NCBI RefSeq assembly: GCF_900110435.1
Contig: NZ_FODT01000002.1
Location: 62,001 to 126,000, forward strand
Source: Rhodopseudomonas pseudopalustris
GTDB lineage: Bacteria; Pseudomonadota; Alphaproteobacteria; Rhizobiales; Xanthobacteraceae
Direction: 5' to 3'
Length of the DNA: 64,000 nucleotides
Under the pieces are notes generated by a model, which was given only the letters and a program-made list of their open reading frames with translations, searched no databases and was not told the DNA's origin. The first letter of the stretch is position 1; the number at the start of each line of letters is the position of its first letter. Of the stretch, positions 1 to 64,000 are shown piece by piece. The translations under genes and the position numbers were made by a program.

Positions 1-192
1 GGCTTGCGATTTCTCGAAGCCGTCGCCGACAAGGCGCAGACGCTCGTCGCGCGTCCGCTGCTGCAGGCCGCGAAAAACATCGTCTATCACGGCGCGCGCG
101 GGCCGGTGACGATCCGCGACGGCCGCGCGCTGATGCCGATTCATCTCGCCGAAGCCGACGGCCTCGACTTCAGGTTGATCCGGCGGTTCTGA
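1..192 (+). CDS. C-terminal fragment of an unidentified protein (cut by window edge)
   Basis: An open frame runs in from the left edge and stops at 190-192, so only the last 63 codons or so are visible and the true start lies outside. A TTG at position 4 could be read as a start, but nothing supports it over a longer upstream protein. The fragment ends in a mixed charged and hydrophobic tail (DGLDFRLIRRF) with no motif I recognise. It lies about 157 bp before the amidase on the same strand. No function is proposed. Confidence 0.45.
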   Translation, partial: GLRFLEAVADKAQTLVARPLLQAAKNIVYHGARGPVTIRDGRALMPIHLAEADGLDFRLIRRF

Positions 193-348
193 GCGCCTGC
201 ACAACGCCGCGACGAACATTCGCAAAATAATACTTGAAACAGAAAATATTTCCGTATGTAGTATCTGCGTGACGCGGCGGCCCCGCAACACCGGTCGGTC
301 CTCCCCGGGCCCTTGCCGATGATCCGCCCACGCGCAGGAGAACGAGCC

Positions 349-1863
349 TTGGCAGTTTCACTTCCCACACCCATGCAGCTACTCGATGTCGCCGAACAAT
401 GCGGCCTGTCGCTCACCGACGAGGACGTCGCGTCGTTTCGCGCGCTGATGCAGCCCTCGGTCGAAGCCTACAATGTGGTGGCGGCTCTGCCGGACGAAGT
501 CCCGCTTGTGAAGTATCCGCGAACGCCGGGCTATCAGCCCGGCCCCGAAGACAATCCGCGCAACGCCTGGTATCGCAAGGCGAGCGTGAAGGGCGCGGCC
601 GCCGGCAAGCTCAAGGGCAAGACAATCGCGCTCAAGGACAACATCATGCTGGCCGGCGTGCCGATGATGAACGGCTCCTCGACGCTCGAAGGCTTCGTTC
701 CGGATTTCGACGCCACCGTCGTCACCCGCATCCTCGATGCCGGCGGCGAGATCCTCGGCAAGGTGCATTGCGAGCATTTCTGCATGTCCGGCGGCAGCCA
801 CACCGGCTCCAACGGTCCGGTGCACAACCCGCACAAGATGGGTTACTCGGCCGGCGGTTCGTCGTCCGGCAGCGCCGTCGTGGTCGCGCTCGGCGAGGCC
901 GACATGGCGATCGGCGGCGATCAGGGCGGCTCGATCCGGATGCCGGCGTCGTTCAGCGGCATCTACGGCATGAAGCCGACCTGGGGCCTCGTGCCCTACA
1001 CCGGCATCATGCCGATCGAGGTGTTCGTCGACCACACCGGTCCGATGACCGCGAACGTCGCCGACAACGCGCTGCTGCTCGAAGTGCTCGCCGGCGACGA
1101 CGGCTACGATCCGCGGATCCGTGCGCCCAAGCTGCACGACTACACCAAGGCGCTGGGCGGCGGCATCAAGGGCATGAAGATCGGCATCGTCAGGGAAGGC
1201 TTCGAGCAGGCCGGCGCCGAACCCGGTGTCAACGAAAGCGTGCGCGGAGCCGCCAAGCGGCTCGCCGGCCTCGGCGCGACTGTCGAGGAGATCTCGATTC
1301 CGGCGCACAATCTTGCCGGCGCGGTATGGATGCCGATCGGCACCGAGGGCATGACCCAGACCATGATGTTCGGCGACGGCTACGGCCTCAGCCGGCCGGA
1401 CCTTTATTCGACCGCGCTGATGAAGGCGCATCGCGGCTGGCGCGGCCAGGCCGACTCCTTGTCCGAGACCACCAAGATGATGCTGCTGTTCGGCACCTAC
1501 ATCAACAACACCTTCGGCCCGCGTTATTACGGCAAGGCGCAGAACATCTCGCGGCGGATCGGCGCGGCCTATGATCAGGCGCTGGCGAGTTTCGATCTGT
1601 TGCTGATGCCGACCACGCCGATGAAGGCGACGCCGCTGCCGTCGCCCGGCGCCAGCCGTGAGGAAATCATCGGCCGCGCCTTCGAGATGATCAGCAACAC
1701 CGCGCCGTTCGACATCACGCATCACCCGGCGATGTCGATTCCGTGCGGCATGGTCGACGGCCTGCCGGTCGGCCTGATGCTGGTCGGCAAGCATTTCGAC
1801 GAGCCGACAATCTACCGCGCGGCGCACGCCTTCGAGCGGTCCGGCGACTGGAAGACGATGTGA
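349..1863 (+). CDS. Amidase (amidase-signature family)
   Basis: About 504 residues. The amidase-signature Ser-cisSer-Lys triad is visible: the Lys in IALKDN, the Gly/Ser loop GGSSSGSA and the nucleophile stretch GGSIRMPAS. This family hydrolyses carboxamides to acid and ammonia in the cytoplasm. I chose the TTG at 349 because AGGAG at 336-340 sits 8 bases before it; the frame is also open back to a TTG at 313. Five branched-chain-type ABC transporter genes follow on the same strand, which suggests the substrate is an imported short amide or urea-like compound used as a nitrogen source. The exact substrate cannot be read from the sequence. The family call is firm. Confidence 0.88.
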   Translation: MAVSLPTPMQLLDVAEQCGLSLTDEDVASFRALMQPSVEAYNVVAALPDEVPLVKYPRTPGYQPGPEDNPRNAWYRKASVKGAAAGKLKGKTIALKDNIMLAGVPMMNGSSTLEGFVPDFDATVVTRILDAGGEILGKVHCEHFCMSGGSHTGSNGPVHNPHKMGYSAGGSSSGSAVVVALGEADMAIGGDQGGSIRMPASFSGIYGMKPTWGLVPYTGIMPIEVFVDHTGPMTANVADNALLLEVLAGDDGYDPRIRAPKLHDYTKALGGGIKGMKIGIVREGFEQAGAEPGVNESVRGAAKRLAGLGATVEEISIPAHNLAGAVWMPIGTEGMTQTMMFGDGYGLSRPDLYSTALMKAHRGWRGQADSLSETTKMMLLFGTYINNTFGPRYYGKAQNISRRIGAAYDQALASFDLLLMPTTPMKATPLPSPGASREEIIGRAFEMISNTAPFDITHHPAMSIPCGMVDGLPVGLMLVGKHFDEPTIYRAAHAFERSGDWKTM

Positions 1864-1906
1864 CGGGCGCATCCTGACCTTGGTCATCGTCAGCCGGTAA
1901 GGCCGA

Positions 1907-2764
1907 ATGGAAAACCTGATCGTCGCATTGTTCGAAATCCTGAGCTTCGGCGCCATCGTCGTGCTGGTGGTGCTGGGGCTCGGGATCATCGCCAGCATGA
2001 TGGGCATCTTCAACTTCGCGCAGGGTGAGTTCGTCCTGCTCGGCGCCTACACAACCTATCTCGCTTACACCGCCGGCTTGCCGGTCTGGGCCGGGATGCT
2101 CGCGGCGCCGTTCGTGGTCGGTGCGCTGGGATTCGTTCTCGAACGACTGGTCGTGCGCCGGTTCTATGCCGCGCCGATCGTCGCGATGCTCGGCACCTAT
2201 GCGCTCGGCCTGATCATCCGCGAAATCGTCCGCGGCCTGATCGGCGGTCTGTATATTTCGGTGCCGGAGCCGATCGGCGGCTCGGTCGCGCTGGGCTCGA
2301 TGCATTTCTCGATCTGGCGGCTGGTGATCATCGTCGTCACCGCGCTGGTGATGGTGGGGAGCTATCTGCTGCTGTCGCGCACCTCGTTCGGCCTGCGCGT
2401 CCGCGCCTCGCTGGAAAATCCGGCGCTGGCGCGCGCCTCCGGCATTTCCACCAGCGCGATCTACGGCGCGACGTTCGCGTTCGGCGCGGCGCTGGCCGGC
2501 CTCGCCGGGGCTTTGATCGTGCCGGTGTTCTCGCTGTTCGCCGATCTCGGCCTGCGCTTCCTGATCCAGGGCTTCGTCGCGGTCATGGTCGGCGGCATCG
2601 GCTCGTTCGCGGGCCCGGTGGCCGGCGCCGGCGTCATCGGCACGCTCTCGGCGGCGCTGCCCTGGGTGATCCAGCCTGTCATCGCCGACGTTCTCGTCTT
2701 CGTCCTCGCCATCATCTTCATCAAGTTCCGGCCGCAGGGCCTCGTTTCGGGAAAAGGGATCTAG
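1907..2764 (+). CDS. ABC transporter permease, LivH/UrtB type
   Basis: 285 residues, almost entirely hydrophobic. It has the features of LivH-type inner-membrane permeases: an N-terminal IFNFAQGEF segment, a central ARASGIS loop that contacts the ATPase, and a C-terminal FVAVMVGGIGSF motif before the last helices. It starts 43 bp after the amidase and ends 4 bp before the binding-protein gene, so the three are probably co-transcribed. With the LivM-like gene further down it would form the transmembrane pore. The amidase next door suggests amides or urea rather than leucine. Confidence 0.85.
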   Translation: MENLIVALFEILSFGAIVVLVVLGLGIIASMMGIFNFAQGEFVLLGAYTTYLAYTAGLPVWAGMLAAPFVVGALGFVLERLVVRRFYAAPIVAMLGTYALGLIIREIVRGLIGGLYISVPEPIGGSVALGSMHFSIWRLVIIVVTALVMVGSYLLLSRTSFGLRVRASLENPALARASGISTSAIYGATFAFGAALAGLAGALIVPVFSLFADLGLRFLIQGFVAVMVGGIGSFAGPVAGAGVIGTLSAALPWVIQPVIADVLVFVLAIIFIKFRPQGLVSGKGI

Positions 2765-2768
2765 TCTG

Positions 2769-3992
2769 ATGTCCAGCGACTCACCCCACAATCTCACCCG
2801 CCGCCGCTTCCTCTCCAACTTCGCCTTCGCGAGCACAGCGCTGGCGACCGGCGTCGGCAGCTGGGTGGTGCGGCCCGATTGGGCCAACGCCGCCGCCGGC
2901 GCGATCAAGGTCGGCATCGCCACCGACCTGACCGGCCCGATGGGTTACGCCGGCAACGCCGACGCCAACGTCGCCAAGATGGTGTTGAAGCAGATCAACG
3001 ACGCCGGCGGCCTGCTCGGCCGTCCTTTGGAGCTCTACATCGAGGACACCGCCTCCAACGAAGCGGTCGCGGTCGGCAACGTCCGCAAGCTGATCCAGCG
3101 CGACAAGGTCGATCTCGTGCTCGGCGGCATCACCTCGTCGATGCGCAATGCGATCAAGGACGTCATCGTCGCACGCGGAAAGACGCTGTACATTTATCCA
3201 CAGCTTTACGAAGGCAAGGAATGCACGCCCAACCTGTTCTGCACCGGACCGACCCCGGCGAAGCAGTGCGATGAATTCATCCCGTGGCTGATCAAGAACG
3301 GCGGCAAGAAATTCGCGCTGCCGAGCGCCAATTACGTCTGGCCGCACACGCTCAATGTCTATGCCCGCAAGGTGATCGAGGCCAATGGCGGCGAGGTCGT
3401 GCTGGAGGAATACTACCCGCTCGACCAGATCGACTTCTCATCGACGGTCAACCGAATCATCTCCAACAAGGTCGACGTCGTATTCAATACCGTGATCCCG
3501 CCGGGCGTCGGTCCGTTCTTCAAGCAACTCTATGAGGCCGGCTTCCTCAAGAACGGCGGCAGGCTGGCCTGCGTCTACTACGACGAGAATACGCTCGGCA
3601 TCAATCAGCCTGCGGAGATCGAGGGCCTCGCGAGCTGCCTCGACTACTTCAAGGCCGTCGCCAAGACCGATCCGGTCAGCGCTAAAATCCAGGCGGAATA
3701 CGACAAGGCCTACCCTGGCAACTTCCTGTTTGCCGCGGGCAGCGCCGCCACCGGTACCTATCGCGGCCTGAAGCTCTGGGAGGCTGCGGTGAAGGAAGCC
3801 GGCAAGATCGACCGCGACGGCGTCGCCACGGCGATGGATCACGCCAAGATCACCGACGGCCCGGGCGGGCCGGCTGAGATGGTGCCGGGCAAACGGCATT
3901 GCAAGATGAACATGTACACCGCGGTGGCCAAGAACGGCAGCTACGAGATCATCGCCCGCAGTAACGGCCTGGTCGATCCGAAGGAATGCTGA
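2769..3992 (+). CDS. ABC transporter substrate-binding protein with Tat signal, short-amide/urea type
   Basis: 407 residues. The N-terminus carries a twin-arginine signal (TRRRFLSNFAF, then a hydrophobic stretch and an Ala-rich cleavage region near residue 42), so it should be exported folded to the periplasm. The mature part begins IKVGIATDLTGPMGYAG, the typical opening of a type I periplasmic binding protein of the LivJ/UrtA/FmdD class. Most LivJ proteins use Sec signals; a Tat signal is commoner in the UrtA and amide-binding branch. It lies between the two permease genes, which is unusual but seen in amide transporter operons. Confidence 0.85.
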   Translation: MSSDSPHNLTRRRFLSNFAFASTALATGVGSWVVRPDWANAAAGAIKVGIATDLTGPMGYAGNADANVAKMVLKQINDAGGLLGRPLELYIEDTASNEAVAVGNVRKLIQRDKVDLVLGGITSSMRNAIKDVIVARGKTLYIYPQLYEGKECTPNLFCTGPTPAKQCDEFIPWLIKNGGKKFALPSANYVWPHTLNVYARKVIEANGGEVVLEEYYPLDQIDFSSTVNRIISNKVDVVFNTVIPPGVGPFFKQLYEAGFLKNGGRLACVYYDENTLGINQPAEIEGLASCLDYFKAVAKTDPVSAKIQAEYDKAYPGNFLFAAGSAATGTYRGLKLWEAAVKEAGKIDRDGVATAMDHAKITDGPGGPAEMVPGKRHCKMNMYTAVAKNGSYEIIARSNGLVDPKEC

Positions 3993-4005
3993 TGCAGATC
4001 TCCCT

Positions 4006-5112
4006 ATGCACCGCACGACCGGCGCGGCGCCGTGCCGGCCGCCGGGTCCGCCGATGACGGACGCGGCCGAATCCGGGCTGAGCCACGCTTTGTCGGCGCC
4101 GCGGAAGCGACGCCGGCGGGTGCTGCCGATCATCGAGCTGGTGGTGCTCGCGATCGGCCTGCTGCTGCCGCTGGTGCTGCAGGACTATCTGACGGTGTTC
4201 GGGACGCGGGTGCTGATCCTGTGCCTGTTCGCGCTGTCGTTCGATCTGGTGTGGGGTTATTCCGGCATCATGAGCTTCGGCCAGGCGGTGTTCTTCGGAT
4301 CGGCCGGCTATGGCGTCGCGCTGCTGGCGCGCGATCTTGGCGTCACCTCGATGCTGGTGGTGATCCCCGCCGGGGTGCTGATAGGGTTTTCTATCGCATT
4401 GCTGATCGGCGGCTTCCTGCTGCTGGGCCGCAATCCGTCGAGCGTGATCTTCGTCGCGCTCGGCACGTTGACCGGCTCCTACGCCTTCGACCGGCTGGCG
4501 CGGGGCTGGTACTATCTCGGCGGCCAGAACGGCATCCCGTCGATTCCGCCGATGCATATCGGCAGCTACGATCTGACCGAGGGGCCGGTCTTCTATTATG
4601 TCGTGCTCGCGATCCTGCTGCTGGTGTATCTGGCCTGCCGCTTCCTGGTGCGGTCGCAGTTCGGGTTGGCGCTCGCCGGCCTGCGCGAGAACGAGCAGCG
4701 CATCGCGTTCTTCGGCTACAAGGTGCAGCACATCAAGGCGATCATTTTTTCGCTCGGCGGCGCGATCGCGGGGCTCGCCGGCAGCCTCTACGCCTTCCAC
4801 GAGGGTTTCGTCTGGCCGAACATGCTCGGCGTGGTGATGTCGACTCAGGTGGTGCTCTATGTGCTGTTCGGCGGCTCAGGCACGTTGATCGGCGCGGTGA
4901 TCGGCGCCGTGGTGATCGAAATCGTGTCGTTCTGGTTGTCGAACAGCTATCAGGAGATCTGGCCGATCATCCTCGGCGCGCTGATGCTGCTGGTGATCCT
5001 GTTCCGTCCGGCCGGGCTGATCAGCCTGATCCTCAGCGAGCGCGAGCGGATCGGCAATTTTGGCCGCCCGCCCAGGCTGCACGACAAGGAGCGCGATCAT
5101 GGCTCTGCTTGA
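4006..5112 (+). CDS. ABC transporter permease, LivM/UrtC type
   Basis: 368 residues with a basic N-terminus (SAPRKRRRR), then about ten hydrophobic segments. The motifs FDLVWGYSGIMSFGQAVFFG and ALAGLRENEQRIAFFGY are diagnostic of LivM permeases; the second is the cytoplasmic coupling loop. The first ATG at 4006 is used, but an ATG at 4054 (MTDAAESG) is an equally good start and removes a Pro/Arg-rich leader. The 3' end overlaps the next ATPase gene by 14 bp, which indicates translational coupling. Its role is the second half of the membrane pore. Confidence 0.85.
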   Translation: MHRTTGAAPCRPPGPPMTDAAESGLSHALSAPRKRRRRVLPIIELVVLAIGLLLPLVLQDYLTVFGTRVLILCLFALSFDLVWGYSGIMSFGQAVFFGSAGYGVALLARDLGVTSMLVVIPAGVLIGFSIALLIGGFLLLGRNPSSVIFVALGTLTGSYAFDRLARGWYYLGGQNGIPSIPPMHIGSYDLTEGPVFYYVVLAILLLVYLACRFLVRSQFGLALAGLRENEQRIAFFGYKVQHIKAIIFSLGGAIAGLAGSLYAFHEGFVWPNMLGVVMSTQVVLYVLFGGSGTLIGAVIGAVVIEIVSFWLSNSYQEIWPIILGALMLLVILFRPAGLISLILSERERIGNFGRPPRLHDKERDHGSA

Positions 5113-5833
5113 GGCGCGGGGCCTGATCAAGATCTTCGGCAAGCTCACCGCCCTGAACGGCGCCGAGCTGATCATCCAGCCGAACGAGTTCCACGGCCTG
5201 ATCGGTCCGAACGGCTCCGGCAAGAGCACGATGATGAAATGCATCGCCGGCGCCGAAGTGCCGACGCAGGGCCGCGTCAGCTTCGACGGTCAGGACATCA
5301 CCGCGGCATCGCCGGCCGAGCGCGCCCGCCGCGGGATGAGCCTGAAATTCCAGATCACCAGCGTGCTGCCGGCGCTGACGCTCTATGACAACGTGTTGCT
5401 GGCGCTGCAGGGCCAGACCGCGTTGTCGAAGCTGATGTTCTCGCGCACCCGCGGGCTGTTGCACGACAAGGTGATGGCGATGCTGGAGCAGTTCCGGCTG
5501 GTCGAGCGCGCCGGTGAGCGGGCGGGAGCGCTGTCGCACGGCCAGCAGCAATGGCTCGAGATCGCGATGGCGCTTGCGCCGGAGCCGAAGCTACTGCTGC
5601 TCGACGAACCGACCGGCGGCATGAGTCTGGAGGAGCGCCGCGTCACCGGCGAATTGCTGGCGCCGATCAAGTCGCGCTGCTCGCTAGTGATCGTCGAGCA
5701 CGACCTCGATTTCATCCGCGACATCTGCGACCGCCTCACCGTGCTCGATCAGGGCGCGGTGCTCGACACCGGCTCGATCGAGCAGATTCAGGCGAGCCCG
5801 AAGGTCCAGGAGGTTTATCTGCGCCGTGCCTGA
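5099..5833 (+). CDS. ABC transporter ATP-binding protein, LivG/UrtD type
   Basis: 244 residues from the ATG at 5099, which has AAGGAG upstream and overlaps the permease gene. The Walker A motif is GPNGSGKST, the signature segment is LSHGQQQWLEIA, and Walker B is LLLLDEP followed by TGGMS; the switch His is in IVEHDLDF. The signature reads LSHGQ instead of LSGGQ, which is usual in this subfamily. It works in the cytoplasm with the next gene product as the two ATPase halves of the transporter. Confidence 0.87.
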   Translation: MALLEARGLIKIFGKLTALNGAELIIQPNEFHGLIGPNGSGKSTMMKCIAGAEVPTQGRVSFDGQDITAASPAERARRGMSLKFQITSVLPALTLYDNVLLALQGQTALSKLMFSRTRGLLHDKVMAMLEQFRLVERAGERAGALSHGQQQWLEIAMALAPEPKLLLLDEPTGGMSLEERRVTGELLAPIKSRCSLVIVEHDLDFIRDICDRLTVLDQGAVLDTGSIEQIQASPKVQEVYLRRA

Positions 5834-6527
5834 GGATCATTATCTTCACATTCGCGATCTCGAGGCCGGCTACGGCCGCAGCCAGGTGCTGTTCGGTGTG
5901 TCGATGACCGTGCCGTGGCGCGGCGGCGTCGCCGTCCTCGGCCGCAACGGCGCCGGCAAAACCACGCTGATGAAGGCGATCATGGGCGAACTGCCGGTCA
6001 AGCGCGGGCAGGTTTCGCTCGATGCCCGCGACGTCACCAGATGGCCGACCGAGCAACGCATCCGCGCCGGCTTCGGCTATGTGCCACAGGACCATCCGGT
6101 GTTCGCGCGGCTGTCGGTGCGCGACAATCTCGCGGTCGGCGCGCTGACCAACAAAGACAGCGGCGCGGTCGACCGCGTGCTGGAGATGTTCCCGAAGCTC
6201 GGTCTGAGGCTCGATCAGGTCGCCGGGACGCTGTCCGGCGGCGAGCGCAAGATGCTGGCGATCGGCCGCGCGCTGTTGTCCGAGCCAAGCGTGCTGCTGC
6301 TCGACGAGCCGACCGAAGGGGTGTGGATCGGCGTGATCGAGGAGATCACCGACCGGCTGATCGCGCTGGCGCAGGAGATCGCCGTGGTGATCGTCGAGCA
6401 GCATCTCGACCTGGCGCTGCGCGTCGCCGATCGCGCCTACGTGCTCGACCGCGGCCGCGTCGCGCTGACCGGCGCCGCGGACGACGTCCGCAACGACCCC
6501 CGGCTGCTGCAATATCTCGCGCCGTAG
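5826..6527 (+). CDS. ABC transporter ATP-binding protein, LivF/UrtE type
   Basis: 233 residues from a GTG at 5826 that overlaps the preceding ATPase gene by 8 bp. Walker A is GRNGAGKTT, the signature is LSGGERKM, Walker B is LLLLDEPTEG and the switch His lies in VVIVEQHLDLAL. The WIGVIEEI tail after Walker B is typical of LivF-like proteins. It closes the six-gene amidase-transporter operon; about 24 bp later a dispersed repeat with hairpin potential begins and may end the transcript. Confidence 0.86.
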   Translation: MPEDHYLHIRDLEAGYGRSQVLFGVSMTVPWRGGVAVLGRNGAGKTTLMKAIMGELPVKRGQVSLDARDVTRWPTEQRIRAGFGYVPQDHPVFARLSVRDNLAVGALTNKDSGAVDRVLEMFPKLGLRLDQVAGTLSGGERKMLAIGRALLSEPSVLLLDEPTEGVWIGVIEEITDRLIALAQEIAVVIVEQHLDLALRVADRAYVLDRGRVALTGAADDVRNDPRLLQYLAP

Positions 6528-6550
6528 CCGCGGCGCGGCCAAACCTGCCG

Positions 6551-6648
6551 GAGCTTTTCCGGTTCTAATAGAATCGAAGCTCTGACTTTTTGTTTTGACG
6601 GGTTTTCTTCACGCGAACCGGATTTCACTTCGCTCGAAAACGCTCTAG
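6551..6648. repeat. Dispersed intergenic repeat, copy 1 (full-length form)
   Basis: A 98-bp segment opens GAGCTTTTCCGGTTCT and closes CGAAAACGCTCTAG, so its ends are imperfect inverted repeats, with TTTTGACGGGTTTTCTTCAC in the middle. A shorter, clearly related copy lies at 28213-28276, with the same order of blocks and scattered substitutions. Elements of this look are common between genes in Bradyrhizobium-type genomes, from memory. It lies between the transporter operon and the alcohol dehydrogenase gene and could act as a terminator. Confidence 0.7.
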
Positions 6649-6752
6649 CTTGCGCAAACGCTGCATGATGCGGCGTGGCGCGACGCCTCGCGCCAATGCT
6701 GTCCCGACCGCGCAAGGCAATCGTCGGCGCGTGGCCTGTTGTTGAGCGCCTG

Positions 6753-7940
6753 ATGATCCCCGCTTTTTCAATCGCCCGTCTGCCCCGCATCGAATTCGGC
6801 GCGGGCGCGGTGGTCCGGCTGCCGCAACTCGCCGCGGGCTATGGCCGGCGCGTGCTGCTGGTCACCGGCGCGCATTCATTCGACCGCGCTCCTTATGCCG
6901 CAGCGCTGCTCGCGGGGCTTCGCGACCATGGCCTGAACTGGGACAGGGTGATGATCGGCGGCGAACCATCGCCGGAGGCGGTCGACGCCGCGGTGCGCGA
7001 CTGGCATGGCTCCGGCATCGACGCCGTGATCGGGGTCGGCGGCGGCAGCGCGCTCGATGCCGCCAAAGCGATCGCCGGCCTGCTGCGGCCGGGCAATTCG
7101 GTGATGGATCATCTCGAAGGCGTCGGGCCGGAATTGCCGTATCGCGGCCCGGCGACGCCGTTCATCGCGGTGCCGACCACCGCCGGCACCGGCTCCGAGG
7201 CGACAAAGAACGCGGTGTTGTCGCGGCATGGCGCCCATGGCTTCAAGAAGTCGTTCCGCGACGAGGCGCTGGTGGCCGAGATCGCGCTGGTCGATCCGGA
7301 TCTGCTGGCCGGGTGCACGCCGGCGCTGATCGCGGCCAACGGCATGGATGCGCTGACCCAGCTGCTCGAATCCTACGTCTCGACCCGCGCCAATCCTCTC
7401 ACCGACGCATTGGCGCTGTCCGGCCTGCACGCCGTCCGCGACGGACTGCTCGCCTGGTACGAAGGCGGCGACGCGGCGCGGGCCGCCCAGGCGCAGATGG
7501 CCTATGCGTCGCTGCAGTCCGGCATTTGTCTCGCGCAGACCGGGCTCGGCTCGGTCCACGGGCTGGCGTCGCCGCTCGGCGCGTTCTTTCCGATCGGCCA
7601 TGGCGTCGTCTGCGGCACGCTGGTGGCGGCCGCGACGCGCGTCAACATCGACGCGATGGATATGCGTGCGCCGCACCATCCTGCGTTGGAGAAATACGCC
7701 GAGGTCGGCCGTCTGCTGTCCGGGCGCAGCGGCGCCGGCCTCGCGGAGGATCGCGACAATCTCGTGCGCACGCTGGACGACTGGACGCGGCGGCTGTCGC
7801 TGCCGAAGCTATCCGCGCTCGGCGTCACCACGGACGATCTCGATCGGATCGTCGCGGCCAGCCGCGGCTCCAGCATGAAGACCAATCCGGTGGTGCTGAC
7901 CGATGACGAGATCAGGCGCGTGTTGACCTCCCGCTTCTGA
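6753..7940 (+). CDS. Iron-containing alcohol dehydrogenase family protein
   Basis: 395 residues from the ATG at 6753 (MIPAFSIARLPRIEFGAG); a GTG at 6675 would add a poorly conserved leader. The NAD-binding loop GVGGGSALDAAKAIAG and the PTTAGTGSEAT segment are typical of the group III (iron) alcohol dehydrogenase family. Metal ligands expected at D, H, H, H are only partly seen: NGMDALTQ has the Asp but Gln where the first His is usual, while SVHG and PIGHG supply the other two. The substrate is unknown. It stands alone between the transporter and cbb operons. Confidence 0.82.
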   Translation: MIPAFSIARLPRIEFGAGAVVRLPQLAAGYGRRVLLVTGAHSFDRAPYAAALLAGLRDHGLNWDRVMIGGEPSPEAVDAAVRDWHGSGIDAVIGVGGGSALDAAKAIAGLLRPGNSVMDHLEGVGPELPYRGPATPFIAVPTTAGTGSEATKNAVLSRHGAHGFKKSFRDEALVAEIALVDPDLLAGCTPALIAANGMDALTQLLESYVSTRANPLTDALALSGLHAVRDGLLAWYEGGDAARAAQAQMAYASLQSGICLAQTGLGSVHGLASPLGAFFPIGHGVVCGTLVAAATRVNIDAMDMRAPHHPALEKYAEVGRLLSGRSGAGLAEDRDNLVRTLDDWTRRLSLPKLSALGVTTDDLDRIVAASRGSSMKTNPVVLTDDEIRRVLTSRF

Positions 7941-8034
7941 TCTAAATCACGGCAGGCCAGTTCTGGCCGTGCAGGATGTCTGCGAACTGCTTCGCCGGCA
8001 TGGTATCTGGGTGTGGCGGTTCGCGATATAAGAT

Positions 8035-8049
8035 TTACTTTTGCGGTAA
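8035..8049 (+). promoter_or_regulatory. Possible LysR-type (CbbR) operator
   Basis: The sequence TTAC-N7-GTAA forms a short dyad with the T-N11-A core expected of LysR-type regulators. It lies about 100 bp upstream of cbbF in the only gap before the operon. cbb operons are classically activated by CbbR, but no cbbR gene is in this window and the dyad is short, so the assignment is tentative. Confidence 0.3.
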
Positions 8050-8148
8050 CAAGGAAAATGCAATTTCTCTTAGGCTGTCGCCCGGCTCACAAGCTGCCCG
8101 CGGCGGGCTCCGTGTGGCAGTATGCCAGGTTGCGTTTTGGGGGGATGA

Positions 8149-9186
8149 ATGGATCAGGGTCAGACGCTAGCACGGCTCTTGGACTCTTATGCGACGGACC
8201 CGCGAAAGCGGGCGGTTGCGGCGGCGGTCGGCGCGATCGCCGAGGCGTCGATCGAGATTTCTGAACTGATCGGGCAGGGGGCGCTGGCGGGGATCACCGG
8301 CGCGGCGCATGGCGCAAGCAATGCCGATGGCGACGTGCAGAAGGATCTCGACGTCCGCGCCGAGGCCGCCATCGTCGCGGCCCTGAAGAACGTGCCCTAT
8401 GCGGCGCTGGCTTCCGAAGAGGCCGAGGCGCTGCTCATGGGAGACCCGCAGGCGCCGATCTCGATCGCTTATGACCCGCTCGACGGATCATCGAACATCG
8501 ATACCAACATGACGGTCGGGACGATCTTCTCGATCATCCCGAACGAGCCGGGCGTGGCGCCGTTCACCGCGCCGGGGAGCTGCCAGCTCGCCGCCGGCTT
8601 TGTCGTCTACGGACCGCAGACATCATTTGTCCTGACGCTCGGCGACGGCGTCGACATCTTTACGCTGGACCGCAAGGATCACGTCTACCGGCTGATCCGC
8701 GAGAAGGTGAAAGTCGCGGGCGACACCGCCGAATATGCGATCAACGCCTCGAACCATCGCCATTGGGAGCAGCCGGTCCGCGACTTCGTCGACGAGTGCC
8801 TCGCGGGGGCCGACGGTCCGCGCGCCAAGAACTTCAACATGCGCTGGATCGGCTCGCTGGTGGCGGAAGCCTACCGCATCCTGACCCGTGGCGGCGTCTT
8901 CCTGTATCCGGCCGACTCGCGCCCGGGCTACGGCGATGGCCGGCTGCGGCTGCTGTACGAGACCCATCCGATGGCGTTCGTGATGGAGCAGGCCGGCGGC
9001 GCCGCCTCGACCGGCCGCGAACGCGTGCTCGATCTCTCGGCCGCAGCGACCTCGACCCACCAGCGCTCGCCGCTGATCATGGGCTCGAGCGACAAGGTCA
9101 ATCGCATCGTCGAACTGCACCTCGATCCGAGCGCGGCCTCTCGCACCGCGCCCTTGTTCGGGCGCCGCGGCCTGTTCCGGACCTGA
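8149..9186 (+). CDS. cbbF: Fructose-1,6-bisphosphatase, class I
   Basis: 345 residues. It removes the 1-phosphate from fructose 1,6-bisphosphate (and often sedoheptulose 1,7-bisphosphate in autotrophs) in the regeneration arm of the Calvin cycle. The metal-binding motif [11 protein letters not shown] and the later [21 protein letters not shown] segment are class I hallmarks. The ATG at 8149 has a GGGGGGA ribosome-binding site. It is the first gene of a five-gene run ending in RubisCO, each separated by under 60 bp, which identifies it as the Calvin-cycle enzyme. Confidence 0.95.
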
Positions 9187-9214
9187 TACCAGCATATTTG
9201 GAAGTCTGAACCCT

Positions 9215-10090
9215 ATGTCCCGTAAGCACCCGATCATCTCCATCACCGGCTCCTCCGGCGCCGGCACGACATCCGTCAAGCGCACTTTCGAGCAGATCTT
9301 CCGCCGCGAGAACGTCAACGCGGCCTATATCGAGGGCGACGCGTTCCATCGCTACAACCGCGTCGATATGCGGACCAAGATGGCCGAGGAGGCCGAGCGC
9401 GGAAACAAGCACTTCAGCCATTTCAGTCCCGAGACCAATCTGTTCGAGGAGCTGGAGACCACGTTCCGGGACTACGCCGCGACCGGCACCGGCAAGACCC
9501 GCTACTACGTGCACGACGACAAGGAAGCCTTGGTTCACGGCGTGCCGCCGGGCAATTTCACCGAGTGGCAGTCGCTGCCGTCGGATTCCGATCTGCTGTT
9601 CTATGAAGGCCTGCACGGCGCTGTGATGACCGACACGGTCAACGTCGCCCAGCACGCCGACCTCAAGATCGGCGTGGTGCCCGTGATCAATCTGGAGTGG
9701 ATCCAGAAGCTGCACCGCGACCGCGCCGACCGCGGTTATTCGACCGAGGCCGTCACCGACACCATTCTGCGCCGGATGCCCGACTATGTGCACTACATCG
9801 TGCCGCAGTTCGGCGAGACCGACATCAACTTCCAGCGTGTGCCGACGGTCGACACCTCGAACCCGTTCATCGCGCGCTGGATTCCGACGCCCGACGAGTC
9901 GATGGTGGTGATCCGGTTCAAGGACCCGCGTGGCATCGACTTCGCTTATCTGCTGTCGATGATCCAGGGCAGTTTCATGTCGCGCGCCAACTCGATCGTG
10001 ATTCACGGTGCCAAGATGGATATTGCGATGCAGCTGATCCTGACGCCGTTGATCATGCAGCTGATCGAACGCAAGCGCGGCGTGAAGTAA
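9215..10090 (+). CDS. cbbP: Phosphoribulokinase
   Basis: 291 residues, the size of the octameric bacterial enzyme. It phosphorylates ribulose 5-phosphate to the RubisCO substrate. The N-terminal nucleotide loop is [14 protein letters not shown]; further on come the conserved FYEGLHGAV Walker B-like segment and the [18 protein letters not shown] stretch. It starts 28 bp after cbbF and ends 34 bp before cbbT. No redox-regulating cysteine pair of the plant type is evident. Confidence 0.96.
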
Positions 10091-10124
10091 TCATGCAAGG
10101 CAACTCCACTCCCGGGAGGACGGT

Positions 10125-12140
10125 TTGAACATCTCTGCACGCGATATCCACGACGAAGTCAGCCACGGCGAAATGGCCAATGCGGTCCGCTTCCTCGCGA
10201 TCGACGCAGTCGAAAAGGCGAAGTCCGGCCACCCCGGAATGCCGATGGGCATGGCCGACGTCGCCACCGTGCTGTTCACCCGCTTCATGAAGTTCGATGC
10301 CGCCGATCCGACCTGGCCCGACCGCGATCGTTTCGTGCTGTCGGCCGGCCATGGCTCGATGCTGCTCTACGCGCTGCTGCATCTGACCGGCTACAAAGAG
10401 GTCACGATCGACGAGTTGAAGGCGTTCCGGCAGTGGGGCTCGAAGACGCCCGGCCATCCGGAATACGGCCACACCGAAGGCGTCGAGACCACCACCGGCC
10501 CGCTCGGGCAGGGGCTCGCGACCTCGGTCGGCATGGCGCTCGCCGAGCGGATGCTGAACGCGCGTTACGGCGATGCGCTGGTCGATCACTTCACCTATGT
10601 GATCGCCGGCGACGGCTGCCTGATGGAAGGCGTCAGCCACGAGGCGATCTCGCTCGCCGGTCATCTCAAGCTCAATCGCCTGATCGTGCTGTGGGACGAC
10701 AACCACATCTCGATCGACGGCGAAACCTCACTGTCGTGCTCGGATGATCAGCTCGCGCGCTTCGCCGCGTCGGGCTGGGCCACCATCCGCGTCGATGGCC
10801 ATGATCCGGAGGCGGTCGAGGCCGCGATCGAGCAGGCCAGGAAAAGCGACCGGCCGTCCCTGATCGCCTGCCGCACCAAGATCGGCTTCGGCTCGCCCAA
10901 GGTCGAGGGCACCGAGAAAGCCCATGGCGCGCCGCTCGGCGCCGACGAGGTCGAGAAGACCCGCGCTGCGCTGAACTGGCCGCACCCTCCGTTCGAAGTG
11001 CCGGACGCGGTTCTTGCGCGCTGGCGCGAGGCGGGCAGCCGCGGCAAGGCCGCGCATCAGGCGTGGACCGAGCGGCTCGGCAATCTCGATGCGGCGACCC
11101 GCGCCGGCTTCGAGAACGTGCTCGCCGGCAAGCTGTCGGCCGACTACGAGCCCGCGCTGAAAGCGCTGATCGCGAATTTCGCATCCGACCAGCCGTCGAT
11201 CGCCACCCGGCAGGCTTCGCAGCTCACCATCAACGCGCTGGTGCCGGCGTCGCCGAACCTGCTCGGCGGCTCGGCTGACCTGACCCATTCCAACCTGACC
11301 CACGCCAAGGGTTCGGTTTCGGTGAAGCCCGGCGCCTATGGCGGCAGCTATCTGCACTACGGCATTCGCGAATTCGGCATGGCAGCGGCGATGAACGGCC
11401 TCGCCCTGCACGGCGGCTTCATTCCCTATGGCGGCACCTTCCTGGTGTTCGCCGACTACAGCCGTCCGGCAATTCGGCTCGCGGCGCTGATGGGGGTGCG
11501 GGTGATCCATGTGATGACCCACGACTCGATCGGCCTCGGCGAGGACGGCCCGACCCATCAGCCGGTCGAGCATGTCTCGTCGCTACGGGCGATCCCGAAC
11601 CTGCTGGTGTTTCGTCCGGCGGACGCGATCGAGACCGCGCAGGCCTGGGACTGCGCGCTGAAGCAGGCGAGCCGGCCCTCGGTGCTGGCTCTGTCGCGGC
11701 AGGCGCTGCCGATGTTGCCGCGCCCGAACGGCGTGAACGACAATCCGGTCGGGCGCGGCGCCTATCTGGTGATCGATCCGGGCAAGCGCGACGTCACGCT
11801 GATCGCGACCGGCTCGGAAGTCTCGCTGGCGCTGGAAGCGGCGTGCAAGCTCGAGGGCGAAGGCATCAAGGCGGCGGTGGTCTCGGCGCCCTGTTTCGAA
11901 TTGTTCGCCGAACAGGACGAGGCCTACCGCGCGACCGTGCTTGGGACTGCGCCGCGGATCGGCGTCGAAGCGGCGCGCGATATCGATTGGCGGCGTTGGA
12001 TCGGCGATGGCGGCGCCTTCGTCGGCATGACCGGGTTCGGCGCCTCGGCGCCGGCGCCGGTGCTGTACCAGAAGTTCGGTATCACCGCAGATGCGGTCAC
12101 GGACGCGGCCAAGGCCGCGATCGCTCGCAGCAAACATTGA
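10125..12140 (+). CDS. cbbT: Transketolase
   Basis: 671 residues, full family length. It moves two-carbon units between sugar phosphates in Calvin-cycle regeneration. The start used is a TTG at 10125 with GGGAGG just upstream; an in-frame ATG (MANAVRFL) lies 47 bp further and would still give a complete enzyme. Visible features are [12 protein letters not shown], the thiamine diphosphate site [13 protein letters not shown], the catalytic-dimer segment [11 protein letters not shown] and the C-terminal domain. It is third in the cbb operon. Confidence 0.95.
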
Positions 12141-12197
12141 TCACGACGACGCTCGTCACCCCGAGATTGTCGCCCGAAACCTAACACAGGAGCCATC

Positions 12198-13283
12198 ATG
12201 GCGCGTATCACCTTGAGGCAGTTGCTGGATCACGCCGCGGAGCACGGCTACGGCGTGCCGGCATTCAACATCAACAACATGGAGCAGGGGCTCGCGATCA
12301 TGGAAGCGGCGGCCGCGGTCGACGCGCCCGTCATCATCCAGGCCTCGCGCGGCGCGCGCTCCTACGCCAACGACATCATGCTGGCGAAGATGATCGATGC
12401 GCTGGCGGAGATGTATCCGGACATTCCGCTCTGTATGCATCAGGACCACGGCAACGACGAAGCGACCTGCGCCACCGCGATCAAATACGGCTTCACCTCG
12501 GTGATGATGGACGGCTCGCTCAAGGCCGACGCCAAGACCGCCGCGGACTATGAGTACAATGTCGACATCACCCGCCGCGTCACCGACATGGCGCATTGGG
12601 TCGGCGCCTCGGTGGAAGGTGAACTCGGCGTGCTGGGTTCGCTCGAGCATGGCGGCGGCGAGCAGGAAGACGGCCACGGCGTCGAGGGCAAGGTCAGCCG
12701 CGAGCAGCTCCTGACCGATCCGGATCAGGCGGTGGATTTCGTCCGCGCCACCAAGGTCGACGCATTGGCGATCGCGATGGGCACCTCGCACGGCGCCTAC
12801 AAGTTCACCCGCAAGCCCGACGGCGATGTTCTCGCCATGAAGGTGGTCGAGGAGATTCATCGCCGGCTGCCGAACACCCATCTGGTGATGCACGGCTCGT
12901 CCTCGGTGCCGCAGGAACTGCAGGACATCTTCAACGAGTTCGGCGGCGCGATGCCGCAGACCTTCGGCGTTCCGGTCGAAGAGATCGTGCGCGGCATCAA
13001 GCACGGCGTGCGCAAGGTCAACATCGACACCGATTGCCGCCTGGCGATGACCGGCGTGTTCCGCAAGATCGCGACCCAGAACAAAGCGGAGTTCGATCCG
13101 CGCAAGTTCCTGAAGCCGGCGATGGATGCGATGCGCGACATCTGCCGTCTGCGCTTCGAGCAGTTCGGTACTGCGGGCAATGCCAGCAAGATCAAGGTGA
13201 TCCCGCTCGCGGAGATGGCCAAGCGCTACAAGTCCGGTGCGCTCGACCCGCAGATCGGTCAGGTCGCGAAGGCCGCGGAATAA
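12198..13283 (+). CDS. cbbA: Fructose-bisphosphate aldolase, class II
   Basis: 361 residues. A zinc-dependent aldolase that condenses triose phosphates to fructose 1,6-bisphosphate. The zinc and phosphate-binding segments are visible: [32 protein letters not shown] and [12 protein letters not shown]. The ATG at 12198 follows AGGAGCC. It is fourth in the cbb operon, 57 bp after cbbT and 57 bp before cbbM, the standard place in form II operons of purple bacteria. Confidence 0.96.
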
Positions 13284-13340
13284 TTTGACGGAATCAGCGG
13301 CGGCCGCCGGCCGCCTGCACTCGCCATTCAGGAGACCACG

Positions 13341-14726
13341 ATGGACCAATCGAACCGCTACGCCAACCTCAACCTCAAAGAAAGCGATCTGATCGCCGGC
13401 GGGCGGCATGTGCTGTGCGCCTACATCATGAAGCCGAAGGCCGGGTTCGGTAATTTCGTGGAAACGGCGGCGCATTTCGCCGCCGAGTCCTCCACCGGAA
13501 CCAATGTCGAAGTCTCGACCACCGACGACTTCACCCGCGGCGTCGACGCGCTCGTCTACGAGGTCGACGAAGCCAAGGAACTGATGAAGATCGCCTATCC
13601 GATCGAGCTGTTCGACCGCAACGTGATCGACGGCCGCGCGATGATCGCCTCGTTCCTGACGCTGACGATCGGCAACAACCAGGGCATGGGCGACGTCGAA
13701 TACGCCAAGATGCACGACTTCTACGTGCCGCCGGCCTATCTGCGGCTGTTCGACGGTCCGTCGACCACGATCAAGGATCTGTGGCGCGTGCTCGGCCGGC
13801 CGGTGGTCGATGGCGGCTTCATCGTCGGCACCATCATCAAGCCGAAGCTCGGCCTGCGCCCGCAGCCGTTCGCCGACGCCTGCTACGACTTCTGGCTCGG
13901 CGGCGACTTCATCAAGAACGACGAGCCGCAGGGCAATCAGGTGTTCGCGCCGTTCAAGGACACCGTGCGCGCGGTCAACGACGCGATGCGCCGCGCCCAG
14001 GATGCGACCGGTCAGCCCAAGCTGTTCTCGTTCAACATCACCGCCGATGATCACTACGAGATGCTGGCGCGTGGCGAGTACATCCTGGAGACGTTCGGCG
14101 AGAACGCCGATCACGTCGCCTTCCTGGTCGACGGTTACGTCGCCGGTCCGGCCGCGGTGACCACCGCGCGCCGTGCGTTCCCGAAGCAGTATCTGCACTA
14201 TCATCGCGCTGGCCATGGCGCGGTGACCTCGCCGCAGAGCAAGCGCGGCTACACCGCCTTCGTGCTGTCGAAGATGGCGCGGTTGCAGGGCGCCTCCGGC
14301 ATCCATGTCGGCACCATGGGCTATGGCAAGATGGAAGGCGAAGCTTCCGATCGCGATTCCGCTTTCATGATCACCCAGGATTCCGCCGAGGGTCCGTACT
14401 TCAAGCAGGAGTGGCTCGGCATGAACCCGACCACGCCGATCATCTCCGGCGGCATGAACGCGCTGCGGATGCCCGGCTTCTTCGCCAATCTCGGCCACTC
14501 CAACCTGATCATGACTGCAGGCGGCGGCGCCTTCGGTCATATCGACGGCGGTGCGGCCGGCGCCAGGTCGCTGCGGCAGGCCGAGCAGTGCTGGAAGCAG
14601 GGCGCCGATCCGGTCGCCTTCGCCAAGGACCACCGCGAATTCGCCCGCGCCTTCGAGAGCTTCCCTAACGACGCCGACAAGCTGTATCCGAACTGGCGCA
14701 ACATGCTGAAGCTCGCTGCCGCGTGA
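13341..14726 (+). CDS. cbbM: Ribulose-1,5-bisphosphate carboxylase/oxygenase, form II
   Basis: 461 residues, close in length and sequence to the dimeric form II enzyme of Rhodospirillum rubrum as I remember it. The catalytic lysine is in [10 protein letters not shown] (about residue 167), the carbamylated lysine in [14 protein letters not shown] (about 192), and loop 6 is [15 protein letters not shown] with its lysine near 330. No small-subunit gene follows, as expected for form II. Form II has poor CO2/O2 discrimination and suits anaerobic, CO2-rich or redox-balancing conditions. Two terminators follow the gene. Confidence 0.97.
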
Positions 14727-14753
14727 GCTGTCCGGATCACTTCTGATTGCGAG

Positions 14754-14783
14754 CGGCCCGCCTTGCGCGGGCCGTTCCTTTTT
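14754..14783 (+). terminator. Rho-independent terminator after cbbM
   Basis: An 8-bp perfect stem (CGGCCCGC with GCGGGCCG) and a 5-base loop are followed by TTCCTTTTT. It begins 28 bp after the cbbM stop codon and is the first of two terminators closing the cbb operon. Confidence 0.85.
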
Positions 14784-14795
14784 GGTTGTCGGGTG

Positions 14796-14836
14796 CGCTA
14801 CGCCGCCATCCGCAATTCGGCGTAGCGGTATTTTTT
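14796..14836 (+). terminator. Second tandem terminator after cbbM
   Basis: A 10-bp perfect stem (CGCTACGCCG with CGGCGTAGCG) and a 12-base loop are followed by GTATTTTTT. It lies 13 bp after the first terminator, so the strong cbb transcript is doubly stopped before the next gene. Confidence 0.85.
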
Positions 14837-14976
14837 GCTGGATTGATTTCGGGCTAATCGGCCGCGTCAGCTTGCGGCGAGCGGATTAGCTACTGCCTAA
14901 CTCTCGCCACAGCGTTCGCTTTTTCGCCTTGGGCAAATGTGCCATCGAAGCTCAGCCAACGAGCGGGAGACGGGAC

Positions 14977-15273
14977 ATGACCCATGACCATTCGAGCATT
15001 TATCCGTTTCAGATCGAGCAGCACAGCATCATCTACGATTGCTCGTTCTTTCTCACCGACAATCGATTGATCACGGTGATGGCGATGGGAAAGAAGCATA
15101 CCGAAGGTTTGGGGGCGAATCCGCCGCGGGCCTGTGCGGTCGGCATTGCCAAGAACCTGATCGCCGAATCCGAGCCGGCGCCATCCCAGGAAGCGCCGCA
15201 CAGCCGCAAGAGCCTGTTGGACAGGGTGCTGGATCGCTTCGGCAGAGCCGAGCCGATCTGCGTGCATTGTTGA
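14977..15273 (+). CDS. Small hypothetical protein, C-terminal CxxC-like tail
   Basis: 98 residues from the ATG at 14977 (MTHDHSSIYPFQIEQHSI); GGGAGACGGGAC precedes it. The frame is open back to a TTG at 14929, but the ATG has the better ribosome site. The protein starts with a His/Asp-rich segment, has a conserved-looking core (YDCSFFLTDNRLITVMAMGK), a Pro/Glu linker and ends ICVHC. I recognise no family. It is preceded by the two cbb terminators and so is probably transcribed separately. Confidence 0.55.
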   Translation: MTHDHSSIYPFQIEQHSIIYDCSFFLTDNRLITVMAMGKKHTEGLGANPPRACAVGIAKNLIAESEPAPSQEAPHSRKSLLDRVLDRFGRAEPICVHC

Positions 15274-15302
15274 GGGAAAGTGCCGGTCGCGTAGCGAATC
15301 TC

Positions 15303-15470
15303 TCAGAATCGTTTGGCGATCAGCAAGCAGAGCAGCACCGATCCCGACGATGCGAACACCGTCGCCATGTTCGCCAGATTCTGTGTGATCACCATCGCCA
15401 GCGACGTGGCGTGTTCCACAGCAGGCGCAGCCTTTCGTCGGTTCTGAGGAGCCGGCTTCTTCGACGTCAT
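15303..15470 (-). CDS. Possible small single-span membrane protein
   Basis: 55 residues from an ATG at 15470 on the minus strand; a GTG at 15494 is also in frame. The N-terminal third is basic (KKPAPQNRRKAAP). The C-terminal half is one hydrophobic segment (LANMATVFASSGSVLLCLLI) ending AKRF, compatible with one membrane span. It converges on the preceding gene with 29 bp between the stops. Nothing else supports it, so it may be a chance frame. Confidence 0.35.
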   Translation of the reverse strand: MTSKKPAPQNRRKAAPAVEHATSLAMVITQNLANMATVFASSGSVLLCLLIAKRF

Positions 15471-15890
15471 GTCAGGCCTTGATTGAGTGAACACCCCGCC
15501 GCATTGCTAGGCGGCGCGCGTTGCGGGCAAGTTTGCCCGCTTTCGCTCAAATCTCGCATGCCCGGCTGTTGGATATCTTAATGTGGCGGGCCGCCCATTC
15601 GTATTCACTACGCATGGTTTACGAGTTTCCGCCCCGAGGCCCCGATTGAAGGCTGCATTGACGGCCGCACGGCGGCTGCGCCAGGGCGACAGCAAACCTC
15701 TACTGACACCCGCCGGCCACGCTGCAGAGAATGATGAAAGCTGGCCGTAGGATTTTGTGCCAGATCAAACCTGTTGCAATCGATTCCGTCTTACATGCGA
15801 ATTGATAGCGCCTGTTACAATCGTTCTAATTTCCGATCGGCGCAGTGCTGAATCTCTTGACCTCCGCGGCGACGATTGGAAGAACAGCCA
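15471..15890. other. Gene-free stretch upstream of feoA
   Basis: About 420 bp with lower GC toward the 3' end. I see no convincing protein frame. The only recognisable element is the FNR/FixK-like site at 15755-15768. The promoter of feoAB must lie here. Confidence 0.5.
15755..15768 (+). promoter_or_regulatory. FNR/FixK-like binding site upstream of feoA
   Basis: The 14-mer TTGTGCCAGATCAA matches the TTGAT-N4-ATCAA pattern of the FNR/FixK/AadR group in eight of ten defined positions, with a perfect right half. It is centred about 130 bp before the feoA start. Anaerobic activation of ferrous iron uptake would make sense, because Fe(II) is the available form without oxygen. The left half-site is degenerate. 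Confidence 0.4.
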
Positions 15891-16172
15891 ATGACTTCAA
15901 ACCTGCATCACAACGGCCACCAGCCCATCCTGCTCGGCAACGCCCGGCGCGGTTATCGCGGCATCGTCCAGGCGATCGACTCCCAGCGGGTGGCCTCCGC
16001 GTTGCAGCCGGTGGAGCTTGAAAGCCGGCTGATCGAGCTGGGTTTCGTCGAAGGCGCCAAAGTCGAAGTTCTGCACGAAGGCATCATCGGGCGCGATCCG
16101 ATCGCCGTGCGTGTGGACAACATCACGATCGCGGTCCGACGACGCGAGGCGATGGCCGTCGTATTGATGTGA
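15891..16172 (+). CDS. feoA: Ferrous iron transport protein A
   Basis: 93 residues from the ATG at 15891; a TTG five codons earlier is less likely because GGAAG sits at the right distance from the ATG. The protein is a small SH3-like domain with the typical LIELGFVEGAKVEVLHEGIIGRDPIAVRV core, followed by a beta strand ending RRREAMAVVLM. FeoA is a cytoplasmic partner thought to modulate FeoB. It ends 10 bp before feoB and must be co-transcribed with it. Confidence 0.92.
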   Translation: MTSNLHHNGHQPILLGNARRGYRGIVQAIDSQRVASALQPVELESRLIELGFVEGAKVEVLHEGIIGRDPIAVRVDNITIAVRRREAMAVVLM

Positions 16173-16182
16173 CGGTTACCCG

Positions 16183-18063
16183 ATGAGCTCTATCGAAAGT
16201 CAGCCCTTCAATCTCGCTCTGGTAGGAACGCCGAACAGCGGCAAGACCTCGCTGTTCAACGCGCTGACCGGGAGCCGCCAAAAGGTTGCGAATTACCCCG
16301 GCGTTACCGTCGAGCGTAAGGCGGGCGTGTTTGCAACGCCGGCCGGCCGCACGGTCAGCCTGGTCGATCTGCCGGGCACCTATTCGCTCCGCGGCCGCAG
16401 CCCTGACGAGGAGATCACCCGCGACATCGTGCTCGGCCGCTATCCGGATGAGGTCGTTCCCGACCTCGTGCTGTGCGTCGCCGACACCACCAATCTGCGG
16501 CTGACGTTCCGGCTGATGCTCGAACTGAAGGCGACCGGCCGACCGCTGATGCTGGTGTTGAACATGTACGACATCGCGAAGCGGCGCGGCGTCGAGGTCG
16601 ATGTCGACAAGCTGTCGGAACAGCTCGGCGTCCCGGTCGTCACCTCGATCGCGGTGCGCAAGGGCGGCACCGCCGATCTGTTGAAGCGCACCGATGAAAT
16701 GGCGGCGCGCACGCCGGTCACGTCCGCCGCCGACAATTGGCGGCCGCTGACCACCGCCGAACTGCGCGCGCTTCAGCGCGAGGCGGACCGCATCATCGCC
16801 GATTGCGTCAGCCTGCCGGCCCGGCCGCATACGGTGACGGCAAAGGTCGATTCGGTCGTCCTGCACCCGGTCGCCGGCCTGGCGATCCTGCTGCTGATTC
16901 TGTTCGTGATGTTCCAGGCAGTCTTCACCTGGGCGCAGCCCTTGATGGAACTGATCTCGGACGGCTTCGGCGCGCTGGGCGCGTTCGTCCACACCATCCT
17001 GCCGGAAGGGCTGCTGCAGAGCTTCCTGCAGAACGGCGTGATCTCCGGCGTCGGCAGCGTCATCGTGTTCCTGCCGCAGATCATCATCATCTTCCTGTTC
17101 ATCCTGCTTCTGGAAGATTTCGGCTACATGGCCCGCGCCGCGTTCCTGATGGACCGCATCATGGGCGGCGCCGGCCTGCATGGGCGCGCCTTTATTCCGC
17201 TGCTGTCGAGCTTCGCTTGCGCGATCCCCGGGATCATGGCGACGCGGGTGATCGACAATCGCCGCGACCGGCTAACGACGATCCTGATCGCGCCGCTGAT
17301 GACCTGCTCTGCGCGGATTCCGGTCTATACGCTGATCATCTCCGCCTTTATTCCGGCGAGGCAGGTGTTCGGCTGGATCAATCTGCAGGGCCTGGTGATG
17401 TTCGGCCTGTACACCGCGGGCATCGTCAGCGCGCTCGCGGTGTCGGCGCTGATCAAGTTCTTCATGTGGCGCGATTACGAGCCGGCGCCGTTCATGCTGG
17501 AACTGCCGGACTACAAGCTGCCACGGCTGAACAGCGTTGCGATCGGCATCTACATCCGCGCCAAGATGTTTCTGCAGCGCGCCGGCACCACGATCTTCTC
17601 GATGATGGTGCTGATCTGGTTTCTGGCCTCGTTTCCGCGTCCGCCGGCCGGCGCGACTGAACCGGCGATCGATTACAGCCTGGCCTCGATCATCGGCCAT
17701 ACAATCGAGCCGGTGCTGGCGCCGCTCGGATTCAATTGGCAGATTGCGGTCGCCCTCATTCCCGGCATGGCCGCGCGCGAAGTTGCCGTGGCCGCTCTCG
17801 GCACGGTCTATGCGATCGAAGGCGGCAAGGAAGCCACCGAGCAGATCGGGCAGATGCTCACCACCAAATGGAGCCTCGCCACTGCGCTGTCGCTGCTGGC
17901 CTGGTTCGTGTTTGCGCCGCAATGCGCCTCGACGCTCGCGGTGATCAAGCGCGAGACCGGAAGCTGGCGCTGGATGGGCATCACCTTCATCTACATGTTC
18001 GCCCTGGCCTATGTGGCGAGCCTTATCACTTACAACGTGGCGGTCGCGTTCGGCGCAGGCTGA
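16183..18063 (+). CDS. feoB: Ferrous iron transport protein B (GTPase-coupled permease)
   Basis: 626 residues, at the short end of the family. The N-terminal G domain shows G1 GTPNSGKTS (residues 15-23), G2 PGVT, G3 DLPGTYSL and G4 NMYD. The membrane part follows from about residue 225, with two Gate-type repeats containing the conserved cysteines in SSFACAIPG and MTCSARIPVY and the later MAAREV segment. It imports Fe(II) across the inner membrane. In this setting Fe(II) supply serves the large Fe-S demand of nitrogenase. The stop lies 9 bp from the stop of the convergent YqeB-like gene. Confidence 0.94.
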   Translation: MSSIESQPFNLALVGTPNSGKTSLFNALTGSRQKVANYPGVTVERKAGVFATPAGRTVSLVDLPGTYSLRGRSPDEEITRDIVLGRYPDEVVPDLVLCVADTTNLRLTFRLMLELKATGRPLMLVLNMYDIAKRRGVEVDVDKLSEQLGVPVVTSIAVRKGGTADLLKRTDEMAARTPVTSAADNWRPLTTAELRALQREADRIIADCVSLPARPHTVTAKVDSVVLHPVAGLAILLLILFVMFQAVFTWAQPLMELISDGFGALGAFVHTILPEGLLQSFLQNGVISGVGSVIVFLPQIIIIFLFILLLEDFGYMARAAFLMDRIMGGAGLHGRAFIPLLSSFACAIPGIMATRVIDNRRDRLTTILIAPLMTCSARIPVYTLIISAFIPARQVFGWINLQGLVMFGLYTAGIVSALAVSALIKFFMWRDYEPAPFMLELPDYKLPRLNSVAIGIYIRAKMFLQRAGTTIFSMMVLIWFLASFPRPPAGATEPAIDYSLASIIGHTIEPVLAPLGFNWQIAVALIPGMAAREVAVAALGTVYAIEGGKEATEQIGQMLTTKWSLATALSLLAWFVFAPQCASTLAVIKRETGSWRWMGITFIYMFALAYVASLITYNVAVAFGAG

Positions 18064-18072
18064 GGCTTCGCC

Positions 18073-18927
18073 TCACACCGGCTGGAACGGACCGACGTCA
18101 TGGTCGGTTTGCGAGGGCGCGTGAGCTGCGATCGCCCGGCAGACCGCATTGGCGATCGTCCTGCCGCGGCCATCGATCCCGGTCCATTGCGCGTGGCGAC
18201 CGCGCGGATCGATTTCCAGCAGCTTCACTTTTTCCGGCACCTCGCAGCCGTCTCGAACGATGCCGCGAACGATGCCGTCGCACGGCGCGCGAACCGCATC
18301 GCCGGACAAGTGGCCGAGCATGAAGCCCTTGAACACCCGGCTGCCGATCTCCACCGCGGTGTGCCAGCGGCCGCTCGCCTGCGAGTATTGGAAGCGCTCC
18401 GCTCCGGCGTCGCCGAGAGGATTGGCGACGCCGTCGGCGGCGTCAGTCCAGCCTTGCGTGACCACCAGCCCGCTGCGGCCGGGACGGGTCTCGATCGCGA
18501 CGTCGCAATTGATCCGCGTCGAAAAGCCCGGACCAAGCCCGATGGTCAATCCCGCCAGCCGGCGAAGATCCGGGGTGATGCGTTGCTTCTGCATCCGCGC
18601 ATCGACGAGAACATCGACCGAACCGACCGGAAGAAGATCAGTCAATGACAGCCACGACACCTGGACCGCGGGTGAGTATCGAAGCGCCTTGAGAATCTGT
18701 ACGCCGTCATCGGCCCGTTCGCCGGCAATGCCATCAACTGACACCTGATCGCCATACAGCGCGTCGTGAAACGCCATTTTGCGTCGGATTACCGGCGGAA
18801 ACGGATCGTGCGACATCACCACGCCGTAGCCGTCGCGATGCAGATGCACCGCAACGGCGGACGCAATCTCGCTGGTTCCGAGCACGATCGCGAAGCGGCG
18901 TCGGCTCAGGTCGGTCGGCTGATGCAT
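18073..18927 (-). CDS. YqeB/EF2563-like protein (selenium-dependent molybdenum hydroxylase system family)
   Basis: 284 residues from the ATG at 18927; the frame stays open upstream. The N-terminal Rossmann-like part (FAIVLGTSEIASAVAVHLHR, then VIRRKMAFHDALY) matches my memory of the YqeB family, where the usual opening is GAGDLASG. Further on LTIGLGPGFS and a lipoyl/biotin-like segment (VEIGSRVFKGFMLGHLSGDAVRAP.DGIVRGI) also fit. These proteins are linked to maturation of molybdenum hydroxylases, though their reaction is not established. It converges on feoB. Its presence beside nif genes is interesting because both systems handle molybdenum. No hydroxylase genes are nearby. Confidence 0.65.
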   Translation of the reverse strand: MHQPTDLSRRRFAIVLGTSEIASAVAVHLHRDGYGVVMSHDPFPPVIRRKMAFHDALYGDQVSVDGIAGERADDGVQILKALRYSPAVQVSWLSLTDLLPVGSVDVLVDARMQKQRITPDLRRLAGLTIGLGPGFSTRINCDVAIETRPGRSGLVVTQGWTDAADGVANPLGDAGAERFQYSQASGRWHTAVEIGSRVFKGFMLGHLSGDAVRAPCDGIVRGIVRDGCEVPEKVKLLEIDPRGRHAQWTGIDGRGRTIANAVCRAIAAHAPSQTDHDVGPFQPV

Positions 18928-19075
18928 CCGGATCTCGACTGTCGCAAGGGTTGACCTTTCGACAGCCAAGCAAGGCTTGGACCATGTGCGAATTCGCCGG
19001 AATCGTCGGTGAGCAGCGCCGGATTCGAACGGCGGTGTCGGGAAGGTCACGATTTGTCGGCTCGGTCAGGAGCGG

Positions 19076-19091
19076 TGTCGGGCACATGACA
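19076..19091 (+). promoter_or_regulatory. NifA upstream activator site for fixR
   Basis: TGT-N10-ACA with both triplets perfect (TGTCGGGCACATGACA). It lies 64 bp before the -24 element at 19155, a usual distance for NifA acting through DNA looping. Confidence 0.65.
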
Positions 19092-19154
19092 TTCGCTGGC
19101 AGCCGAAACTCGTGACATGGCTGTAACCATCGTTAGTTCGCTATTAGCGCGCGC

Positions 19155-19170
19155 TGGCCCGTTTCCTGCA
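19155..19170 (+). promoter_or_regulatory. Sigma-54 promoter of fixR
   Basis: TGGCCCG-TTTC-CTGCA: the invariant GG and GC dinucleotides have the correct spacing, with two departures from TGGCACG-N4-TTGCA. The start codon of fixR follows 36 bp after the -12 GC. The paired upstream NifA site strengthens the call. Confidence 0.65.
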
Positions 19171-19205
19171 GGTCTCCTGATTGAAACAAGCGATGGAGAT
19201 CGCCA

Positions 19206-20090
19206 GTGCATAGCGAGCCGTTGCAGGCGGAACGGCCAGGACATCCCGGAAGCCATGGACCGGGAAACGATGGACCGGGAAGCCACGGGCCGGGAATGCC
19301 GGCTTCCGGTGGCGCCTGTCCGTTTCACAACGATCAGCGCGAGGCTCGTTCCGGCAAGCAGAAGACACTGGTGTTGACCGGCGCCTCCCGCGGCATCGGT
19401 CACGCTACCGGGAAGCTGTTCTCCGATGCCGGATGGCGAATCATCACCTGTTCACGCCAGCCTTTCGCCGATGATCGCTGCCCGTGGAGCACCGGCGTCG
19501 AAAACCACGTCGCCGTCGAACTGGCGGATCATCGGGCCTTGCCGCGTGCGATTGACGAACTCAAGGAGAAGCTGGCGGGCGGCCCGCTGAGCGCGTTGAT
19601 CAATAACGCGGCGATCTCCCCGAAGAGCCAGGAAGGCGAACGACTGACGTCGCTGAATACGCCGGTCGGGACCTGGATGAGCGTGTTTCACGTCAATCTG
19701 CTGGCGCCCGTGATGCTGGCGCAGGGATTGTTCGACGAACTGCGCGCCGGCAGCGGCTCGATTGTCAATGTCACCTCGATCGTCGGCTCACGCGTGCATC
19801 CGTTCGCCGGCAGCGCCTATGCGACGTCAAAGGCGGCGCTGACCTGCCTCACCCGCGAAATGGCGCACGACTACGCGCCCTATGGCATCCGGGTGAATGC
19901 GATCGCGCCGGGCGAGATCAAGACCGATATTCTCTCGCCCGAAACGGAGGCGATGCTGGCGCCGACAATTCCAATGCGCCGTATCGGGACACCGGAAGAA
20001 GTCGCCAAGGTGATGTTCTTCCTGTGCTCGGATGCCGCCAGTTACGTCACCGGCGAAGAAATTCACATCAATGGCGGGCAGCGGGTCTAG
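19206..20090 (+). CDS. fixR: FixR-like short-chain dehydrogenase/reductase
   Basis: 294 residues. The core has the SDR cofactor loop LTGASRGIGHATG, the NNAAIS motif, the catalytic Ser in VNVTSIVGS, Tyr-x-x-x-Lys in YATSK and the C-terminal EEIHINGG. In Bradyrhizobium an SDR gene named fixR directly precedes nifA and is driven by a sigma-54 promoter; gene order and promoter here match. Its substrate is unknown. The GTG at 19206 has GGAGAT upstream; it adds about 45 residues before the core, including three copies of a GPGxx repeat. An ATG at 19296 would omit that extension but has no good ribosome site. Confidence 0.8.
   Translation: MHSEPLQAERPGHPGSHGPGNDGPGSHGPGMPASGGACPFHNDQREARSGKQKTLVLTGASRGIGHATGKLFSDAGWRIITCSRQPFADDRCPWSTGVENHVAVELADHRALPRAIDELKEKLAGGPLSALINNAAISPKSQEGERLTSLNTPVGTWMSVFHVNLLAPVMLAQGLFDELRAGSGSIVNVTSIVGSRVHPFAGSAYATSKAALTCLTREMAHDYAPYGIRVNAIAPGEIKTDILSPETEAMLAPTIPMRRIGTPEEVAKVMFFLCSDAASYVTGEEIHINGGQRV
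19257..19301 (+). repeat. Three tandem 15-bp repeats inside fixR
   Basis: Units GGACCGGGAAACGAT, GGACCGGGAAGCCAC and GGGCCGGGAATGCCG follow each other without gaps and encode GPGND-GPGSH-GPGMP. A degenerate unit may precede them. The repeat is in frame, so copy-number change would lengthen or shorten the N-terminal tail without breaking the protein. Confidence 0.8.
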
Positions 20091-20382
20091 CGAATAGTTC
20101 GCAATTAGTCCGATCTGAGATGCCGTCAGCCGAGCCTAACTGCGTGTCTTTTCATCGGGTTGTTTTGCGCTGCATCAATGCGAGACGTTGCCGTTTTCGC
20201 TGGTAACTAAGTAATCAGTGCATATTCAGACACTTCTGCTCTGGCGACGAACTGTGCAGCTAACGCTATCAACTTCCTCAGTGATGCAGCCAAGTTGAGC
20301 ACGACATCTGGTTGAGGATCATACACAATCTCGTAATGCTCCGGAACTAAGGGGGGAAGTCTCAGGAGCGATGGAGATAGCT

Positions 20383-22131
<1,749 letters not shown>

Positions 22132-22138
22132 CCTCGAG

Positions 22139-22170
22139 GACAGGCCGGTTCGGCTTCGGCCCGGCCTGTC
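22139..22170 (+). terminator. Hairpin after nifA, overlapping a NifA site
   Basis: A perfect 10-bp stem (GACAGGCCGG with CCGGCCTGTC) and a 12-base loop begin 7 bp after the nifA stop. No T-run follows, so termination may be partial. Its right arm supplies the first bases of the NifA site at 22167-22182. Confidence 0.55.
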
Positions 22171-22182
22171 AGACTTGCGACA
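22167..22182 (+). promoter_or_regulatory. NifA site 1 upstream of fdxN-nifB
   Basis: TGT-N10-ACA with perfect triplets (TGTCAGACTTGCGACA). It shares its first bases with the nifA hairpin and is followed two bases later by a second, very similar site. Confidence 0.75.
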
Positions 22183-22184
22183 AG

Positions 22185-22200
22185 TGTCAGTCCCGCGACA
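22185..22200 (+). promoter_or_regulatory. NifA site 2 upstream of fdxN-nifB
   Basis: TGTCAGTCCCGCGACA, again a perfect TGT-N10-ACA. It is 18 bp from site 1, start to start, and ends 55 bp before the -24 element. The two 16-mers differ at only a few spacer positions, which suggests a local duplication. Confidence 0.78.
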
Positions 22201-22255
22201 CCGCCAGTTTTCCCCTTCCGAGCGATAACCCTTCAAAATCAACTACAAGGCCAAT

Positions 22256-22270
22256 TGGCACGGGGCTTGA
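22256..22270 (+). promoter_or_regulatory. Sigma-54 promoter of fdxN-nifB operon
   Basis: TGGCACG-GGGC-TTGA. The -24 block is perfect; the -12 block reads TTGA instead of TTGC, while spacing is canonical. The fdxN start codon is 45 bp downstream. Confidence 0.72.
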
Positions 22271-22314
22271 AAGACAGTTGCTCAGCGCAACGTCTGCGAA
22301 CCCAGGAGCTCCAC

Positions 22315-22509
22315 ATGGCCTACAAGATCATCACCTCTCAGTGCACCGTCTGCGGCGCTTGCGAATTCGAGTGCCCGAATGCCGCGATCGCGATGAAGCG
22401 CGGCACCTATGTGATCGACGCAGTCAAGTGCACCGAATGTGAAGGTCACTTCGACAAGCCGCAATGCGTCGCGGTGTGCCCGGTCGACAACACCTGCGTG
22501 CCGGCCTGA
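22315..22509 (+). CDS. fdxN: FdxN-type 2[4Fe-4S] ferredoxin
   Basis: 64 residues from the ATG at 22315, with AGGAGCTCC just before it. Cysteines at 10, 13, 16 and 20 and at 39, 42, 51 and 55 form two [4Fe-4S] sites; the second has the longer CxxC-x8-C-x3-C spacing typical of nif-linked ferredoxins. FdxN proteins carry low-potential electrons to nitrogenase or to NifB. It is the first gene behind the sigma-54 promoter and lies 217 bp before nifB. Confidence 0.92.
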
Positions 22510-22726
22510 TCGACCTGTTCGATGTCGCGGTTCGCCTTCCGTATCGAAGCTATCAAGCGACATCCAGAACAGGATGACGACGGCACTGCGGCCGCTGCCG
22601 TCACGGCGGCGGCGGCATCTGCCCTCGCCAATTGATCGCCGCGCCAGATCTGTTGCTGGCTCGGTCAATGCGCAGTCTCCAACGGACAGCCGCGCCCGTC
22701 GCGCGGCGCTCGAACGAGGGCCGGAC

Positions 22727-24286
22727 ATGCAAAAGAAACTTCTCACGCTGCACGATTTCGGCGCCCCAGGTGCGACGTCGTTCGATGAATTGCGGCGCAG
22801 CGCCGCGCAGTCCGGCTGTAGCAGCACGGGTGGTAGCGGCAAGTCCGGTTGCGGCTCGGCGGCGAGCCAGGGCGACCTGCCGCCCGACGTCTGGGAGAAG
22901 GTGAAGAACCATCCCTGCTACAGCGAGCAGGCGCATCACCACTTCGCCCGCATGCATGTCGCCGTCGCGCCGGCGTGCAACATCCAGTGCAACTACTGCA
23001 ATCGCAAATACGATTGCGCCAACGAATCCCGTCCGGGCGTGGTCAGCGAAAAGCTGTCGCCAGAGCAGGCGGCCCGCAAGGTGGTCGCGGTCGCCTCAAC
23101 GATTCCGCAGATGACCGTGCTCGGCGTCGCCGGCCCGGGCGATCCGCTCGCAAACCCGGCTAAAACCTTCAAGACCTTCGAACTGGTGTCCGAGACGGCG
23201 CCCGACATCAAGCTGTGCCTGTCGACCAACGGCCTGACGCTGCCCGATCACGTCGAGCGCATCGTCGCGATGAAAGTCGATCACGTCACCATCACGATCA
23301 ACATGATCGACCCGGAGATCGGCGCGCAGATCTATCCGTGGATCTTCTACGACCATCGCCGCATCACCGGCGTCGAGGCGTCGAAGATCCTCAGCGAGCG
23401 GCAATTGCTCGGGCTCGAGATGCTCACCGCGCGCGGCATCCTGGTCAAGGTCAACTCGGTGATGATCCCGGGGATCAACGATCGGCATCTGATCGAGGTC
23501 AACAAAGCGGTGAAATCGCGCGGCGCCTTCCTGCACAACATCATGCCGCTGATCTCCGCGCCGGAGCACGGCACGGTGTTCGGCCTCGAAGGCCGCCGCG
23601 GCCCGTCCGCGCAGGAGCTGAAAGCGCTGCAGGACGATTGCGAGGGCGAAATGAACATGATGCGGCATTGTCGGCAATGCCGCGCCGACGCGGTCGGCCT
23701 GCTCGGCGAAGACCGCAGCGCCGAATTCACCACCGACAAGGTGATGGAGATGGAGGTCACATACAATCTCGCCGCGCGCCAGGCCTATCAGGCCAAAGTC
23801 GAGGCCGAGCGCGACGCCATCGCTGTCGCCAAGCAGCGCGAGATGGCGACGCTCGCCGATAAGACCGCCTCGATCAAGATCCAAGTCGCGATCGCGACCA
23901 AGGGCGGCGGCGTGATCAACGAGCACTTCGGCCATGCTCATGAATTCCAGATCTACGAGGTCTCGACCGCCGGCGCCAAGTTCATCGGCCATCGCCGCGT
24001 CGATCTGTATTGCGAAGGCGGCTACGCCAGCGACGCAGGGATCGAGCCGATTCTCAAGGCGCTGAACGACTGCGCCGCGGTGCTGGTCGCCAAGATCGGC
24101 CTCTGCCCGAAGGATTCGCTAGCCGGCGCCGGCATCGAGGCGGTCGAGACCTATGCCTTCGACTATATCGAGCAATCGGTGATTGCCTATTTCAAGGACT
24201 ACCTCGAACGCGTTGGAAAATCGGAGATCAGTCACGTCCAGCGTGGCGATGCCGACATTCGCCAGGGCGCATTCGTCACGAGCTGA
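22727..24286 (+). CDS. nifB: Nitrogenase cofactor biosynthesis radical SAM protein NifB
   Basis: 519 residues from the ATG at 22727; the frame extends far upstream but GAGG at about 22716 and family length support this start. The radical SAM cluster ligands are C84, C88 and C91 in ACNIQCNYC. Additional conserved cysteines appear in the N-terminus and in [12 protein letters not shown] NifX/NafY-like C-terminal domain follows from about residue 385 ([18 protein letters not shown]). NifB fuses [4Fe-4S] clusters with a SAM-derived carbide to form NifB-co, the core of FeMo-co. It is flanked by two ferredoxin genes. Confidence 0.97.
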
Positions 24287-24309
24287 GGCCGAAGCGGCGG
24301 GCACAGACC

Positions 24310-24531
24310 ATGGCTTACAAGATCGTCGCGTCGCAATGCACCTCCTGCTCGGCTTGTGAGCCCGAGTGTCCGAACGTCGCGATCACCGAGAAGCGCGGCG
24401 TGTTCATGATCGACCCGTCGACATGCACCGAATGCCTCGGCCATTTCGACGGGCCGCAATGTGTTGCGGTGTGTCCGGTCGACGGCACCTGCGTGATCGA
24501 CAATTCCGTCCCACGCGCTCGCGCGGCATAA
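24310..24531 (+). CDS. fdxN: Second FdxN-type 2[4Fe-4S] ferredoxin
   Basis: 73 residues, beginning MAYKI and closely similar to the ferredoxin upstream of nifB. Cysteines sit at the same positions (10, 13, 16, 20; 39, 42, 51, 55). It differs in a longer C-terminal tail ([11 protein letters not shown]) and in residues around both clusters. It starts 23 bp after nifB and is followed 6 bp later by the IscA-type gene. Electron donation to NifB or nitrogenase is likely by family and position. Confidence 0.9.
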
Positions 24532-24537
24532 GGTGAG

Positions 24538-24897
24538 ATGATGGATCTGATCCTGACGCCCTCGGCCGAGAAGTTCATCCACCGTATGGTGCAGTTCAGC
24601 GGCGGCGCCGGCGGTTTCCGTCTCGCGGTGACGCCCGGCGGCTGTTCCGGCCTCTCGGCGGCGTTCGATATCGAGGCGCTGCCGCGTGCTGGCGATCGGG
24701 TCATCAATCACGGGGGCCTCCGGCTGTTCGTCCCGGAAGATAGTTGCAGGCTGTTGGAAGGCGTCACCATCGACTTCATGGAGACGCCGACATCGAGCGG
24801 ATTCATCTTTCACGATCCCAGGCCGTCGAGCTGCCAATGCTCCGGCGGTACCGCCGAGGCGCCTAAAGCCAACCTGCATCAGTTGCGGGATTTCTGA
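24538..24897 (+). CDS. IscA/HesB-type Fe-S protein, nifB-linked copy
   Basis: 119 residues. The A-type carrier fold is recognisable from FRLAVTPGGCSGLSAAFDIE and the TIDFMETPTSSGFIFHDP core. The three cysteines of the family are seen as one in GGCSG and two in SCQCSG. A Pro/Lys tail after residue 100 is longer than in IscA. A-type carriers hold or pass on Fe-S clusters or iron; here the job is presumably for NifB or nitrogenase assembly. The stop at 24895-24897 is separated by one base from the next ATG. Confidence 0.85.
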   Translation: MMDLILTPSAEKFIHRMVQFSGGAGGFRLAVTPGGCSGLSAAFDIEALPRAGDRVINHGGLRLFVPEDSCRLLEGVTIDFMETPTSSGFIFHDPRPSSCQCSGGTAEAPKANLHQLRDF

Positions 24898-24898
24898 C

Positions 24899-25438
24899 AT
24901 GCCGCATGTCCTGCACAGTGAACTGACGATGTCCGGACCCGAACAGTCCATGCTCGGCGGCGCGCTGCTCGGTGCGGGCCTGCCGGCCGAGGCGCAGCGT
25001 CATCTGGAACTCGCCGGCCGCGACTTCCAGAGCGATGCACTCGCGGAGCAACATCTGCGCGAGGCGCAGTCTCTGGCGCCCGATCATGCCGCGGTGCTGA
25101 TCGGCCTGTATCGCTTCTATTTCTACAAAGGCCGCCTCGATGAGGCGTTGCGGGTCGCCGAAATCTGCCTGACGAAAGCCGCGCGCGATAATGGTCTCGA
25201 CGCCAACTGGCGCAAGGTTCGGCGCAGCGACGCTGAGTTCTCCAGCTTCGCCGCCATCCTGCCGCGGTTCTATCTGTTCGCCCTGAAGGCCTATGCCTAT
25301 CTGCGGATGCGGGTTGGCGACATCGACGAGGGCCATGCTGCGATCGAGAAGCTGCTCGAGCTCGATCCCTCCGACAAGGTCAATGCCGGCGTGCTGCACG
25401 ACGTCTGGCGACGGATAGGGCAAGTCGATGACGACTGA
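24899..25438 (+). CDS. TPR-like protein in the nifB operon
   Basis: 179 residues from the ATG at 24899, one base after the preceding stop codon. The sequence looks helical with TPR-like repeats: AEQHLREAQSLAPDHAAVLIGLYRFYFYKGRLDEALRVAE near the middle and AYLRMRVGDIDEGHAAIEKLLELDPSDKV near the end. No cysteine pairs or catalytic motif are seen. TPR proteins are scaffolds, so a role in assembling or docking nif proteins is plausible but unproven. It overlaps the following gene by 11 bp. Confidence 0.8.
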   Translation: MPHVLHSELTMSGPEQSMLGGALLGAGLPAEAQRHLELAGRDFQSDALAEQHLREAQSLAPDHAAVLIGLYRFYFYKGRLDEALRVAEICLTKAARDNGLDANWRKVRRSDAEFSSFAAILPRFYLFALKAYAYLRMRVGDIDEGHAAIEKLLELDPSDKVNAGVLHDVWRRIGQVDDD

Positions 25439-26234
25439 CATCGACGAAGCCCGCGACTGGCAGGGCAACGAGGTCGATTGCGCGTCTTGCCCGCATCGCG
25501 AGCTGCTGTCGGCCGGTCGCTGCGAGTTGAAGAAAGCCTGTGTGCAGGATCGCTATGCGCGGCGGTTGGAGCACTTCTTTCAGCGCAATCGAGCTCTCGC
25601 CGACGACTATCTGACACATCCGTACTTCGAGGTGCGGGCGGTGGCGGCGGGCTATGCCGCCGTGTTTCTGCTGCCGCGGCTGCTGCAGGATCCCGACGAG
25701 ACCGTGCGCTGGAGCGCGGCGCGGCGGCTGCCGAAGCGCTATTTGCTGCCGCTTCGCGCCGATCCGCATCGCGAGGTGCGAATCCGCATCGCCTCGGTGC
25801 TCGCGGATGAAGATTTGCGCCCGATGGTCAATGACGAGGATTACTACGTCCGCCAAGTGGTGGCGAAGCGAGCATCGCCCGGCCTGCTGCCGCTGCTGGT
25901 GCTCGATCCCGACAGCGGCGTCCGCCGTGAGGTCGCGCGCCGGATCGGCCTCGAATGGCTGGCGCAGATAGCCATGGACAAAGATGGTGACGTCCGCCTC
26001 GAAGCGGCGCGGCGAATGTCGCCCGGCCGTCTGCTGGCAATGATCGACGATCCCGACTGGCGCATCCGCTACGAAGCGGCGAGCCGCGTCGACACTTACG
26101 AACTGTGCGGATTGCTGGACGATCCCGATCCGCTGGTTCGGGAGCTGGTCCGCAGCCGCACCGGCTTCACCGGACCGGCGCGGTCAGTTTCAACCGGTCC
26201 CCATAAAAAGCCCGTGACGGAGTCATCACCATGA
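25428..26234 (+). CDS. 4Fe-4S LRV (leucine-rich repeat variant) protein
   Basis: 268 residues. The N-terminus has four cysteines (DCASCPHRELLSAGRCELKKAC), matching the Fe-S domain of LRV proteins. After it come about seven alpha-helical repeats of some 24 residues, each with a DPDxxVRxxxARR-like signature (for example DPDETVRWSAARRL, DPDSGVRREVARRI, DPDWRIRYEAASRV). The founding member lies in the Azotobacter nif region. Its role in nitrogen fixation is not known; a stacked-helix scaffold with an Fe-S cluster suggests binding to another protein or nucleic acid. Its stop overlaps the nifZ start as ATGA. Confidence 0.85.
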   Translation: MTTDIDEARDWQGNEVDCASCPHRELLSAGRCELKKACVQDRYARRLEHFFQRNRALADDYLTHPYFEVRAVAAGYAAVFLLPRLLQDPDETVRWSAARRLPKRYLLPLRADPHREVRIRIASVLADEDLRPMVNDEDYYVRQVVAKRASPGLLPLLVLDPDSGVRREVARRIGLEWLAQIAMDKDGDVRLEAARRMSPGRLLAMIDDPDWRIRYEAASRVDTYELCGLLDDPDPLVRELVRSRTGFTGPARSVSTGPHKKPVTESSP

Positions 26235-26530
26235 ATATCAGCCGTGACAGCGATATCGTCGAACTCGACGGTCCCCCGGCGTTCGAATACGGCCAGAAGG
26301 TGCGGGCGCGGATCAATGTCCGTAACGACGGCACCTTTCCCGGTAAGGAAATCGGTGATGTGCTGGTGAAGAAGGGCGATGAGGGGTACGTCGTGAGCAT
26401 CGGCACCTTCCTGCAGCAGTTCTACATCTACGGCGTCGACTTCGTCGCCCAAGGCCGCATCGTCGGCATGAAGCGGAAGGAGCTGGTCTCGGCCGAAGTC
26501 GAGCAGCCCGTCTCGCGGGAGGTCGCGTGA
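26231..26530 (+). CDS. nifZ: NifZ
   Basis: 99 residues with the NifZ signature: PPAFEYGQKVRARINVRNDGTFPGKEIGDVLVKKGDEGYV and IYGVDFV. NifZ acts as a chaperone-like factor in maturation of the second P-cluster of the MoFe protein. It overlaps the LRV gene by 4 bp and the next NifZ-like gene by one base, so four genes in a row are translationally coupled. Confidence 0.93.
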   Translation: MNISRDSDIVELDGPPAFEYGQKVRARINVRNDGTFPGKEIGDVLVKKGDEGYVVSIGTFLQQFYIYGVDFVAQGRIVGMKRKELVSAEVEQPVSREVA

Positions 26531-26787
26531 TGACGCCGGAGCCAAAATATCAATGGGGCCAGCCGGTCCTCGCCGAGATCGACCTGTTCAACGACGGCAG
26601 TTTTCCGGATCAGCCGCTCGACGCGCTGCTGGTGAAGCGCGGCGATCCCGGTGAAATCGTTCGGATCGGTCTGCACACCGAAACCAACCGCCCGATCTAT
26701 CTGGTGGAATTCGCAAGCCATCGCGTCGTCGGCTGTCTCGAGGACGAAATCGCGCCGGTCGAGCCGTCGCTCGCCGGCCAACCGTAA
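26530..26787 (+). CDS. Second NifZ-family protein
   Basis: 85 residues from the ATG at 26530, whose A is the last base of the nifZ stop codon. It repeats the nifZ pattern in diverged form (YQWGQPVLAEIDLFNDGSFPDQPLDALLVKRGDPGEIVRIG), including the LVK(K/R)GD-G core, then IYLVEFA. A tandem duplication of nifZ followed by divergence is the simplest reading. Whether it takes over one of the two P-cluster steps is open. Confidence 0.85.
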   Translation: MTPEPKYQWGQPVLAEIDLFNDGSFPDQPLDALLVKRGDPGEIVRIGLHTETNRPIYLVEFASHRVVGCLEDEIAPVEPSLAGQP

Positions 26788-26799
26788 GGACTCGATCCG

Positions 26800-27009
26800 A
26801 TGAAAGTGATGATCCGCAAATCAGATCAGGGCCAGCTCTCGGCCTATGTCGCCAAGAAGGATCTCGAAGAAGCGATCGTCGAGATGGAGAACCCCGAATT
26901 GTGGGGAGGCAAGATCACGCTGGCCAATGGCTGGCAGCTCGAACTGCCGGCGATGGCGGCCGACACGAGGCTGCCGATCACCGTCGAAGCCCGCAAGCTG
27001 AGCGATTGA
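26800..27009 (+). CDS. nifT: NifT/FixU family protein
   Basis: 69 residues starting MKVMIRKSDQGQLSAYVAKKDLEEAIVEME, followed by LWGGKITLANGWQLELP, the conserved NifT core. NifT proteins are small, widely kept in nif clusters and without a firm function. It lies 12 bp after the second nifZ and 2 bp before the next gene. Confidence 0.92.
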   Translation: MKVMIRKSDQGQLSAYVAKKDLEEAIVEMENPELWGGKITLANGWQLELPAMAADTRLPITVEARKLSD

Positions 27010-27011
27010 CG

Positions 27012-27299
27012 ATGCCGCTCTCCACAGATGATCTCACCAAGCTCGATGCGCTGCTCGGCGGTGCCGATGCGCATGTCGGAACGCTGTCGCTGATTCGGCA
27101 GCAATTTCCCGGCCTGTCACTGACGCAATGTGATGCGTCCGATATCGACCAGGAACAGCCGTTTCGGATCTATCCGCGGTTCAACGTTTACCTGGTCGAC
27201 CGTTCCGATCATTGCTGGGCGATCACCGGCAATCCTGCCCAGGCGACAGGTCTCGTCGTCGCGCACCACAAAGCCGCCGCGACATCCCTGGCGTCGTGA
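27012..27299 (+). CDS. Small nif-cluster protein of unknown function (possibly DUF6129 family)
   Basis: 95 residues from the ATG at 27012, two bases after the nifT stop. The N-terminal half is helical (LTKLDALLGGADAHVGTLSLIRQQFPGLSLTQCDASDI). The second half contains FRIYPRFNVYLVDRSDHCWAITGNPAQATGLVVAHH, with one cysteine in each half. From memory it resembles a short nif-linked family catalogued as DUF6129. The position between nifT and a SIR2-like gene suggests an accessory maturation role. Confidence 0.7.
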   Translation: MPLSTDDLTKLDALLGGADAHVGTLSLIRQQFPGLSLTQCDASDIDQEQPFRIYPRFNVYLVDRSDHCWAITGNPAQATGLVVAHHKAAATSLAS

Positions 27300-27310
27300 A
27301 GGAGACCGCT

Positions 27311-28213
27311 ATGCCGGCCCAACTGCTCGAGGACGTTGCCGCAGGTTTCGCGCAGGCGAAGGTCATTCCCTATCTCGGCTGCGGCGCGCTCGCGCTCGGC
27401 GGCGGGAGCGGCCCGATTCCGGCGTCGCCGATCGAATTGGTTGCGCGTCTGACCGCGAAGACGACGGTGCCGCACAAGGTTCGCACCAATCTCACCGGCG
27501 CGGCGCAGTACATCGAGAATTTCAAGCATCGCAAGACGCTGTCGTCGCTGATGTCGGAAGCATTCCGCGCTTCGGCCGCGCCGAACGACCTGCACAACAT
27601 GCTGGCGGCTCTCCCCAAGCTGCCGCTGCTGGTCCATGCCTGGTACGACGACGTGCCGCAACGAGCGTTCGCGGGCCGCGCCGATTGGGGCATGGCGCAG
27701 GGCGTCAGCCAGACCGAGCATCACGGTCGATGGGTGAATTACTATCGCCCCGACGGCAGCGAAGTGACCGAACCAGATCCGAGCATCGTCGCCGATGAAA
27801 TGCCGTTGTTCGCGGCGACGCCGGACGAGGCGCGCGCCTGGGCGACGCTGTTGTATCAGCCTCTGGGCTCGGTCGCGCCGGCCGCGAACTATCTGGTGTC
27901 CGACAGCGACTTTGTCGAAGTCCTGACCGAGATCGACATCCAGACGCCGATTCCGCTGTCGGTCCAGGAACTGCGGCGCGATCGGCATTTCCTGTTCCTC
28001 GGTTGCCGCTTCGACAACCAGCTTGATCGTTTGTTCGCACGCCAGATCATGAAGCGCTCGTCCGCGCGGCACTGGGCGGTACTGCCCGACACGCTGACCC
28101 GCAACGAAGAGCGCTTCCTCGAAGAGCAGAACATCCAGCGGATCGAATGGCCGCTGTCGAAGTTCGTTGCGTCTCTTGCCCCGATGCTGCAGTGCCAGAG
28201 CCTGCCGGCTTAG
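27311..28213 (+). CDS. SIR2-like domain protein in the nif operon
   Basis: 300 residues from the ATG at 27311, with AAGGAG at ideal spacing. The N-terminus reads VIPYLGCGALALGGGSGPIP, a glycine-rich nucleotide loop. Later PLLVHAWYDDVPQRAF sits where SIR2 proteins have the TTNYD-like segment, and HFLFLGCRFDNQLDRLFARQI matches the C-terminal FLG-x-S-x-x-D-x-x-L element. This is the pattern of the SIR2_2 group, often NAD-hydrolysing in defence systems, but here it ends the nifB operon. The first Gly-x-Gly is modified (GCGAL). I see no partner effector. Confidence 0.7.
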   Translation: MPAQLLEDVAAGFAQAKVIPYLGCGALALGGGSGPIPASPIELVARLTAKTTVPHKVRTNLTGAAQYIENFKHRKTLSSLMSEAFRASAAPNDLHNMLAALPKLPLLVHAWYDDVPQRAFAGRADWGMAQGVSQTEHHGRWVNYYRPDGSEVTEPDPSIVADEMPLFAATPDEARAWATLLYQPLGSVAPAANYLVSDSDFVEVLTEIDIQTPIPLSVQELRRDRHFLFLGCRFDNQLDRLFARQIMKRSSARHWAVLPDTLTRNEERFLEEQNIQRIEWPLSKFVASLAPMLQCQSLPA

Positions 28214-28276
28214 AGCTTTTCCGGTTCTGATCGACCAGAACCGGAGCTCTCTTTTGTTCTGACGCGTTTTCTTCAC
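28213..28276 (+). repeat. Dispersed intergenic repeat, copy 2 (truncated), with terminator hairpin
   Basis: It begins GAGCTTTTCCGGTTCTGA, contains a perfect 9-bp stem (CCGGTTCTG at 28221-28229 with CAGAACCGG at 28236-28244) and continues CTCTCTTTTGTTCTGACGCGTTTTCTTCAC. The layout matches the copy at 6551-6648 but the right third is missing. The hairpin and T-rich tail directly after the SIR2-like gene should work as the operon terminator. Confidence 0.72.
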
Positions 28277-28290
28277 TGCGCCGGCACATC

Positions 28291-28408
28291 GTGATTGCGA
28301 GGAGCGCCCGGATCGGCGCTCCGCGCCGTCGGAGCAAGGCTCCGCGGCCGAATCAATTCCGGAGCTCCGCGCGTCCTCGATTGCTTTGATGCGTTTGCAA
28401 TGACGAAG
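28291..28408. repeat. Second type of dispersed repeat upstream of nifH
   Basis: The ends read GTGATTGCGAGGAGCG and TTTGCAATGACGAAG, an imperfect inverted repeat typical of a palindromic family common in Bradyrhizobium-like genomes, from memory. The middle has CG-rich internal dyads around GGATCGGCGCTCCGCGCC and GGAGCAAGGCTCCGCGG. It separates the terminator from the nifH activator sites. Confidence 0.5.
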
Positions 28409-28464
28409 TCTGCGCGCGCAGTCGGAGGCCGCTGCGACCACGACCTCTTGCTGACGGTATCAGT

Positions 28465-28480
28465 TGTTTCGTTTGCAACA
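28465..28480 (+). promoter_or_regulatory. NifA site 1 upstream of nifH
   Basis: TGTTTCGTTTGCAACA, a perfect TGT-N10-ACA. It lies 120 bp before the -24 element and 50 bp upstream of a second site. Confidence 0.75.
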
Positions 28481-28514
28481 GCCATGCCCCGCGATGTCGG
28501 CCGCGAAGCCGTGA

Positions 28515-28530
28515 TGTCGGATTTGAAACA
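28515..28530 (+). promoter_or_regulatory. NifA site 2 upstream of nifH
   Basis: TGTCGGATTTGAAACA, a perfect TGT-N10-ACA ending 69 bp before the -24 block. Spacing of 50 bp from site 1 is close to five helical turns, so both would face the same side. Confidence 0.78.
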
Positions 28531-28599
28531 TCTCCCTGCGACCACCCGATTTGGCGCTATCCGCAAGTAAACGCCCACTTTTTCGGTCGGAGCCGAGAT

Positions 28600-28615
28600 T
28601 GGCACGGTCGTTGCA
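28600..28615 (+). promoter_or_regulatory. Sigma-54 promoter of nifHDK
   Basis: TGGCACG-GTCG-TTGCA matches the consensus at every defined position, the strongest such promoter in the window. The nifH start is about 150 bp downstream, leaving a long leader with no visible frame. Confidence 0.9.
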
Positions 28616-28710
28616 AAACAGGGATCAGCAAGGCGAGGGATGTTTGGCTGAGCAATGATTGCGAAGGGCAACATCCGCTTCTGAGCCGTGCGACGGTTTT
28701 AACGCAATGA

Positions 28711-29664
<954 letters not shown>

Positions 29665-29731
29665 TCCATCAGCCGGGCCGGCCGCCTCACGCGGCCGGCT
29701 CCCCGGCGGCCCCTTTAAACGAGGAACAACG

Positions 29732-31195
29732 ATGAGCACCGCAGTCGCAGAATCTCCCGCGGACCTCAAGGAACGCAACAAGCAGCTGATCGGCGAAGTC
29801 CTGGAAGCCTATCCGGACAAGTCCGCCAAGCGCCGCGCCAAGCACCTCAACACCTATGAGGCCGAAAAGGCCGAGTGCTCGGTCAAGTCCAACATCAAGT
29901 CGATCCCGGGCGTGATGACGATCCGCGGCTGCGCCTACGCCGGCTCGAAGGGCGTGGTGTGGGGTCCGATCAAGGACATGGTCCACATCAGCCACGGCCC
30001 GGTCGGCTGCGGCCAGTATTCCTGGGGCTCGCGCCGCAACTATTACAAGGGCGTCACCGGCATCGACACCTTCGGCACGATGCAGTTCACCTCCGATTTC
30101 CAGGAGAAGGACATCGTCTTCGGCGGTGACAAGAAGCTCGGCAAGATCATCGACGAAATTCAGGACCTGTTCCCGCTGAACCGCGGCATCTCGGTGCAAT
30201 CGGAATGCCCGATCGGTCTGATCGGCGACGACATCGAGGCGGTCTCCAAGGCCAAGACGAAACAGTATGACGGCAAGCCTATCATCCCGGTACGCTGCGA
30301 GGGCTTCCGCGGCGTGTCGCAGTCGCTCGGCCATCACATCGCCAACGACGTGATCCGCGACTGGGTGTTCGACAAGGCCGGCGACAAGGTCGCCACGTTC
30401 GAATCGACGCCCTACGACGTCGCGATCATCGGCGACTACAACATCGGCGGCGATGCCTGGGCCTCGCGCATCCTGCTCGAGGAGATGGGGCTCCGCGTGA
30501 TCGCGCAGTGGTCCGGCGACGGCACCATCGCCGAGCTCGAGAACACTCCAAAAGCGAAGCTGAACATCCTGCACTGCTACCGCTCGATGAACTATATCAC
30601 GCGGCACATGGAAGAGAAGTTCGGGATCCCGTGGGTCGAGTACAATTTCTTCGGTCCGACCAAGATCGAAGCCTCGTTGCGCGAGATCGCCGCGAAGTTC
30701 GACGACAAGATCAAGGAAGGCGCCGAGCGCGTCATCGCCAAGTACAAGCCGCGGATGCAGGCGATCGTCGATCGCTATCGTCCGCGCCTCGAAGGCAAGA
30801 AGGTGATGCTCTATGTCGGCGGCCTGCGTCCGCGCCACGTGATCGGCGCCTATGAAGACCTCGGCATGGAAGTGGTCGGCACCGGCTATGAATTCGGCCA
30901 CAACGACGACTATCAGCGAACTACCCACTACGTGAAGGACGGCACGCTGATCTACGACGACGTCACCGGCTACGAATTCGAGAAGTTCGTGGAGAAGGTG
31001 CGGCCCGATCTGGTCGGCTCCGGCATCAAGGAAAAGTACATCTTCCAGAAGATGGGTGTGCCGTTCCGCCAGATGCATTCGTGGGACTATTCCGGCCCGT
31101 ATCACGGCTATGACGGCTTCGCCATCTTCGCCCGTGACATGGACATCGCCATCAACGCCCCGATCTGGAAGCTGACCAAGGCACCTTGGAGCTGA
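29732..31195 (+). CDS. nifD: Nitrogenase MoFe protein alpha subunit NifD
   Basis: 487 residues. P-cluster cysteines are seen in [23 protein letters not shown] and further N-terminal segments. The FeMo-co ligands are the Cys in LHCYRSMNY and the His in [24 protein letters not shown] and SVQSECP are conserved. This is the molybdenum enzyme, since no delta subunit gene (anfG/vnfG) follows. It lies 67 bp after nifH, with a GAGGAAC ribosome site. Confidence 0.98.
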
Positions 31196-31286
31196 AGTTC
31201 GGAGCTGAGCCCACTCGTCACGCGGGCTTCCGGTGCGATCCACCGGAAGCGCCGTGTCCCCGAATTCCTTGCGAAAGAACATCAAC

Positions 31287-32846
31287 ATGACCGAGACCGT
31301 AGAAAAGATCCGGGATCATTTCGATCTCTTCCATCAGCCCGAATACGCGGACATGATGGACAACAAGCGCAAGCAGTTCGAAAACGCCGTCGGCGAAGCC
31401 GAAGTCGAGCGCGTGGCGGACTGGACCAAGACCAAGGAATACCAGGACAAGAACTTTGCGCGTGAAGCCCTGGTCATCAATCCGGCCAAGGCCTGCCAGC
31501 CGCTCGGCGCTGTGTTCGCCGCGGTCGGATTCGAAAAGACGCTGCCGTTCGTGCACGGCTCGCAGGGCTGCGTCGCGTATTATCGTAGCCACTTCTCACG
31601 GCACTTCAAGGAGCCGACCTCCTGCGTCTCCTCGTCGATGACCGAAGACGCCGCGGTGTTCGGCGGCCTCAACAACATGATCGACGGCCTGGCGAATTCC
31701 TACGCGCTGTACAAGCCGAAGATGATCGCGGTCTCGACCACCTGCATGGCCGAGGTGATCGGCGACGACCTCAACGCGTTCATCAAGAATGCCAAGGAGA
31801 AGGGCTCCGTTCCGCAGGAGTTCGACGTCACCTACGCCCACACCCCGGCCTTCGTCGGCAGCCACATCACCGGCTACGACAACACGATGAAGGGCGTGGT
31901 GGAGCACTTCTGGGACGGCAAGTCCGGCACCGTGCCGAAGCTCGAGCGCCAGCCCAACGGCTCGATCAACTTCCTTGGCGGCTTCGACGGCAACACCGTC
32001 GGCAACATCCGCGAGGTCAAGCGGATCTTCGAACTGATGGGCGTCGACTACACCATCTTCGGCGACAACAGCGACGTCTGGGACACCCCGGCCGACGGCG
32101 AGTTCCGGATGTATGACGGCGGCACCACGCTGGAGCAGGCCGCCAACGCCATCCACGCCAAGGGCACGATCTCGATGCAGGAATTCTGCACGGAAAAGAC
32201 GCTGGCGACGATCGCGGCGCACGGCCAGGAAGTGGTCGCGCTCAACTCACCGATCGGCATCACCGGCACCGATCGCTTCCTGCAGGCGGTGTCGCGGATC
32301 ACCGGCAAGGCGATCCCCGAAGCGCTGACCAAGGAACGCGGCCGGCTGGTCGACGCCATCGGCGACTCGAGCGCGCACATCCACGGCAAGAAGTTCGCGA
32401 TCTTCGGCGATCCGGACCTGTGCTACGGCTTGGCCGAATTCATCCTCGAGCTCGGCGGCGAACCGACCCACATTCTCGCCACCAACGGCAACAAGAACTG
32501 GGAGGAGAAGGTCAACCAGCTCTTGGCGTCCTCGCCGTTCGGCACAAACTGCAAGGTCTACGCCGGCAAGGATCTCTGGCACCTACGCTCGCTGCTGTTC
32601 ACTGAGCCGGTCGACCTCATGATCGGCAACACCTACGGCAAGTATCTCGAGCGCGACACCGGCACGCCGTTGATCCGCATGGGCTTCCCGGTGTTCGATC
32701 GCCACCATCACCACCGCTCGCCGATCTGGGGATATCAGGGCACGATGAACGTCCTGGTGAAGATCCTCGACAAGATCTTCGACGAGATGGACAAGGCCAC
32801 CAACATCGCCGGCAAGACCGACCTCTCCTTCGACATCATCCGCTGA
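31287..32846 (+). CDS. nifK: Nitrogenase MoFe protein beta subunit NifK
   Basis: 519 residues from the ATG at 31287; the frame is open 18 codons further upstream, but the protein aligns with the family from [15 protein letters not shown]. The P-cluster cysteines appear in [24 protein letters not shown] and [13 protein letters not shown]. It pairs with NifD in the alpha2-beta2 MoFe protein. The ribosome site before 31287 is weak (GAAAGAAC), unlike its neighbours, so translation may depend on nifD. Confidence 0.98.
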
Positions 32847-32897
32847 TGCCGAAGTCGATACCAAAGTCTCGGACCACCTGACCCTCAGGAGCGCCGC

Positions 32898-34364
32898 ATG
32901 AGCCGCCTCGCAGACAAGATTCAAGATGTCTTCAACGAGCCCGGCTGCGCGGACAATCAGGCCAAGTCCGAGAAACAGCGCAAGAAGGGCTGCAGCAAAC
33001 CGCTGCAGCCCGGCGGCGCGGCCGGTGGCTGCGCTTTCGACGGCGCCAAGATCGCGCTGCAGCCGATCGTCGACGTCGCCCATCTGGTGCACGGCCCGAT
33101 CGCTTGCGAAGGCTCGTCCTGGGACAATCGCGGCACCAAGTCGTCGGGCTCGAAGCTGTATCGCACCGGCTTCACCACCGACATGGGCGAGAACGACGTG
33201 GTGTTCGGCGGCGAGAAGCGGCTGTTCCGGTCGATCAGGGAGATCATCGAAAAGTATCATCCGCCCGCGGTGTTCGTGTATCAGACCTGCGTGCCGGCGA
33301 TGATGGGCGATGACATCGTCGCGGTCTGCAAGGTGGCGACCGAGAAGCTCGGCACGCCCTGCGTTCCGATCATCGCGCCGGGCTTCGTCGGCCCGAAGAA
33401 CCTCGGTAACAAGCTCGCCGGCGAGGCGATGCTCGACTACGTGATCGGCACCCAGGAGCCGGATTTCACCACCCCTTACGACATCAACATCATCGGCGAA
33501 TACAATGTCGCGGGCGAATTGTGGCAGGTGAAGCCGCTGCTCGACGAACTCGGCATCCGCATTCTGTCATGCCTGTCGGGTGACTCGCGCTACCACGAAG
33601 TGGCGCGATCGCATCGCGCCCGCGCGGCGATGATGGTGTGCTCGACCGCGATGATCAACGTCGCCCGCAAGATGGAAGACCGCTACGGCATTCCGTATTT
33701 CGAAGGCTCGTTCTACGGCATCACCGACACCTCGGAGTCGCTGCGCCAGATCGCCAGGCTGCTGATCGCGCGCGGCGCGCCGGACGAATTGATGGGCCGC
33801 ACCGAGGCGCTGATCGAACGCGAGGAGGCGAAGGCCTGGGCCGCGATCAAGGCCTATACGCCGCGGCTCGAAGGCAAGAAGGTTCTGCTGATCACCGGCG
33901 GTGTGAAGTCGTGGTCGGTGGTGCTGGCGCTGCAGGAGGCCGGCCTGACTATCGTCGGCACCAGCGTCAAGAAATCGACCAAGGAAGACAAGGAACGGCT
34001 CAAGGAGATGAGCCCGGACGTCCATTTGATCGACGATCTGCGACCGCGCGAAATGTACAAGATGCTGAAAGAGGCGCAAGCCGACATCATGCTGTCCGGC
34101 GGGCGCTCGCAATTCGTCGCGCTGAAGGCGCGGATGCCCTGGATGGACATCAACCAGGAGCGTACTTACGCCTATTGCGGCTATGTCGGCATTGTCGAAA
34201 TGGTGCGGCAGATCGACAAGGCGCTGTTCAACCCGATCTGGGAGCAGGTCCGCTCCGCCCCGCCGTGGGAGGAGATCAGCTGGGAAACCCGCGCCGACGC
34301 CGCCAATGCGGCCGACGACGCGCAGCGCGCCGCCGAGGCGACGCCTGCCGCAAAGGTTGCGTGA
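32898..34364 (+). CDS. nifE: FeMo-cofactor scaffold protein NifE
   Basis: 488 residues, homologous to NifD. It opens [17 protein letters not shown] and carries a Lys/Cys-rich stretch ([20 protein letters not shown]), then [12 protein letters not shown] and [13 protein letters not shown], which hold cluster-binding cysteines. NifEN receives NifB-co and completes FeMo-co with Mo and homocitrate. The C-terminus has an Ala-rich extension. The stop is separated from the nifN start by one base. Confidence 0.97.
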
Positions 34365-34365
34365 G

Positions 34366-35742
34366 ATGGCGAAGGTGGTGACATCGACAAAATCCTGCAC
34401 CGTCAATCCGTTGCGGATGAGCCAGCCGCTGGGCGCGGCGCTGGCCTTCATGGGGCTGCGCAATTCGATGCCGCTGCTGCACGGCTCGCAGGGCTGCACC
34501 TCGTTCGGCCTGGTGCTGTTCGTGCGCCATTTCCGCGAACAGATTCCGCTGCAGACCACGGCGATGAGCGAAGTCGCGACCGTGCTCGGCGGCTTCGACA
34601 ATGTCGAACAGGCGATCGTCAACATCGTCGGCCGCACCAAGCCCGACGTGATCGGGATCTGCACAACCGGCGTGACAGAGATCAAGGGCGACGACCTCGA
34701 CGGCTTCATCAAGCTGGTGCGCGGCAAGCATCCCGAACTCGCGAATGTGGCGCTGGTGCCGGTGTCGACGCCCGACTTCAAGGGCGCATTCGAGGACGGC
34801 TTCGCGACGACGGTCGCGAAGATCGTCGAGACACTGGTCGAGGCGCCAGCGGCGGGCGTTGCGCGCGATCCGGCGAAGCTCAACGTGCTGGCGGGCAGCC
34901 ATCTGACGCCGGGCGATATCGACGAACTACGCGACATCATCGAGGCGTTCGGCCTGCAGCCGACGTTTCTTCCCGACATTTCCGGCTCGCTCGATGGCCA
35001 TCTGCCGGACGACTTCACCCCGACCACCCATGGCGGCGTGTCGGTGGCCGAGGTCGCGGCGATGGGGCGCGCGGCGCACACGCTCGCGCTCGGCGAACAG
35101 ATGCGCAAGGCGGCGGCCGCGCTCGAGGCCAAAGTCGGCGTGCCGTTCACGCTGCTGCAGCGCCTCACCGGGCTTGCGCCGAGCGACGAATTGATGGCGA
35201 CGCTGGCGCGGATCAGCGGCCGCCCGGTGCCGCCGAAGTATCGCCGCCAGCGCAGCCAGCTCGTCGACGCCATGCTCGACGGCCACTTCTATTTCGGCGG
35301 CAAGAGAATCGCGATCGGCGCCGAGCCCGACATGCTGCTCAACATCGGCGGCTGGCTCGCCGACATGGGGTGCACCATTGCTGCTGCGGTGACCACGACG
35401 CACTCGCCGGCGCTCGCGCAGGCGCCGTCTGACGACGTGCTGATTGGTGATCTGGAGGATCTGGAGCAACGCGCTGAGGATTGCGATCTGCTGGTGACGC
35501 ATTCGCATGGTCGTCAGGCAGCGGAACGGCTCGGCGTTCCGCTGTTCCGCGTCGGGCTGCCGATGTTCGACCGGCTCGGCGCCGCGCATCAGGTCGCGGT
35601 CGGCTATCGCGGCACCCGCGATCTGATCTTCGCGATCGGAAATCTGTTCATTTCCAACATCAAGGAACCGGACGTCGACACTTGGCGCAGCACCGCTGCT
35701 GGCGGTCCGGATCAAGTCGATGCGTCGGTTACGACTCATTAA
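34366..35742 (+). CDS. nifN: FeMo-cofactor scaffold protein NifN
   Basis: 458 residues from the ATG at 34366, one base after the nifE stop codon. It aligns with NifK-type proteins: CTVNPLRMSQPLGAALAFMGL, PLLHGSQGCTSFGLV and GICTTGVTEIKGDDL. Cysteines in the first two segments correspond to cluster ligands. It forms the NifE2N2 tetramer. It ends 46 bp before nifX. Confidence 0.96.
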   Translation: MAKVVTSTKSCTVNPLRMSQPLGAALAFMGLRNSMPLLHGSQGCTSFGLVLFVRHFREQIPLQTTAMSEVATVLGGFDNVEQAIVNIVGRTKPDVIGICTTGVTEIKGDDLDGFIKLVRGKHPELANVALVPVSTPDFKGAFEDGFATTVAKIVETLVEAPAAGVARDPAKLNVLAGSHLTPGDIDELRDIIEAFGLQPTFLPDISGSLDGHLPDDFTPTTHGGVSVAEVAAMGRAAHTLALGEQMRKAAAALEAKVGVPFTLLQRLTGLAPSDELMATLARISGRPVPPKYRRQRSQLVDAMLDGHFYFGGKRIAIGAEPDMLLNIGGWLADMGCTIAAAVTTTHSPALAQAPSDDVLIGDLEDLEQRAEDCDLLVTHSHGRQAAERLGVPLFRVGLPMFDRLGAAHQVAVGYRGTRDLIFAIGNLFISNIKEPDVDTWRSTAAGGPDQVDASVTTH

Positions 35743-35788
35743 GACGGAAGCGAAGGAGAGCGTCGATGCACAACAACGGAGGCGCGGC

Positions 35789-36187
35789 ATGAAGGTCGCT
35801 TTTGCCACTCAGGATATGAAGCGCGTCGACGCGCATTTCGGCTGGGCGAGGAACATCGCCATCTACGAAGTCACCGCGGAGGATTATCGCTTCATTGAGG
35901 CGGTGCAGTTCGCCGAGGAGAAGGAAGACGGTAACGAAGACAAGTTGGCGGCGAAGATCGATGCGATCCGGGATTGCGCGATCGTGTATTGCGCGGCGAT
36001 CGGCGGCTCCGGCGCGGCGCGCGTGGTCGCCGCGCAGGTGCACCCGCTGAAGCTCGCACAGCCGGAGCCGATCACCGAACTGATCGTCAAGTTGCAAGGC
36101 GTGCTGCGCGGCGCGCCGCCGCCGTGGCTGCGCAAGGCGCTGTTGAAAGGCGAAGAGCGCAAGTTCGATTTCGCGGATGAGGTGTGA
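35789..36187 (+). CDS. nifX: NifX, nitrogenase cofactor carrier
   Basis: 132 residues from the ATG at 35789, with GGAGGCGCGGC immediately before it. [28 protein letters not shown] is the typical NifX opening. NifX binds NifB-co and the VK intermediate and shuttles them to NifEN. The related domain at the NifB C-terminus is visible in this window too. The following gene starts one base after its stop. Confidence 0.95.
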
Positions 36188-36188
36188 G

Positions 36189-36656
36189 ATGACCGACGCA
36201 ACGGCAACCGCCAGTGACGCTACGATCGACTCGCTGTTCGTCAAGGAGTTGGTCAAGCAGCTCCGTGCCCAGGACACCCACGGCGTCTGGGAGAGCAAGT
36301 CCGATCTCAAGCTGCTCGAGCCGTTCATCATCGACAAGGCGAAGCGCCGAGAGATCCCGCTGATGGGCGATCCTGATCCCGAGACGCTGTGGCGGCTCGA
36401 GCTGTTCTACAACGCGGTGGCGCTGTCGATCGAGCGCGAGACCAAGATCATGGTGTCGCCGATGATGAAGATGCATCACGAAGGCTTCGGCCGGATGATC
36501 CTCAGCGCCGGCCGGCTGATCGTCGTCAACAAGCACATGCGCGACGTCCATCGCTTCGGCTTCGACAATCTCGGCAAGCTCGCCGAGGACGGCGACAGAC
36601 TGGTGAACGCCGGCGTTGAGATGATCCGCAAGTTTCCCGAGGTCGCGGCGCTCTGA
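36189..36656 (+). CDS. NifX-associated nitrogen fixation protein (DUF269)
   Basis: 155 residues from the ATG at 36189. The conserved block [27 protein letters not shown], then [36 protein letters not shown], identifies the DUF269 family that follows nifX in most diazotrophs. Its biochemical role is not established. It lies one base after nifX and 11 bp before the next gene. Confidence 0.92.
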
Positions 36657-36667
36657 AGGAAATCACC

Positions 36668-36874
36668 ATGTCAGATATCGACACGCTGAAAGCCGAAATC
36701 AAGAAGCTGTCCGCGCGCGCGACGACAATGAAGATGAATCTACACGATCTGTCGGAGGAACTGCCGATCAACTGGCAGACCATCATGACGGTGGCGCAGC
36801 AGACCCACGATGCTTTCGCGGCGCTCGAAGCCGCGCGAACAACCTTGAAGGAACTGGAAGCCAAGGCTGCGTGA
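36668..36874 (+). CDS. CCE_0567-type small metal-binding protein (DUF683)
   Basis: 68 residues, predicted as a two-helix hairpin: IDTLKAEIKKLSARATTMKMNLHDLSEELPINWQTIMTVAQ, then AALEAARTTLKELEAK. The length and the MKMNLHDLSEELP turn fit the small metalloprotein family named after a Cyanothece protein found in nif clusters. A GAAGGAAATCACC ribosome site precedes the ATG. Its function in nitrogen fixation is unknown. Confidence 0.88.
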   Translation: MSDIDTLKAEIKKLSARATTMKMNLHDLSEELPINWQTIMTVAQQTHDAFAALEAARTTLKELEAKAA

Positions 36875-36943
36875 CAAGGCCGCCTAAGCGGCCGCAGCGC
36901 CAGTCCGAACCGCGCGGCGAAGGCCGCGCCAGGAGCGATGACG

Positions 36944-37258
36944 ATGACGATCTTTTCGAGCCGCGACGGCAAGCCGTGGGAACCGACCTACATCACCGCG
37001 ATCGATGGCGACAAGTGCATCGGCTGCGGCCGTTGCTACAAGGTCTGCTCGCGCGACGTGATGCACCTGATGGGCGTCAACGAGGACGGCGAACTGGTCG
37101 GCTGCAGCCTCGAGAACGACGACGATGACGACGAGGAATTCGTCCGCAAGGTGATGGTGCTCGACAAGGCCGGCAATTGCATCGGCTGTTCGGCCTGCAA
37201 CCGGGTCTGTCCGAAGGATTGTCAGACCCACGTCAAGGCCAGCGAACTCGGGCTCTAG
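36944..37258 (+). CDS. fdxB: Ferredoxin III, nif-specific (FdxB)
   Basis: 104 residues from the ATG at 36944, which lies eight bases after AGGAG; an ATG at 36938 is only two bases from it. Two cluster motifs are visible, CIGCGRCYKVCSRDVMHL and CIGCSACNRVCPKDC, separated by an acidic linker (NDDDDDEEF). FdxB proteins are two-cluster ferredoxins conserved downstream of nifX. Its stop is 8 bp before the nifQ start. Confidence 0.93.
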   Translation: MTIFSSRDGKPWEPTYITAIDGDKCIGCGRCYKVCSRDVMHLMGVNEDGELVGCSLENDDDDDEEFVRKVMVLDKAGNCIGCSACNRVCPKDCQTHVKASELGL

Positions 37259-37266
37259 GAGCGATC

Positions 37267-37977
37267 ATGATCGGCGCGGCGAAGCAGGAGGCAGGCGTGG
37301 CGTCGGCGGCGAAGCTGCCGCTGCGCGTCGCGGCGTCCGGCTTCGCGTCGTCGCCGGCGATCGTGTATCGGGCGCTGACCGGCGGCCTGCCGGCCGATGC
37401 ATTGATCGATGACGACCACGCGTTCGATCGCCACGTGCTGGCGTCGATCCTGTCGGCGGCGATGGCCGAGCCCGGCCCGATCAACGCGCGCTGCGGCCTC
37501 GGCGCCGACGATTTCGTCGCGCTGGTGACGTCGTTCTTCCCGCACATTTCGGTGCTGCTGTCGGTGCTCGCCTCGGGCGAGCCTGACGTCGACGAGGAGG
37601 CCGCGATGGTGCGCGACCTCCTGCTCGCGCATCGCTCGACGCCGGGCGAGGTCGGACGCTGGCTCGCCACGATGGTGGCGCGCCGGGCGATGGAGCCGGA
37701 TCACCTTTGGGAAGATCTCGGCCTGCGCGACCGCACCGAGCTGACGCGGCTGTTGATGCGGCACTTCGGCCCGCTGGCGCGCGACAACACCCGCAACATG
37801 CGCTGGAAGCGGTTCTTCTATCGCAAGCTCTGCGAGGACGACGGCATGGTGATGTGCAGCGCGCCGGTGTGTTCGCAGTGCAACGACTTCGCCGAATGCT
37901 TCGGCGACGAGAGCGGCGAAAGCCGGATGGCCGGCCGCCGGCGAGAGATCGAACAGCGCGCGGCGGGCGTGTCGTAA
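37267..37977 (+). CDS. nifQ: NifQ, molybdenum donor for FeMo-co
   Basis: 236 residues from the ATG at 37267, with AGGAGCGATC upstream. The C-terminus has the diagnostic cysteine motif C-x4-C-x2-C-x5-C in MCSAPVCSQCNDFAEC, plus the conserved RNMRWKRFFYRKLCEDDG segment before it. NifQ carries an Fe-Mo-S cluster and gives Mo to NifEN. An N-terminal extension of some 40 residues is less conserved. It is the last gene before a MITE-like repeat, so probably ends the nifH transcript. Confidence 0.94.
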   Translation: MIGAAKQEAGVASAAKLPLRVAASGFASSPAIVYRALTGGLPADALIDDDHAFDRHVLASILSAAMAEPGPINARCGLGADDFVALVTSFFPHISVLLSVLASGEPDVDEEAAMVRDLLLAHRSTPGEVGRWLATMVARRAMEPDHLWEDLGLRDRTELTRLLMRHFGPLARDNTRNMRWKRFFYRKLCEDDGMVMCSAPVCSQCNDFAECFGDESGESRMAGRRREIEQRAAGVS

Positions 37978-37983
37978 GACGGG

Positions 37984-38137
37984 CTTCACCCTCCCCTGGA
38001 GGGGGAGGGTCGCGAGCGTAGCGAGCGGGGTGGGGTGGCGAAGAGTTTGTCCGCCGTGCCCGCGGCTCACCCCACCCCGGCGTGCACCGCGCTTCGCGCG
38101 TTACCCGCCGACCCTCCCCCTCAAGGGGAGGGTGAAG
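37984..38137. repeat. MITE-like element with 13-bp terminal inverted repeats
   Basis: 154 bp bounded by CTTCACCCTCCCC and GGGGAGGGTGAAG, perfect 13-bp inverted ends. Inside, GAGGGGGAGGGTCGCGAGCG and CGACCCTCCCCCTC, and GGGGTGGGGTG and CACCCCACCCC, form further dyads, so a long hairpin can fold. No frame fits. It separates nifQ from the next nif promoter and may act as terminator and insulator. Confidence 0.8.
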
Positions 38138-38181
38138 AGTGAGCTGCGAGCGGTTGTCGGAAACCGTCGCGTTAGCGACCA

Positions 38182-38197
38182 TGTCGCAACTCCTACA
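38182..38197 (+). promoter_or_regulatory. NifA site upstream of iscA-nifUSVW
   Basis: TGTCGCAACTCCTACA, a perfect TGT-N10-ACA, ending 57 bp before the -24 block and 44 bp after the MITE-like element. Confidence 0.72.
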
Positions 38198-38254
38198 TTT
38201 CCCAATGGTTCAATTTAATTAGTAAATTCAGTGTCTTGCTGCTCTACCGAAGAA

Positions 38255-38270
38255 TGGCACAGCGGTTGCA
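38255..38270 (+). promoter_or_regulatory. Sigma-54 promoter of iscA-nifUSVW
   Basis: TGGCACA-GCGG-TTGCA: one change in the -24 block (A for G at its last base), the -12 block perfect. The first start codon is 37 bp downstream. Confidence 0.82.
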
Positions 38271-38306
38271 AACCCTCATGTCGGACCCAATCCACGGAGG
38301 CCGATC

Positions 38307-38627
38307 ATGATCATCCTGACCGAACAAGCCGGTAACGCCGTCAAGGCTGCGATGTCCCGCGCTGGCAAGACTGAAGCTGGCCTGCGGGTCATGGTCGAAG
38401 CGGGTGGCTGTGCCGGATACAAATATCTGATCGGGCTCGACCCCGAGCCGCGGTCCGACGACGCGGTGGTCGAAGCGGCTGGCGTCAGGGTGTTCGTCGA
38501 TCCCGACTCGCAGCCGCTGCTGAGCGGCATGACGATCGACTTCGTCGAGAGTCTCGAGGGCTCGGGCTTCACCTTCGACAATCCCAACGCCGAGAACAAA
38601 TGCGGCTGCGGCAAGTCATTCGGCTGA
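38307..38627 (+). CDS. IscA/HesB-type Fe-S protein, nifU-linked copy
   Basis: 106 residues with the full A-type signature: VMVEAGGCAGYKYLIGLD, GVRVFVDPDSQPLLSGMTIDFVESLEGSGFTFDNPNA and the terminal CGCG motif. All three ligand cysteines are present at normal spacing. It is much closer to standard nif IscA than the copy after nifB. It opens the operon and ends 28 bp before nifU, so a role beside NifU in cluster delivery to nitrogenase is likely. Confidence 0.92.
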   Translation: MIILTEQAGNAVKAAMSRAGKTEAGLRVMVEAGGCAGYKYLIGLDPEPRSDDAVVEAAGVRVFVDPDSQPLLSGMTIDFVESLEGSGFTFDNPNAENKCGCGKSFG

Positions 38628-38655
38628 GGCCCCCTGCAAGCCACGGAGCGTCGTC

Positions 38656-39651
38656 ATGCTCGACAATCTCGATAGGCTCGACGAACACATCTCCAGCCCG
38701 CGCAATGCCGGTGTGCTGCCGCACGCCAATGCGGTCGGCTCGTTCGGCGCCATCCGCTGGGGTGACGCGGTCAAACTGATGCTGCAAGTCGATCCGCGAA
38801 CCGATCGGATCGAACAGGCGCGGTTTCAGACCTTCGGGTGCAGCTCGTCGATCGCATCGTCCTCGGCGGTTACCGAGATGATCACCGGCAGGACGCTCGA
38901 CGAAGCCGTCGGGATCAGCGCTGCCGATATCGCGGATTATCTCGGCGGTCTGCCGCTGGAACGCATGTACTGCGCGGTGATGACCTATGAGGCCCTGCAG
39001 AAGGCGATCGGGTCCTATCGCGGCGAGGCCGAGCTGAGCGAAGCCGATGCGGCGCCGTCCTGCAAATGCCTCGGCGTCAGCCAGATGATGATCGAGCGCA
39101 CCATCCGTTTCAATCGGCTGACCAGCGTCGAGCAGGTGACCCACCACACCAAGGCGGCCGGCAGTTGCAGCGCCTGTTTCAAGCAGGTCGAAGGCCTGCT
39201 GGCGCGGGTCAATGCCGAGATGGCCGAGGATGGGCTGATCGGGCCCGGCGACGCCTATCAGCTCGGTTCGACGTCGCCGCGCGCGATCGATCTGAAGCCG
39301 CACGGCGCGCCGCAGCCGGCGACCAATATCTTTGCCGCCAAGGCCGCGCCGGCGCATCTGCGCGCCGCGCCGAAGAGCGCGCCGTCGCGTCCGGCACCTG
39401 CGCCTGCCGCGGTCGGGGTCGATGCGCCGTCGCAGACGACGCTGATTGCCGAAGCGCTCGACGAGCTGCGGCCGCATTTGAAGCGCGATGGCGGCGACTG
39501 CGAACTCGTCAATGTCGAGGGCAATGTCGTTTACGTCAGGCTGTCGGGCAATTGCGTCGGCTGCCAATTGTCATCGGTGACGCTGTCCGGCGTTCAGGCC
39601 AGGCTCGCCGACAGGCTCGGCCGGCCGCTGCGTGTGGTGCCCGTGCCATGA
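38656..39651 (+). CDS. nifU: Fe-S scaffold protein NifU
   Basis: 331 residues with three domains. The N-terminal IscU-like domain (to about residue 125) has the ligand cysteine in QTFGCSSSIASSSAV. The central BFD-type [2Fe-2S] domain shows CKCLGVS and GSCSACFKQVE. A Pro/Ala linker then leads to the C-terminal Nfu domain, with CVGCQLSSVTLSGV near residue 310. NifU builds [4Fe-4S] clusters with sulfur from NifS. Its stop overlaps the nifS start as ATGA. Confidence 0.96.
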   Translation: MLDNLDRLDEHISSPRNAGVLPHANAVGSFGAIRWGDAVKLMLQVDPRTDRIEQARFQTFGCSSSIASSSAVTEMITGRTLDEAVGISAADIADYLGGLPLERMYCAVMTYEALQKAIGSYRGEAELSEADAAPSCKCLGVSQMMIERTIRFNRLTSVEQVTHHTKAAGSCSACFKQVEGLLARVNAEMAEDGLIGPGDAYQLGSTSPRAIDLKPHGAPQPATNIFAAKAAPAHLRAAPKSAPSRPAPAPAAVGVDAPSQTTLIAEALDELRPHLKRDGGDCELVNVEGNVVYVRLSGNCVGCQLSSVTLSGVQARLADRLGRPLRVVPVP

Positions 39652-40871
39652 ACCAGACCCGCGTCCCGCCGCAGCCGGCGAATATTTGCTATCTCGACGC
39701 CAACGCCACCACGCGCACCGATCCGCGGGTGGTCGATGCGATGCTGCCGTTCTTCTCCGGCTATTTCGGCAATCCGTCGTCGAAGCACGCGCTCGGCGCC
39801 CACGCCGCGATGGCGGTGAGGCGTGCGCGCGAGCAATTGCAGGCGCTGCTCGGCGCTGCGCATCCGCACGAACTGATCCTCACCTCGGGCGGCACTGAAA
39901 GCGCCAATGCGGCGATCCTGTCGGCGCTGGAAGTAGCACCTCGGCGGCGCGAGATCATCACCACCGCGGTCGAACACCCCGCCGTTCTGTCGCTGTGCGC
40001 CTGGCTCGAGAAGACCAAGGGCATCCGCGTCCACGTCATCCCGGTCGATCGTCACGGCCACCTCGACATCGCCGCCTATCGCGAGGCGCTGTCGGATCGC
40101 GTCGCGTTGGTCTCGATGATGTGGGCGAACAACGAGACCGGCGTGATCGCGCCGGTCGCCGATCTCGCCGAGCTTGCGAAGGACGTCGGAGCGCTGTTTC
40201 ACACCGATGCGGTGCAGGCGGTCGGCAAATGTCCGATCGACCTGCAATCCACCGCGATCGATATGCTGTCGCTGTCCGGACACAAGTTGCATGGGCCGAA
40301 GGGCATCGGCGCGCTGTATGTCCGCACGGGCGTCGGCTTCAAGCCGCAGATCAAGGGTGGCCAGCACGAGCGCGGCCGCCGCGCCGGCACCGAGAACGTG
40401 CCGGGCATCGTCGGTCTCGGCATGGCCGCAGAACTCGCCGCCGAAGCGATGGCCGATGAGGACATCCGGGTGCGAGGCTTGCGCGACCGGCTGGAGCGCG
40501 GGGTCCTCGCGCAGGTCGACCATTGCGTGGCGATCGGCGCCCGGGCCGAGCGGCTGCCCAACACGTCGAACATCGCGTTCTCCTTCATCGACAGCGAGGC
40601 CATCGTCACGCTGCTCGACCGCGCCGGCATCGCCGCCTCGATGGGTTCGGCGTGTTCGACCGGCTCGTTCGAGCCATCGCATGTGCTGATGGCCATGAAA
40701 GTCGCGGAGGACACCGTCCGCGGCGGCGTGCGGTTCTCGCTGTCGCGCGACAACACCGACGACGACGTCGATCGGGCGCTCGCCGTGATCCCGGGCGTGG
40801 TCGCGAAGCTGCGCGCAATCTCGCCGTTCGATGCCGATGCAGGACCATTGCTCGGGCGTTCCCATGCTTGA
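39648..40871 (+). CDS. nifS: Cysteine desulfurase NifS
   Basis: 407 residues from the ATG at 39648 that overlaps nifU. The family opening is [18 protein letters not shown]; the PLP lysine is in [12 protein letters not shown] and the persulfide cysteine in [25 protein letters not shown] and [10 protein letters not shown] are also conserved. It supplies sulfur for NifU. Its last 8 bp overlap nifV. The short Pro-rich N-terminus ([12 protein letters not shown]) is not conserved. Confidence 0.96.
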
Positions 40872-42048
40872 TATCACCCCACGCGACCCAGTCACGACGA
40901 CCTCGACGGCAAAGTCGATCGTGCTCAACGACACCACGCTGCGCGATGGCGAACAGGCGCCGGGCGTCGCGTTCTCTGCTGCCGAGAAGCTCGCGATCGC
41001 CCGCGCGCTGGCGCGGGCCGGCGTCCCGGAGATCGAAGCCGGAACGCCGGCGATGGGTCCCGACGAGATCGCCGCGATCCGCGCCATCGTCGAGGCCGGG
41101 TTGCCGCTGACGACGATCGCCTGGTGCCGGATGCGCACCGAAGACGTCGACGCGGCGCTGGCGGCCCGGGTGCCGATGGTCAACGTCTCGGTGCCGGTGT
41201 CGGATGTGCAGATCGCGGCCAAGCTCGGCGGCCAGCGCACCAACGCCATCGAAACGGTGAAGCGGGTGGTCGGCTATGCCCGCGACAAGGGTCTCGAGGT
41301 CGCAGTCGGCGGGGAGGATTCCTCGCGCGCCGATCCGGAGTTCCTCGCACAGGTGATCGCCACGGCGAAGGAGTCTGGCGCACGGCGGTTCCGGATCGCC
41401 GACACGCTCAGCGTGCTCGACCCCTTCAGCAGCCACAAATTGCTGGCGTCGTTGCGCGCGACTACCGATCTCGAACTTGAATTTCACGGTCATGACGACC
41501 TCGGCCTCGCCACCGCCAACACGCTGGCTGCGCTGCAGGCCGGCGCTAGCCACGCCTCGGTGACCGTGATCGGGCTCGGCGAGCGCGCCGGCAACGCCCC
41601 GCTCGAAGAGGTCGCCGTCGCGTTGAAGCAGCTCTACGGGCGCGACACAGGAATCGTGTTGTCTGAACTCGGCCATGTCGCCGATGTCGTCGCCGAGGCC
41701 GCGGCGCGCACGATTCCGCTCAACAAGGCAATCGTCGGCGAGCACGTTTTCACCCACGAGTCCGGAATTCATGTCGACGGCCTCCTCAAAGACCAGCGCA
41801 CCTATCAGTCGCTCGATCCGCGGCTGCTCGGCCGCTCCAACCGCATCGTGATCGGTAAGCATTCCGGCCTGTCGGCGATCACGTCATCGTTGGCCAAGCT
41901 CAATTTGCCGGCGACGGCGGAGGAGGCGCAGGGCGTTCTGGCGCGGGTGCGGATTCATGCGGTCGCCAACAAGGGCGCGGTCGGAAACGAGACATTGACG
42001 GCAATCTGGCGTGAGGTTCGTGACCGCGCGCTGCCGAACTGCGCCTGA
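40864..42048 (+). CDS. nifV: Homocitrate synthase NifV
   Basis: 394 residues from the ATG at 40864, inside the end of nifS. The catalytic opening is [17 protein letters not shown], followed by the metal-binding His residues in [14 protein letters not shown] and the [14 protein letters not shown] loop. It condenses acetyl-CoA and 2-oxoglutarate to homocitrate, the organic ligand of FeMo-co. There is no LeuA-type regulatory domain, as expected for NifV. Confidence 0.95.
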
Positions 42049-42094
42049 GCGCAACGCGACGCTGCGCGGCGAACAAGATGCGAAGGAGATCGAG

Positions 42095-42451
42095 ATGAGC
42101 GCGTCCCAGTTGGAAACCACAGAACCCGCCGACATCGTCGGGCAATTGCAACGCGCGGCCTCGGCCGAAGACTTCTTCGAGTTGCTCGACGTCGACTTCG
42201 ATCCGAAGGTCGTCAACGTCGCCCGGCTGCATATCCTCAAGCGCATGGGGCAGTATCTCGCCAGCGAGGATCTCGACGGTCTGCCGGTGGCGGAGACAAA
42301 GGCCCGTTGCAAGACAGTGCTGGAGCGCGCCTACGCGGACTTCGTGGAATCGTCGCCGCTGGATCAGCGCGTCTTCAAGGTCCTCAAGGATGCGGTCGCG
42401 CCGAAATCGCCGCGTCGGCCGGCTTTTGTCTCGCTCGACAATTTGAAGTAA
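42095..42451 (+). CDS. nifW: NifW, nitrogenase stabilising protein
   Basis: 118 residues from the ATG at 42095 with AAGGAGATCGAG upstream. The NifW core is ASAEDFFELLDVDFDPKVVNVARLHILKRMGQYL and RAYADFVESSPLDQRVFKVL. NifW protects or helps assemble the MoFe protein. It is the last gene of the operon and is followed by a terminator. Confidence 0.94.
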   Translation: MSASQLETTEPADIVGQLQRAASAEDFFELLDVDFDPKVVNVARLHILKRMGQYLASEDLDGLPVAETKARCKTVLERAYADFVESSPLDQRVFKVLKDAVAPKSPRRPAFVSLDNLK

Positions 42452-42482
42452 TTCGCGCGCTTCCTGCCGCATCGATCGTTTC

Positions 42483-42522
42483 GCAACCTCGGCCCGCCAC
42501 GCGGTCGGCCGAGGTTGCTTTC
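42483..42522 (+). terminator. Terminator after nifW
   Basis: A perfect 12-bp stem (GCAACCTCGGCC with GGCCGAGGTTGC) and a 12-base loop, then TTTC. It starts 32 bp after the nifW stop and separates this operon from fixABCX. Confidence 0.8.
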
Positions 42523-42588
42523 TGGCATGCGCGTCACATGACCTGAACATTTCTCTCAGACGTCGAAATCACCTGTTCGCCGGTGCGC

Positions 42589-42604
42589 TGTCGCCTTCCT
42601 GACA
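42589..42604 (+). promoter_or_regulatory. NifA site upstream of fixABCX
   Basis: TGTCGCCTTCCTGACA, a perfect TGT-N10-ACA. It ends 104 bp before the -24 block, farther than at fdxN and the iscA operon. An imperfect dyad CAAGTGTTCGACTTG follows it. Confidence 0.68.
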
Positions 42605-42708
42605 AGTGTTCGACTTGTCGGGTCGCGTTCAAGCGCCGCCAACAGCGCAAGCTCGGCGATGGCGCCCAAGCCATTGCCTCGTCGACAAAATTTCTCCTGA
42701 TCGAAAGT

Positions 42709-42724
42709 TGGTACGAGGCTTGCT
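42709..42724 (+). promoter_or_regulatory. Sigma-54 promoter of fixABCX
   Basis: TGGTACG-AGGC-TTGCT, with GG and GC at correct spacing and one change in the -24 block. Start of translation is only about 34 bp beyond, so the leader is very short. Confidence 0.75.
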
Positions 42725-42757
42725 GATGTTCTGGTGTCAGCAAGCGCGGAGCACACC

Positions 42758-43603
42758 ATGCACATCGTCGTCTGTATCAAGCAGGTCCCGGACTCGGCGC
42801 AGATCCGCGTCCATCCGGTCACCAACACGATCATGCGTCAGGGCGTTCCGACGATCATCAATCCCTATGATCTGTTCGCGCTCGAAGAGGCGCTGCGGCT
42901 GCGCGACAAATTCGGCGGCGAAGTCACCGTTCTGACGATGGGGCCGCCCTCGGCCGAGGACTCCTTGCGCAAGGCGCTCACCTTCGGCGCCAATCGCGCA
43001 GTGCTGCTCACCGATCGCTTCTTTGCCGGCGCCGATACGTTGGCGACCAGCTACGCGCTCGCCTCCGCCATCCGCAAGATCGGCGCGACCTATGGCGAGG
43101 CCGACATCGTGTTCACCGGCAAGCAGACCATCGACGGCGATACCGCCCAGGTCGGCCCGGGCATCTGCAAGCGCCTCGACTTCCTGCAGCTCACCTACGT
43201 CTCCAAGGTGGCGTCGCTCGATCTCGCCGGCCGCACCATCGAGGTCGAGCGTCGGTCCGAAGGCGGCGTGCAGGTGCTGCGCAGCCGGTTGCCCTGCCTG
43301 ATCACCATGCTCGAAGGCACCAATGAAGTGCGCCGCGGCTCGATGCTGAATGCGTTGAACGCCGCGCGCGCCGAGGTGGTGAAGTGGAGTGCCCAGGACG
43401 CCGGCGTCGAGGACATTTCGAAATGCGGCCTGCGCGGATCACCGACCGTGGTGAAGCGCGTATTCGCACCGACGGCCCGTTCCGAGAAGGCCATCGTCGT
43501 CGAGCCGGCCGGTCTGCCGCCGGCGGACGCGCTGATCGACGAGATTTTCAAGGTCCGGCCGAAGCTCGAGGCCGACATGTTCGAGCTTGCGCGTGGATTC
43601 TGA
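42758..43603 (+). CDS. fixA: FixA, electron-transfer flavoprotein beta-type subunit
   Basis: 281 residues from the ATG at 42758 (MHIVVCIKQVPDSAQIRV). It has the ETF-beta features NPYDLFALEEALRL, VLTMGPPSAEDSLRKAL, GKQTIDGDTAQVGP and the recognition-loop region near CLITMLEGTNEVRR. With FixB it forms the bifurcating flavoprotein that takes electrons from NADH and splits them between quinone (through FixC) and ferredoxin for nitrogenase. The gene is 24 bp from fixB. Confidence 0.95.
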   Translation: MHIVVCIKQVPDSAQIRVHPVTNTIMRQGVPTIINPYDLFALEEALRLRDKFGGEVTVLTMGPPSAEDSLRKALTFGANRAVLLTDRFFAGADTLATSYALASAIRKIGATYGEADIVFTGKQTIDGDTAQVGPGICKRLDFLQLTYVSKVASLDLAGRTIEVERRSEGGVQVLRSRLPCLITMLEGTNEVRRGSMLNALNAARAEVVKWSAQDAGVEDISKCGLRGSPTVVKRVFAPTARSEKAIVVEPAGLPPADALIDEIFKVRPKLEADMFELARGF

Positions 43604-43627
43604 CAACACCAACAGAGAGCCGCTTCG

Positions 43628-44734
43628 ATGAGCCAGCCAGCCAAGCCTGCCCCGCAGCCCGCCGGACGCGCCAACGCCAAGAAAGAGCTGTCCGAACACT
43701 TCAAGCAGTACAAACACGTCTGGGTGTTCGTCGAACAGGAGCGAGGCCACGTCCATCCGGTTTCCTGGGAACTGATGGGTTCCGGCCGCCGACTCGCCGA
43801 CAAGCTCGGCGTCGAACTCGCGGCGGTGGTGATCGGGCCCGCCGGCGACGCCACACGCGTCGCGGCGGCGGAGTCGTTCTGCTACGGCGCAGATCTCGCT
43901 TACATCGTCGCCGATGACGTGCTCGCCGACTATCGCAACGAATCGTACACCAAGGCGCTGACCGATCTGGTCAACACCTACAAGCCGGAGATCCTGCTGC
44001 TCGGTGCCACCACGCTCGGCCGGGACCTCGCCGGCGCCGTCGCCACCACGCTGCTGACGGGACTCACCGCGGACTGCACCGAACTCGAGGTCGACGCCGA
44101 CAATTCGCTCGCCGCGACCCGGCCGACCTTCGGCGGCTCGCTGCTCTGCACGATCTACACGCTGAATTTCCGGCCGCAGATGGCGACGGTGCGGCCGCGG
44201 GTGATGGAGATGCCGGACCGCGTCGAGAAGCCGGTCGGCCGCATCATCGAATTTCCGCTCGGCATGGTCGAAGCCGACATCGTCACCAAGGTGCTGGCGT
44301 TCGTGCCGGACCGTGACAAGGCGACTTCGAACCTGGCTTACGCCGACATCGTCGTCGCAGGCGGCATTGGGCTCGGTTCGCCGGAGAACTTCCAGCTCGT
44401 TCGGCAGCTCGCCGGGGTGCTCGGCGCCGAATATGGCTGCTCGCGGCCGCTGGTCCAGAAGGGCTGGGTCTCGGCCGACCGGCAGATCGGCCAGACCGGC
44501 AAGACCATCCGCCCGAAGCTCTACATCGCCGCCGGCATCTCCGGAGCGATCCAGCATCGCGTCGGCGTGGACGGCGCCGATCTGATCGTCGCCATCAACA
44601 CCGACAAGAATGCGCCGATCTTCGACTTCGCGCATCTGGCGATCGTCACCGACGCGATCCGGCTGTTGCCGGCGCTGACCGAAGCATTCCGCAAGCGGCT
44701 GTCGCCGCACACCCGAGACCGGATCGCAAGCTGA
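43628..44734 (+). CDS. fixB: FixB, electron-transfer flavoprotein alpha-type subunit
   Basis: 368 residues. The C-terminal FAD domain is clear: [55 protein letters not shown], then [21 protein letters not shown]. The N-terminal half is Rossmann-like ([17 protein letters not shown]). A Lys/Ala-rich leader of about 25 residues precedes the domain. It is the second gene of the operon, 11 bp before fixC. Confidence 0.95.
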
Positions 44735-44745
44735 AGGAGCTCGCC

Positions 44746-46053
44746 ATGATCGAGGAACGTTTCGATGCGATCGTGGTCGGCGCCGGCATGGCCGGAAACG
44801 CCGCCGCGCTGACAATGGCCAACCGCGGCATGAAGGTGCTGCAGATCGAGCGCGGTGAGTATCCCGGCTCGAAGAATGTCCAGGGCGCCATCCTCTACGC
44901 CGAGATGCTGGAGAAGCTGGTCCCCAACTTCCGTGAGGATGCTCCGCTGGAGCGGCATCTGGTCGAACAGCGGTTCTGGATGATGGACGAGAGGGCGCAC
45001 ACCGGCCTGCATTATCGCTCGGATGACTTCAACGAAGAGAAGCCGAACCGCTACACCATCATCCGCGCCCAGTTCGACAAGTGGTTTTCCAGCAAGGTGC
45101 AGGAGGCCGGCGCAATCGTGCTGTGCGAGACCACCGTCAAGGAGTTGGTCAAGGACGCCTATGGCCGGGTGATCGGTGTGCTCACCGATCGTGACGGCGG
45201 CGAGGTTCACGCCGACGTCGTCGTGCTGGCCGAAGGCGTCAACGGTCTGCTCGGCACCAAGGCGGATCTGCGCGAGCGGCCTTCGGCCGAGAACGTCGCG
45301 CTCGCGGTCAAGGAGATGCACTTCCTTCCGCGCGAGACCATCGAGGCGCGCTTCAACCTGAAGGGCGACGAAGGCGTGGTCATCGAGGCGGCGGGCACCA
45401 TCTCGCACGGCATGACCGGCATGGGCTTCATCTACGCCAACAAGGAGTCGATCTCGGTAGGGATCGGTTGCCTGGTGGCCGATTTCCAGAAGACTGGTGA
45501 GACGCCTTACGGTCTGCTCGAGCGTTTCAAGAAGCATCCCTCGGTCGCGCCGCTGATCGAAGGCTCCGAGGTCAAGGAATATGCCGGCCATCTCATTCCC
45601 GAGGGCGGCTACAAGGCCATCCCGCAGCTTTATGGCGATGGATGGGTTGTGGTGGGCGACGCGGCGCAGCTCAACAATGCGCTGCATCGCGAAGGCTCGA
45701 ACCTGGCGATGACCTCCGGCCGAATCGCCGGCGAGGCGATCTTTCAGGTCAAATCCCGCAAGGATCCGATGACCAAGGAAAATCTCGCGCTCTACAAGAA
45801 GATGCTCGACGCCTCTTTCGTGATCAAGGATCTGAAGAAATACAAGGATATGCCCGATCTGTTGCACATCCAGTCGAAGAACTTTTTCCTGACCTATCCG
45901 CAACTCGTCAACAAGGCGCTGCAGAATTTCGTGCGGGTCGACGGCACGCCCAAGGTCGACAAGGAGAAAGTCACGATCAAATCATTCGTGTCGGCCCGAT
46001 CGTGGGGCGGCCTGTTCGGCGACGCCTTCCGCTTCGCACGGGCCTGGCGGTGA
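44746..46053 (+). CDS. fixC: FixC, ETF:quinone oxidoreductase-like flavoprotein
   Basis: 435 residues with AAGGAG before the ATG. The N-terminal FAD motif is [22 protein letters not shown] followed by an ERG loop; [26 protein letters not shown] is the second FAD motif. It matches the ETF-QO family, shortened because the ferredoxin domain is on FixX. It would pass electrons from FixAB to the quinone pool at the membrane. Confidence 0.95.
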
Positions 46054-46093
46054 GCGGGCAACATCGGAAATCTCAAGCGCGGAGACTCAAATC

Positions 46094-46390
46094 ATGACCA
46101 CCGAAGCTCCTATTCGGGTCGAGGATAAGCTGTTCCAGAACCGCTATCTGGTCGATGTCGGTAACGCCCATATCAAGGTCAAGCCGCATACCAAGCCGTC
46201 GGCGGCGCTACTTGCGCTGTTGAAGGTATGTCCTGCCCACTGCTATGAGCTGAATACGAACGGTCAGGTGGAGCTGACGCCCGATGGCTGCGTCGAATGC
46301 GGGACCTGCAGGGTGATCGCCGAGGGCTCCGGCGACATCGAATGGAACTACCCGCGCGGCGGCTACGGCGTGCTGTTCAAGTTCGGCTGA
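46094..46390 (+). CDS. fixX: FixX, ferredoxin-like protein
   Basis: 98 residues. The cysteines occur as CPAHCYELN and [11 protein letters not shown], with the C-terminal [15 protein letters not shown] typical of FixX and the ferredoxin end of ETF-QO. It partners FixC in electron delivery to quinone. It closes the fixABCX operon and the nif/fix block; a hairpin follows. Confidence 0.94.
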
Positions 46391-46413
46391 TCGCCGGATA
46401 TCAAACGCAGGGA

Positions 46414-46436
46414 GCGTGGCGACTCCGTTGCCACGC
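46414..46436 (+). terminator. Hairpin after fixX
   Basis: GCGTGGC with GCCACGC, a 7-bp stem and 9-base loop, 24 bp after the fixX stop. There is no T-run, so it may stop transcription weakly between the convergent fixX and DUF2478 genes. Confidence 0.45.
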
Positions 46437-46470
46437 CTGACCAGGCTCGAGATCGTCTTCGGAGATCAGC

Positions 46471-47055
46471 TCAGGCCGCCGTGTTGAGCGCGCGCTCCAG
46501 TCCGACTCGGTTCCGCTGAGACACGAACCCGCGCCGCGCCAACCATTGCTGAACGCGCGGCGAATCGATCATCGCTTCCTCGGCGAGGCCATTGCTGAAT
46601 TCGCGCCATTGCTTGATGTGGCGCTCCGGAACGCCGATCAGCACCGGAATGCCCAGGTCGACCGCCTCGGTGATCACCTCGCCGAGGCCGTAACCTTCGG
46701 CCTCGAGTCGACCGAATTTGTTGATGATCAGCAGCTCGGGGCATTTCTGAAACGCGGCCGAGATGAGTGCGGCGGCGTCCTGCATCGCTGTGGGATCGAC
46801 CCGGCAGCCGGAAGCTTGCGGAGTCTGGTCCTCGGCGAGCTGCAGGATGATCCGCGAGGACAGTTCCTCGACTTCCATGTCGCAACGCGGGGTGCCGTCA
46901 CGCGTCGCGTGATACGGGACGATTCCCGCGACCATCGCGCCAGCGTCCCGCAATCGATAGCCGAGATCGGAAATCATGCGGCAGGCGGCGGCGCCATCCG
47001 AATACACAACACCGAGTATTGAAGGTCTGCCAGACCTGCCGAAATTGGGCCCCAT
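46471..47055 (-). CDS. DUF2478 family protein (molybdenum-linked nucleoside-phosphate-binding type)
   Basis: 194 residues from the ATG at 47055 on the minus strand; a GTG one codon earlier is possible. The opening LGVVYSDGAAACRMISDLGYRLRDAGAMVAGIVPY, the RCDMEVEELSS segment, ASGCRVDPTAMQDAA and the block ELLIINKFGRLEAEGYGLGEVI identify the DUF2478 family, usually found beside molybdate transporters. Its reaction is unknown. Here it faces fixX, so a link to Mo supply for nitrogenase is a fair inference. I found no sigma-54 promoter or NifA site upstream. Confidence 0.8.
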   Translation of the reverse strand: MGPNFGRSGRPSILGVVYSDGAAACRMISDLGYRLRDAGAMVAGIVPYHATRDGTPRCDMEVEELSSRIILQLAEDQTPQASGCRVDPTAMQDAAALISAAFQKCPELLIINKFGRLEAEGYGLGEVITEAVDLGIPVLIGVPERHIKQWREFSNGLAEEAMIDSPRVQQWLARRGFVSQRNRVGLERALNTAA

Positions 47056-47235
47056 CACTGTCCCCGCCGCGCTTCGATACGACTTTCGAATAATCGAATG
47101 CCAGAATCAGCGGGCCCCGGCTTTGCGGCAAATCAATCCCAGTCGCGTCGCAGCCCGGGCGTTGGAAAGACTGCAGATACGCGGGTTGGCGTTGCAACAA
47201 CGTCCGTTTCGGCGATTCGTTGTCGAGCGAGACGA

Positions 47236-47259
47236 GGCGGGCTGTTTGTTCAGCCCGCC
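47236..47259 (-). terminator. Hairpin downstream of the cupin gene
   Basis: GGCGGGCTG and CAGCCCGCC form a perfect 9-bp stem with a 6-base loop. It lies 26 bp beyond the cupin stop on the minus strand. No T-run follows on that strand, so efficiency is uncertain. Confidence 0.5.
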
Positions 47260-47284
47260 ATTGAAGGCCGGAGCGTCGAGAAGC

Positions 47285-47740
47285 TCAATTAGCGCCGAGC
47301 AGCGATTGCGTCGGGCGCTGTTGGGACGGCATCAGCAACGATCGCAATTTGGCGAACACCCGCAGCGCCAACCCGACCAGCTTCGGCTGGGTGCGACGGC
47401 AGAACGCGATCTTGCGGATGTGACCCTCGACATGCCAGCGCGCGCTGGCCCCGTCCTTGAAGAAAATCACGTCGCCCGGTCCGTAGCGGGTCGCCGGCAT
47501 GCCCTCGCTCTCGATCACCACCGAGCCTTCGAGGATGCAGATCGTCTCGTCGATGTCGTAGTGCCAGTTGAACTTGCCTTCGGTGCACTGCCAGATGATC
47601 GTCGACGCCATGCCATCGGCGCTGCGCGACAGCGTCGCGTTGGTCGCGGTCGGGGTGCCCTCGATGATCCACGACGGCTCGATCGGCGCCGGCTTCAGTT
47701 CGACATCGGTCTTGGAGGTGAGGATCAGGTTCGTGGACAT
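47285..47740 (-). CDS. Cupin-domain protein
   Basis: 151 residues on the minus strand. The single cupin fold is evident from FNWHYDIDETICILEGSVVIESEGMPATRYGPGDVIFFKDGASARWHV; the H-x3-D-E and later G-x5-PG-D elements correspond to the two cupin motifs, though the second motif keeps a tryptophan-histidine pair (RWHV). It resembles the DUF861/EutQ-like cupins. It lies downstream of the carrier-protein gene on the same strand with an 81-bp gap, and could be an epimerase or isomerase on a small acid. Substrate unknown. Confidence 0.78.
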   Translation of the reverse strand: MSTNLILTSKTDVELKPAPIEPSWIIEGTPTATNATLSRSADGMASTIIWQCTEGKFNWHYDIDETICILEGSVVIESEGMPATRYGPGDVIFFKDGASARWHVEGHIRKIAFCRRTQPKLVGLALRVFAKLRSLLMPSQQRPTQSLLGAN

Positions 47741-47821
47741 CGGGTCGGCTCCTGGTGATATGCGCTACGCGTGTTGTGATGGGGGCGAAGACTGATGATC
47801 CGATCAGGCAGCCTGCATCTA

Positions 47822-48094
47822 TCAGGCGGCCTGCAGTTGGAGGCGCTTGAGCACGAGGCGCTCGATGGTTTCGACGGATGTGAAGTTCTCCGGCGTGATG
47901 TCCGATTGCGGCAGCGTCATATCGAACGCGGCTTCCACTCCGAGCATCAGATTAACCATTTCCATCGAGGTGAGGCCGGCGTCGGCAAGGCGGGTGTCGG
48001 GTTTCACGCCGCCCGCCATCGCATTCTGCGCCAGGATCGTCTCGACCAGCGCGAGGATTTTGGTTTGAACCGCGGCGTTAGAGCCAGCCTGCAT
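47822..48094 (-). CDS. Acyl carrier protein-like protein
   Basis: 90 residues on the minus strand. The phosphopantetheine serine is in LADAGLTSMEMVNLML, the place of the usual DSL in carrier proteins; the rest forms the expected four-helix pattern. It is not the fatty-acid AcpP, whose motif is ADSLD. It is divergent from an acyl-CoA dehydrogenase and an amino acid:[carrier protein] ligase, which are the obvious partners for loading and oxidising an aminoacyl thioester. Confidence 0.85.
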   Translation of the reverse strand: MQAGSNAAVQTKILALVETILAQNAMAGGVKPDTRLADAGLTSMEMVNLMLGVEAAFDMTLPQSDITPENFTSVETIERLVLKRLQLQAA

Positions 48095-48453
48095 TGCAGC
48101 CTCCGTATCGTTTGTCGTTATCCGGCGTCTTAACTAATTGACGTCGACGGCGCGTTCTATCAGTCGCGATGTAATCGCAGAAAGATTGCGGAAACAATTG
48201 CGGCAGTTCGTCCACGTCGCCCATTTGAATCTTAACGCTAACGGGAAATCCGAAAATCTTCGGTAATCCCGCAATCACGGATTAACCGTCGAATTCGAAT
48301 CCAAATTGATTCACTTTGAAACTGCTCGACGCACCGGGTTCCTTTCCATAGCTTCTCACTTGCAATTTGCCGACAACTATCAGCACGGGCGATAACGCGC
48401 ATCGCCGCATCATTTCAGTCAGTACCGTGCTTGACCGAGGAGCTTTGGACGCC
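48095..48453. other. Divergent intergenic region between carrier-protein and dehydrogenase genes
   Basis: About 360 bp, richer in A and T than its flanks. It should hold both promoters. I see no NifA site, sigma-54 promoter or clear dyad. The frame entering the dehydrogenase gene is open back to a TTG at 48367, but codon use there is unlike the gene. Confidence 0.4.
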
Positions 48454-49680
48454 ATGGCGATCGTCACCGATAGCAGTGCTCGCGATATGACCCCGGCTGC
48501 GGCCGTCCCGCTCCGGCACGATATTGTCCCGTTGTCCCAGCGTGTGGCACAGGTTGCCGCCATCGCCTCTGCCGACGCAGACAGCGTCGACAAAGAGTCG
48601 CGGTTTCCGCGTGCCGCGCTCGACGCGGCGCGCCAGCACGGTTTGCTGGGCGCTCAGATTCCCGTCGAGTTCGGCGGCGAGGGCGCTTCGATCTACGACA
48701 TCACCGAGATGTGCTACGCGCTCGGTCGGGCCTGCGCCTCGACCGCGATGATCGTGGCGATGCATCAAACCAAAGTCGCCTGCCTGGTGCGGCACGGCCG
48801 CGGCAGCGCTTGGCATGAACAACTGATGCGCCGGATCGCCGGCGAGCAGATGCTGCTGGCGTCGTCGACCACCGAAGGCAACAATGGCGGCAACATCCGC
48901 GCCAGCGCCGCGGCGATCGAGGTGACCGCCGAAGGGGTGTCGCTGGTACGCAATGCGACAGTGATTTCCTACGGTGCCGAGGCCGACGGCGTGATGACGA
49001 TCGCGCGCCGCGCGTCAGACGCTTCTGCGTCGGATCAGGTGCTGGTCGTGTTCACCAAGGACGACTACACATTGACGCCGACGCTCGGCTGGGAAACGCT
49101 CGGTATGCGCGGCACCTGCAGCGCGGGTTTCGAGCTGAAGGCGAACGGTGTCGTCGGTCAGGTGTTCGCGGAGCCGTATGATCGCATTCACGCGCAGACC
49201 ATGACGCCGGTTGCGCATCTGTCCTGGTCGTCGGCCTGGGCAGGGATCGCGGCGGCTTCGGTCGAGCGCGCGCAGGCGTTCATCCGCAAGGCGGCGCGCG
49301 GCGCGGACGGCCAGATGCCGCCGGGCGCGGCCCACTACAACAGCGCGAAGATGTCGCTGCTGAAGCTGCGTGCGCTGATCTCCGCGAATCTCGACGCCTA
49401 CGCCGCGCACGAATACGACGATCGCGGTCTCGGCTCGCTGGAGTTCCAGTCGGCGATCAATCTGCTGAAGGTCGAAGCCTCCGATCTCGCCGTAGCGACG
49501 GCGATGAGCGCGATGCGGGCCTGCGGGCTGTCGGGCTATCGCAACGACGGCGATTTCACCGTGGGGCGTCACCTGCGCGACCTGCTGTCCGCGCCGCTGA
49601 TGATCAACAATGATCGCATCCTCGCCAACATCGCGACCGCCAGTCTGATGAGCGCGGTGCCGTCGAGCCTGCGCGACTGA
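48454..49680 (+). CDS. Acyl-CoA dehydrogenase family protein
   Basis: 408 residues from the ATG at 48454. Features of the fold are visible: N-terminal helical domain with GLLGAQIPVEFGGEGASIYDITEMCYALGRA, the flavin-contact segment LASSTTEGNNGGNIR, the beta domain with LGWETLGMRGTCSAGFEL and the C-terminal helical bundle ending MRACGLSGYRNDGDFTVGRHLRDLLSAPLMINNDRIL. The catalytic base expected near the C-terminus (Glu in many members) is not obvious in this last stretch. A relation to carrier-bound substrates, as in amino acid-oxidising ACADs of peptide pathways, fits the neighbours. It ends 35 bp before the ligase. Confidence 0.88.
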   Translation: MAIVTDSSARDMTPAAAVPLRHDIVPLSQRVAQVAAIASADADSVDKESRFPRAALDAARQHGLLGAQIPVEFGGEGASIYDITEMCYALGRACASTAMIVAMHQTKVACLVRHGRGSAWHEQLMRRIAGEQMLLASSTTEGNNGGNIRASAAAIEVTAEGVSLVRNATVISYGAEADGVMTIARRASDASASDQVLVVFTKDDYTLTPTLGWETLGMRGTCSAGFELKANGVVGQVFAEPYDRIHAQTMTPVAHLSWSSAWAGIAAASVERAQAFIRKAARGADGQMPPGAAHYNSAKMSLLKLRALISANLDAYAAHEYDDRGLGSLEFQSAINLLKVEASDLAVATAMSAMRACGLSGYRNDGDFTVGRHLRDLLSAPLMINNDRILANIATASLMSAVPSSLRD

Positions 49681-49715
49681 ATTCAGCGTCAACGAACCAC
49701 CGAGGAGGCCACCTC

Positions 49716-50654
49716 ATGAACGTTGCGATCCGCAATGTCCCGTCCGAGACCCACGCTCAACCGATCGATCCGCTCGATCACCTCGCCGAGCATCTGTTCC
49801 ATCGCCTCGGCGCCGATGGCGTCTATGCCCGGACCGCGTTGTACGAGGGGGTGGTCGAGAAGCTCGCGGCGCTGATCTCGAGTCATCGCGAAGCCGGCAC
49901 CGAGATGATGCGTTTCCCTCCGGTGATGAGCCGCAGTCAGCTGGAGAAGTCGGGTTATCTGAAGAGCTTCCCGAACTTGCTGGGTTGCGTCTGCGGTCTG
50001 CACGGCACCGAGCAGGAGATCAATTCGGCGATCAGCCGGTTCGATGCCGGCGGCGACTGGACGACATCGTTGTCGCCGGCCGATCTCGTGCTGTCGCCCG
50101 CGGCTTGTTACCCGGTGTATCCGATCGCTGCGAGCCGCGGGCCGCTGCCCGTGGGCGGCCTTCGTTTCGACGTCGCCGCCGATTGCTTCCGCCGCGAACC
50201 GTCCAAGCAGCTCGATCGTCTGCAGTCGTTCCGGATGCGCGAATATGTCTGCATCGGCACGCCGCAGGACGTCGCCGAGTTCCGCGAGCGCTGGATGGTG
50301 AAGGCCCAGGCGATCGCGCATGATCTCGGTCTCGCGTTCAAGGTCGATCACGCGTCCGATCCGTTCTTCGGCCGGGTCGGTCAGATGAAAGCGATCAGTC
50401 AGGTTCAGCAGGCGTTGAAATTCGAATTGCTGGTGCCGCTGCGTTCGGAAGAGCAGCCGACCGCGTGTATGAGCTTCAACTATCACCGTGAGCATTTCGG
50501 CGTGACCTGGGGCATCGACGATGCCGAAGGCAAACCCGCCCACACCGGTTGCGTCGCTTTCGGCATGGACAGACTGGCGGTGGCGCTGTTCCACACCCAC
50601 GGCATCGATCTCGCATCCTGGCCGGCGTCGGTGCGCGAGACGTTGGGGCTGTAA
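49716..50654 (+). CDS. Amino acid:[carrier protein] ligase (atypical seryl-tRNA-synthetase homologue)
   Basis: 312 residues, homologous to the catalytic core of class II aminoacyl-tRNA synthetases but without a tRNA-binding arm. Motif 2-like FDVAADCFRREPSKQLDRLQSFRMREYVCIG and motif 3-like GCVAFGMDRLAVALFHTHG are visible. The zinc-binding cysteines of atypical SerRS appear in LLGCVCGLHG, VLSPAACYPVY and related positions. Bradyrhizobium homologues are known to activate glycine or alanine and load it onto a stand-alone carrier protein instead of tRNA. The carrier protein gene at 47822-48094 is the expected acceptor. The pathway it feeds is not established. Confidence 0.88.
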   Translation: MNVAIRNVPSETHAQPIDPLDHLAEHLFHRLGADGVYARTALYEGVVEKLAALISSHREAGTEMMRFPPVMSRSQLEKSGYLKSFPNLLGCVCGLHGTEQEINSAISRFDAGGDWTTSLSPADLVLSPAACYPVYPIAASRGPLPVGGLRFDVAADCFRREPSKQLDRLQSFRMREYVCIGTPQDVAEFRERWMVKAQAIAHDLGLAFKVDHASDPFFGRVGQMKAISQVQQALKFELLVPLRSEEQPTACMSFNYHREHFGVTWGIDDAEGKPAHTGCVAFGMDRLAVALFHTHGIDLASWPASVRETLGL

Positions 50655-50669
50655 GAAGGCTTGCGTCGG

Positions 50670-50705
50670 TCATTCCGGGTTCGCGCTTCGCGCGCCCCGG
50701 AATGA
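50670..50705. repeat. Inverted-repeat element between convergent genes
   Basis: TCATTCCGGG and CCCGGAATGA form a 10-bp perfect stem around a CG-rich core. Short palindromes ending TCATTCCGGGG are common intergenic elements in this group, from memory. It lies between the stops of the ligase gene and the minus-strand reductase gene and may terminate both transcripts. Confidence 0.65.
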
Positions 50706-50730
50706 CGAGAGGGAATTAATCGCTGCGTGA

Positions 50731-51462
50731 TTACGCCGTGTTCCCCGCGTCGATGGTCTGCACCGAGCCGGTGATATTGCGGCCGCCGTCGCCGAGCAGA
50801 TACTCGACCATGCGGGCGACGTCATCGATCTCGGGCAGTCGCCGCAGGGCGCTGCGGTTGGCGATCTTGTCGCGGCCTTCGCCGGCGAGGCCCTTGGTCA
50901 GTTCGGTATCGATAAAGCCCGGCGCGATCGCGTTGACGGTGATGCCGAGCCGGCCGACCTCGCGCGCCAACGAGCGCGTGAAGCCCAGAGCGGCGGCCTT
51001 GGTCGCGCCATAGACCGAAAGCCCGTTGTAGCCGGTCGAGCCGATGATCGACGAGATGTTGACGATGCGGCCGCCGCCGTCGGCCATCATCTGCCGGACG
51101 ATGTATTTGGTCAGGACGATCGGCGAGGTCACGTTGATCCGCACCAGCGCATCGATCTGGGTGTTGTGCATCGTCGCCAGCACGCCCTCGGTGCCGATCC
51201 CGGCATTGTTCACCAGTCCGTAGATCGAGCCGAACTCCCGTCGAAGCGATTTGACGAAGTCGGGAATGGCGTCGATCTCGCCGAGATCGAACGCCTTGAA
51301 GGCGATCGCGCCGGGGCCGGGCGCGGCCGCCGCGATCGCCGCCGTCAGTTCCTCGCTCTCGCGCCGTGCGACCGCGATCACCCCATAGCTCGCTGCGGCG
51401 AGCCGCTGCGCAATTCCAAGCCCGATACCGCGGCTGCCGCCGGTGACCACGACCCTACGCAT
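50731..51462 (-). CDS. FabG-like short-chain dehydrogenase/reductase
   Basis: 243 residues, minus strand. SDR hallmarks: VTGGSRGIGLGIAQ, NNAGIG, NISSIIGS, the YxxxK pair in YGATKAAALGF and the PGFIDTEL loop, ending VQTIDAGNTA. Closest in pattern to 3-oxoacyl-carrier-protein reductases. It is the last gene of a three-gene operon: carrier protein, AMP ligase, reductase, each overlapping the next (here by 8 bp). It probably reduces a carrier-bound or free keto intermediate. Confidence 0.86.
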   Translation of the reverse strand: MRRVVVTGGSRGIGLGIAQRLAAASYGVIAVARRESEELTAAIAAAAPGPGAIAFKAFDLGEIDAIPDFVKSLRREFGSIYGLVNNAGIGTEGVLATMHNTQIDALVRINVTSPIVLTKYIVRQMMADGGGRIVNISSIIGSTGYNGLSVYGATKAAALGFTRSLAREVGRLGITVNAIAPGFIDTELTKGLAGEGRDKIANRSALRRLPEIDDVARMVEYLLGDGGRNITGSVQTIDAGNTA

Positions 51463-52837
51463 GGCGGGCCAGCTTTCCGGAGGCGGTGACGTCGAGCTTT
51501 TCGACGAAGCTGATCATGACCGGCAGCTTGTGCGGCGGCAGAGACTGCTTGCAGTCGGCGAGGATCGCCTCGCGGATCTCCGCGGTACGACCGGCGTCGG
51601 AGACGCTCGCCAGCACGACGTCGGCGACTACCAGCGCGCCGGTGATCGGGCTACGCCGCGAGCGAATTCGCGACATCCGCACCGCCGGGTGGCGATTGAT
51701 CACGGCTTCGACTTCTTCCGGATGCACCTTGAGGCCCCCGACATTGATGATGCCGTCGCGGCGGCCGACGAAGTAATAGCGATCGTCGCGAAGCTCCACC
51801 ATGTCGCCGGTATCGACGAAGCCGTCCGCGTCGGTCAATTGCGGCGCGCTACGCCCCACATAGGTGTGGGCGGTGCGGCCGGATCGAATCCGCAGCGAGC
51901 CGTCGATCACTTTCATGTCGACGCCGTTGGCGTTGGCGCCGATCATCGCCGCGGGGAAGCCCTCGCGGCCGTCATTCACAGCGAAGCCGACGCCCGCCTC
52001 GGTGGACGCATAGGCATGGCCGATCGAGGCCTCGGGAAACGCGCGGCGCAGACTGTCGAGCACGGCCTGATCGGCGATCTCGCCGGATAGCCGAACGTAG
52101 TTCGGCCGAAAGGTCGAGAGTGCGGCGCTCATCAGCGCCTTGCGCCAATGCGACGGCGTGCCCGAGATATGGGTGACACCGCGTGCGGCGAGCCGCGCCA
52201 GATGATCGGCGATCGACTCGCCCGGCGTGGAGAGCACCATCGATCCGCCGCCCAGGATGGCGCGGAGGAAGATCTGTAGTCCGCCATAGCGGCGGATGTC
52301 GTAGAACGTCGCCCAGGTCGGCGGCGCGCCTTTCGCCGGTGCATCCGCCACGATCGCGCCGGTCAGCGCCGCCAGCGTATGCGCCACGATTTTCGGCGCG
52401 CCGGTGGTGCCGGAGGTGAGCATCAGCCAGTGTGTCGTATGTAACCGGTCGACCGGCGCAGCGGGCTGCAGCGGGAGGCGTGCCGGCACGATCAGGTCGA
52501 CGCCGAGCCCCTGCCAGCGCGCCGGATCGTCGGTGACGATGGCGTCGATCTGCGCATCGGCGATCAGCGTCGGGGCGTATTTCATGTCGAAATCGGGCGG
52601 ACACAGCAGCATCTGCCGCGCGACGCCGTCGATCTCGATCATCGCGACGCCGCTGATCAGCTGCGTCGACAGCGACAACACCACGGATCGGCCTGCGAGT
52701 TCGGCCAGCCGGCCGCCGAGCGCGGTGGCGTACGCGATTTCGCCGATCGCGAGGGTGTCGGTTCCATCGGAGAGCGTGCGGTCGCTCAGGCCGGCTGCGA
52801 GATAGTTGCGCAGCGCAACAATCTCACGCGGGGACAT
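51455..52837 (-). CDS. AMP-dependent acyl ligase
   Basis: 460 residues, minus strand. The phosphate loop is LMLTSGTTGAPKIVAHT; further on come GHAYASTEAGVGFAV, the core Asp in VDTGDMVEL and the hinge stretch YYFVGRRDGIINVGGLKVHPEEVE, with a C-terminal Lys in a GKLARHA end. It is shorter than typical acyl-CoA synthetases and lies between a carrier-protein gene and a reductase gene, overlapping both by 14 and 8 bp. It probably activates a carboxylic acid and loads it onto that carrier. Confidence 0.87.
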   Translation of the reverse strand: MSPREIVALRNYLAAGLSDRTLSDGTDTLAIGEIAYATALGGRLAELAGRSVVLSLSTQLISGVAMIEIDGVARQMLLCPPDFDMKYAPTLIADAQIDAIVTDDPARWQGLGVDLIVPARLPLQPAAPVDRLHTTHWLMLTSGTTGAPKIVAHTLAALTGAIVADAPAKGAPPTWATFYDIRRYGGLQIFLRAILGGGSMVLSTPGESIADHLARLAARGVTHISGTPSHWRKALMSAALSTFRPNYVRLSGEIADQAVLDSLRRAFPEASIGHAYASTEAGVGFAVNDGREGFPAAMIGANANGVDMKVIDGSLRIRSGRTAHTYVGRSAPQLTDADGFVDTGDMVELRDDRYYFVGRRDGIINVGGLKVHPEEVEAVINRHPAVRMSRIRSRRSPITGALVVADVVLASVSDAGRTAEIREAILADCKQSLPPHKLPVMISFVEKLDVTASGKLARHA

Positions 52838-53069
52838 TCTCGTAGGCCTTGATGAAATCGCCCAGCGTCACAGGGAAAATCGCGTCGTCGGCTGCGGTGA
52901 ACGGATCGACGCCGAGTTTGTCTTCGAGCCGTGCGACGAGGATGGCGAAGCACAACGAATCGAAGCCGGACTGATGTAGTACGAGGTCGTCAGTAAGCGC
53001 CGGCAATTTGCGGTTTTGCTCGGCGGCGATCTCTTGCATCATCGTCACAATCGTTAACCGTACAGACAT
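52824..53069 (-). CDS. Stand-alone acyl carrier protein
   Basis: 81 residues from the ATG at 53069 on the minus strand, with GGAAGG nearby upstream. The pantetheine site is SGFDSLCFAILVARLEDKLGV, a regular DSL motif. It differs from the carrier at 47822 in sequence and surroundings. Overlap with the ligase gene makes the pair a natural loading module. A GTG/ATG further upstream could lengthen the N-terminus. Confidence 0.86.
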   Translation of the reverse strand: MSVRLTIVTMMQEIAAEQNRKLPALTDDLVLHQSGFDSLCFAILVARLEDKLGVDPFTAADDAIFPVTLGDFIKAYENVPA

Positions 53070-53173
53070 GGAAATTTCGCCTTCCTGCTCGATCCGTGAG
53101 ACAACACTATATGGCGCAAACATGAACTGAATCTATGTGCGTAGCTCTCAATCAGGTCGATTGGTAAACGACG

Positions 53174-54049
53174 ATGGATCCCCGCAAGGTTCGCTGCCGC
53201 GAGATCGTCGAGGCCGATATCGAGGCCGTATCACAACTGCTGACGCGCGGATTTTCCGGCCGCTCGCAGAATTACTGGCTGCGTGGTCTGCACCGCCAGG
53301 GCCAGCGTGACGTTCCGGACGGCTGCCCGCGCTACGGTTACCTGCTCGAAAACTGCGAGCGCCCCGTCGGCGTGCTGCTGTTGCTGTACACCCAGCGACT
53401 CGAGGACGGCGGGCCCAGCGTCCGGTGCAACGTGTCGAGCTGGTATGTCGACCCGGAATTTCGTAACTACGCGACGCTGCTGACGTCGGTGGCGCAGAAG
53501 AACAAGCACGTCACCTACATCAATATCTCGCCCGCGACCAACACCTGGCCGATCATCGAGGCGCAGGGCTTCCGTCGCTATTGCGGCGGCATGTTCTTCT
53601 CGGCGCCGCTGCTGTCGCGTGCCGAGAAGGGCATGACGGTCGAGAGGGTGACCGGCGCCTCTGCGGCGGTCGAAGGGCTGCCGCCGGCGGATTTCGATCT
53701 GCTCCGCAGCCATGCCGACTATGGCTGCCTGTCGCTGGTGTGCCGCGTCGGCGACGAAGCCATTCCCTTCATCATGATTCCGAAGCGGATGAAGAGCGGC
53801 CGGTTCCCGATGCCGGCGATGCAGCTCGTCTATTGCCGCGAGACCCCGGATTTCGTCCGCTGTGCCGGCGCGCTCGGCCGCGCGCTGATCTGGCGCGGCA
53901 GGCCGTTGGTGATCATCGATTCCAACGGGCCGATCGCGGGCCTCAGTGGCGTCTATACCGAATCGCGTGGCCGCAAATACTTCAAGGGCCCGAACCCGCC
54001 GCGGCTCGCCGATCTCACGGAGACTGAGCTCGTGCTGTACGGGCCGTGA
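53174..54049 (+). CDS. GNAT-like acyltransferase-family protein
   Basis: 291 residues. The N-terminal half looks like a GNAT domain: VRCREIVEADIEAVSQLLTRGFSGRSQNYWLRGL, then VGVLLLLYT, SWYVDPEFRNYATLL and ATNTWPIIEAQGFRRY, which map to the GNAT strands and acyl-CoA loop, though the R/Q-x-x-G-x-G/A loop is not clean. The second half (from about residue 150) has no family I recognise. It is divergent from the carrier-protein operon with a 104-bp gap and 39 bp upstream of the ThDP enzyme gene. Function unknown. Confidence 0.7.
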   Translation: MDPRKVRCREIVEADIEAVSQLLTRGFSGRSQNYWLRGLHRQGQRDVPDGCPRYGYLLENCERPVGVLLLLYTQRLEDGGPSVRCNVSSWYVDPEFRNYATLLTSVAQKNKHVTYINISPATNTWPIIEAQGFRRYCGGMFFSAPLLSRAEKGMTVERVTGASAAVEGLPPADFDLLRSHADYGCLSLVCRVGDEAIPFIMIPKRMKSGRFPMPAMQLVYCRETPDFVRCAGALGRALIWRGRPLVIIDSNGPIAGLSGVYTESRGRKYFKGPNPPRLADLTETELVLYGP

Positions 54050-54088
54050 CGCGTCGCGGTCGCCGCAAACAACATTCAGGGAAACGCC

Positions 54089-55768
54089 ATGCATCAACCG
54101 CTGAAGAGCCGCACCGCCGCCGAAGCGCTGGTCGATCAATTGGTGATCAACGGCGTCGAGCACGTGTTCTGCGTGCCGGGAGAGAGCTTCCTCCCGGTGC
54201 TGAACGCGCTGCGCGATCGTGACATCACCATCACGGTCTGTCGCCATGAGGGCGGCGCGGCGATGATGGCGGAGGCGATCGGCAAGGCGACCGGGCAGCC
54301 GGGGGTGTGCTTCGTCACCCGTGGCCCGGGCGCCACCAACGCGTCGGCCGGCATTCACGTTGCGCGGCAGGACTCGACGCCGATGATCATGTTCGTCGGT
54401 CAGGTCGAGCGCGGCGTGAAGGAGCGCGAGGCGTTCCAGGAACTCGACTATCGCGCCGTGTTCGGCAGCATGACGAAATGGACCACCGAGATCGATGATC
54501 CCGAGCGCGTCACCGAGCTGGTGTCGCGCGCGTTCTATACGGCGACGAGCGGCCGCCCGGGACCGGTGGTGATCGCACTTCCGAAGGACGTGCTGAGCGA
54601 GCGTGTCAGCGTCGCCAACGCCCCGGCGTTCAAGCAGGTCGAGACCTCGCCGGGCGAAGAGGAAATGGCCGAGCTCGCGGCGCTGCTCGCAACCGCCGAA
54701 CGGCCGCTGATCGTGCTTGGCGGCAGCCGCTGGAGCCTGACGGCGCGCGAGCAGATCGAGCAGATCGCGACCCGCACCGGCCTGCCGGTCGCGACCAGCT
54801 ATCGCCGCGGTACGCTGTTCGATCCGTTGCATCCACGCTATGCGGGCGATCTCGGGCTCGGGCCCAATCCGAAGCTGGTGGCGCGCGCCAAGGCCGCGGA
54901 TCTGTTGGTGCTGGTCGGCGGTCGGCTCGGCGAAATTCCGTCGCAGGGCTATGCGCTGCTCGACAGCCCCGCGCCGCTGACCAGGCTGGTGCACATCCAC
55001 CCTGGCGCCGAAGAGCTGGGCCGGGTGTATCGTCCGCAATTGGCGATTCACGCGTCGCCCGCGCGTTTTGTCGCGGCGCTGGCGCGGCTCGACATCGCGA
55101 CCAACCCGTCCTGGCGGGAGGCGGCGGATGCGGCGCATGCCGACTATCTCGCCTGGACCGAAACCGCGACGCCGCAGCCCGGCGACGTCAATCTCGGCGA
55201 AGTCATGACCTGGCTGCGCGACAACGTTCCCGCGGATACGATCCTGTGCAACGGCGCCGGCAACTACGCGTCCTGGATCCACCGGTTCTATCGCTTCCGC
55301 AACTATATGACCCACATCGCGCCGACCTCGGCCTCGATGGGCTACGGAATGCCGGCGGCGATCGCGATGCAGCGGCTGCATCCGGAGCGGCTGGTGCTCT
55401 CGGTCAATGGCGACGGCGACTTCCTGATGAGCGGGCAGGAATTCGCGATCGCGGTGCAGTACAGCCTGCCGATCATCGTGGTGGTCTGCGACAACGGCAT
55501 GTACGGCACCATCCGGATGCATCAGGAGCGTGAGTTTCCGGGACGCGTCGCCGCGACCGAACTGCACAATCCGGATTTCGCGGCCTATGCCCGCGCGTTC
55601 GGCGGCTTCGGCGCCAATGTCGAGCGAACCGCCGACTTCCCCGCCGCGTTTGCAGCGGCGCGGGAATCCGGCCTGCCGTCGATCATCCATCTCAAGATCG
55701 ACGCCGACGCGATCCTGCCCGGCGCGACTCTGTCGGGCATCCGCAAGACGGCGCTGGAAAAGGCGTGA
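54089..55768 (+). CDS. Thiamine diphosphate enzyme, acetolactate synthase-like
   Basis: 559 residues. Typical of the ALS/IlvB group: N-terminal GESFLPVLNALRD and the catalytic Glu in CRHEGGAAMMAEA, middle domain, then the ThDP site GDGDFLMSGQEFAIAVQYSLPIIVVVCDNG. No regulatory-subunit gene (ilvH) follows, so it is unlikely to be the housekeeping enzyme. It may decarboxylate a 2-oxo acid or join two of them in the local pathway. It is followed by a long gene-free stretch with repeats. Confidence 0.87.
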   Translation: MHQPLKSRTAAEALVDQLVINGVEHVFCVPGESFLPVLNALRDRDITITVCRHEGGAAMMAEAIGKATGQPGVCFVTRGPGATNASAGIHVARQDSTPMIMFVGQVERGVKEREAFQELDYRAVFGSMTKWTTEIDDPERVTELVSRAFYTATSGRPGPVVIALPKDVLSERVSVANAPAFKQVETSPGEEEMAELAALLATAERPLIVLGGSRWSLTAREQIEQIATRTGLPVATSYRRGTLFDPLHPRYAGDLGLGPNPKLVARAKAADLLVLVGGRLGEIPSQGYALLDSPAPLTRLVHIHPGAEELGRVYRPQLAIHASPARFVAALARLDIATNPSWREAADAAHADYLAWTETATPQPGDVNLGEVMTWLRDNVPADTILCNGAGNYASWIHRFYRFRNYMTHIAPTSASMGYGMPAAIAMQRLHPERLVLSVNGDGDFLMSGQEFAIAVQYSLPIIVVVCDNGMYGTIRMHQEREFPGRVAATELHNPDFAAYARAFGGFGANVERTADFPAAFAAARESGLPSIIHLKIDADAILPGATLSGIRKTALEKA

Positions 55769-56506
55769 GCAGGTTCGAGCGGCGAGCGTAGTTCGCCTCG
55801 AAGGATGATGGCGATGCGTGCGCGGCCCATCCTTCCAGGCCGCCGCGTCGGCGCCTCAGGATGACGGCGTGCGCGTTTCGATGCGACGTCTCTCGTCGCC
55901 CGGATTCGATTGTCAAACAGCCACGTCCTAAACAGCCACGCCTTCGCGATCCCGCGGCGCGGAGCGCCCGGGGTTTGTTGCGGTCGCTTCGCCCTCTTCG
56001 AGAAGAGGGCGCGCGGAACGCCGGTGCCCGATGCACCCGCGGCCTCGTGTGCAAAGTGAAAAAGCACACGAGTTCGAAACCACGGTTGCGCCGGAAACAT
56101 CCGGCGTTCCGCGCGCGGTGGGTTTTGTCGGCTTGCTCCGCGACGGGGCCCCCGGCGGCCGGTCCGTGCGTAGGACCGCCGTTGTGAGGACTGACGAACC
56201 CCAGAGCTGCGCCCCGACAAGGGCGCAGATGTGGCTCTGCCTCGTGGCGCGAAGGCGATCGCGCCGGGACCTCGCGGTTTGGGCCGCCATCGCCGCGGTG
56301 TGGTCGTCAGCCTGCTTCGCGCGCCCGATTACTCGAACGCACTCCCCTGCATCGAACACCGCGGCGTCGCCACCGCATCCCGCCCCGCGTCCGTGACGAT
56401 CGCGAGCCGCCCCTCTCGGTGAGGCGGGATGAACTGGGTATAGGATCCTATAGGAATATTGTCAAGAGGGGCGGGCGCGCACCCGCTACGGAATCGTCGC
56501 GCGCGT
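55769..56506. repeat. Gene-free stretch with dispersed repeats
   Basis: 738 bp between convergent genes. From about 55790 to 55865 there is a block with GAAGGATGATGGCG and CCATCCTTCC-type dyads. From about 55915 to 56330 lies a second block with features (CTCTTCGAGAAGAGGGCG, TGTGCAAAGTGAAAAAGCACACGAG) I know as recurrent intergenic sequence in Bradyrhizobium-type genomes. Several frames are open across it but none has codon use or motifs of a gene. Boundaries are approximate. A palindrome at 56439-56452 stands outside these blocks. Confidence 0.55.
56439..56452. promoter_or_regulatory. Perfect 14-bp palindrome TATAGGATCCTATA
   Basis: An AT-rich perfect palindrome in a GC-rich setting, the look of an operator for a dimeric repressor such as a GntR-type protein. 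It lies 55 bp beyond the aminotransferase stop and about 670 bp past the ThDP gene, so it is upstream of no recognised gene. Confidence 0.4.
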
Positions 56507-57379
56507 TCAGGCGTGTGCGAAGTCCCAATACAGCTTGCGCGCTTTGGCGAAGAACGGCCCCGGCTGCAGCGAGCGGTCGTCGATCCGGATCACCGGCGTG
56601 ACCTTGGCGAAATTGCCGCTGGAGAAGATTTCGTCCGCGGTCTCGAAGTCGTGATAGCTCAGCGTCGTCTCGCGCACGACGACACCGTCGCCGCGCAGCA
56701 GGTCGATCACGCGCTGCCGTGTCACCCCGTTGAGGAAGGTGCCGTTCGGCGCCGGCGTGTAGACGACGCCGTCCTTCGCCATGAAGATGTTGGAGTTGCC
56801 GAGTTCGGCGATGTTGCCGAGCATGTCGCGCAGCAGGCAATTGCCGAAGCCGCGGCTCTGCGCCTCCATCATCGCGCGCGAATTGTTGGGATAGAGACAG
56901 CCGGCCTTGGCGTCGACCGGCGCGCACTCCGCAGTGGGCCGGCGGAACGGCGACAGCGTGATCGCGAGGCCGGTCGGCTTCGGCATCGGCGCTTCATAGA
57001 TGCACAGGCACCAATTGGTGGTCTCCGGATCGAACAGCACGCCGCCGCCGGATCCGTTCTGCGCCCAATACATCGGCCGAATGTACAGCTCGGCATCGGC
57101 GTCGAAGCGCTTCAGGCCGTCGCGCACCAGGCCGAGCCAGGTGTCGGCGTCGACCACCGGCTTCAGCCTGAAGTTGATCGCCGACTGATTGATCCGCGCG
57201 ATATGCCGGTCGAGGTCGGGCGTCACGCCCTCGAAGGCGCGCGCGCCGTCGAACACCATCGAGCCGAGCCAGGCGGCGTGGGTGCGCGGCCCCATGATCG
57301 GCACATTGCCGTCGTGCCAGTCGCCTTCGAAGAACGTCCACGTCTTGGAGAAGCTGATCGGTGCAATTGCGGGAGTCAT
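56507..57379 (-). CDS. Class IV aminotransferase, branched-chain type
   Basis: 290 residues from the ATG at 57379, minus strand; the frame is open upstream to the ligase stop. The PLP fold is seen in FFEGDWHDGNVPIMGPRTHAAWLGSMVFDGARAFEG, the Lys region near DAKAGCLYPNNSRAMMEAQ, where the PLP Lys is in VDAKAG, and the GNIAELGNSNIFM segment. Branched-chain or D-amino acid specificity cannot be told apart. It lies 77 bp after the acyl-CoA synthetase gene and may make the amine or 2-oxo acid for the nearby pathway. Confidence 0.86.
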   Translation of the reverse strand: MTPAIAPISFSKTWTFFEGDWHDGNVPIMGPRTHAAWLGSMVFDGARAFEGVTPDLDRHIARINQSAINFRLKPVVDADTWLGLVRDGLKRFDADAELYIRPMYWAQNGSGGGVLFDPETTNWCLCIYEAPMPKPTGLAITLSPFRRPTAECAPVDAKAGCLYPNNSRAMMEAQSRGFGNCLLRDMLGNIAELGNSNIFMAKDGVVYTPAPNGTFLNGVTRQRVIDLLRGDGVVVRETTLSYHDFETADEIFSSGNFAKVTPVIRIDDRSLQPGPFFAKARKLYWDFAHA

Positions 57380-57456
57380 CGTGCTGATCCATTGCTGAGC
57401 GGCCGAGCCGCTGCCGAAGAATTTTAGCAGGTTTCCAACGGGGTCGTTCGCGCGTC

Positions 57457-59277
57457 TCAAAGCCGCAGTGTGCCGGCCGCGATCCGGCGATGCAGGGGCT
57501 CATCGAGCACGACGTAGCCGGCTGCGGTCGCATCGCCGAGATACAGCGGATCGCTCACCACGACGGGATCGAAACCGTCGCGGATCAAATCCTGCTTGTT
57601 CTGCTTGAAGGTGCCGGTGATCTGCAGCGCGGCCTGGATCCGGATGAAGACCGGGCGCGCATAGGCCGGCAACCGTTCTGCGAGATGGCGATGCAGCGCC
57701 GCGAGATCGAAGCGTTCGTCGACGACCAGCGCCGCCATGCCGGCGCGGCCGTCCGTGTGGGGCACCGACACGCCGTAGACGCTGGCGTCGATCACGCCGG
57801 GGCAGGCGGCGATCGTTTCGGCGACCTCGCTCGCCGCGACGTTCTCGCCCTTCCAGCGGAAGGTGTCGCCGATCCGGTCGACGAAATGGAAGAAGCCCTT
57901 GTCGTCGAGCCTCATCAGGTCGCCGGTGCGAAACCACGCGTCGCCTGCGGCGAACACGTCGCGGAGCACTTTCTTCTCGGTTTCGGAATCGTTGGTGTAG
58001 CCTTCGAACCGGCCGCCGCTGTCGCGCGCCTCGCCGATCCGGCCGATCGCTTCTCCGGTTTCGCCGCGGGCGCATCGGATGCACAGCCCGTTCTCGTCGC
58101 GCAGCGGACCGCCGGTCTCGACGTCGAATTTGACGATCGCCGCGGGAAAGCGATGCGCCAGAAACGACGGAATGCGCCCGATCGCGCCGGGCTTGCCCTC
58201 GACATTGTAGAGCGAGAAATTGCCCTCGGTCGACGCGTAGAATTCGAGGATGCGCGGGATCGCAAAGCGCGCCTGGAACGGCTCCCAGATCTCGCCGCGC
58301 AATCCATTGCCGCAGCATAGCCGCAGCCGATGCCGGGTGTCGCCGTCGGATGGCGGCGCCTGCAGCAGATAGCGGCAGAGTTCTCCGATGTATTGAAACA
58401 GCGTGCAGTCCCAGCGGATGATGTCGTCCCAGAACCGGCTCGCGGAGAATTTCTCGGCGATCACCACCGAGCCGCCCGCCATCAGCATGCTGCCGGTCGC
58501 GACCACGCCGCCGACGCTGTGATAGATCGGCAGGCAGTTGTACATCCGATCGTCCGGTGCGGCGTCGGTCAACCCCGCGAACCAGCCGGCCCAGCCCATC
58601 ACCCGGCGATGGGTGACGCGCGCCGCCTTGGGCAGGCCGGTGGTGCCGGATGTGTAGATCAGCAGCGCCAGATCGTCGATGCCGACGTCGCGCTGCTCCT
58701 GCGGCGTCAGCGCAGCGCTGTCGAGCGCCGCGAGCGCCTGGTCCAGCGCCTTGTCTCCAGAAGTCTCGCCATGGAGCCAGATTCGCGGAGCCGCTCCGAG
58801 ATGCGCGCGGGCGCTCTCCCACGCGTCGACGAATTCCTCGCCGACGATGATGTGTCCGGGCCGCGCGATGTCGATGCAATGCGCCAGCGATGCGCCGACG
58901 AGCTGGGTGTTGATCAGCGCGACCACGCCGCCGACCTTGGTGATGCCGAGCCAGGCTGCGACGTAGTCCGGCCGGTTCGACATCAGCAGGCAGACGACGT
59001 CGCCGATGCCGACCCCGTTCTCCAGCGCCCAGCGCGCATAGCGGTTGATGCGGCGCGCGAGCTCCGCGTAGCTGTAGGAGTCGCGATCCGACACGATCGC
59101 GGGGGAGTTCGGTGCGACGGCTGCCCATTCGTCGACGACGGTTGCGAGCAGTCGCCGCGGCTCCTGCTCGACCCGCGCCGTGATCTCGATCGCCTTCAAC
59201 CAGCTTTTGGCCACCGATGGTTGCGCGCGACGCGTCTGCAGCGCGTCGTCCGTCGCAGGTCTTGCTTGGATGTTCAT
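57457..59277 (-). CDS. Fatty/long-chain acyl-CoA synthetase-like AMP ligase
   Basis: 606 residues from the ATG at 59277 (MNIQARPATDDALQ), minus strand. The P-loop is LLIYTSGTTGLPKAARVTHRR, followed by FYASTEGNFSLYN, the TGDLMRLDDKGFFHFVDRIGDTFRWKGENVA adenylation core and a C-terminal GTFKQNKQDLIRDGF. This is the FATP/very-long-chain acyl-CoA synthetase branch rather than FadD. Overlap in neighbourhood with two carrier proteins and another AMP ligase suggests a role in activating an acyl chain. Confidence 0.88.
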   Translation of the reverse strand: MNIQARPATDDALQTRRAQPSVAKSWLKAIEITARVEQEPRRLLATVVDEWAAVAPNSPAIVSDRDSYSYAELARRINRYARWALENGVGIGDVVCLLMSNRPDYVAAWLGITKVGGVVALINTQLVGASLAHCIDIARPGHIIVGEEFVDAWESARAHLGAAPRIWLHGETSGDKALDQALAALDSAALTPQEQRDVGIDDLALLIYTSGTTGLPKAARVTHRRVMGWAGWFAGLTDAAPDDRMYNCLPIYHSVGGVVATGSMLMAGGSVVIAEKFSASRFWDDIIRWDCTLFQYIGELCRYLLQAPPSDGDTRHRLRLCCGNGLRGEIWEPFQARFAIPRILEFYASTEGNFSLYNVEGKPGAIGRIPSFLAHRFPAAIVKFDVETGGPLRDENGLCIRCARGETGEAIGRIGEARDSGGRFEGYTNDSETEKKVLRDVFAAGDAWFRTGDLMRLDDKGFFHFVDRIGDTFRWKGENVAASEVAETIAACPGVIDASVYGVSVPHTDGRAGMAALVVDERFDLAALHRHLAERLPAYARPVFIRIQAALQITGTFKQNKQDLIRDGFDPVVVSDPLYLGDATAAGYVVLDEPLHRRIAAGTLRL

Positions 59278-59548
59278 GAACGCCAGCCCGACAAGATCGT
59301 GAGAATTGTCGGTGCATCTTACTCGAATGCGACTGCCGATTGATTGCATCGGCCGCAACAAAGCGTCCGCAAGGTAAACAGAACAATTCCGAAAATTCGA
59401 TTCAAATTGTATTCAATTTATCATTCGAAATTAGGGTTAGTTTGTTGTCGATCTCAAAACTTGTTGTCGATTAAACCTCTTCCCTCTAGCTAAGGAGGAT
59501 ACCCGCGGACTGCGTGTTAAGTGCAGCCTCGGATGCGGAGGTGAGCCC
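59278..59548. promoter_or_regulatory. Divergent promoter region and leader of the sulfhydrylase operon
   Basis: 271 bp. An AT-rich half (59390-59470) contains the direct repeat TTGTTGTCGAT at 59442-59452 and 59461-59471, 19 bp apart. The GC-richer half before the ATG at 59549 has two GGAGG blocks (59494-59498 and 59537-59541), each matched by upstream CCTC blocks (59476, 59527). The second GGAGG is the ribosome site. A hairpin CTGCG-loop-TGCAG (59510-59526) lies between. The layout allows alternative pairing that hides or frees the ribosome site. Confidence 0.5.
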
Positions 59549-60853
59549 ATGCGCAACGAAACGATTGCAATTCATGCCGGCTACGATCCCGATCCGACGA
59601 CCAAGGCGGTCGCGGTTCCGATCTATCAGACAGCTTCCTATGCATTCGACAGCGCCGATCACGGCGCCGCTTTGTTCAATCTCGAAACCGAGGGCTATCG
59701 CTACTCGCGGATCGCAAATCCGACCAGCAACGTGCTGGAAAAGCGCGTCGCCGAGCTTGAAGGCGGCGTCGGCGCGCTCGCGGTCGCCAGCGGGCAGGCT
59801 GCGCTGCACTACGCCTTCGTCAACCTTGCCGATCACGGCGGCAATATCGTTTCGGTGCCGCAGCTCTACGGCACGACGCACACGCTGCTGTCGCACGTTC
59901 TGCCGCGGCAGGGGATCATCGGTCGCTTCGCCGAAAGCGACCAGCCCGATGCGATCAAGCGTCTGATCGACGAGAATACCCGCGCCGTCTTCTGCGAGAC
60001 CATCGGCAATCCCGCCGGGAACATCTGCGATATCGAGCGCATCGCCGAGGTGGCGCACCGGCACGGCGTGCCGCTGATCGTCGACAACACCGTTGCGACG
60101 CCGATCCTGCTCAAGCCGATCGACTACGGCGCGGACATCGTCGTGCATTCGCTGACCAAATTTCTCGGCGGCCACGGCACCACGCTCGGCGGCGCAATCG
60201 TCGACAGCGGCCGGTTCGACTGGTCGGCGCAGCCGCAGCGCTTTCCGGCCTTCAACCAGCCGGATCATTCCTATCATGGCATGATCTACAGCGAACATTT
60301 CGGTCCGCGCGCCTATATCGAGCGCGCGCGCAGCGTGTTTCAGCGCACCATGGGGTCGGTGCTGTCGCCGTTCAGCGCGTTTCTGCTGCTGCAGGGGATC
60401 GAGACCGTCGCGCTGCGGATGGAGCGGCACGTCGAGAATGCCCGCAAGGTGGCCGAGTTCCTGCGCGACGATCCGCGCGTCGCCTGGGTGAACTACACCG
60501 GATTCCCCGACAGTCCGTATTACGAACTGGTCCAGAAATATCTCGGCGGCCAGGCGTCGTCGCTGTTCACCTTCGGCATCAAAGGCGGCCTCGAGGCCGG
60601 CAAGAACTTCTACGACGCGCTCAAGCTGGTCACCCGGCTGGTCAATATCGGTGACGCCAAGTCGCTGGCCTGTCATCCGGCGTCGACGACGCATCGCCAG
60701 ATGTCGGCCGAACAGCAGCGCATCGCCGGCGTGTTGCCGGAAACGATCCGGCTGTCGATCGGGATCGAGCACATCTCCGATATCATCGCCGATCTCGACC
60801 AGGCGCTGGCGCAGGCCAGCGGTCAACAGCCGCGCCTTCTGGCCGCGGAATAG
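59549..60853 (+). CDS. O-acetylhomoserine/O-succinylhomoserine sulfhydrylase-like PLP enzyme
   Basis: 434 residues, ATG at 59549 with GGAGGTGA. The Cys/Met metabolism PLP-family features are clear: ETIAIHAGYDPDPTTKAVAVPIYQTASYAFDS at the N-terminus, the YSRIANPTSNVLEKRVAELEGG block, and the PLP Lys in VHSLTKFLGGHGTTLGG. LACHPASTTHRQM and SIGIEHISDIIADLDQAL are typical of the OAH sulfhydrylase (MetY/MetZ) branch. It makes homocysteine or methionine from an acylated homoserine and sulfide or methanethiol. It ends 15 bp before the MetA-type gene that would supply its substrate. Confidence 0.92.
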   Translation: MRNETIAIHAGYDPDPTTKAVAVPIYQTASYAFDSADHGAALFNLETEGYRYSRIANPTSNVLEKRVAELEGGVGALAVASGQAALHYAFVNLADHGGNIVSVPQLYGTTHTLLSHVLPRQGIIGRFAESDQPDAIKRLIDENTRAVFCETIGNPAGNICDIERIAEVAHRHGVPLIVDNTVATPILLKPIDYGADIVVHSLTKFLGGHGTTLGGAIVDSGRFDWSAQPQRFPAFNQPDHSYHGMIYSEHFGPRAYIERARSVFQRTMGSVLSPFSAFLLLQGIETVALRMERHVENARKVAEFLRDDPRVAWVNYTGFPDSPYYELVQKYLGGQASSLFTFGIKGGLEAGKNFYDALKLVTRLVNIGDAKSLACHPASTTHRQMSAEQQRIAGVLPETIRLSIGIEHISDIIADLDQALAQASGQQPRLLAAE

Positions 60854-60868
60854 ACGCGGCGAGGCGGC

Positions 60869-61870
60869 ATGACCCTGCTGTTCGATAAGACCGGTCCGAT
60901 CGACAGCCCGACGCTGGCGCCGGCGAGCGTCGACAATCATTGCCGCAGCCCGGATCGCTCCGCCGCCGCGAGGGTGATCGAGATCGGCCTCGTCAACAAT
61001 ATGAGCGACGCCGCGCTGCGGGCGACCGAGCGCCAGTTCATGCGGCTGCTCAGAGCCGGCTCCGGCGAGCATCTGGTGCGGCTGCACTGCTTTGCGCTGC
61101 CCTCGGTACAGCGTTCGCCGGCCACGCGCCAACGCATCGACAGCCTTTACGCCGACATCGCCGATCTTCGCCACACCCGGCTCGACGCACTGATCGTCAC
61201 CGGCGCCGAGCCGCGCGCGGCGACGCTGCAGAGCGAACCCTATTGGGACGAAATGCGCGCGCTGGTGGACTGGGCCGAGGCCAATACCCGATCGACGATC
61301 TGGTCGTGCCTTGCCGCTCATGCGGCGGTGCTGCATCTCGACGGCATCGAGCGCGAGCGGCTGCCGCAAAAATGCTCCGGCGTCTTTGCCGGCGAACAGG
61401 TGAATGACGATGCGCTGCTGAGCGATCTGCCGTCGCCGCTGAAGGTGCCGCATTCGCGCCTGAACGATCTGGCCGCCGATCGGCTCGCCGCGCGCGGCTA
61501 CGAGGTGCTGACGCATGCGCCGAATGCCGGCGTCGATATCTTCGCGCGCCAGGGCCGCAGCCGCTTCGTGTTCTTCCAGGGGCATCCGGAATACGACGCC
61601 ACCTCGCTGCAGCGGGAGTATCTGCGGGATATCGGTCGCTTCCTGACGGGTGAGCGCCACGATTATCCGGAGTTTCCGGTCGACTATTTCGACGCGGATA
61701 TCGAAGACGCGCTCGATGCGTTTCGCGCAGAGGCCGAGGCGGCGCGGGATCCGGCGATCATCGCCAGGCTGCCGCATCTCGCTTTGCGGCAAGGCACCGC
61801 CGAAGGCATCGAAACCACGGCCAACGCCCTGTTCCGCAACTGGCTGATCTCACTCGCGAGCGAACCATGA
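60869..61870 (+). CDS. Homoserine O-acyltransferase, MetA type
   Basis: 333 residues. The class I glutaminase-like fold of MetA is seen: IEIGLVNNMSDAALRATERQF, LIVTGAEPRAATLQSEPYWDEM, the nucleophile Cys in WSCLAAHAAVLHLDGIER and the His-Glu pair in FFQGHPEYDATSLQREYLRD. It transfers acetyl or succinyl to homoserine; the acyl donor cannot be told. The N-terminal 35 residues are unlike E. coli MetA. Its stop overlaps the flavin reductase start as ATGA. Confidence 0.9.
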   Translation: MTLLFDKTGPIDSPTLAPASVDNHCRSPDRSAAARVIEIGLVNNMSDAALRATERQFMRLLRAGSGEHLVRLHCFALPSVQRSPATRQRIDSLYADIADLRHTRLDALIVTGAEPRAATLQSEPYWDEMRALVDWAEANTRSTIWSCLAAHAAVLHLDGIERERLPQKCSGVFAGEQVNDDALLSDLPSPLKVPHSRLNDLAADRLAARGYEVLTHAPNAGVDIFARQGRSRFVFFQGHPEYDATSLQREYLRDIGRFLTGERHDYPEFPVDYFDADIEDALDAFRAEAEAARDPAIIARLPHLALRQGTAEGIETTANALFRNWLISLASEP

Positions 61871-62388
61871 ACGTGCGGCCGGCAACCATTCCCGCGAGCG
61901 CCACCGGCTCAGCGACCTTCAAGGCCGCGATGCGGCATCTCGCCGGCGGCGTCAGCATCGTCAGCAGCGGGCAGGGCGACGACCGCAACGGTCTGACGGT
62001 GACCTCGGTGAGTTCATTGTCCGCCGAGCCGCCGTCGCTGATCGTCTGCATCAATCGAGATTGTTCGATTCTCCCGGTGCTCCGGGATCAGGGAAATTTC
62101 GGCGTCAACATCCTCGGCAGCGGTCATCGCGAGCTTGCGGATCGCTTCGCCGGCCGCCACGGCATCCGCGGCGCGCAGCGCTACGACAGCGGCGATTGGA
62201 TCGAGCTGGTCACCGGGGCGCCGTTACTGGCCGACGCGCTGGCGGCGATCGACTGCACGGTCGACAGCATCATGGACTGGAACAGCCATGCGCTGGTGAT
62301 CGGCCGGGTCGAAGCGGTCCATTTCCACGACGGGCCGCAGGCGCTGGTGTATTGGCGGGGCGGCTATCTCGACGTCGGCGCCGAATAG
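61867..62388 (+). CDS. Flavin reductase-domain protein
   Basis: 173 residues overlapping the previous gene by 4 bp. The flavin-reductase split-barrel fold is recognised from FKAAMRHLAGGVSIVSSG, NGLTVTSVSSLSAEPPSLIVCIN and FGVNILGSGHRELADRFAGR. Such proteins supply reduced FMN to monooxygenases or act directly on flavin. Tight coupling to sulfur-amino-acid genes suggests use with a flavin-dependent desulfurising or sulfur-oxidising enzyme not in the window. Confidence 0.9.
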   Translation: MNVRPATIPASATGSATFKAAMRHLAGGVSIVSSGQGDDRNGLTVTSVSSLSAEPPSLIVCINRDCSILPVLRDQGNFGVNILGSGHRELADRFAGRHGIRGAQRYDSGDWIELVTGAPLLADALAAIDCTVDSIMDWNSHALVIGRVEAVHFHDGPQALVYWRGGYLDVGAE

Positions 62389-62477
62389 CTCGCCACAGCC
62401 GGGCGACAACGGCGCTTGGGCAAACACCCCCAAATTCCTCACATCGAACTGAGCGATCGTTCTTCTCCCCGCGCGGC

Positions 62478-63836
62478 TCACTCGGGGCGTAGCGAGATCC
62501 GTCCGTGACGCAGCCGCGTCAGCAGGCGCAGCACCGAGCCGTCGATGCCGGCCGCGCTCTTGGCGGCGTTCCGCAGCAGGATCGCCAGCGTGATGAACGA
62601 GATCGTCGTCGCAGCCACCGCACCGGGAATGCCGAACCACGGGATCAGCAGGAAGAAGCCGACGGCGCGCATCAGCACCGTGCCGCCGATGATGGCGAGA
62701 TAGCGGCCCTCGTGTCCCGTCAGCATCAGGATCGAGCCGGACGGGCCTGAGGCCGCTACGGCGGCGGTTCCCGCGGTCAGCATCGCCAGTGCGCCGTAAT
62801 ACGACACGTACTCGGGATTGAAAGCGTAGAGGATCCAGTGCCCGCCGCCGAGCACCACCACCAGGCCGGCGACGATGATCGTCAGAGTCACCAGCGCGAC
62901 CGAATCCAGCAGGCTGTCGAGCTGCCGATGCTGCTGGTTGTAGTACAGGTTCGGAATGTGGCGGGTGGAGAAGATGTAGACCGCGCCGGTCACCATCGCG
63001 AAAGCGTTGGCGATCCGCGTCGTGACGAAATAGGCGCCGGCGACGGAGGGCGAGGTCAGATAGCCGATGATCACCACGTCGGCATATTGATTGGCGGCTT
63101 CGAGCCCGCTCGAGACGCACAGCTTGCTCGACCGTGTGATCCAGGTGCGCAGATCGAAGGTCGATTTGCTTTGGCCGAGGTTCGGAAACTGCACTCGCAC
63201 CCGCCGCCTCAGCAGCGCCATCTGGACCAGGACGGCGAAGCTCGCGGCCGCCGCCATCGCCAGGAAGATCCGGTGAATCTGGATCGGCGCGCCGGTGATG
63301 AAGCATCCGGTCAGATAGAGAATCGGGCAGATCGCCACCAGCAGATAAGTCAGCCCGTCGCCGACGCCGACGCCGACCGCGCTGCGTGTCAGATGACCGG
63401 ACGTCAGAACCAGCGAGAAACAGACCAAATAAAGCGTCGCCGATAGCGCGAGAAGGCTGTCGTGCTCGGCCGCGAACCAGAAGTAGAACGGCACGCCGAC
63501 CAGGGTGACGCCGGCCGCGCAGGCGAGCGCGCTGAAGGTCATCGCGCCTTTCAGCATTTTCTCATCGCCCGCGGAGCCGAATTCGCTCCATGAACGCATG
63601 ATGAAGATCTGCTGTCCGAATGTCGCGATCACGCTGAGCAGGCTGGCCGCGCTGAACAGCATGGAATAACTGCCGAAATCGTGGCGGCTCAGCATGCGTG
63701 CAGCGAGAGTCACCAGCGCGAGATTGACGATGGTAATGGCGACCCGCAACGCCAACGCTCCGGTCATCGCGCGGACCGTGGAGTTGTTGCGCAGTCCGAT
63801 GATTTTCTCGATCGCGACGCTGAACTTCACTCTCAC
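62478..63836 (-). CDS. Polysaccharide flippase-like membrane protein
   Basis: 452 residues, minus strand, with about 12-14 hydrophobic segments. The N-terminus TVRAMTGALALRVAITIVNLALVTLAARMLSRHDFGSYSML, with RLLS/RHDFG after the second span, is the pattern of Wzx/RfbX-type oligosaccharide flippases. The long basic loop near residue 220 (RRRVRVQFPNLGQS) and the last basic tail would face the cytoplasm. No glycosyltransferase gene is seen in the window, so the lipid-linked sugar it moves is unknown. Confidence 0.8.
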   Translation of the reverse strand: MRVKFSVAIEKIIGLRNNSTVRAMTGALALRVAITIVNLALVTLAARMLSRHDFGSYSMLFSAASLLSVIATFGQQIFIMRSWSEFGSAGDEKMLKGAMTFSALACAAGVTLVGVPFYFWFAAEHDSLLALSATLYLVCFSLVLTSGHLTRSAVGVGVGDGLTYLLVAICPILYLTGCFITGAPIQIHRIFLAMAAAASFAVLVQMALLRRRVRVQFPNLGQSKSTFDLRTWITRSSKLCVSSGLEAANQYADVVIIGYLTSPSVAGAYFVTTRIANAFAMVTGAVYIFSTRHIPNLYYNQQHRQLDSLLDSVALVTLTIIVAGLVVVLGGGHWILYAFNPEYVSYYGALAMLTAGTAAVAASGPSGSILMLTGHEGRYLAIIGGTVLMRAVGFFLLIPWFGIPGAVAATTISFITLAILLRNAAKSAAGIDGSVLRLLTRLRHGRISLRPE

Positions 63837-64000
63837 TCAACCTGGTCGGGCGACACTGATGCGGGTTTCATCCGATGGTTTTCGGCCGACGGATATTCGC
63901 GGGTTCGCCGAATGACGTTGCGCCGTCGGCGCTCTGGCGTGCTGTGACAACTTATCCTATCTGGGGCCGGATTGATCCAATTTGAAATGATAATTGCGTG

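What the first reader, a model, noticed from the sequence alone, without database searches (positions are those of the whole stretch)
47285..50654. Amino acid:[carrier protein] ligase with its own carrier protein, dehydrogenase and cupin
The sequence shows a tRNA-synthetase-like ligase without tRNA arm, a carrier protein with a GLTSME site, an acyl-CoA dehydrogenase and a cupin in two divergent units. Ligases of this type are known to load Gly or Ala onto carrier proteins, but the end product is not known to me. The dehydrogenase next to the ligase suggests oxidation of an aminoacyl-carrier thioester, and the cupin a later step. This is the best candidate for an undescribed small pathway in the window.
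Basis: partly seen in the sequence, partly recalled or inferred. Interest (0 to 1): 0.78.

Follow-up and report, generated by a model that had tools for sequence, protein, structure and literature searches.

The report
Two-carrier pathway around glycine-loading ligase

Summary
The ligase is not new: it is 83% identical to Bradyrhizobium Bll0957, the solved amino acid:[carrier protein] ligase 1, and the carrier matches its solved partner. The boundary is wrong. Ligase, carrier and ACAD-fold flavoenzyme stay together in 80 of 80 named close relatives; the cupin stays beside them only in Rhodopseudomonas, 7 of 80. The steady partner is an ORF outside the finding (53174-54049) that hits no Pfam or NCBIfam model but is predicted to be a tandem GNAT acyltransferase. 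In a sample of 199 genomes of the order all 11 with this ligase clade carry the GNAT and an AMP-ligase (51455-52837) that has its own second carrier; GNAT and AMP-ligase mark the same 12 genomes, even where the genes lie far apart. A sister ligase clade has the unrelated papain-like DUF1839 in that slot, 25 of 25. Whether the 'dehydrogenase' is one is open. Best reading: a two-carrier, NRPS-free pathway with a GNAT-made amide or ester. Product and order of steps are inferred.

The parts
47285..47740 (-). cupin (Cupin_3/EutQ-like); accessory, place in the pathway uncertain
   Evidence: beside the ligase in 7 of 80 named loci, all Rhodopseudomonas; also in the clusters L115, L190, L191, L192 and in L214; elsewhere in g2 genomes
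47822..48094 (-). carrier protein 1 (CP1), Ppant serine in AGLTSMEM; amino acid carrier
   Evidence: PF00550 E 1.3e-5; PDB 4h2s_C aminoacyl carrier protein 1, E 1.3e-28; 80 of 80 named loci
48454..49680 (+). ACAD-fold flavoenzyme (ORF open from TTG 48367; ATG 48454 assumed); predicted oxidation or oxygenation of the aminoacyl group on CP1
   Evidence: 80 of 80 named loci
49716..50654 (+). amino acid:[carrier protein] ligase, orthologue of Bll0957 (83.3% identical)
   Evidence: NF005479 above cut-off; PDB 3mey/4h2s E 1.7e-184; identity 260 of 312
50731..51462 (-). short-chain dehydrogenase/reductase, third gene of the CP2 operon (8-base overlap with the AMP-ligase gene)
   Evidence: PF00106; beside the AMP-ligase in the 6 Rhodopseudomonas loci that reach it and in the 15 other fetched loci that hold it; overlap
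51455..52837 (-). AMP-forming acyl or aminoacyl ligase, predicted to load CP2
   Evidence: PF00501/PF13193; MenE and A-domain models, below cut-off; in 12 of 199 genomes of the order, the same 12 as the GNAT
52824..53069 (-). carrier protein 2 (CP2), SGFDSLCF; 14-base overlap with the AMP-ligase gene
   Evidence: PF00550, 21.3 bits, just over the cut-off of 20.8; relative beside the AMP-ligase in 15 other fetched loci; overlap
53174..54049 (+). tandem GNAT-fold acyltransferase, divergent from CP2 (104 bases between)
54089..55768 (+). thiamine-diphosphate enzyme (PRK08199); accessory, recurrent
   Evidence: recurs in L115, L190, L192, L194, L195, L200, L214, L215 and L070
56507..57460 (-). class IV (BCAT-like) aminotransferase; accessory, recurrent; start uncertain
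   Evidence: PF01063, PRK13356; L115, L191, L192, L214
57457..59361 (-). FATP2/long-chain acyl-CoA synthetase-like enzyme; recurrent; start uncertain
   Evidence: PRK08279; PDB 9vzp FATP2 E 8.1e-136; near CP2/AMP-ligase/SDR in L194-L196, L201-L203, L212
59549..60853 (+). MetY-type Cys/Met PLP enzyme; recurrent, perhaps only housekeeping
   Evidence: PF01053; L115-L117, L191, L214, L064
60869..61870 (+). homoserine O-succinyltransferase-like protein; recurrent, perhaps only housekeeping
   Evidence: PF04204; L115-L117, L191, L214, L064

Best explanation
The finding is one half of a two-carrier biosynthetic pathway without NRPS or PKS. (1) The SerRS-derived ligase activates an amino acid, most likely glycine, and loads it on CP1; shown by others for the Bradyrhizobium orthologue (recalled; the solved ligase-carrier pair is in the PDB). 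(2) The ACAD-fold flavoenzyme oxidises or oxygenates the aminoacyl group on CP1; inferred: it is a partner common to both ligase clades, so its substrate is probably the carrier-bound amino acid itself. (3) The AMP-ligase loads a second, unknown acid on CP2 and the SDR adjusts its oxidation state; inferred from the overlapping CP2-AMP-ligase-SDR operon. (4) The tandem GNAT transfers a carrier-bound acyl group, most likely that on CP2, to an amine or hydroxyl acceptor, possibly the amino group delivered through CP1, and so releases an N-acyl amino acid type product; inferred. In the sister clade steps 1-2 are kept but a papain-like DUF1839 protein takes the transfer slot. Cupin, thiamine-diphosphate enzyme, aminotransferase, FATP-like synthetase and MetY/HTS-like genes are recurrent but optional suppliers or tailoring steps.
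For: Ligase and CP1 match a solved, interacting pair. In the same 199 genomes of the order: ligase clade A in 11, all with GNAT (E below 1e-30) and AMP-ligase (E below 1e-50); the GNAT and AMP-ligase sets are identical, 12 genomes (Fisher 3e-17 and 2e-19, not corrected for relatedness). Further 32 ligase genomes: 6 of 6 clade-A genomes have both; 1 of the other 26 (G191) has both. Family sample of 149: 12 of 13 clade-A genomes have the AMP-ligase; of 11 AMP-ligase genomes retested 10 have the GNAT, the miss being the weak match G661, and 0 of 9 others have it. In g2 (Bradyrhizobium-type) genomes the AMP-ligase, CP2, SDR and FATP-like genes sit at a distant second locus yet are kept, and two g2 genomes without the ligase lack GNAT and AMP-ligase too. 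CP2 and GNAT are divergent neighbours in the window and in 8 of the 15 fetched loci that hold CP2. Remote GNAT relatives in two f105 loci also sit beside a carrier and an AMP-ligase. GNAT fold. Precedent for AMP-ligase + carrier + GNAT transfer: SbzL/SbzG/SbzI in SB-203208 (PMC6331615, passages). Expression: bll0957 and bll0958 rise together in a B. diazoefficiens phaR mutant under low oxygen (PMC10888616, table passage).
Against: No activity was tested. GNAT and AMP-ligase occur without clade-A ligase in G563 (order sample), G191 (extra genomes; it has a clade-B ligase), G679 and G680 (family sample), so the CP2-GNAT half can exist without this ligase and the halves may be separable. G635 has the ligase but neither partner, though its assembly is 66% complete. 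In Bradyrhizobium the GNAT follows the ligase gene rather than CP2, and in 7 of the 15 fetched CP2 loci GNAT is not CP2's divergent neighbour, so the donor carrier is not decided. The remote ligases of the extra genomes have no AMP-ligase and at best weak GNAT hits. Co-occurrence counts are not independent of descent. The ligase tree separates GNAT and DUF1839 types with only moderate support (66/63 and 86/84), and G191, labelled DUF1839 type there, also has a GNAT elsewhere.
Confidence: 0.5

Rival explanations
1. Cell-surface decoration: the carrier-bound, oxidised amino acid is transferred to an amino group of a surface sugar or lipid (Iyer and Aravind's prediction for the family), with the GNAT in place of the DUF1839 transferase.
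For: Published prediction for the Agrobacterium neighbourhood (PMC2922099, note in proof, passages); DUF1839 beside the ligase in 25 of 25 clade-B genomes of the order sample and a GH2/mannosidase-like gene in the clade-B loci fetched; PF01943 polysaccharide flippase-like genes near the cluster in the window (62478-63836), L190, L191 and L200.
Against: No DUF1839 in the window genome or in any of the 11 clade-A genomes; no GH2 relative found in the clade-A loci examined; it does not account for the AMP-ligase/CP2/SDR operon.
Confidence: 0.2
2. N-acyl amino lipid pathway: the FATP-like synthetase and AMP-ligase/CP2 deliver a fatty acyl group, the SDR makes it 3-hydroxy, and the GNAT N-acylates an amine, as FeeM or OlsB-type enzymes do (OlsB from recall); CP1-glycine is the head group.
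For: FATP2-like enzyme near CP2/AMP-ligase/SDR in three g2 genomes, G059, G004, G563 and G191; the GNAT model resembles N-myristoyltransferases among other tandem GNATs; FeeM is named as a carrier-dependent GNAT.
Against: The AMP-ligase is nearest, weakly, to MenE, A-domain and ACSM2A-type enzymes; no FATP-like relative was found in L113, L114 and L215, and only a 25% one in L190 and L200.
Confidence: 0.2
3. Two unrelated pathways that sit together by chance in Rhodopseudomonas: ligase-CP1-flavoenzyme and CP2-AMP-ligase-SDR-GNAT.
For: Four genomes have GNAT and AMP-ligase without clade-A ligase: G563, G191, G679, G680.
Against: Ligase, GNAT and AMP-ligase are kept together in five family groups (f1, f2, f6, f101, f110) and are kept or lost together even when far apart in g2 genomes.
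Confidence: 0.1

Closest known systems
Amino acid:[carrier protein] ligase 1 (Bll0957) with aminoacyl carrier protein 1, Bradyrhizobium diazoefficiens (PDB 3mey, 4h2s)
   Same: Ligase 83.3% identical over its full length; carrier homologous over 83 residues; order CP1-flavoenzyme-ligase kept in Bradyrhizobium loci
   Different: Nothing essential seen in the loading step; this report adds the conserved GNAT and the distant CP2/AMP-ligase/SDR partners
Agrobacterium-type neighbourhood Atu2571-Atu2574 (carrier, redox enzyme, ligase, DUF1839; gene roles partly from recall)
   Same: In clade-B loci CP, ACAD-fold enzyme and ligase come in the same order; CP1 matches 2jq4 = Atu2571
   Different: Papain-like DUF1839 and a GH2-like protein instead of the GNAT; AMP-ligase in 0 of 25 clade-B genomes of the order sample, though in G191 outside it
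SB-203208/altemicidin cluster (SbzL/SbzI and SbzB/SbzC with carriers SbzG, SbzK)
   Same: Two adenylate-forming enzymes, two carriers, GNATs that take the acyl group from a carrier, a cupin and a tRNA-synthetase-like enzyme
   Different: Different organism and synthetase class (SbzA is IleRS-like and uses Ile-tRNA); no sequence link tested; substrates here unknown
ACAD-fold flavin enzymes (acyl-CoA dehydrogenases; DszC/TdsC; KijD3, DnmZ, nitrososynthase; ColB1)
   Different: No Glu at the MCAD-type position (shared with the dehydrogenase 7p98); own invariant motifs

Membership tests
amino acid:[carrier protein] ligase | class II synthetase core of the atypical SerRS type without tRNA-binding arm | tested here: met
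   PF00587; NF005479 above cut-off; aligns only to the C-terminal part of SerRS models
amino acid:[carrier protein] ligase | cognate carrier protein gene with a phosphopantetheine serine next door | tested here: met
   carrier near the ligase in 80 of 80 named loci
amino acid:[carrier protein] ligase | ATP-dependent loading of glycine or another small amino acid on the carrier | not testable with these tools
   Known for the orthologue only from recall, a review passage and PDB titles
acyl-CoA dehydrogenase (activity) | ACAD fold | tested here: met
acyl-CoA dehydrogenase (activity) | catalytic Glu of the MCAD/SCAD type (IYEGT motif; its role from recall) | tested here: not met
   Profile alignment to 8i4p: the Glu aligns with Ile in 'saplminndRi', but that stretch is a weak domain match (i-Evalue 0.018); 7p98, titled a dehydrogenase, has Thr there, so the feature is not universal. 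MI.NDR motif in at least 95% of 37 aligned sequences
acyl-CoA dehydrogenase (activity) | alternative catalytic Glu on helix G (isovaleryl-CoA and prolyl-carrier dehydrogenase type) | tested here: inconclusive
   The region carries an invariant His and Trp (HxxW), but no isovaleryl-type alignment of this region was printed; the position is recalled
GNAT acyltransferase | GNAT fold | tested here: met
GNAT acyltransferase | match to a curated GNAT sequence model | tested here: not met
   no Pfam or NCBIfam family up to E 0.01
GNAT acyltransferase | acyl transfer from CoA or carrier | not testable with these tools
   no assay
DUF1839-type aminoacyl-carrier pathway | DUF1839 protein next to the ligase | tested here: not met
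   PF08893 absent from the window genome and the other 10 clade-A genomes; beside the ligase in 25 of 25 clade-B genomes
Sbz-type carrier-dependent GNAT transfer | AMP-ligase, carrier and GNAT genes linked | tested here: met
   CP2, AMP-ligase and GNAT within about 5 kb in the window and in L115, L190-L192, L194-L196, L200, L212, L215; not so in L113, L114 and the g2 loci L201-L203
Sbz-type carrier-dependent GNAT transfer | GNAT takes its acyl group from the carrier, not CoA | not testable with these tools
   no assay

The most novel reading that the evidence does not exclude
A minimal assembly line of free-standing parts: a tandem GNAT joins two carrier-bound blocks, condensing the acid on CP2 with the amino group of an oxidised glycyl unit on CP1, so that an exapted tRNA synthetase core, an ACAD-fold flavoenzyme and a GNAT replace a peptide synthetase. 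Within one ligase family the transfer step has been filled by two unrelated folds, GNAT or papain-like, with two different product classes.
Probability: 0.15. Interest if true: 0.8.

Novelty: new variant of a known kind. Interest (0 to 1): 0.55.

Why it matters
Amino acid:[carrier protein] ligases have had solved structures for over a decade (dates from recall), but a 2022 review still calls the biological role of the loaded carrier unknown (PMC9437257, passages). The present data give a definite partner list (GNAT, AMP-ligase, CP2, SDR, flavoenzyme) and show that two ligase clades go with two different transferases, which makes the question directly testable with a handful of purified proteins and four deletions in laboratory strains of Rhodopseudomonas or Bradyrhizobium.

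Tried and rejected
Rejected: that the four genes alone are the pathway; that the cupin is an obligatory and specific member: a cupin match is present in 19 of 21 clade-A genomes tested (absent in G663 and G709) and in 5 of 11 others (G191, G689, G406, G514 and weakly G028). Not supported: an N-N bond route like azaserine or s56-p1; the review passages read (PMC11705231) tie that route to lysine N-hydroxylation and hydrazine synthetases such as Spb40; I did not search the cluster or genome for a lysine hydroxylase. Flavin reductase 61867-62388 as partner of the flavoenzyme: among the 23 fetched loci compared it is found in two, L191 and L214, so left open. Electron transfer to the neighbouring FixABCX: fixC is near the ligase only in Rhodopseudomonas (6 of 7; 0 of 73 others).

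Led nowhere: promoter/terminator scan, 0 promoter-like sites and 6 terminator-like sites against 6.4 in shuffles; inverted repeats in the divergent region, none; PDB sequence search with the GNAT-like protein, two hits at E 1.5 and 1.6; ten literature searches, in whose listings I saw no paper on the product or on the GNAT and AMP-ligase partners. Papers seen as passages: PMC2922099, PMC9437257, PMC10888616, PMC10318531, PMC6331615, PMC11705231, and without use here PMC12930378 and PMC6594144 and PMC11941606, where Atu2573 is only named as a co-expression hub gene; all others as search listings. The library holds open-licence papers only and one primary ligase paper was asked for and not held, so absence from print is not shown. 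Structure aligners do not separate dehydrogenase from monooxygenase for the flavoenzyme (rows tied); families not listed there are not excluded. Rows dropped before counts: the weak AMP-ligase hit of G661 (E 3.6e-54, 39%) was left out of the family Fisher test; GNAT hits above E 1e-30 (six f105 genomes, G458, G107) were left out of the order count; three remote ligases (32-37%) were counted in neither clade.

Full report
Observation. The four ORFs are real and placed as stated. The ligase scores 477.6 bits on NCBIfam NF005479, amino acid--[acyl-carrier-protein] ligase (cut-off 357), and aligns only to the C-terminal part of the archaeal-type SerRS models. PDB sequence search finds Bll0957, amino acid--[acyl-carrier-protein] ligase 1 (3mey and others, E 1.7e-184; 260 of 312 residues identical), and for the carrier its solved partner, aminoacyl carrier protein 1 (4h2s chain C, E 1.3e-28), then Atu2571. 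The loading step is therefore that of a known enzyme pair. That Bll0957 prefers glycine is recalled; a primary paper was asked for and not held. A 2022 review lists Gly, Ala and Ser for the class and says the role of the loaded carrier remains unknown (PMC9437257, passages).

What stays together. I compared the window genes with 80 named loci (7 Rhodopseudomonas, 73 others, of which 71 are titled Bradyrhizobium). CP1, flavoenzyme and ligase are present in 80 of 80. The cupin is present in 7 of 80, all Rhodopseudomonas. The ORF 53174-54049 has a relative in 79 of 80; the miss, L007, is a contig that ends just after the ligase. In the 73 others it lies directly downstream of the ligase. In Rhodopseudomonas a minus-strand operon CP2-AMP-ligase-SDR (genes overlapping by 14 and 8 bases in the window) lies between ligase and ORF.

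Phylogenetic profile. In one fixed sample of 199 genomes of the order, the ligase is found in 39: 11 clade A (60-100% identical to the window), 25 clade B (45-54% band; 46-54 as printed), 3 remote (32-37%). The GNAT at E below 1e-30 is found in 12: the 11 clade-A genomes plus G563. The AMP-ligase at E below 1e-50 is found in the same 12. DUF1839 (PF08893) is found in 25, exactly the clade-B genomes, each time within 250 bases of the ligase match. Fisher values are 3e-17 to 3e-32 and ignore relatedness. Six f105 genomes with clade-B ligase have remote GNAT relatives (E 1e-16 to 1e-21), and two further weak hits exist.

Further genomes. Of the 44 ligase genomes of the phylum sample, 32 were not in the order sample. 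Of these, 6 of 6 clade-A genomes have GNAT and AMP-ligase; of the other 26, one (G191, clade-B ligase) has both, and 13 remote-ligase genomes have only weak GNAT-like hits (E 9e-5 to 6e-18) and no AMP-ligase. In 149 genomes of the family, 13 have clade-A ligase and 12 of these have the AMP-ligase; the exception G635 is 66% complete. G679 and G680, and weakly G661, have the AMP-ligase without a ligase match at E below 1e-50. Of 20 of these genomes tested for the GNAT, 10 have it: all ten carry the strong AMP-ligase; G661, G635, the six clade-B genomes and two g1 genomes without ligase lack it. So GNAT and AMP-ligase are the tightest pair; the ligase joins them in most but not all genomes.

Second locus. 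In g2 genomes (read as Bradyrhizobium) the AMP-ligase lies far from the ligase (for example 2.02 Mb against 0.60 Mb in G035), in 3 of 3 fetched in a unit FATP-like synthetase-CP2-AMP-ligase-SDR. Two g2 genomes, G200 and G217, lack ligase, GNAT and AMP-ligase alike. Joint presence and absence of genes that are not neighbours argues for one pathway.

Extended cluster. Elsewhere the set is often one cluster: L115 (f2), L191 (f6), L192 (f101), L190 and L200 (f110) carry most of cupin, CP1, flavoenzyme, ligase, SDR, AMP-ligase, CP2, GNAT, thiamine-diphosphate enzyme, class IV aminotransferase, FATP-like synthetase, MetY and HTS-like genes. Families are the tool's unnamed labels. CP2 and GNAT are divergent neighbours in the window and in L115, L190, L191, L192, L194, L195, L200 and L215, 8 of the 15 fetched loci with CP2 outside Rhodopseudomonas. 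In two f105 loci examined, L197 and L198, a remote GNAT relative sits beside a carrier and an AMP-ligase. Both favour CP2 as the GNAT's donor; in Bradyrhizobium the GNAT instead follows the ligase.

Two transferase slots. A ligase tree of 52 rows needs only two label changes to separate GNAT type (19), DUF1839 type (31) and remote (2), but supports are moderate (66/63, 86/84), the tool warns of long branches, and G191, labelled DUF1839 type, also has a GNAT elsewhere. DUF1839 is classed as papain-like (PMC10318531, passages), hence unrelated to GNAT. Iyer and Aravind proposed that Atu2574 (which I take to be this DUF1839 family from its place beside the ligase) joins the amino acid to a surface sugar and that the redox enzyme probably oxygenates it (PMC2922099, passages). 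Their prediction may hold for clade B; clade A has neither DUF1839 nor a GH2 relative in the loci examined.

Mechanism. The closest worked example for the second half is SB-203208 biosynthesis, where adenylate-forming enzymes load carriers and GNATs SbzI and SbzC take the acyl group from the carrier (PMC6331615, passages). I propose the same logic here, with the synthetase-derived ligase feeding a second carrier. Shown: genes, families, predicted folds, co-occurrence. Inferred: substrates, order, donor carrier, product.

Expression. In B. diazoefficiens bll0957 (ligase) and bll0958 (flavoenzyme) are listed among genes raised at transcript and protein level in a phaR mutant at 0.5% oxygen (fold change 3.0 each; log2 fold change 2.5 and 1.7) (PMC10888616, table passage). 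This shows the genes are expressed and respond together; it does not give a function.

Verdict. The ligase is a known kind; the pathway around it is an uncharacterised variant with a clear partner list. Interest 0.55.

Noticed in passing
window 28765-46390: Nitrogenase-like and fixABCX-like genes run up to the cluster; fixC adjoins the ligase cluster only in Rhodopseudomonas loci (6 of 7, 0 of 73 others). nif and fix names are read from the ORF translations, not tested by family search.
   Followed up: partly
window 46471-47058 (-): DUF2478 (PF10649) ORF between fixX and the cupin, in 7 of 7 Rhodopseudomonas loci and 0 of 73 others.
   Followed up: no
window 62478-63836 (-); L190 15899-17245; L191 3704-5071; L200 17290-18624; L213 7265-8623: PF01943-type polysaccharide flippase-like genes near the cluster; L213, beside a second GNAT copy in G187, has a 30% BLAST relative of the window gene that itself hits no Pfam model. 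Possible exporter or flippase of the product.
   Followed up: partly
L197 5685-9608, L198 6772-9426: In two f105 genomes a remote GNAT relative (22-28%) sits beside a carrier (PF00550) and an AMP-ligase, in L197 also a PLP decarboxylase, away from the ligase: perhaps an independent carrier/AMP-ligase/GNAT unit.
   Followed up: partly
L134 7134-9846, L140 8441-11043: Remote, longer (about 400-440 aa) ligase relatives have a GNAT-like gene (about 370 aa, 25% to the window GNAT) and in L140 a carrier next door, so ligase-GNAT linkage may be older than the order.
   Followed up: partly
L144 8375-11866: In G102 a 319-aa ligase relative is followed by a reductase-like protein (PF07993), a phosphopantetheinyl transferase, a rubrerythrin-like protein and a carrier: another uncharacterised ligase neighbourhood.
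   Followed up: no
L026 and L029 (Bradyrhizobium japonicum SZCCT0153): The ligase locus occurs twice on one contig with the same identities, perhaps a recent duplication or an assembly repeat.
   Followed up: no
L059 (record titled Frankia sp. RB7): The ligase locus looks like Bradyrhizobium (84% ligase, same gene order), so the record title may be wrong.
   Followed up: no
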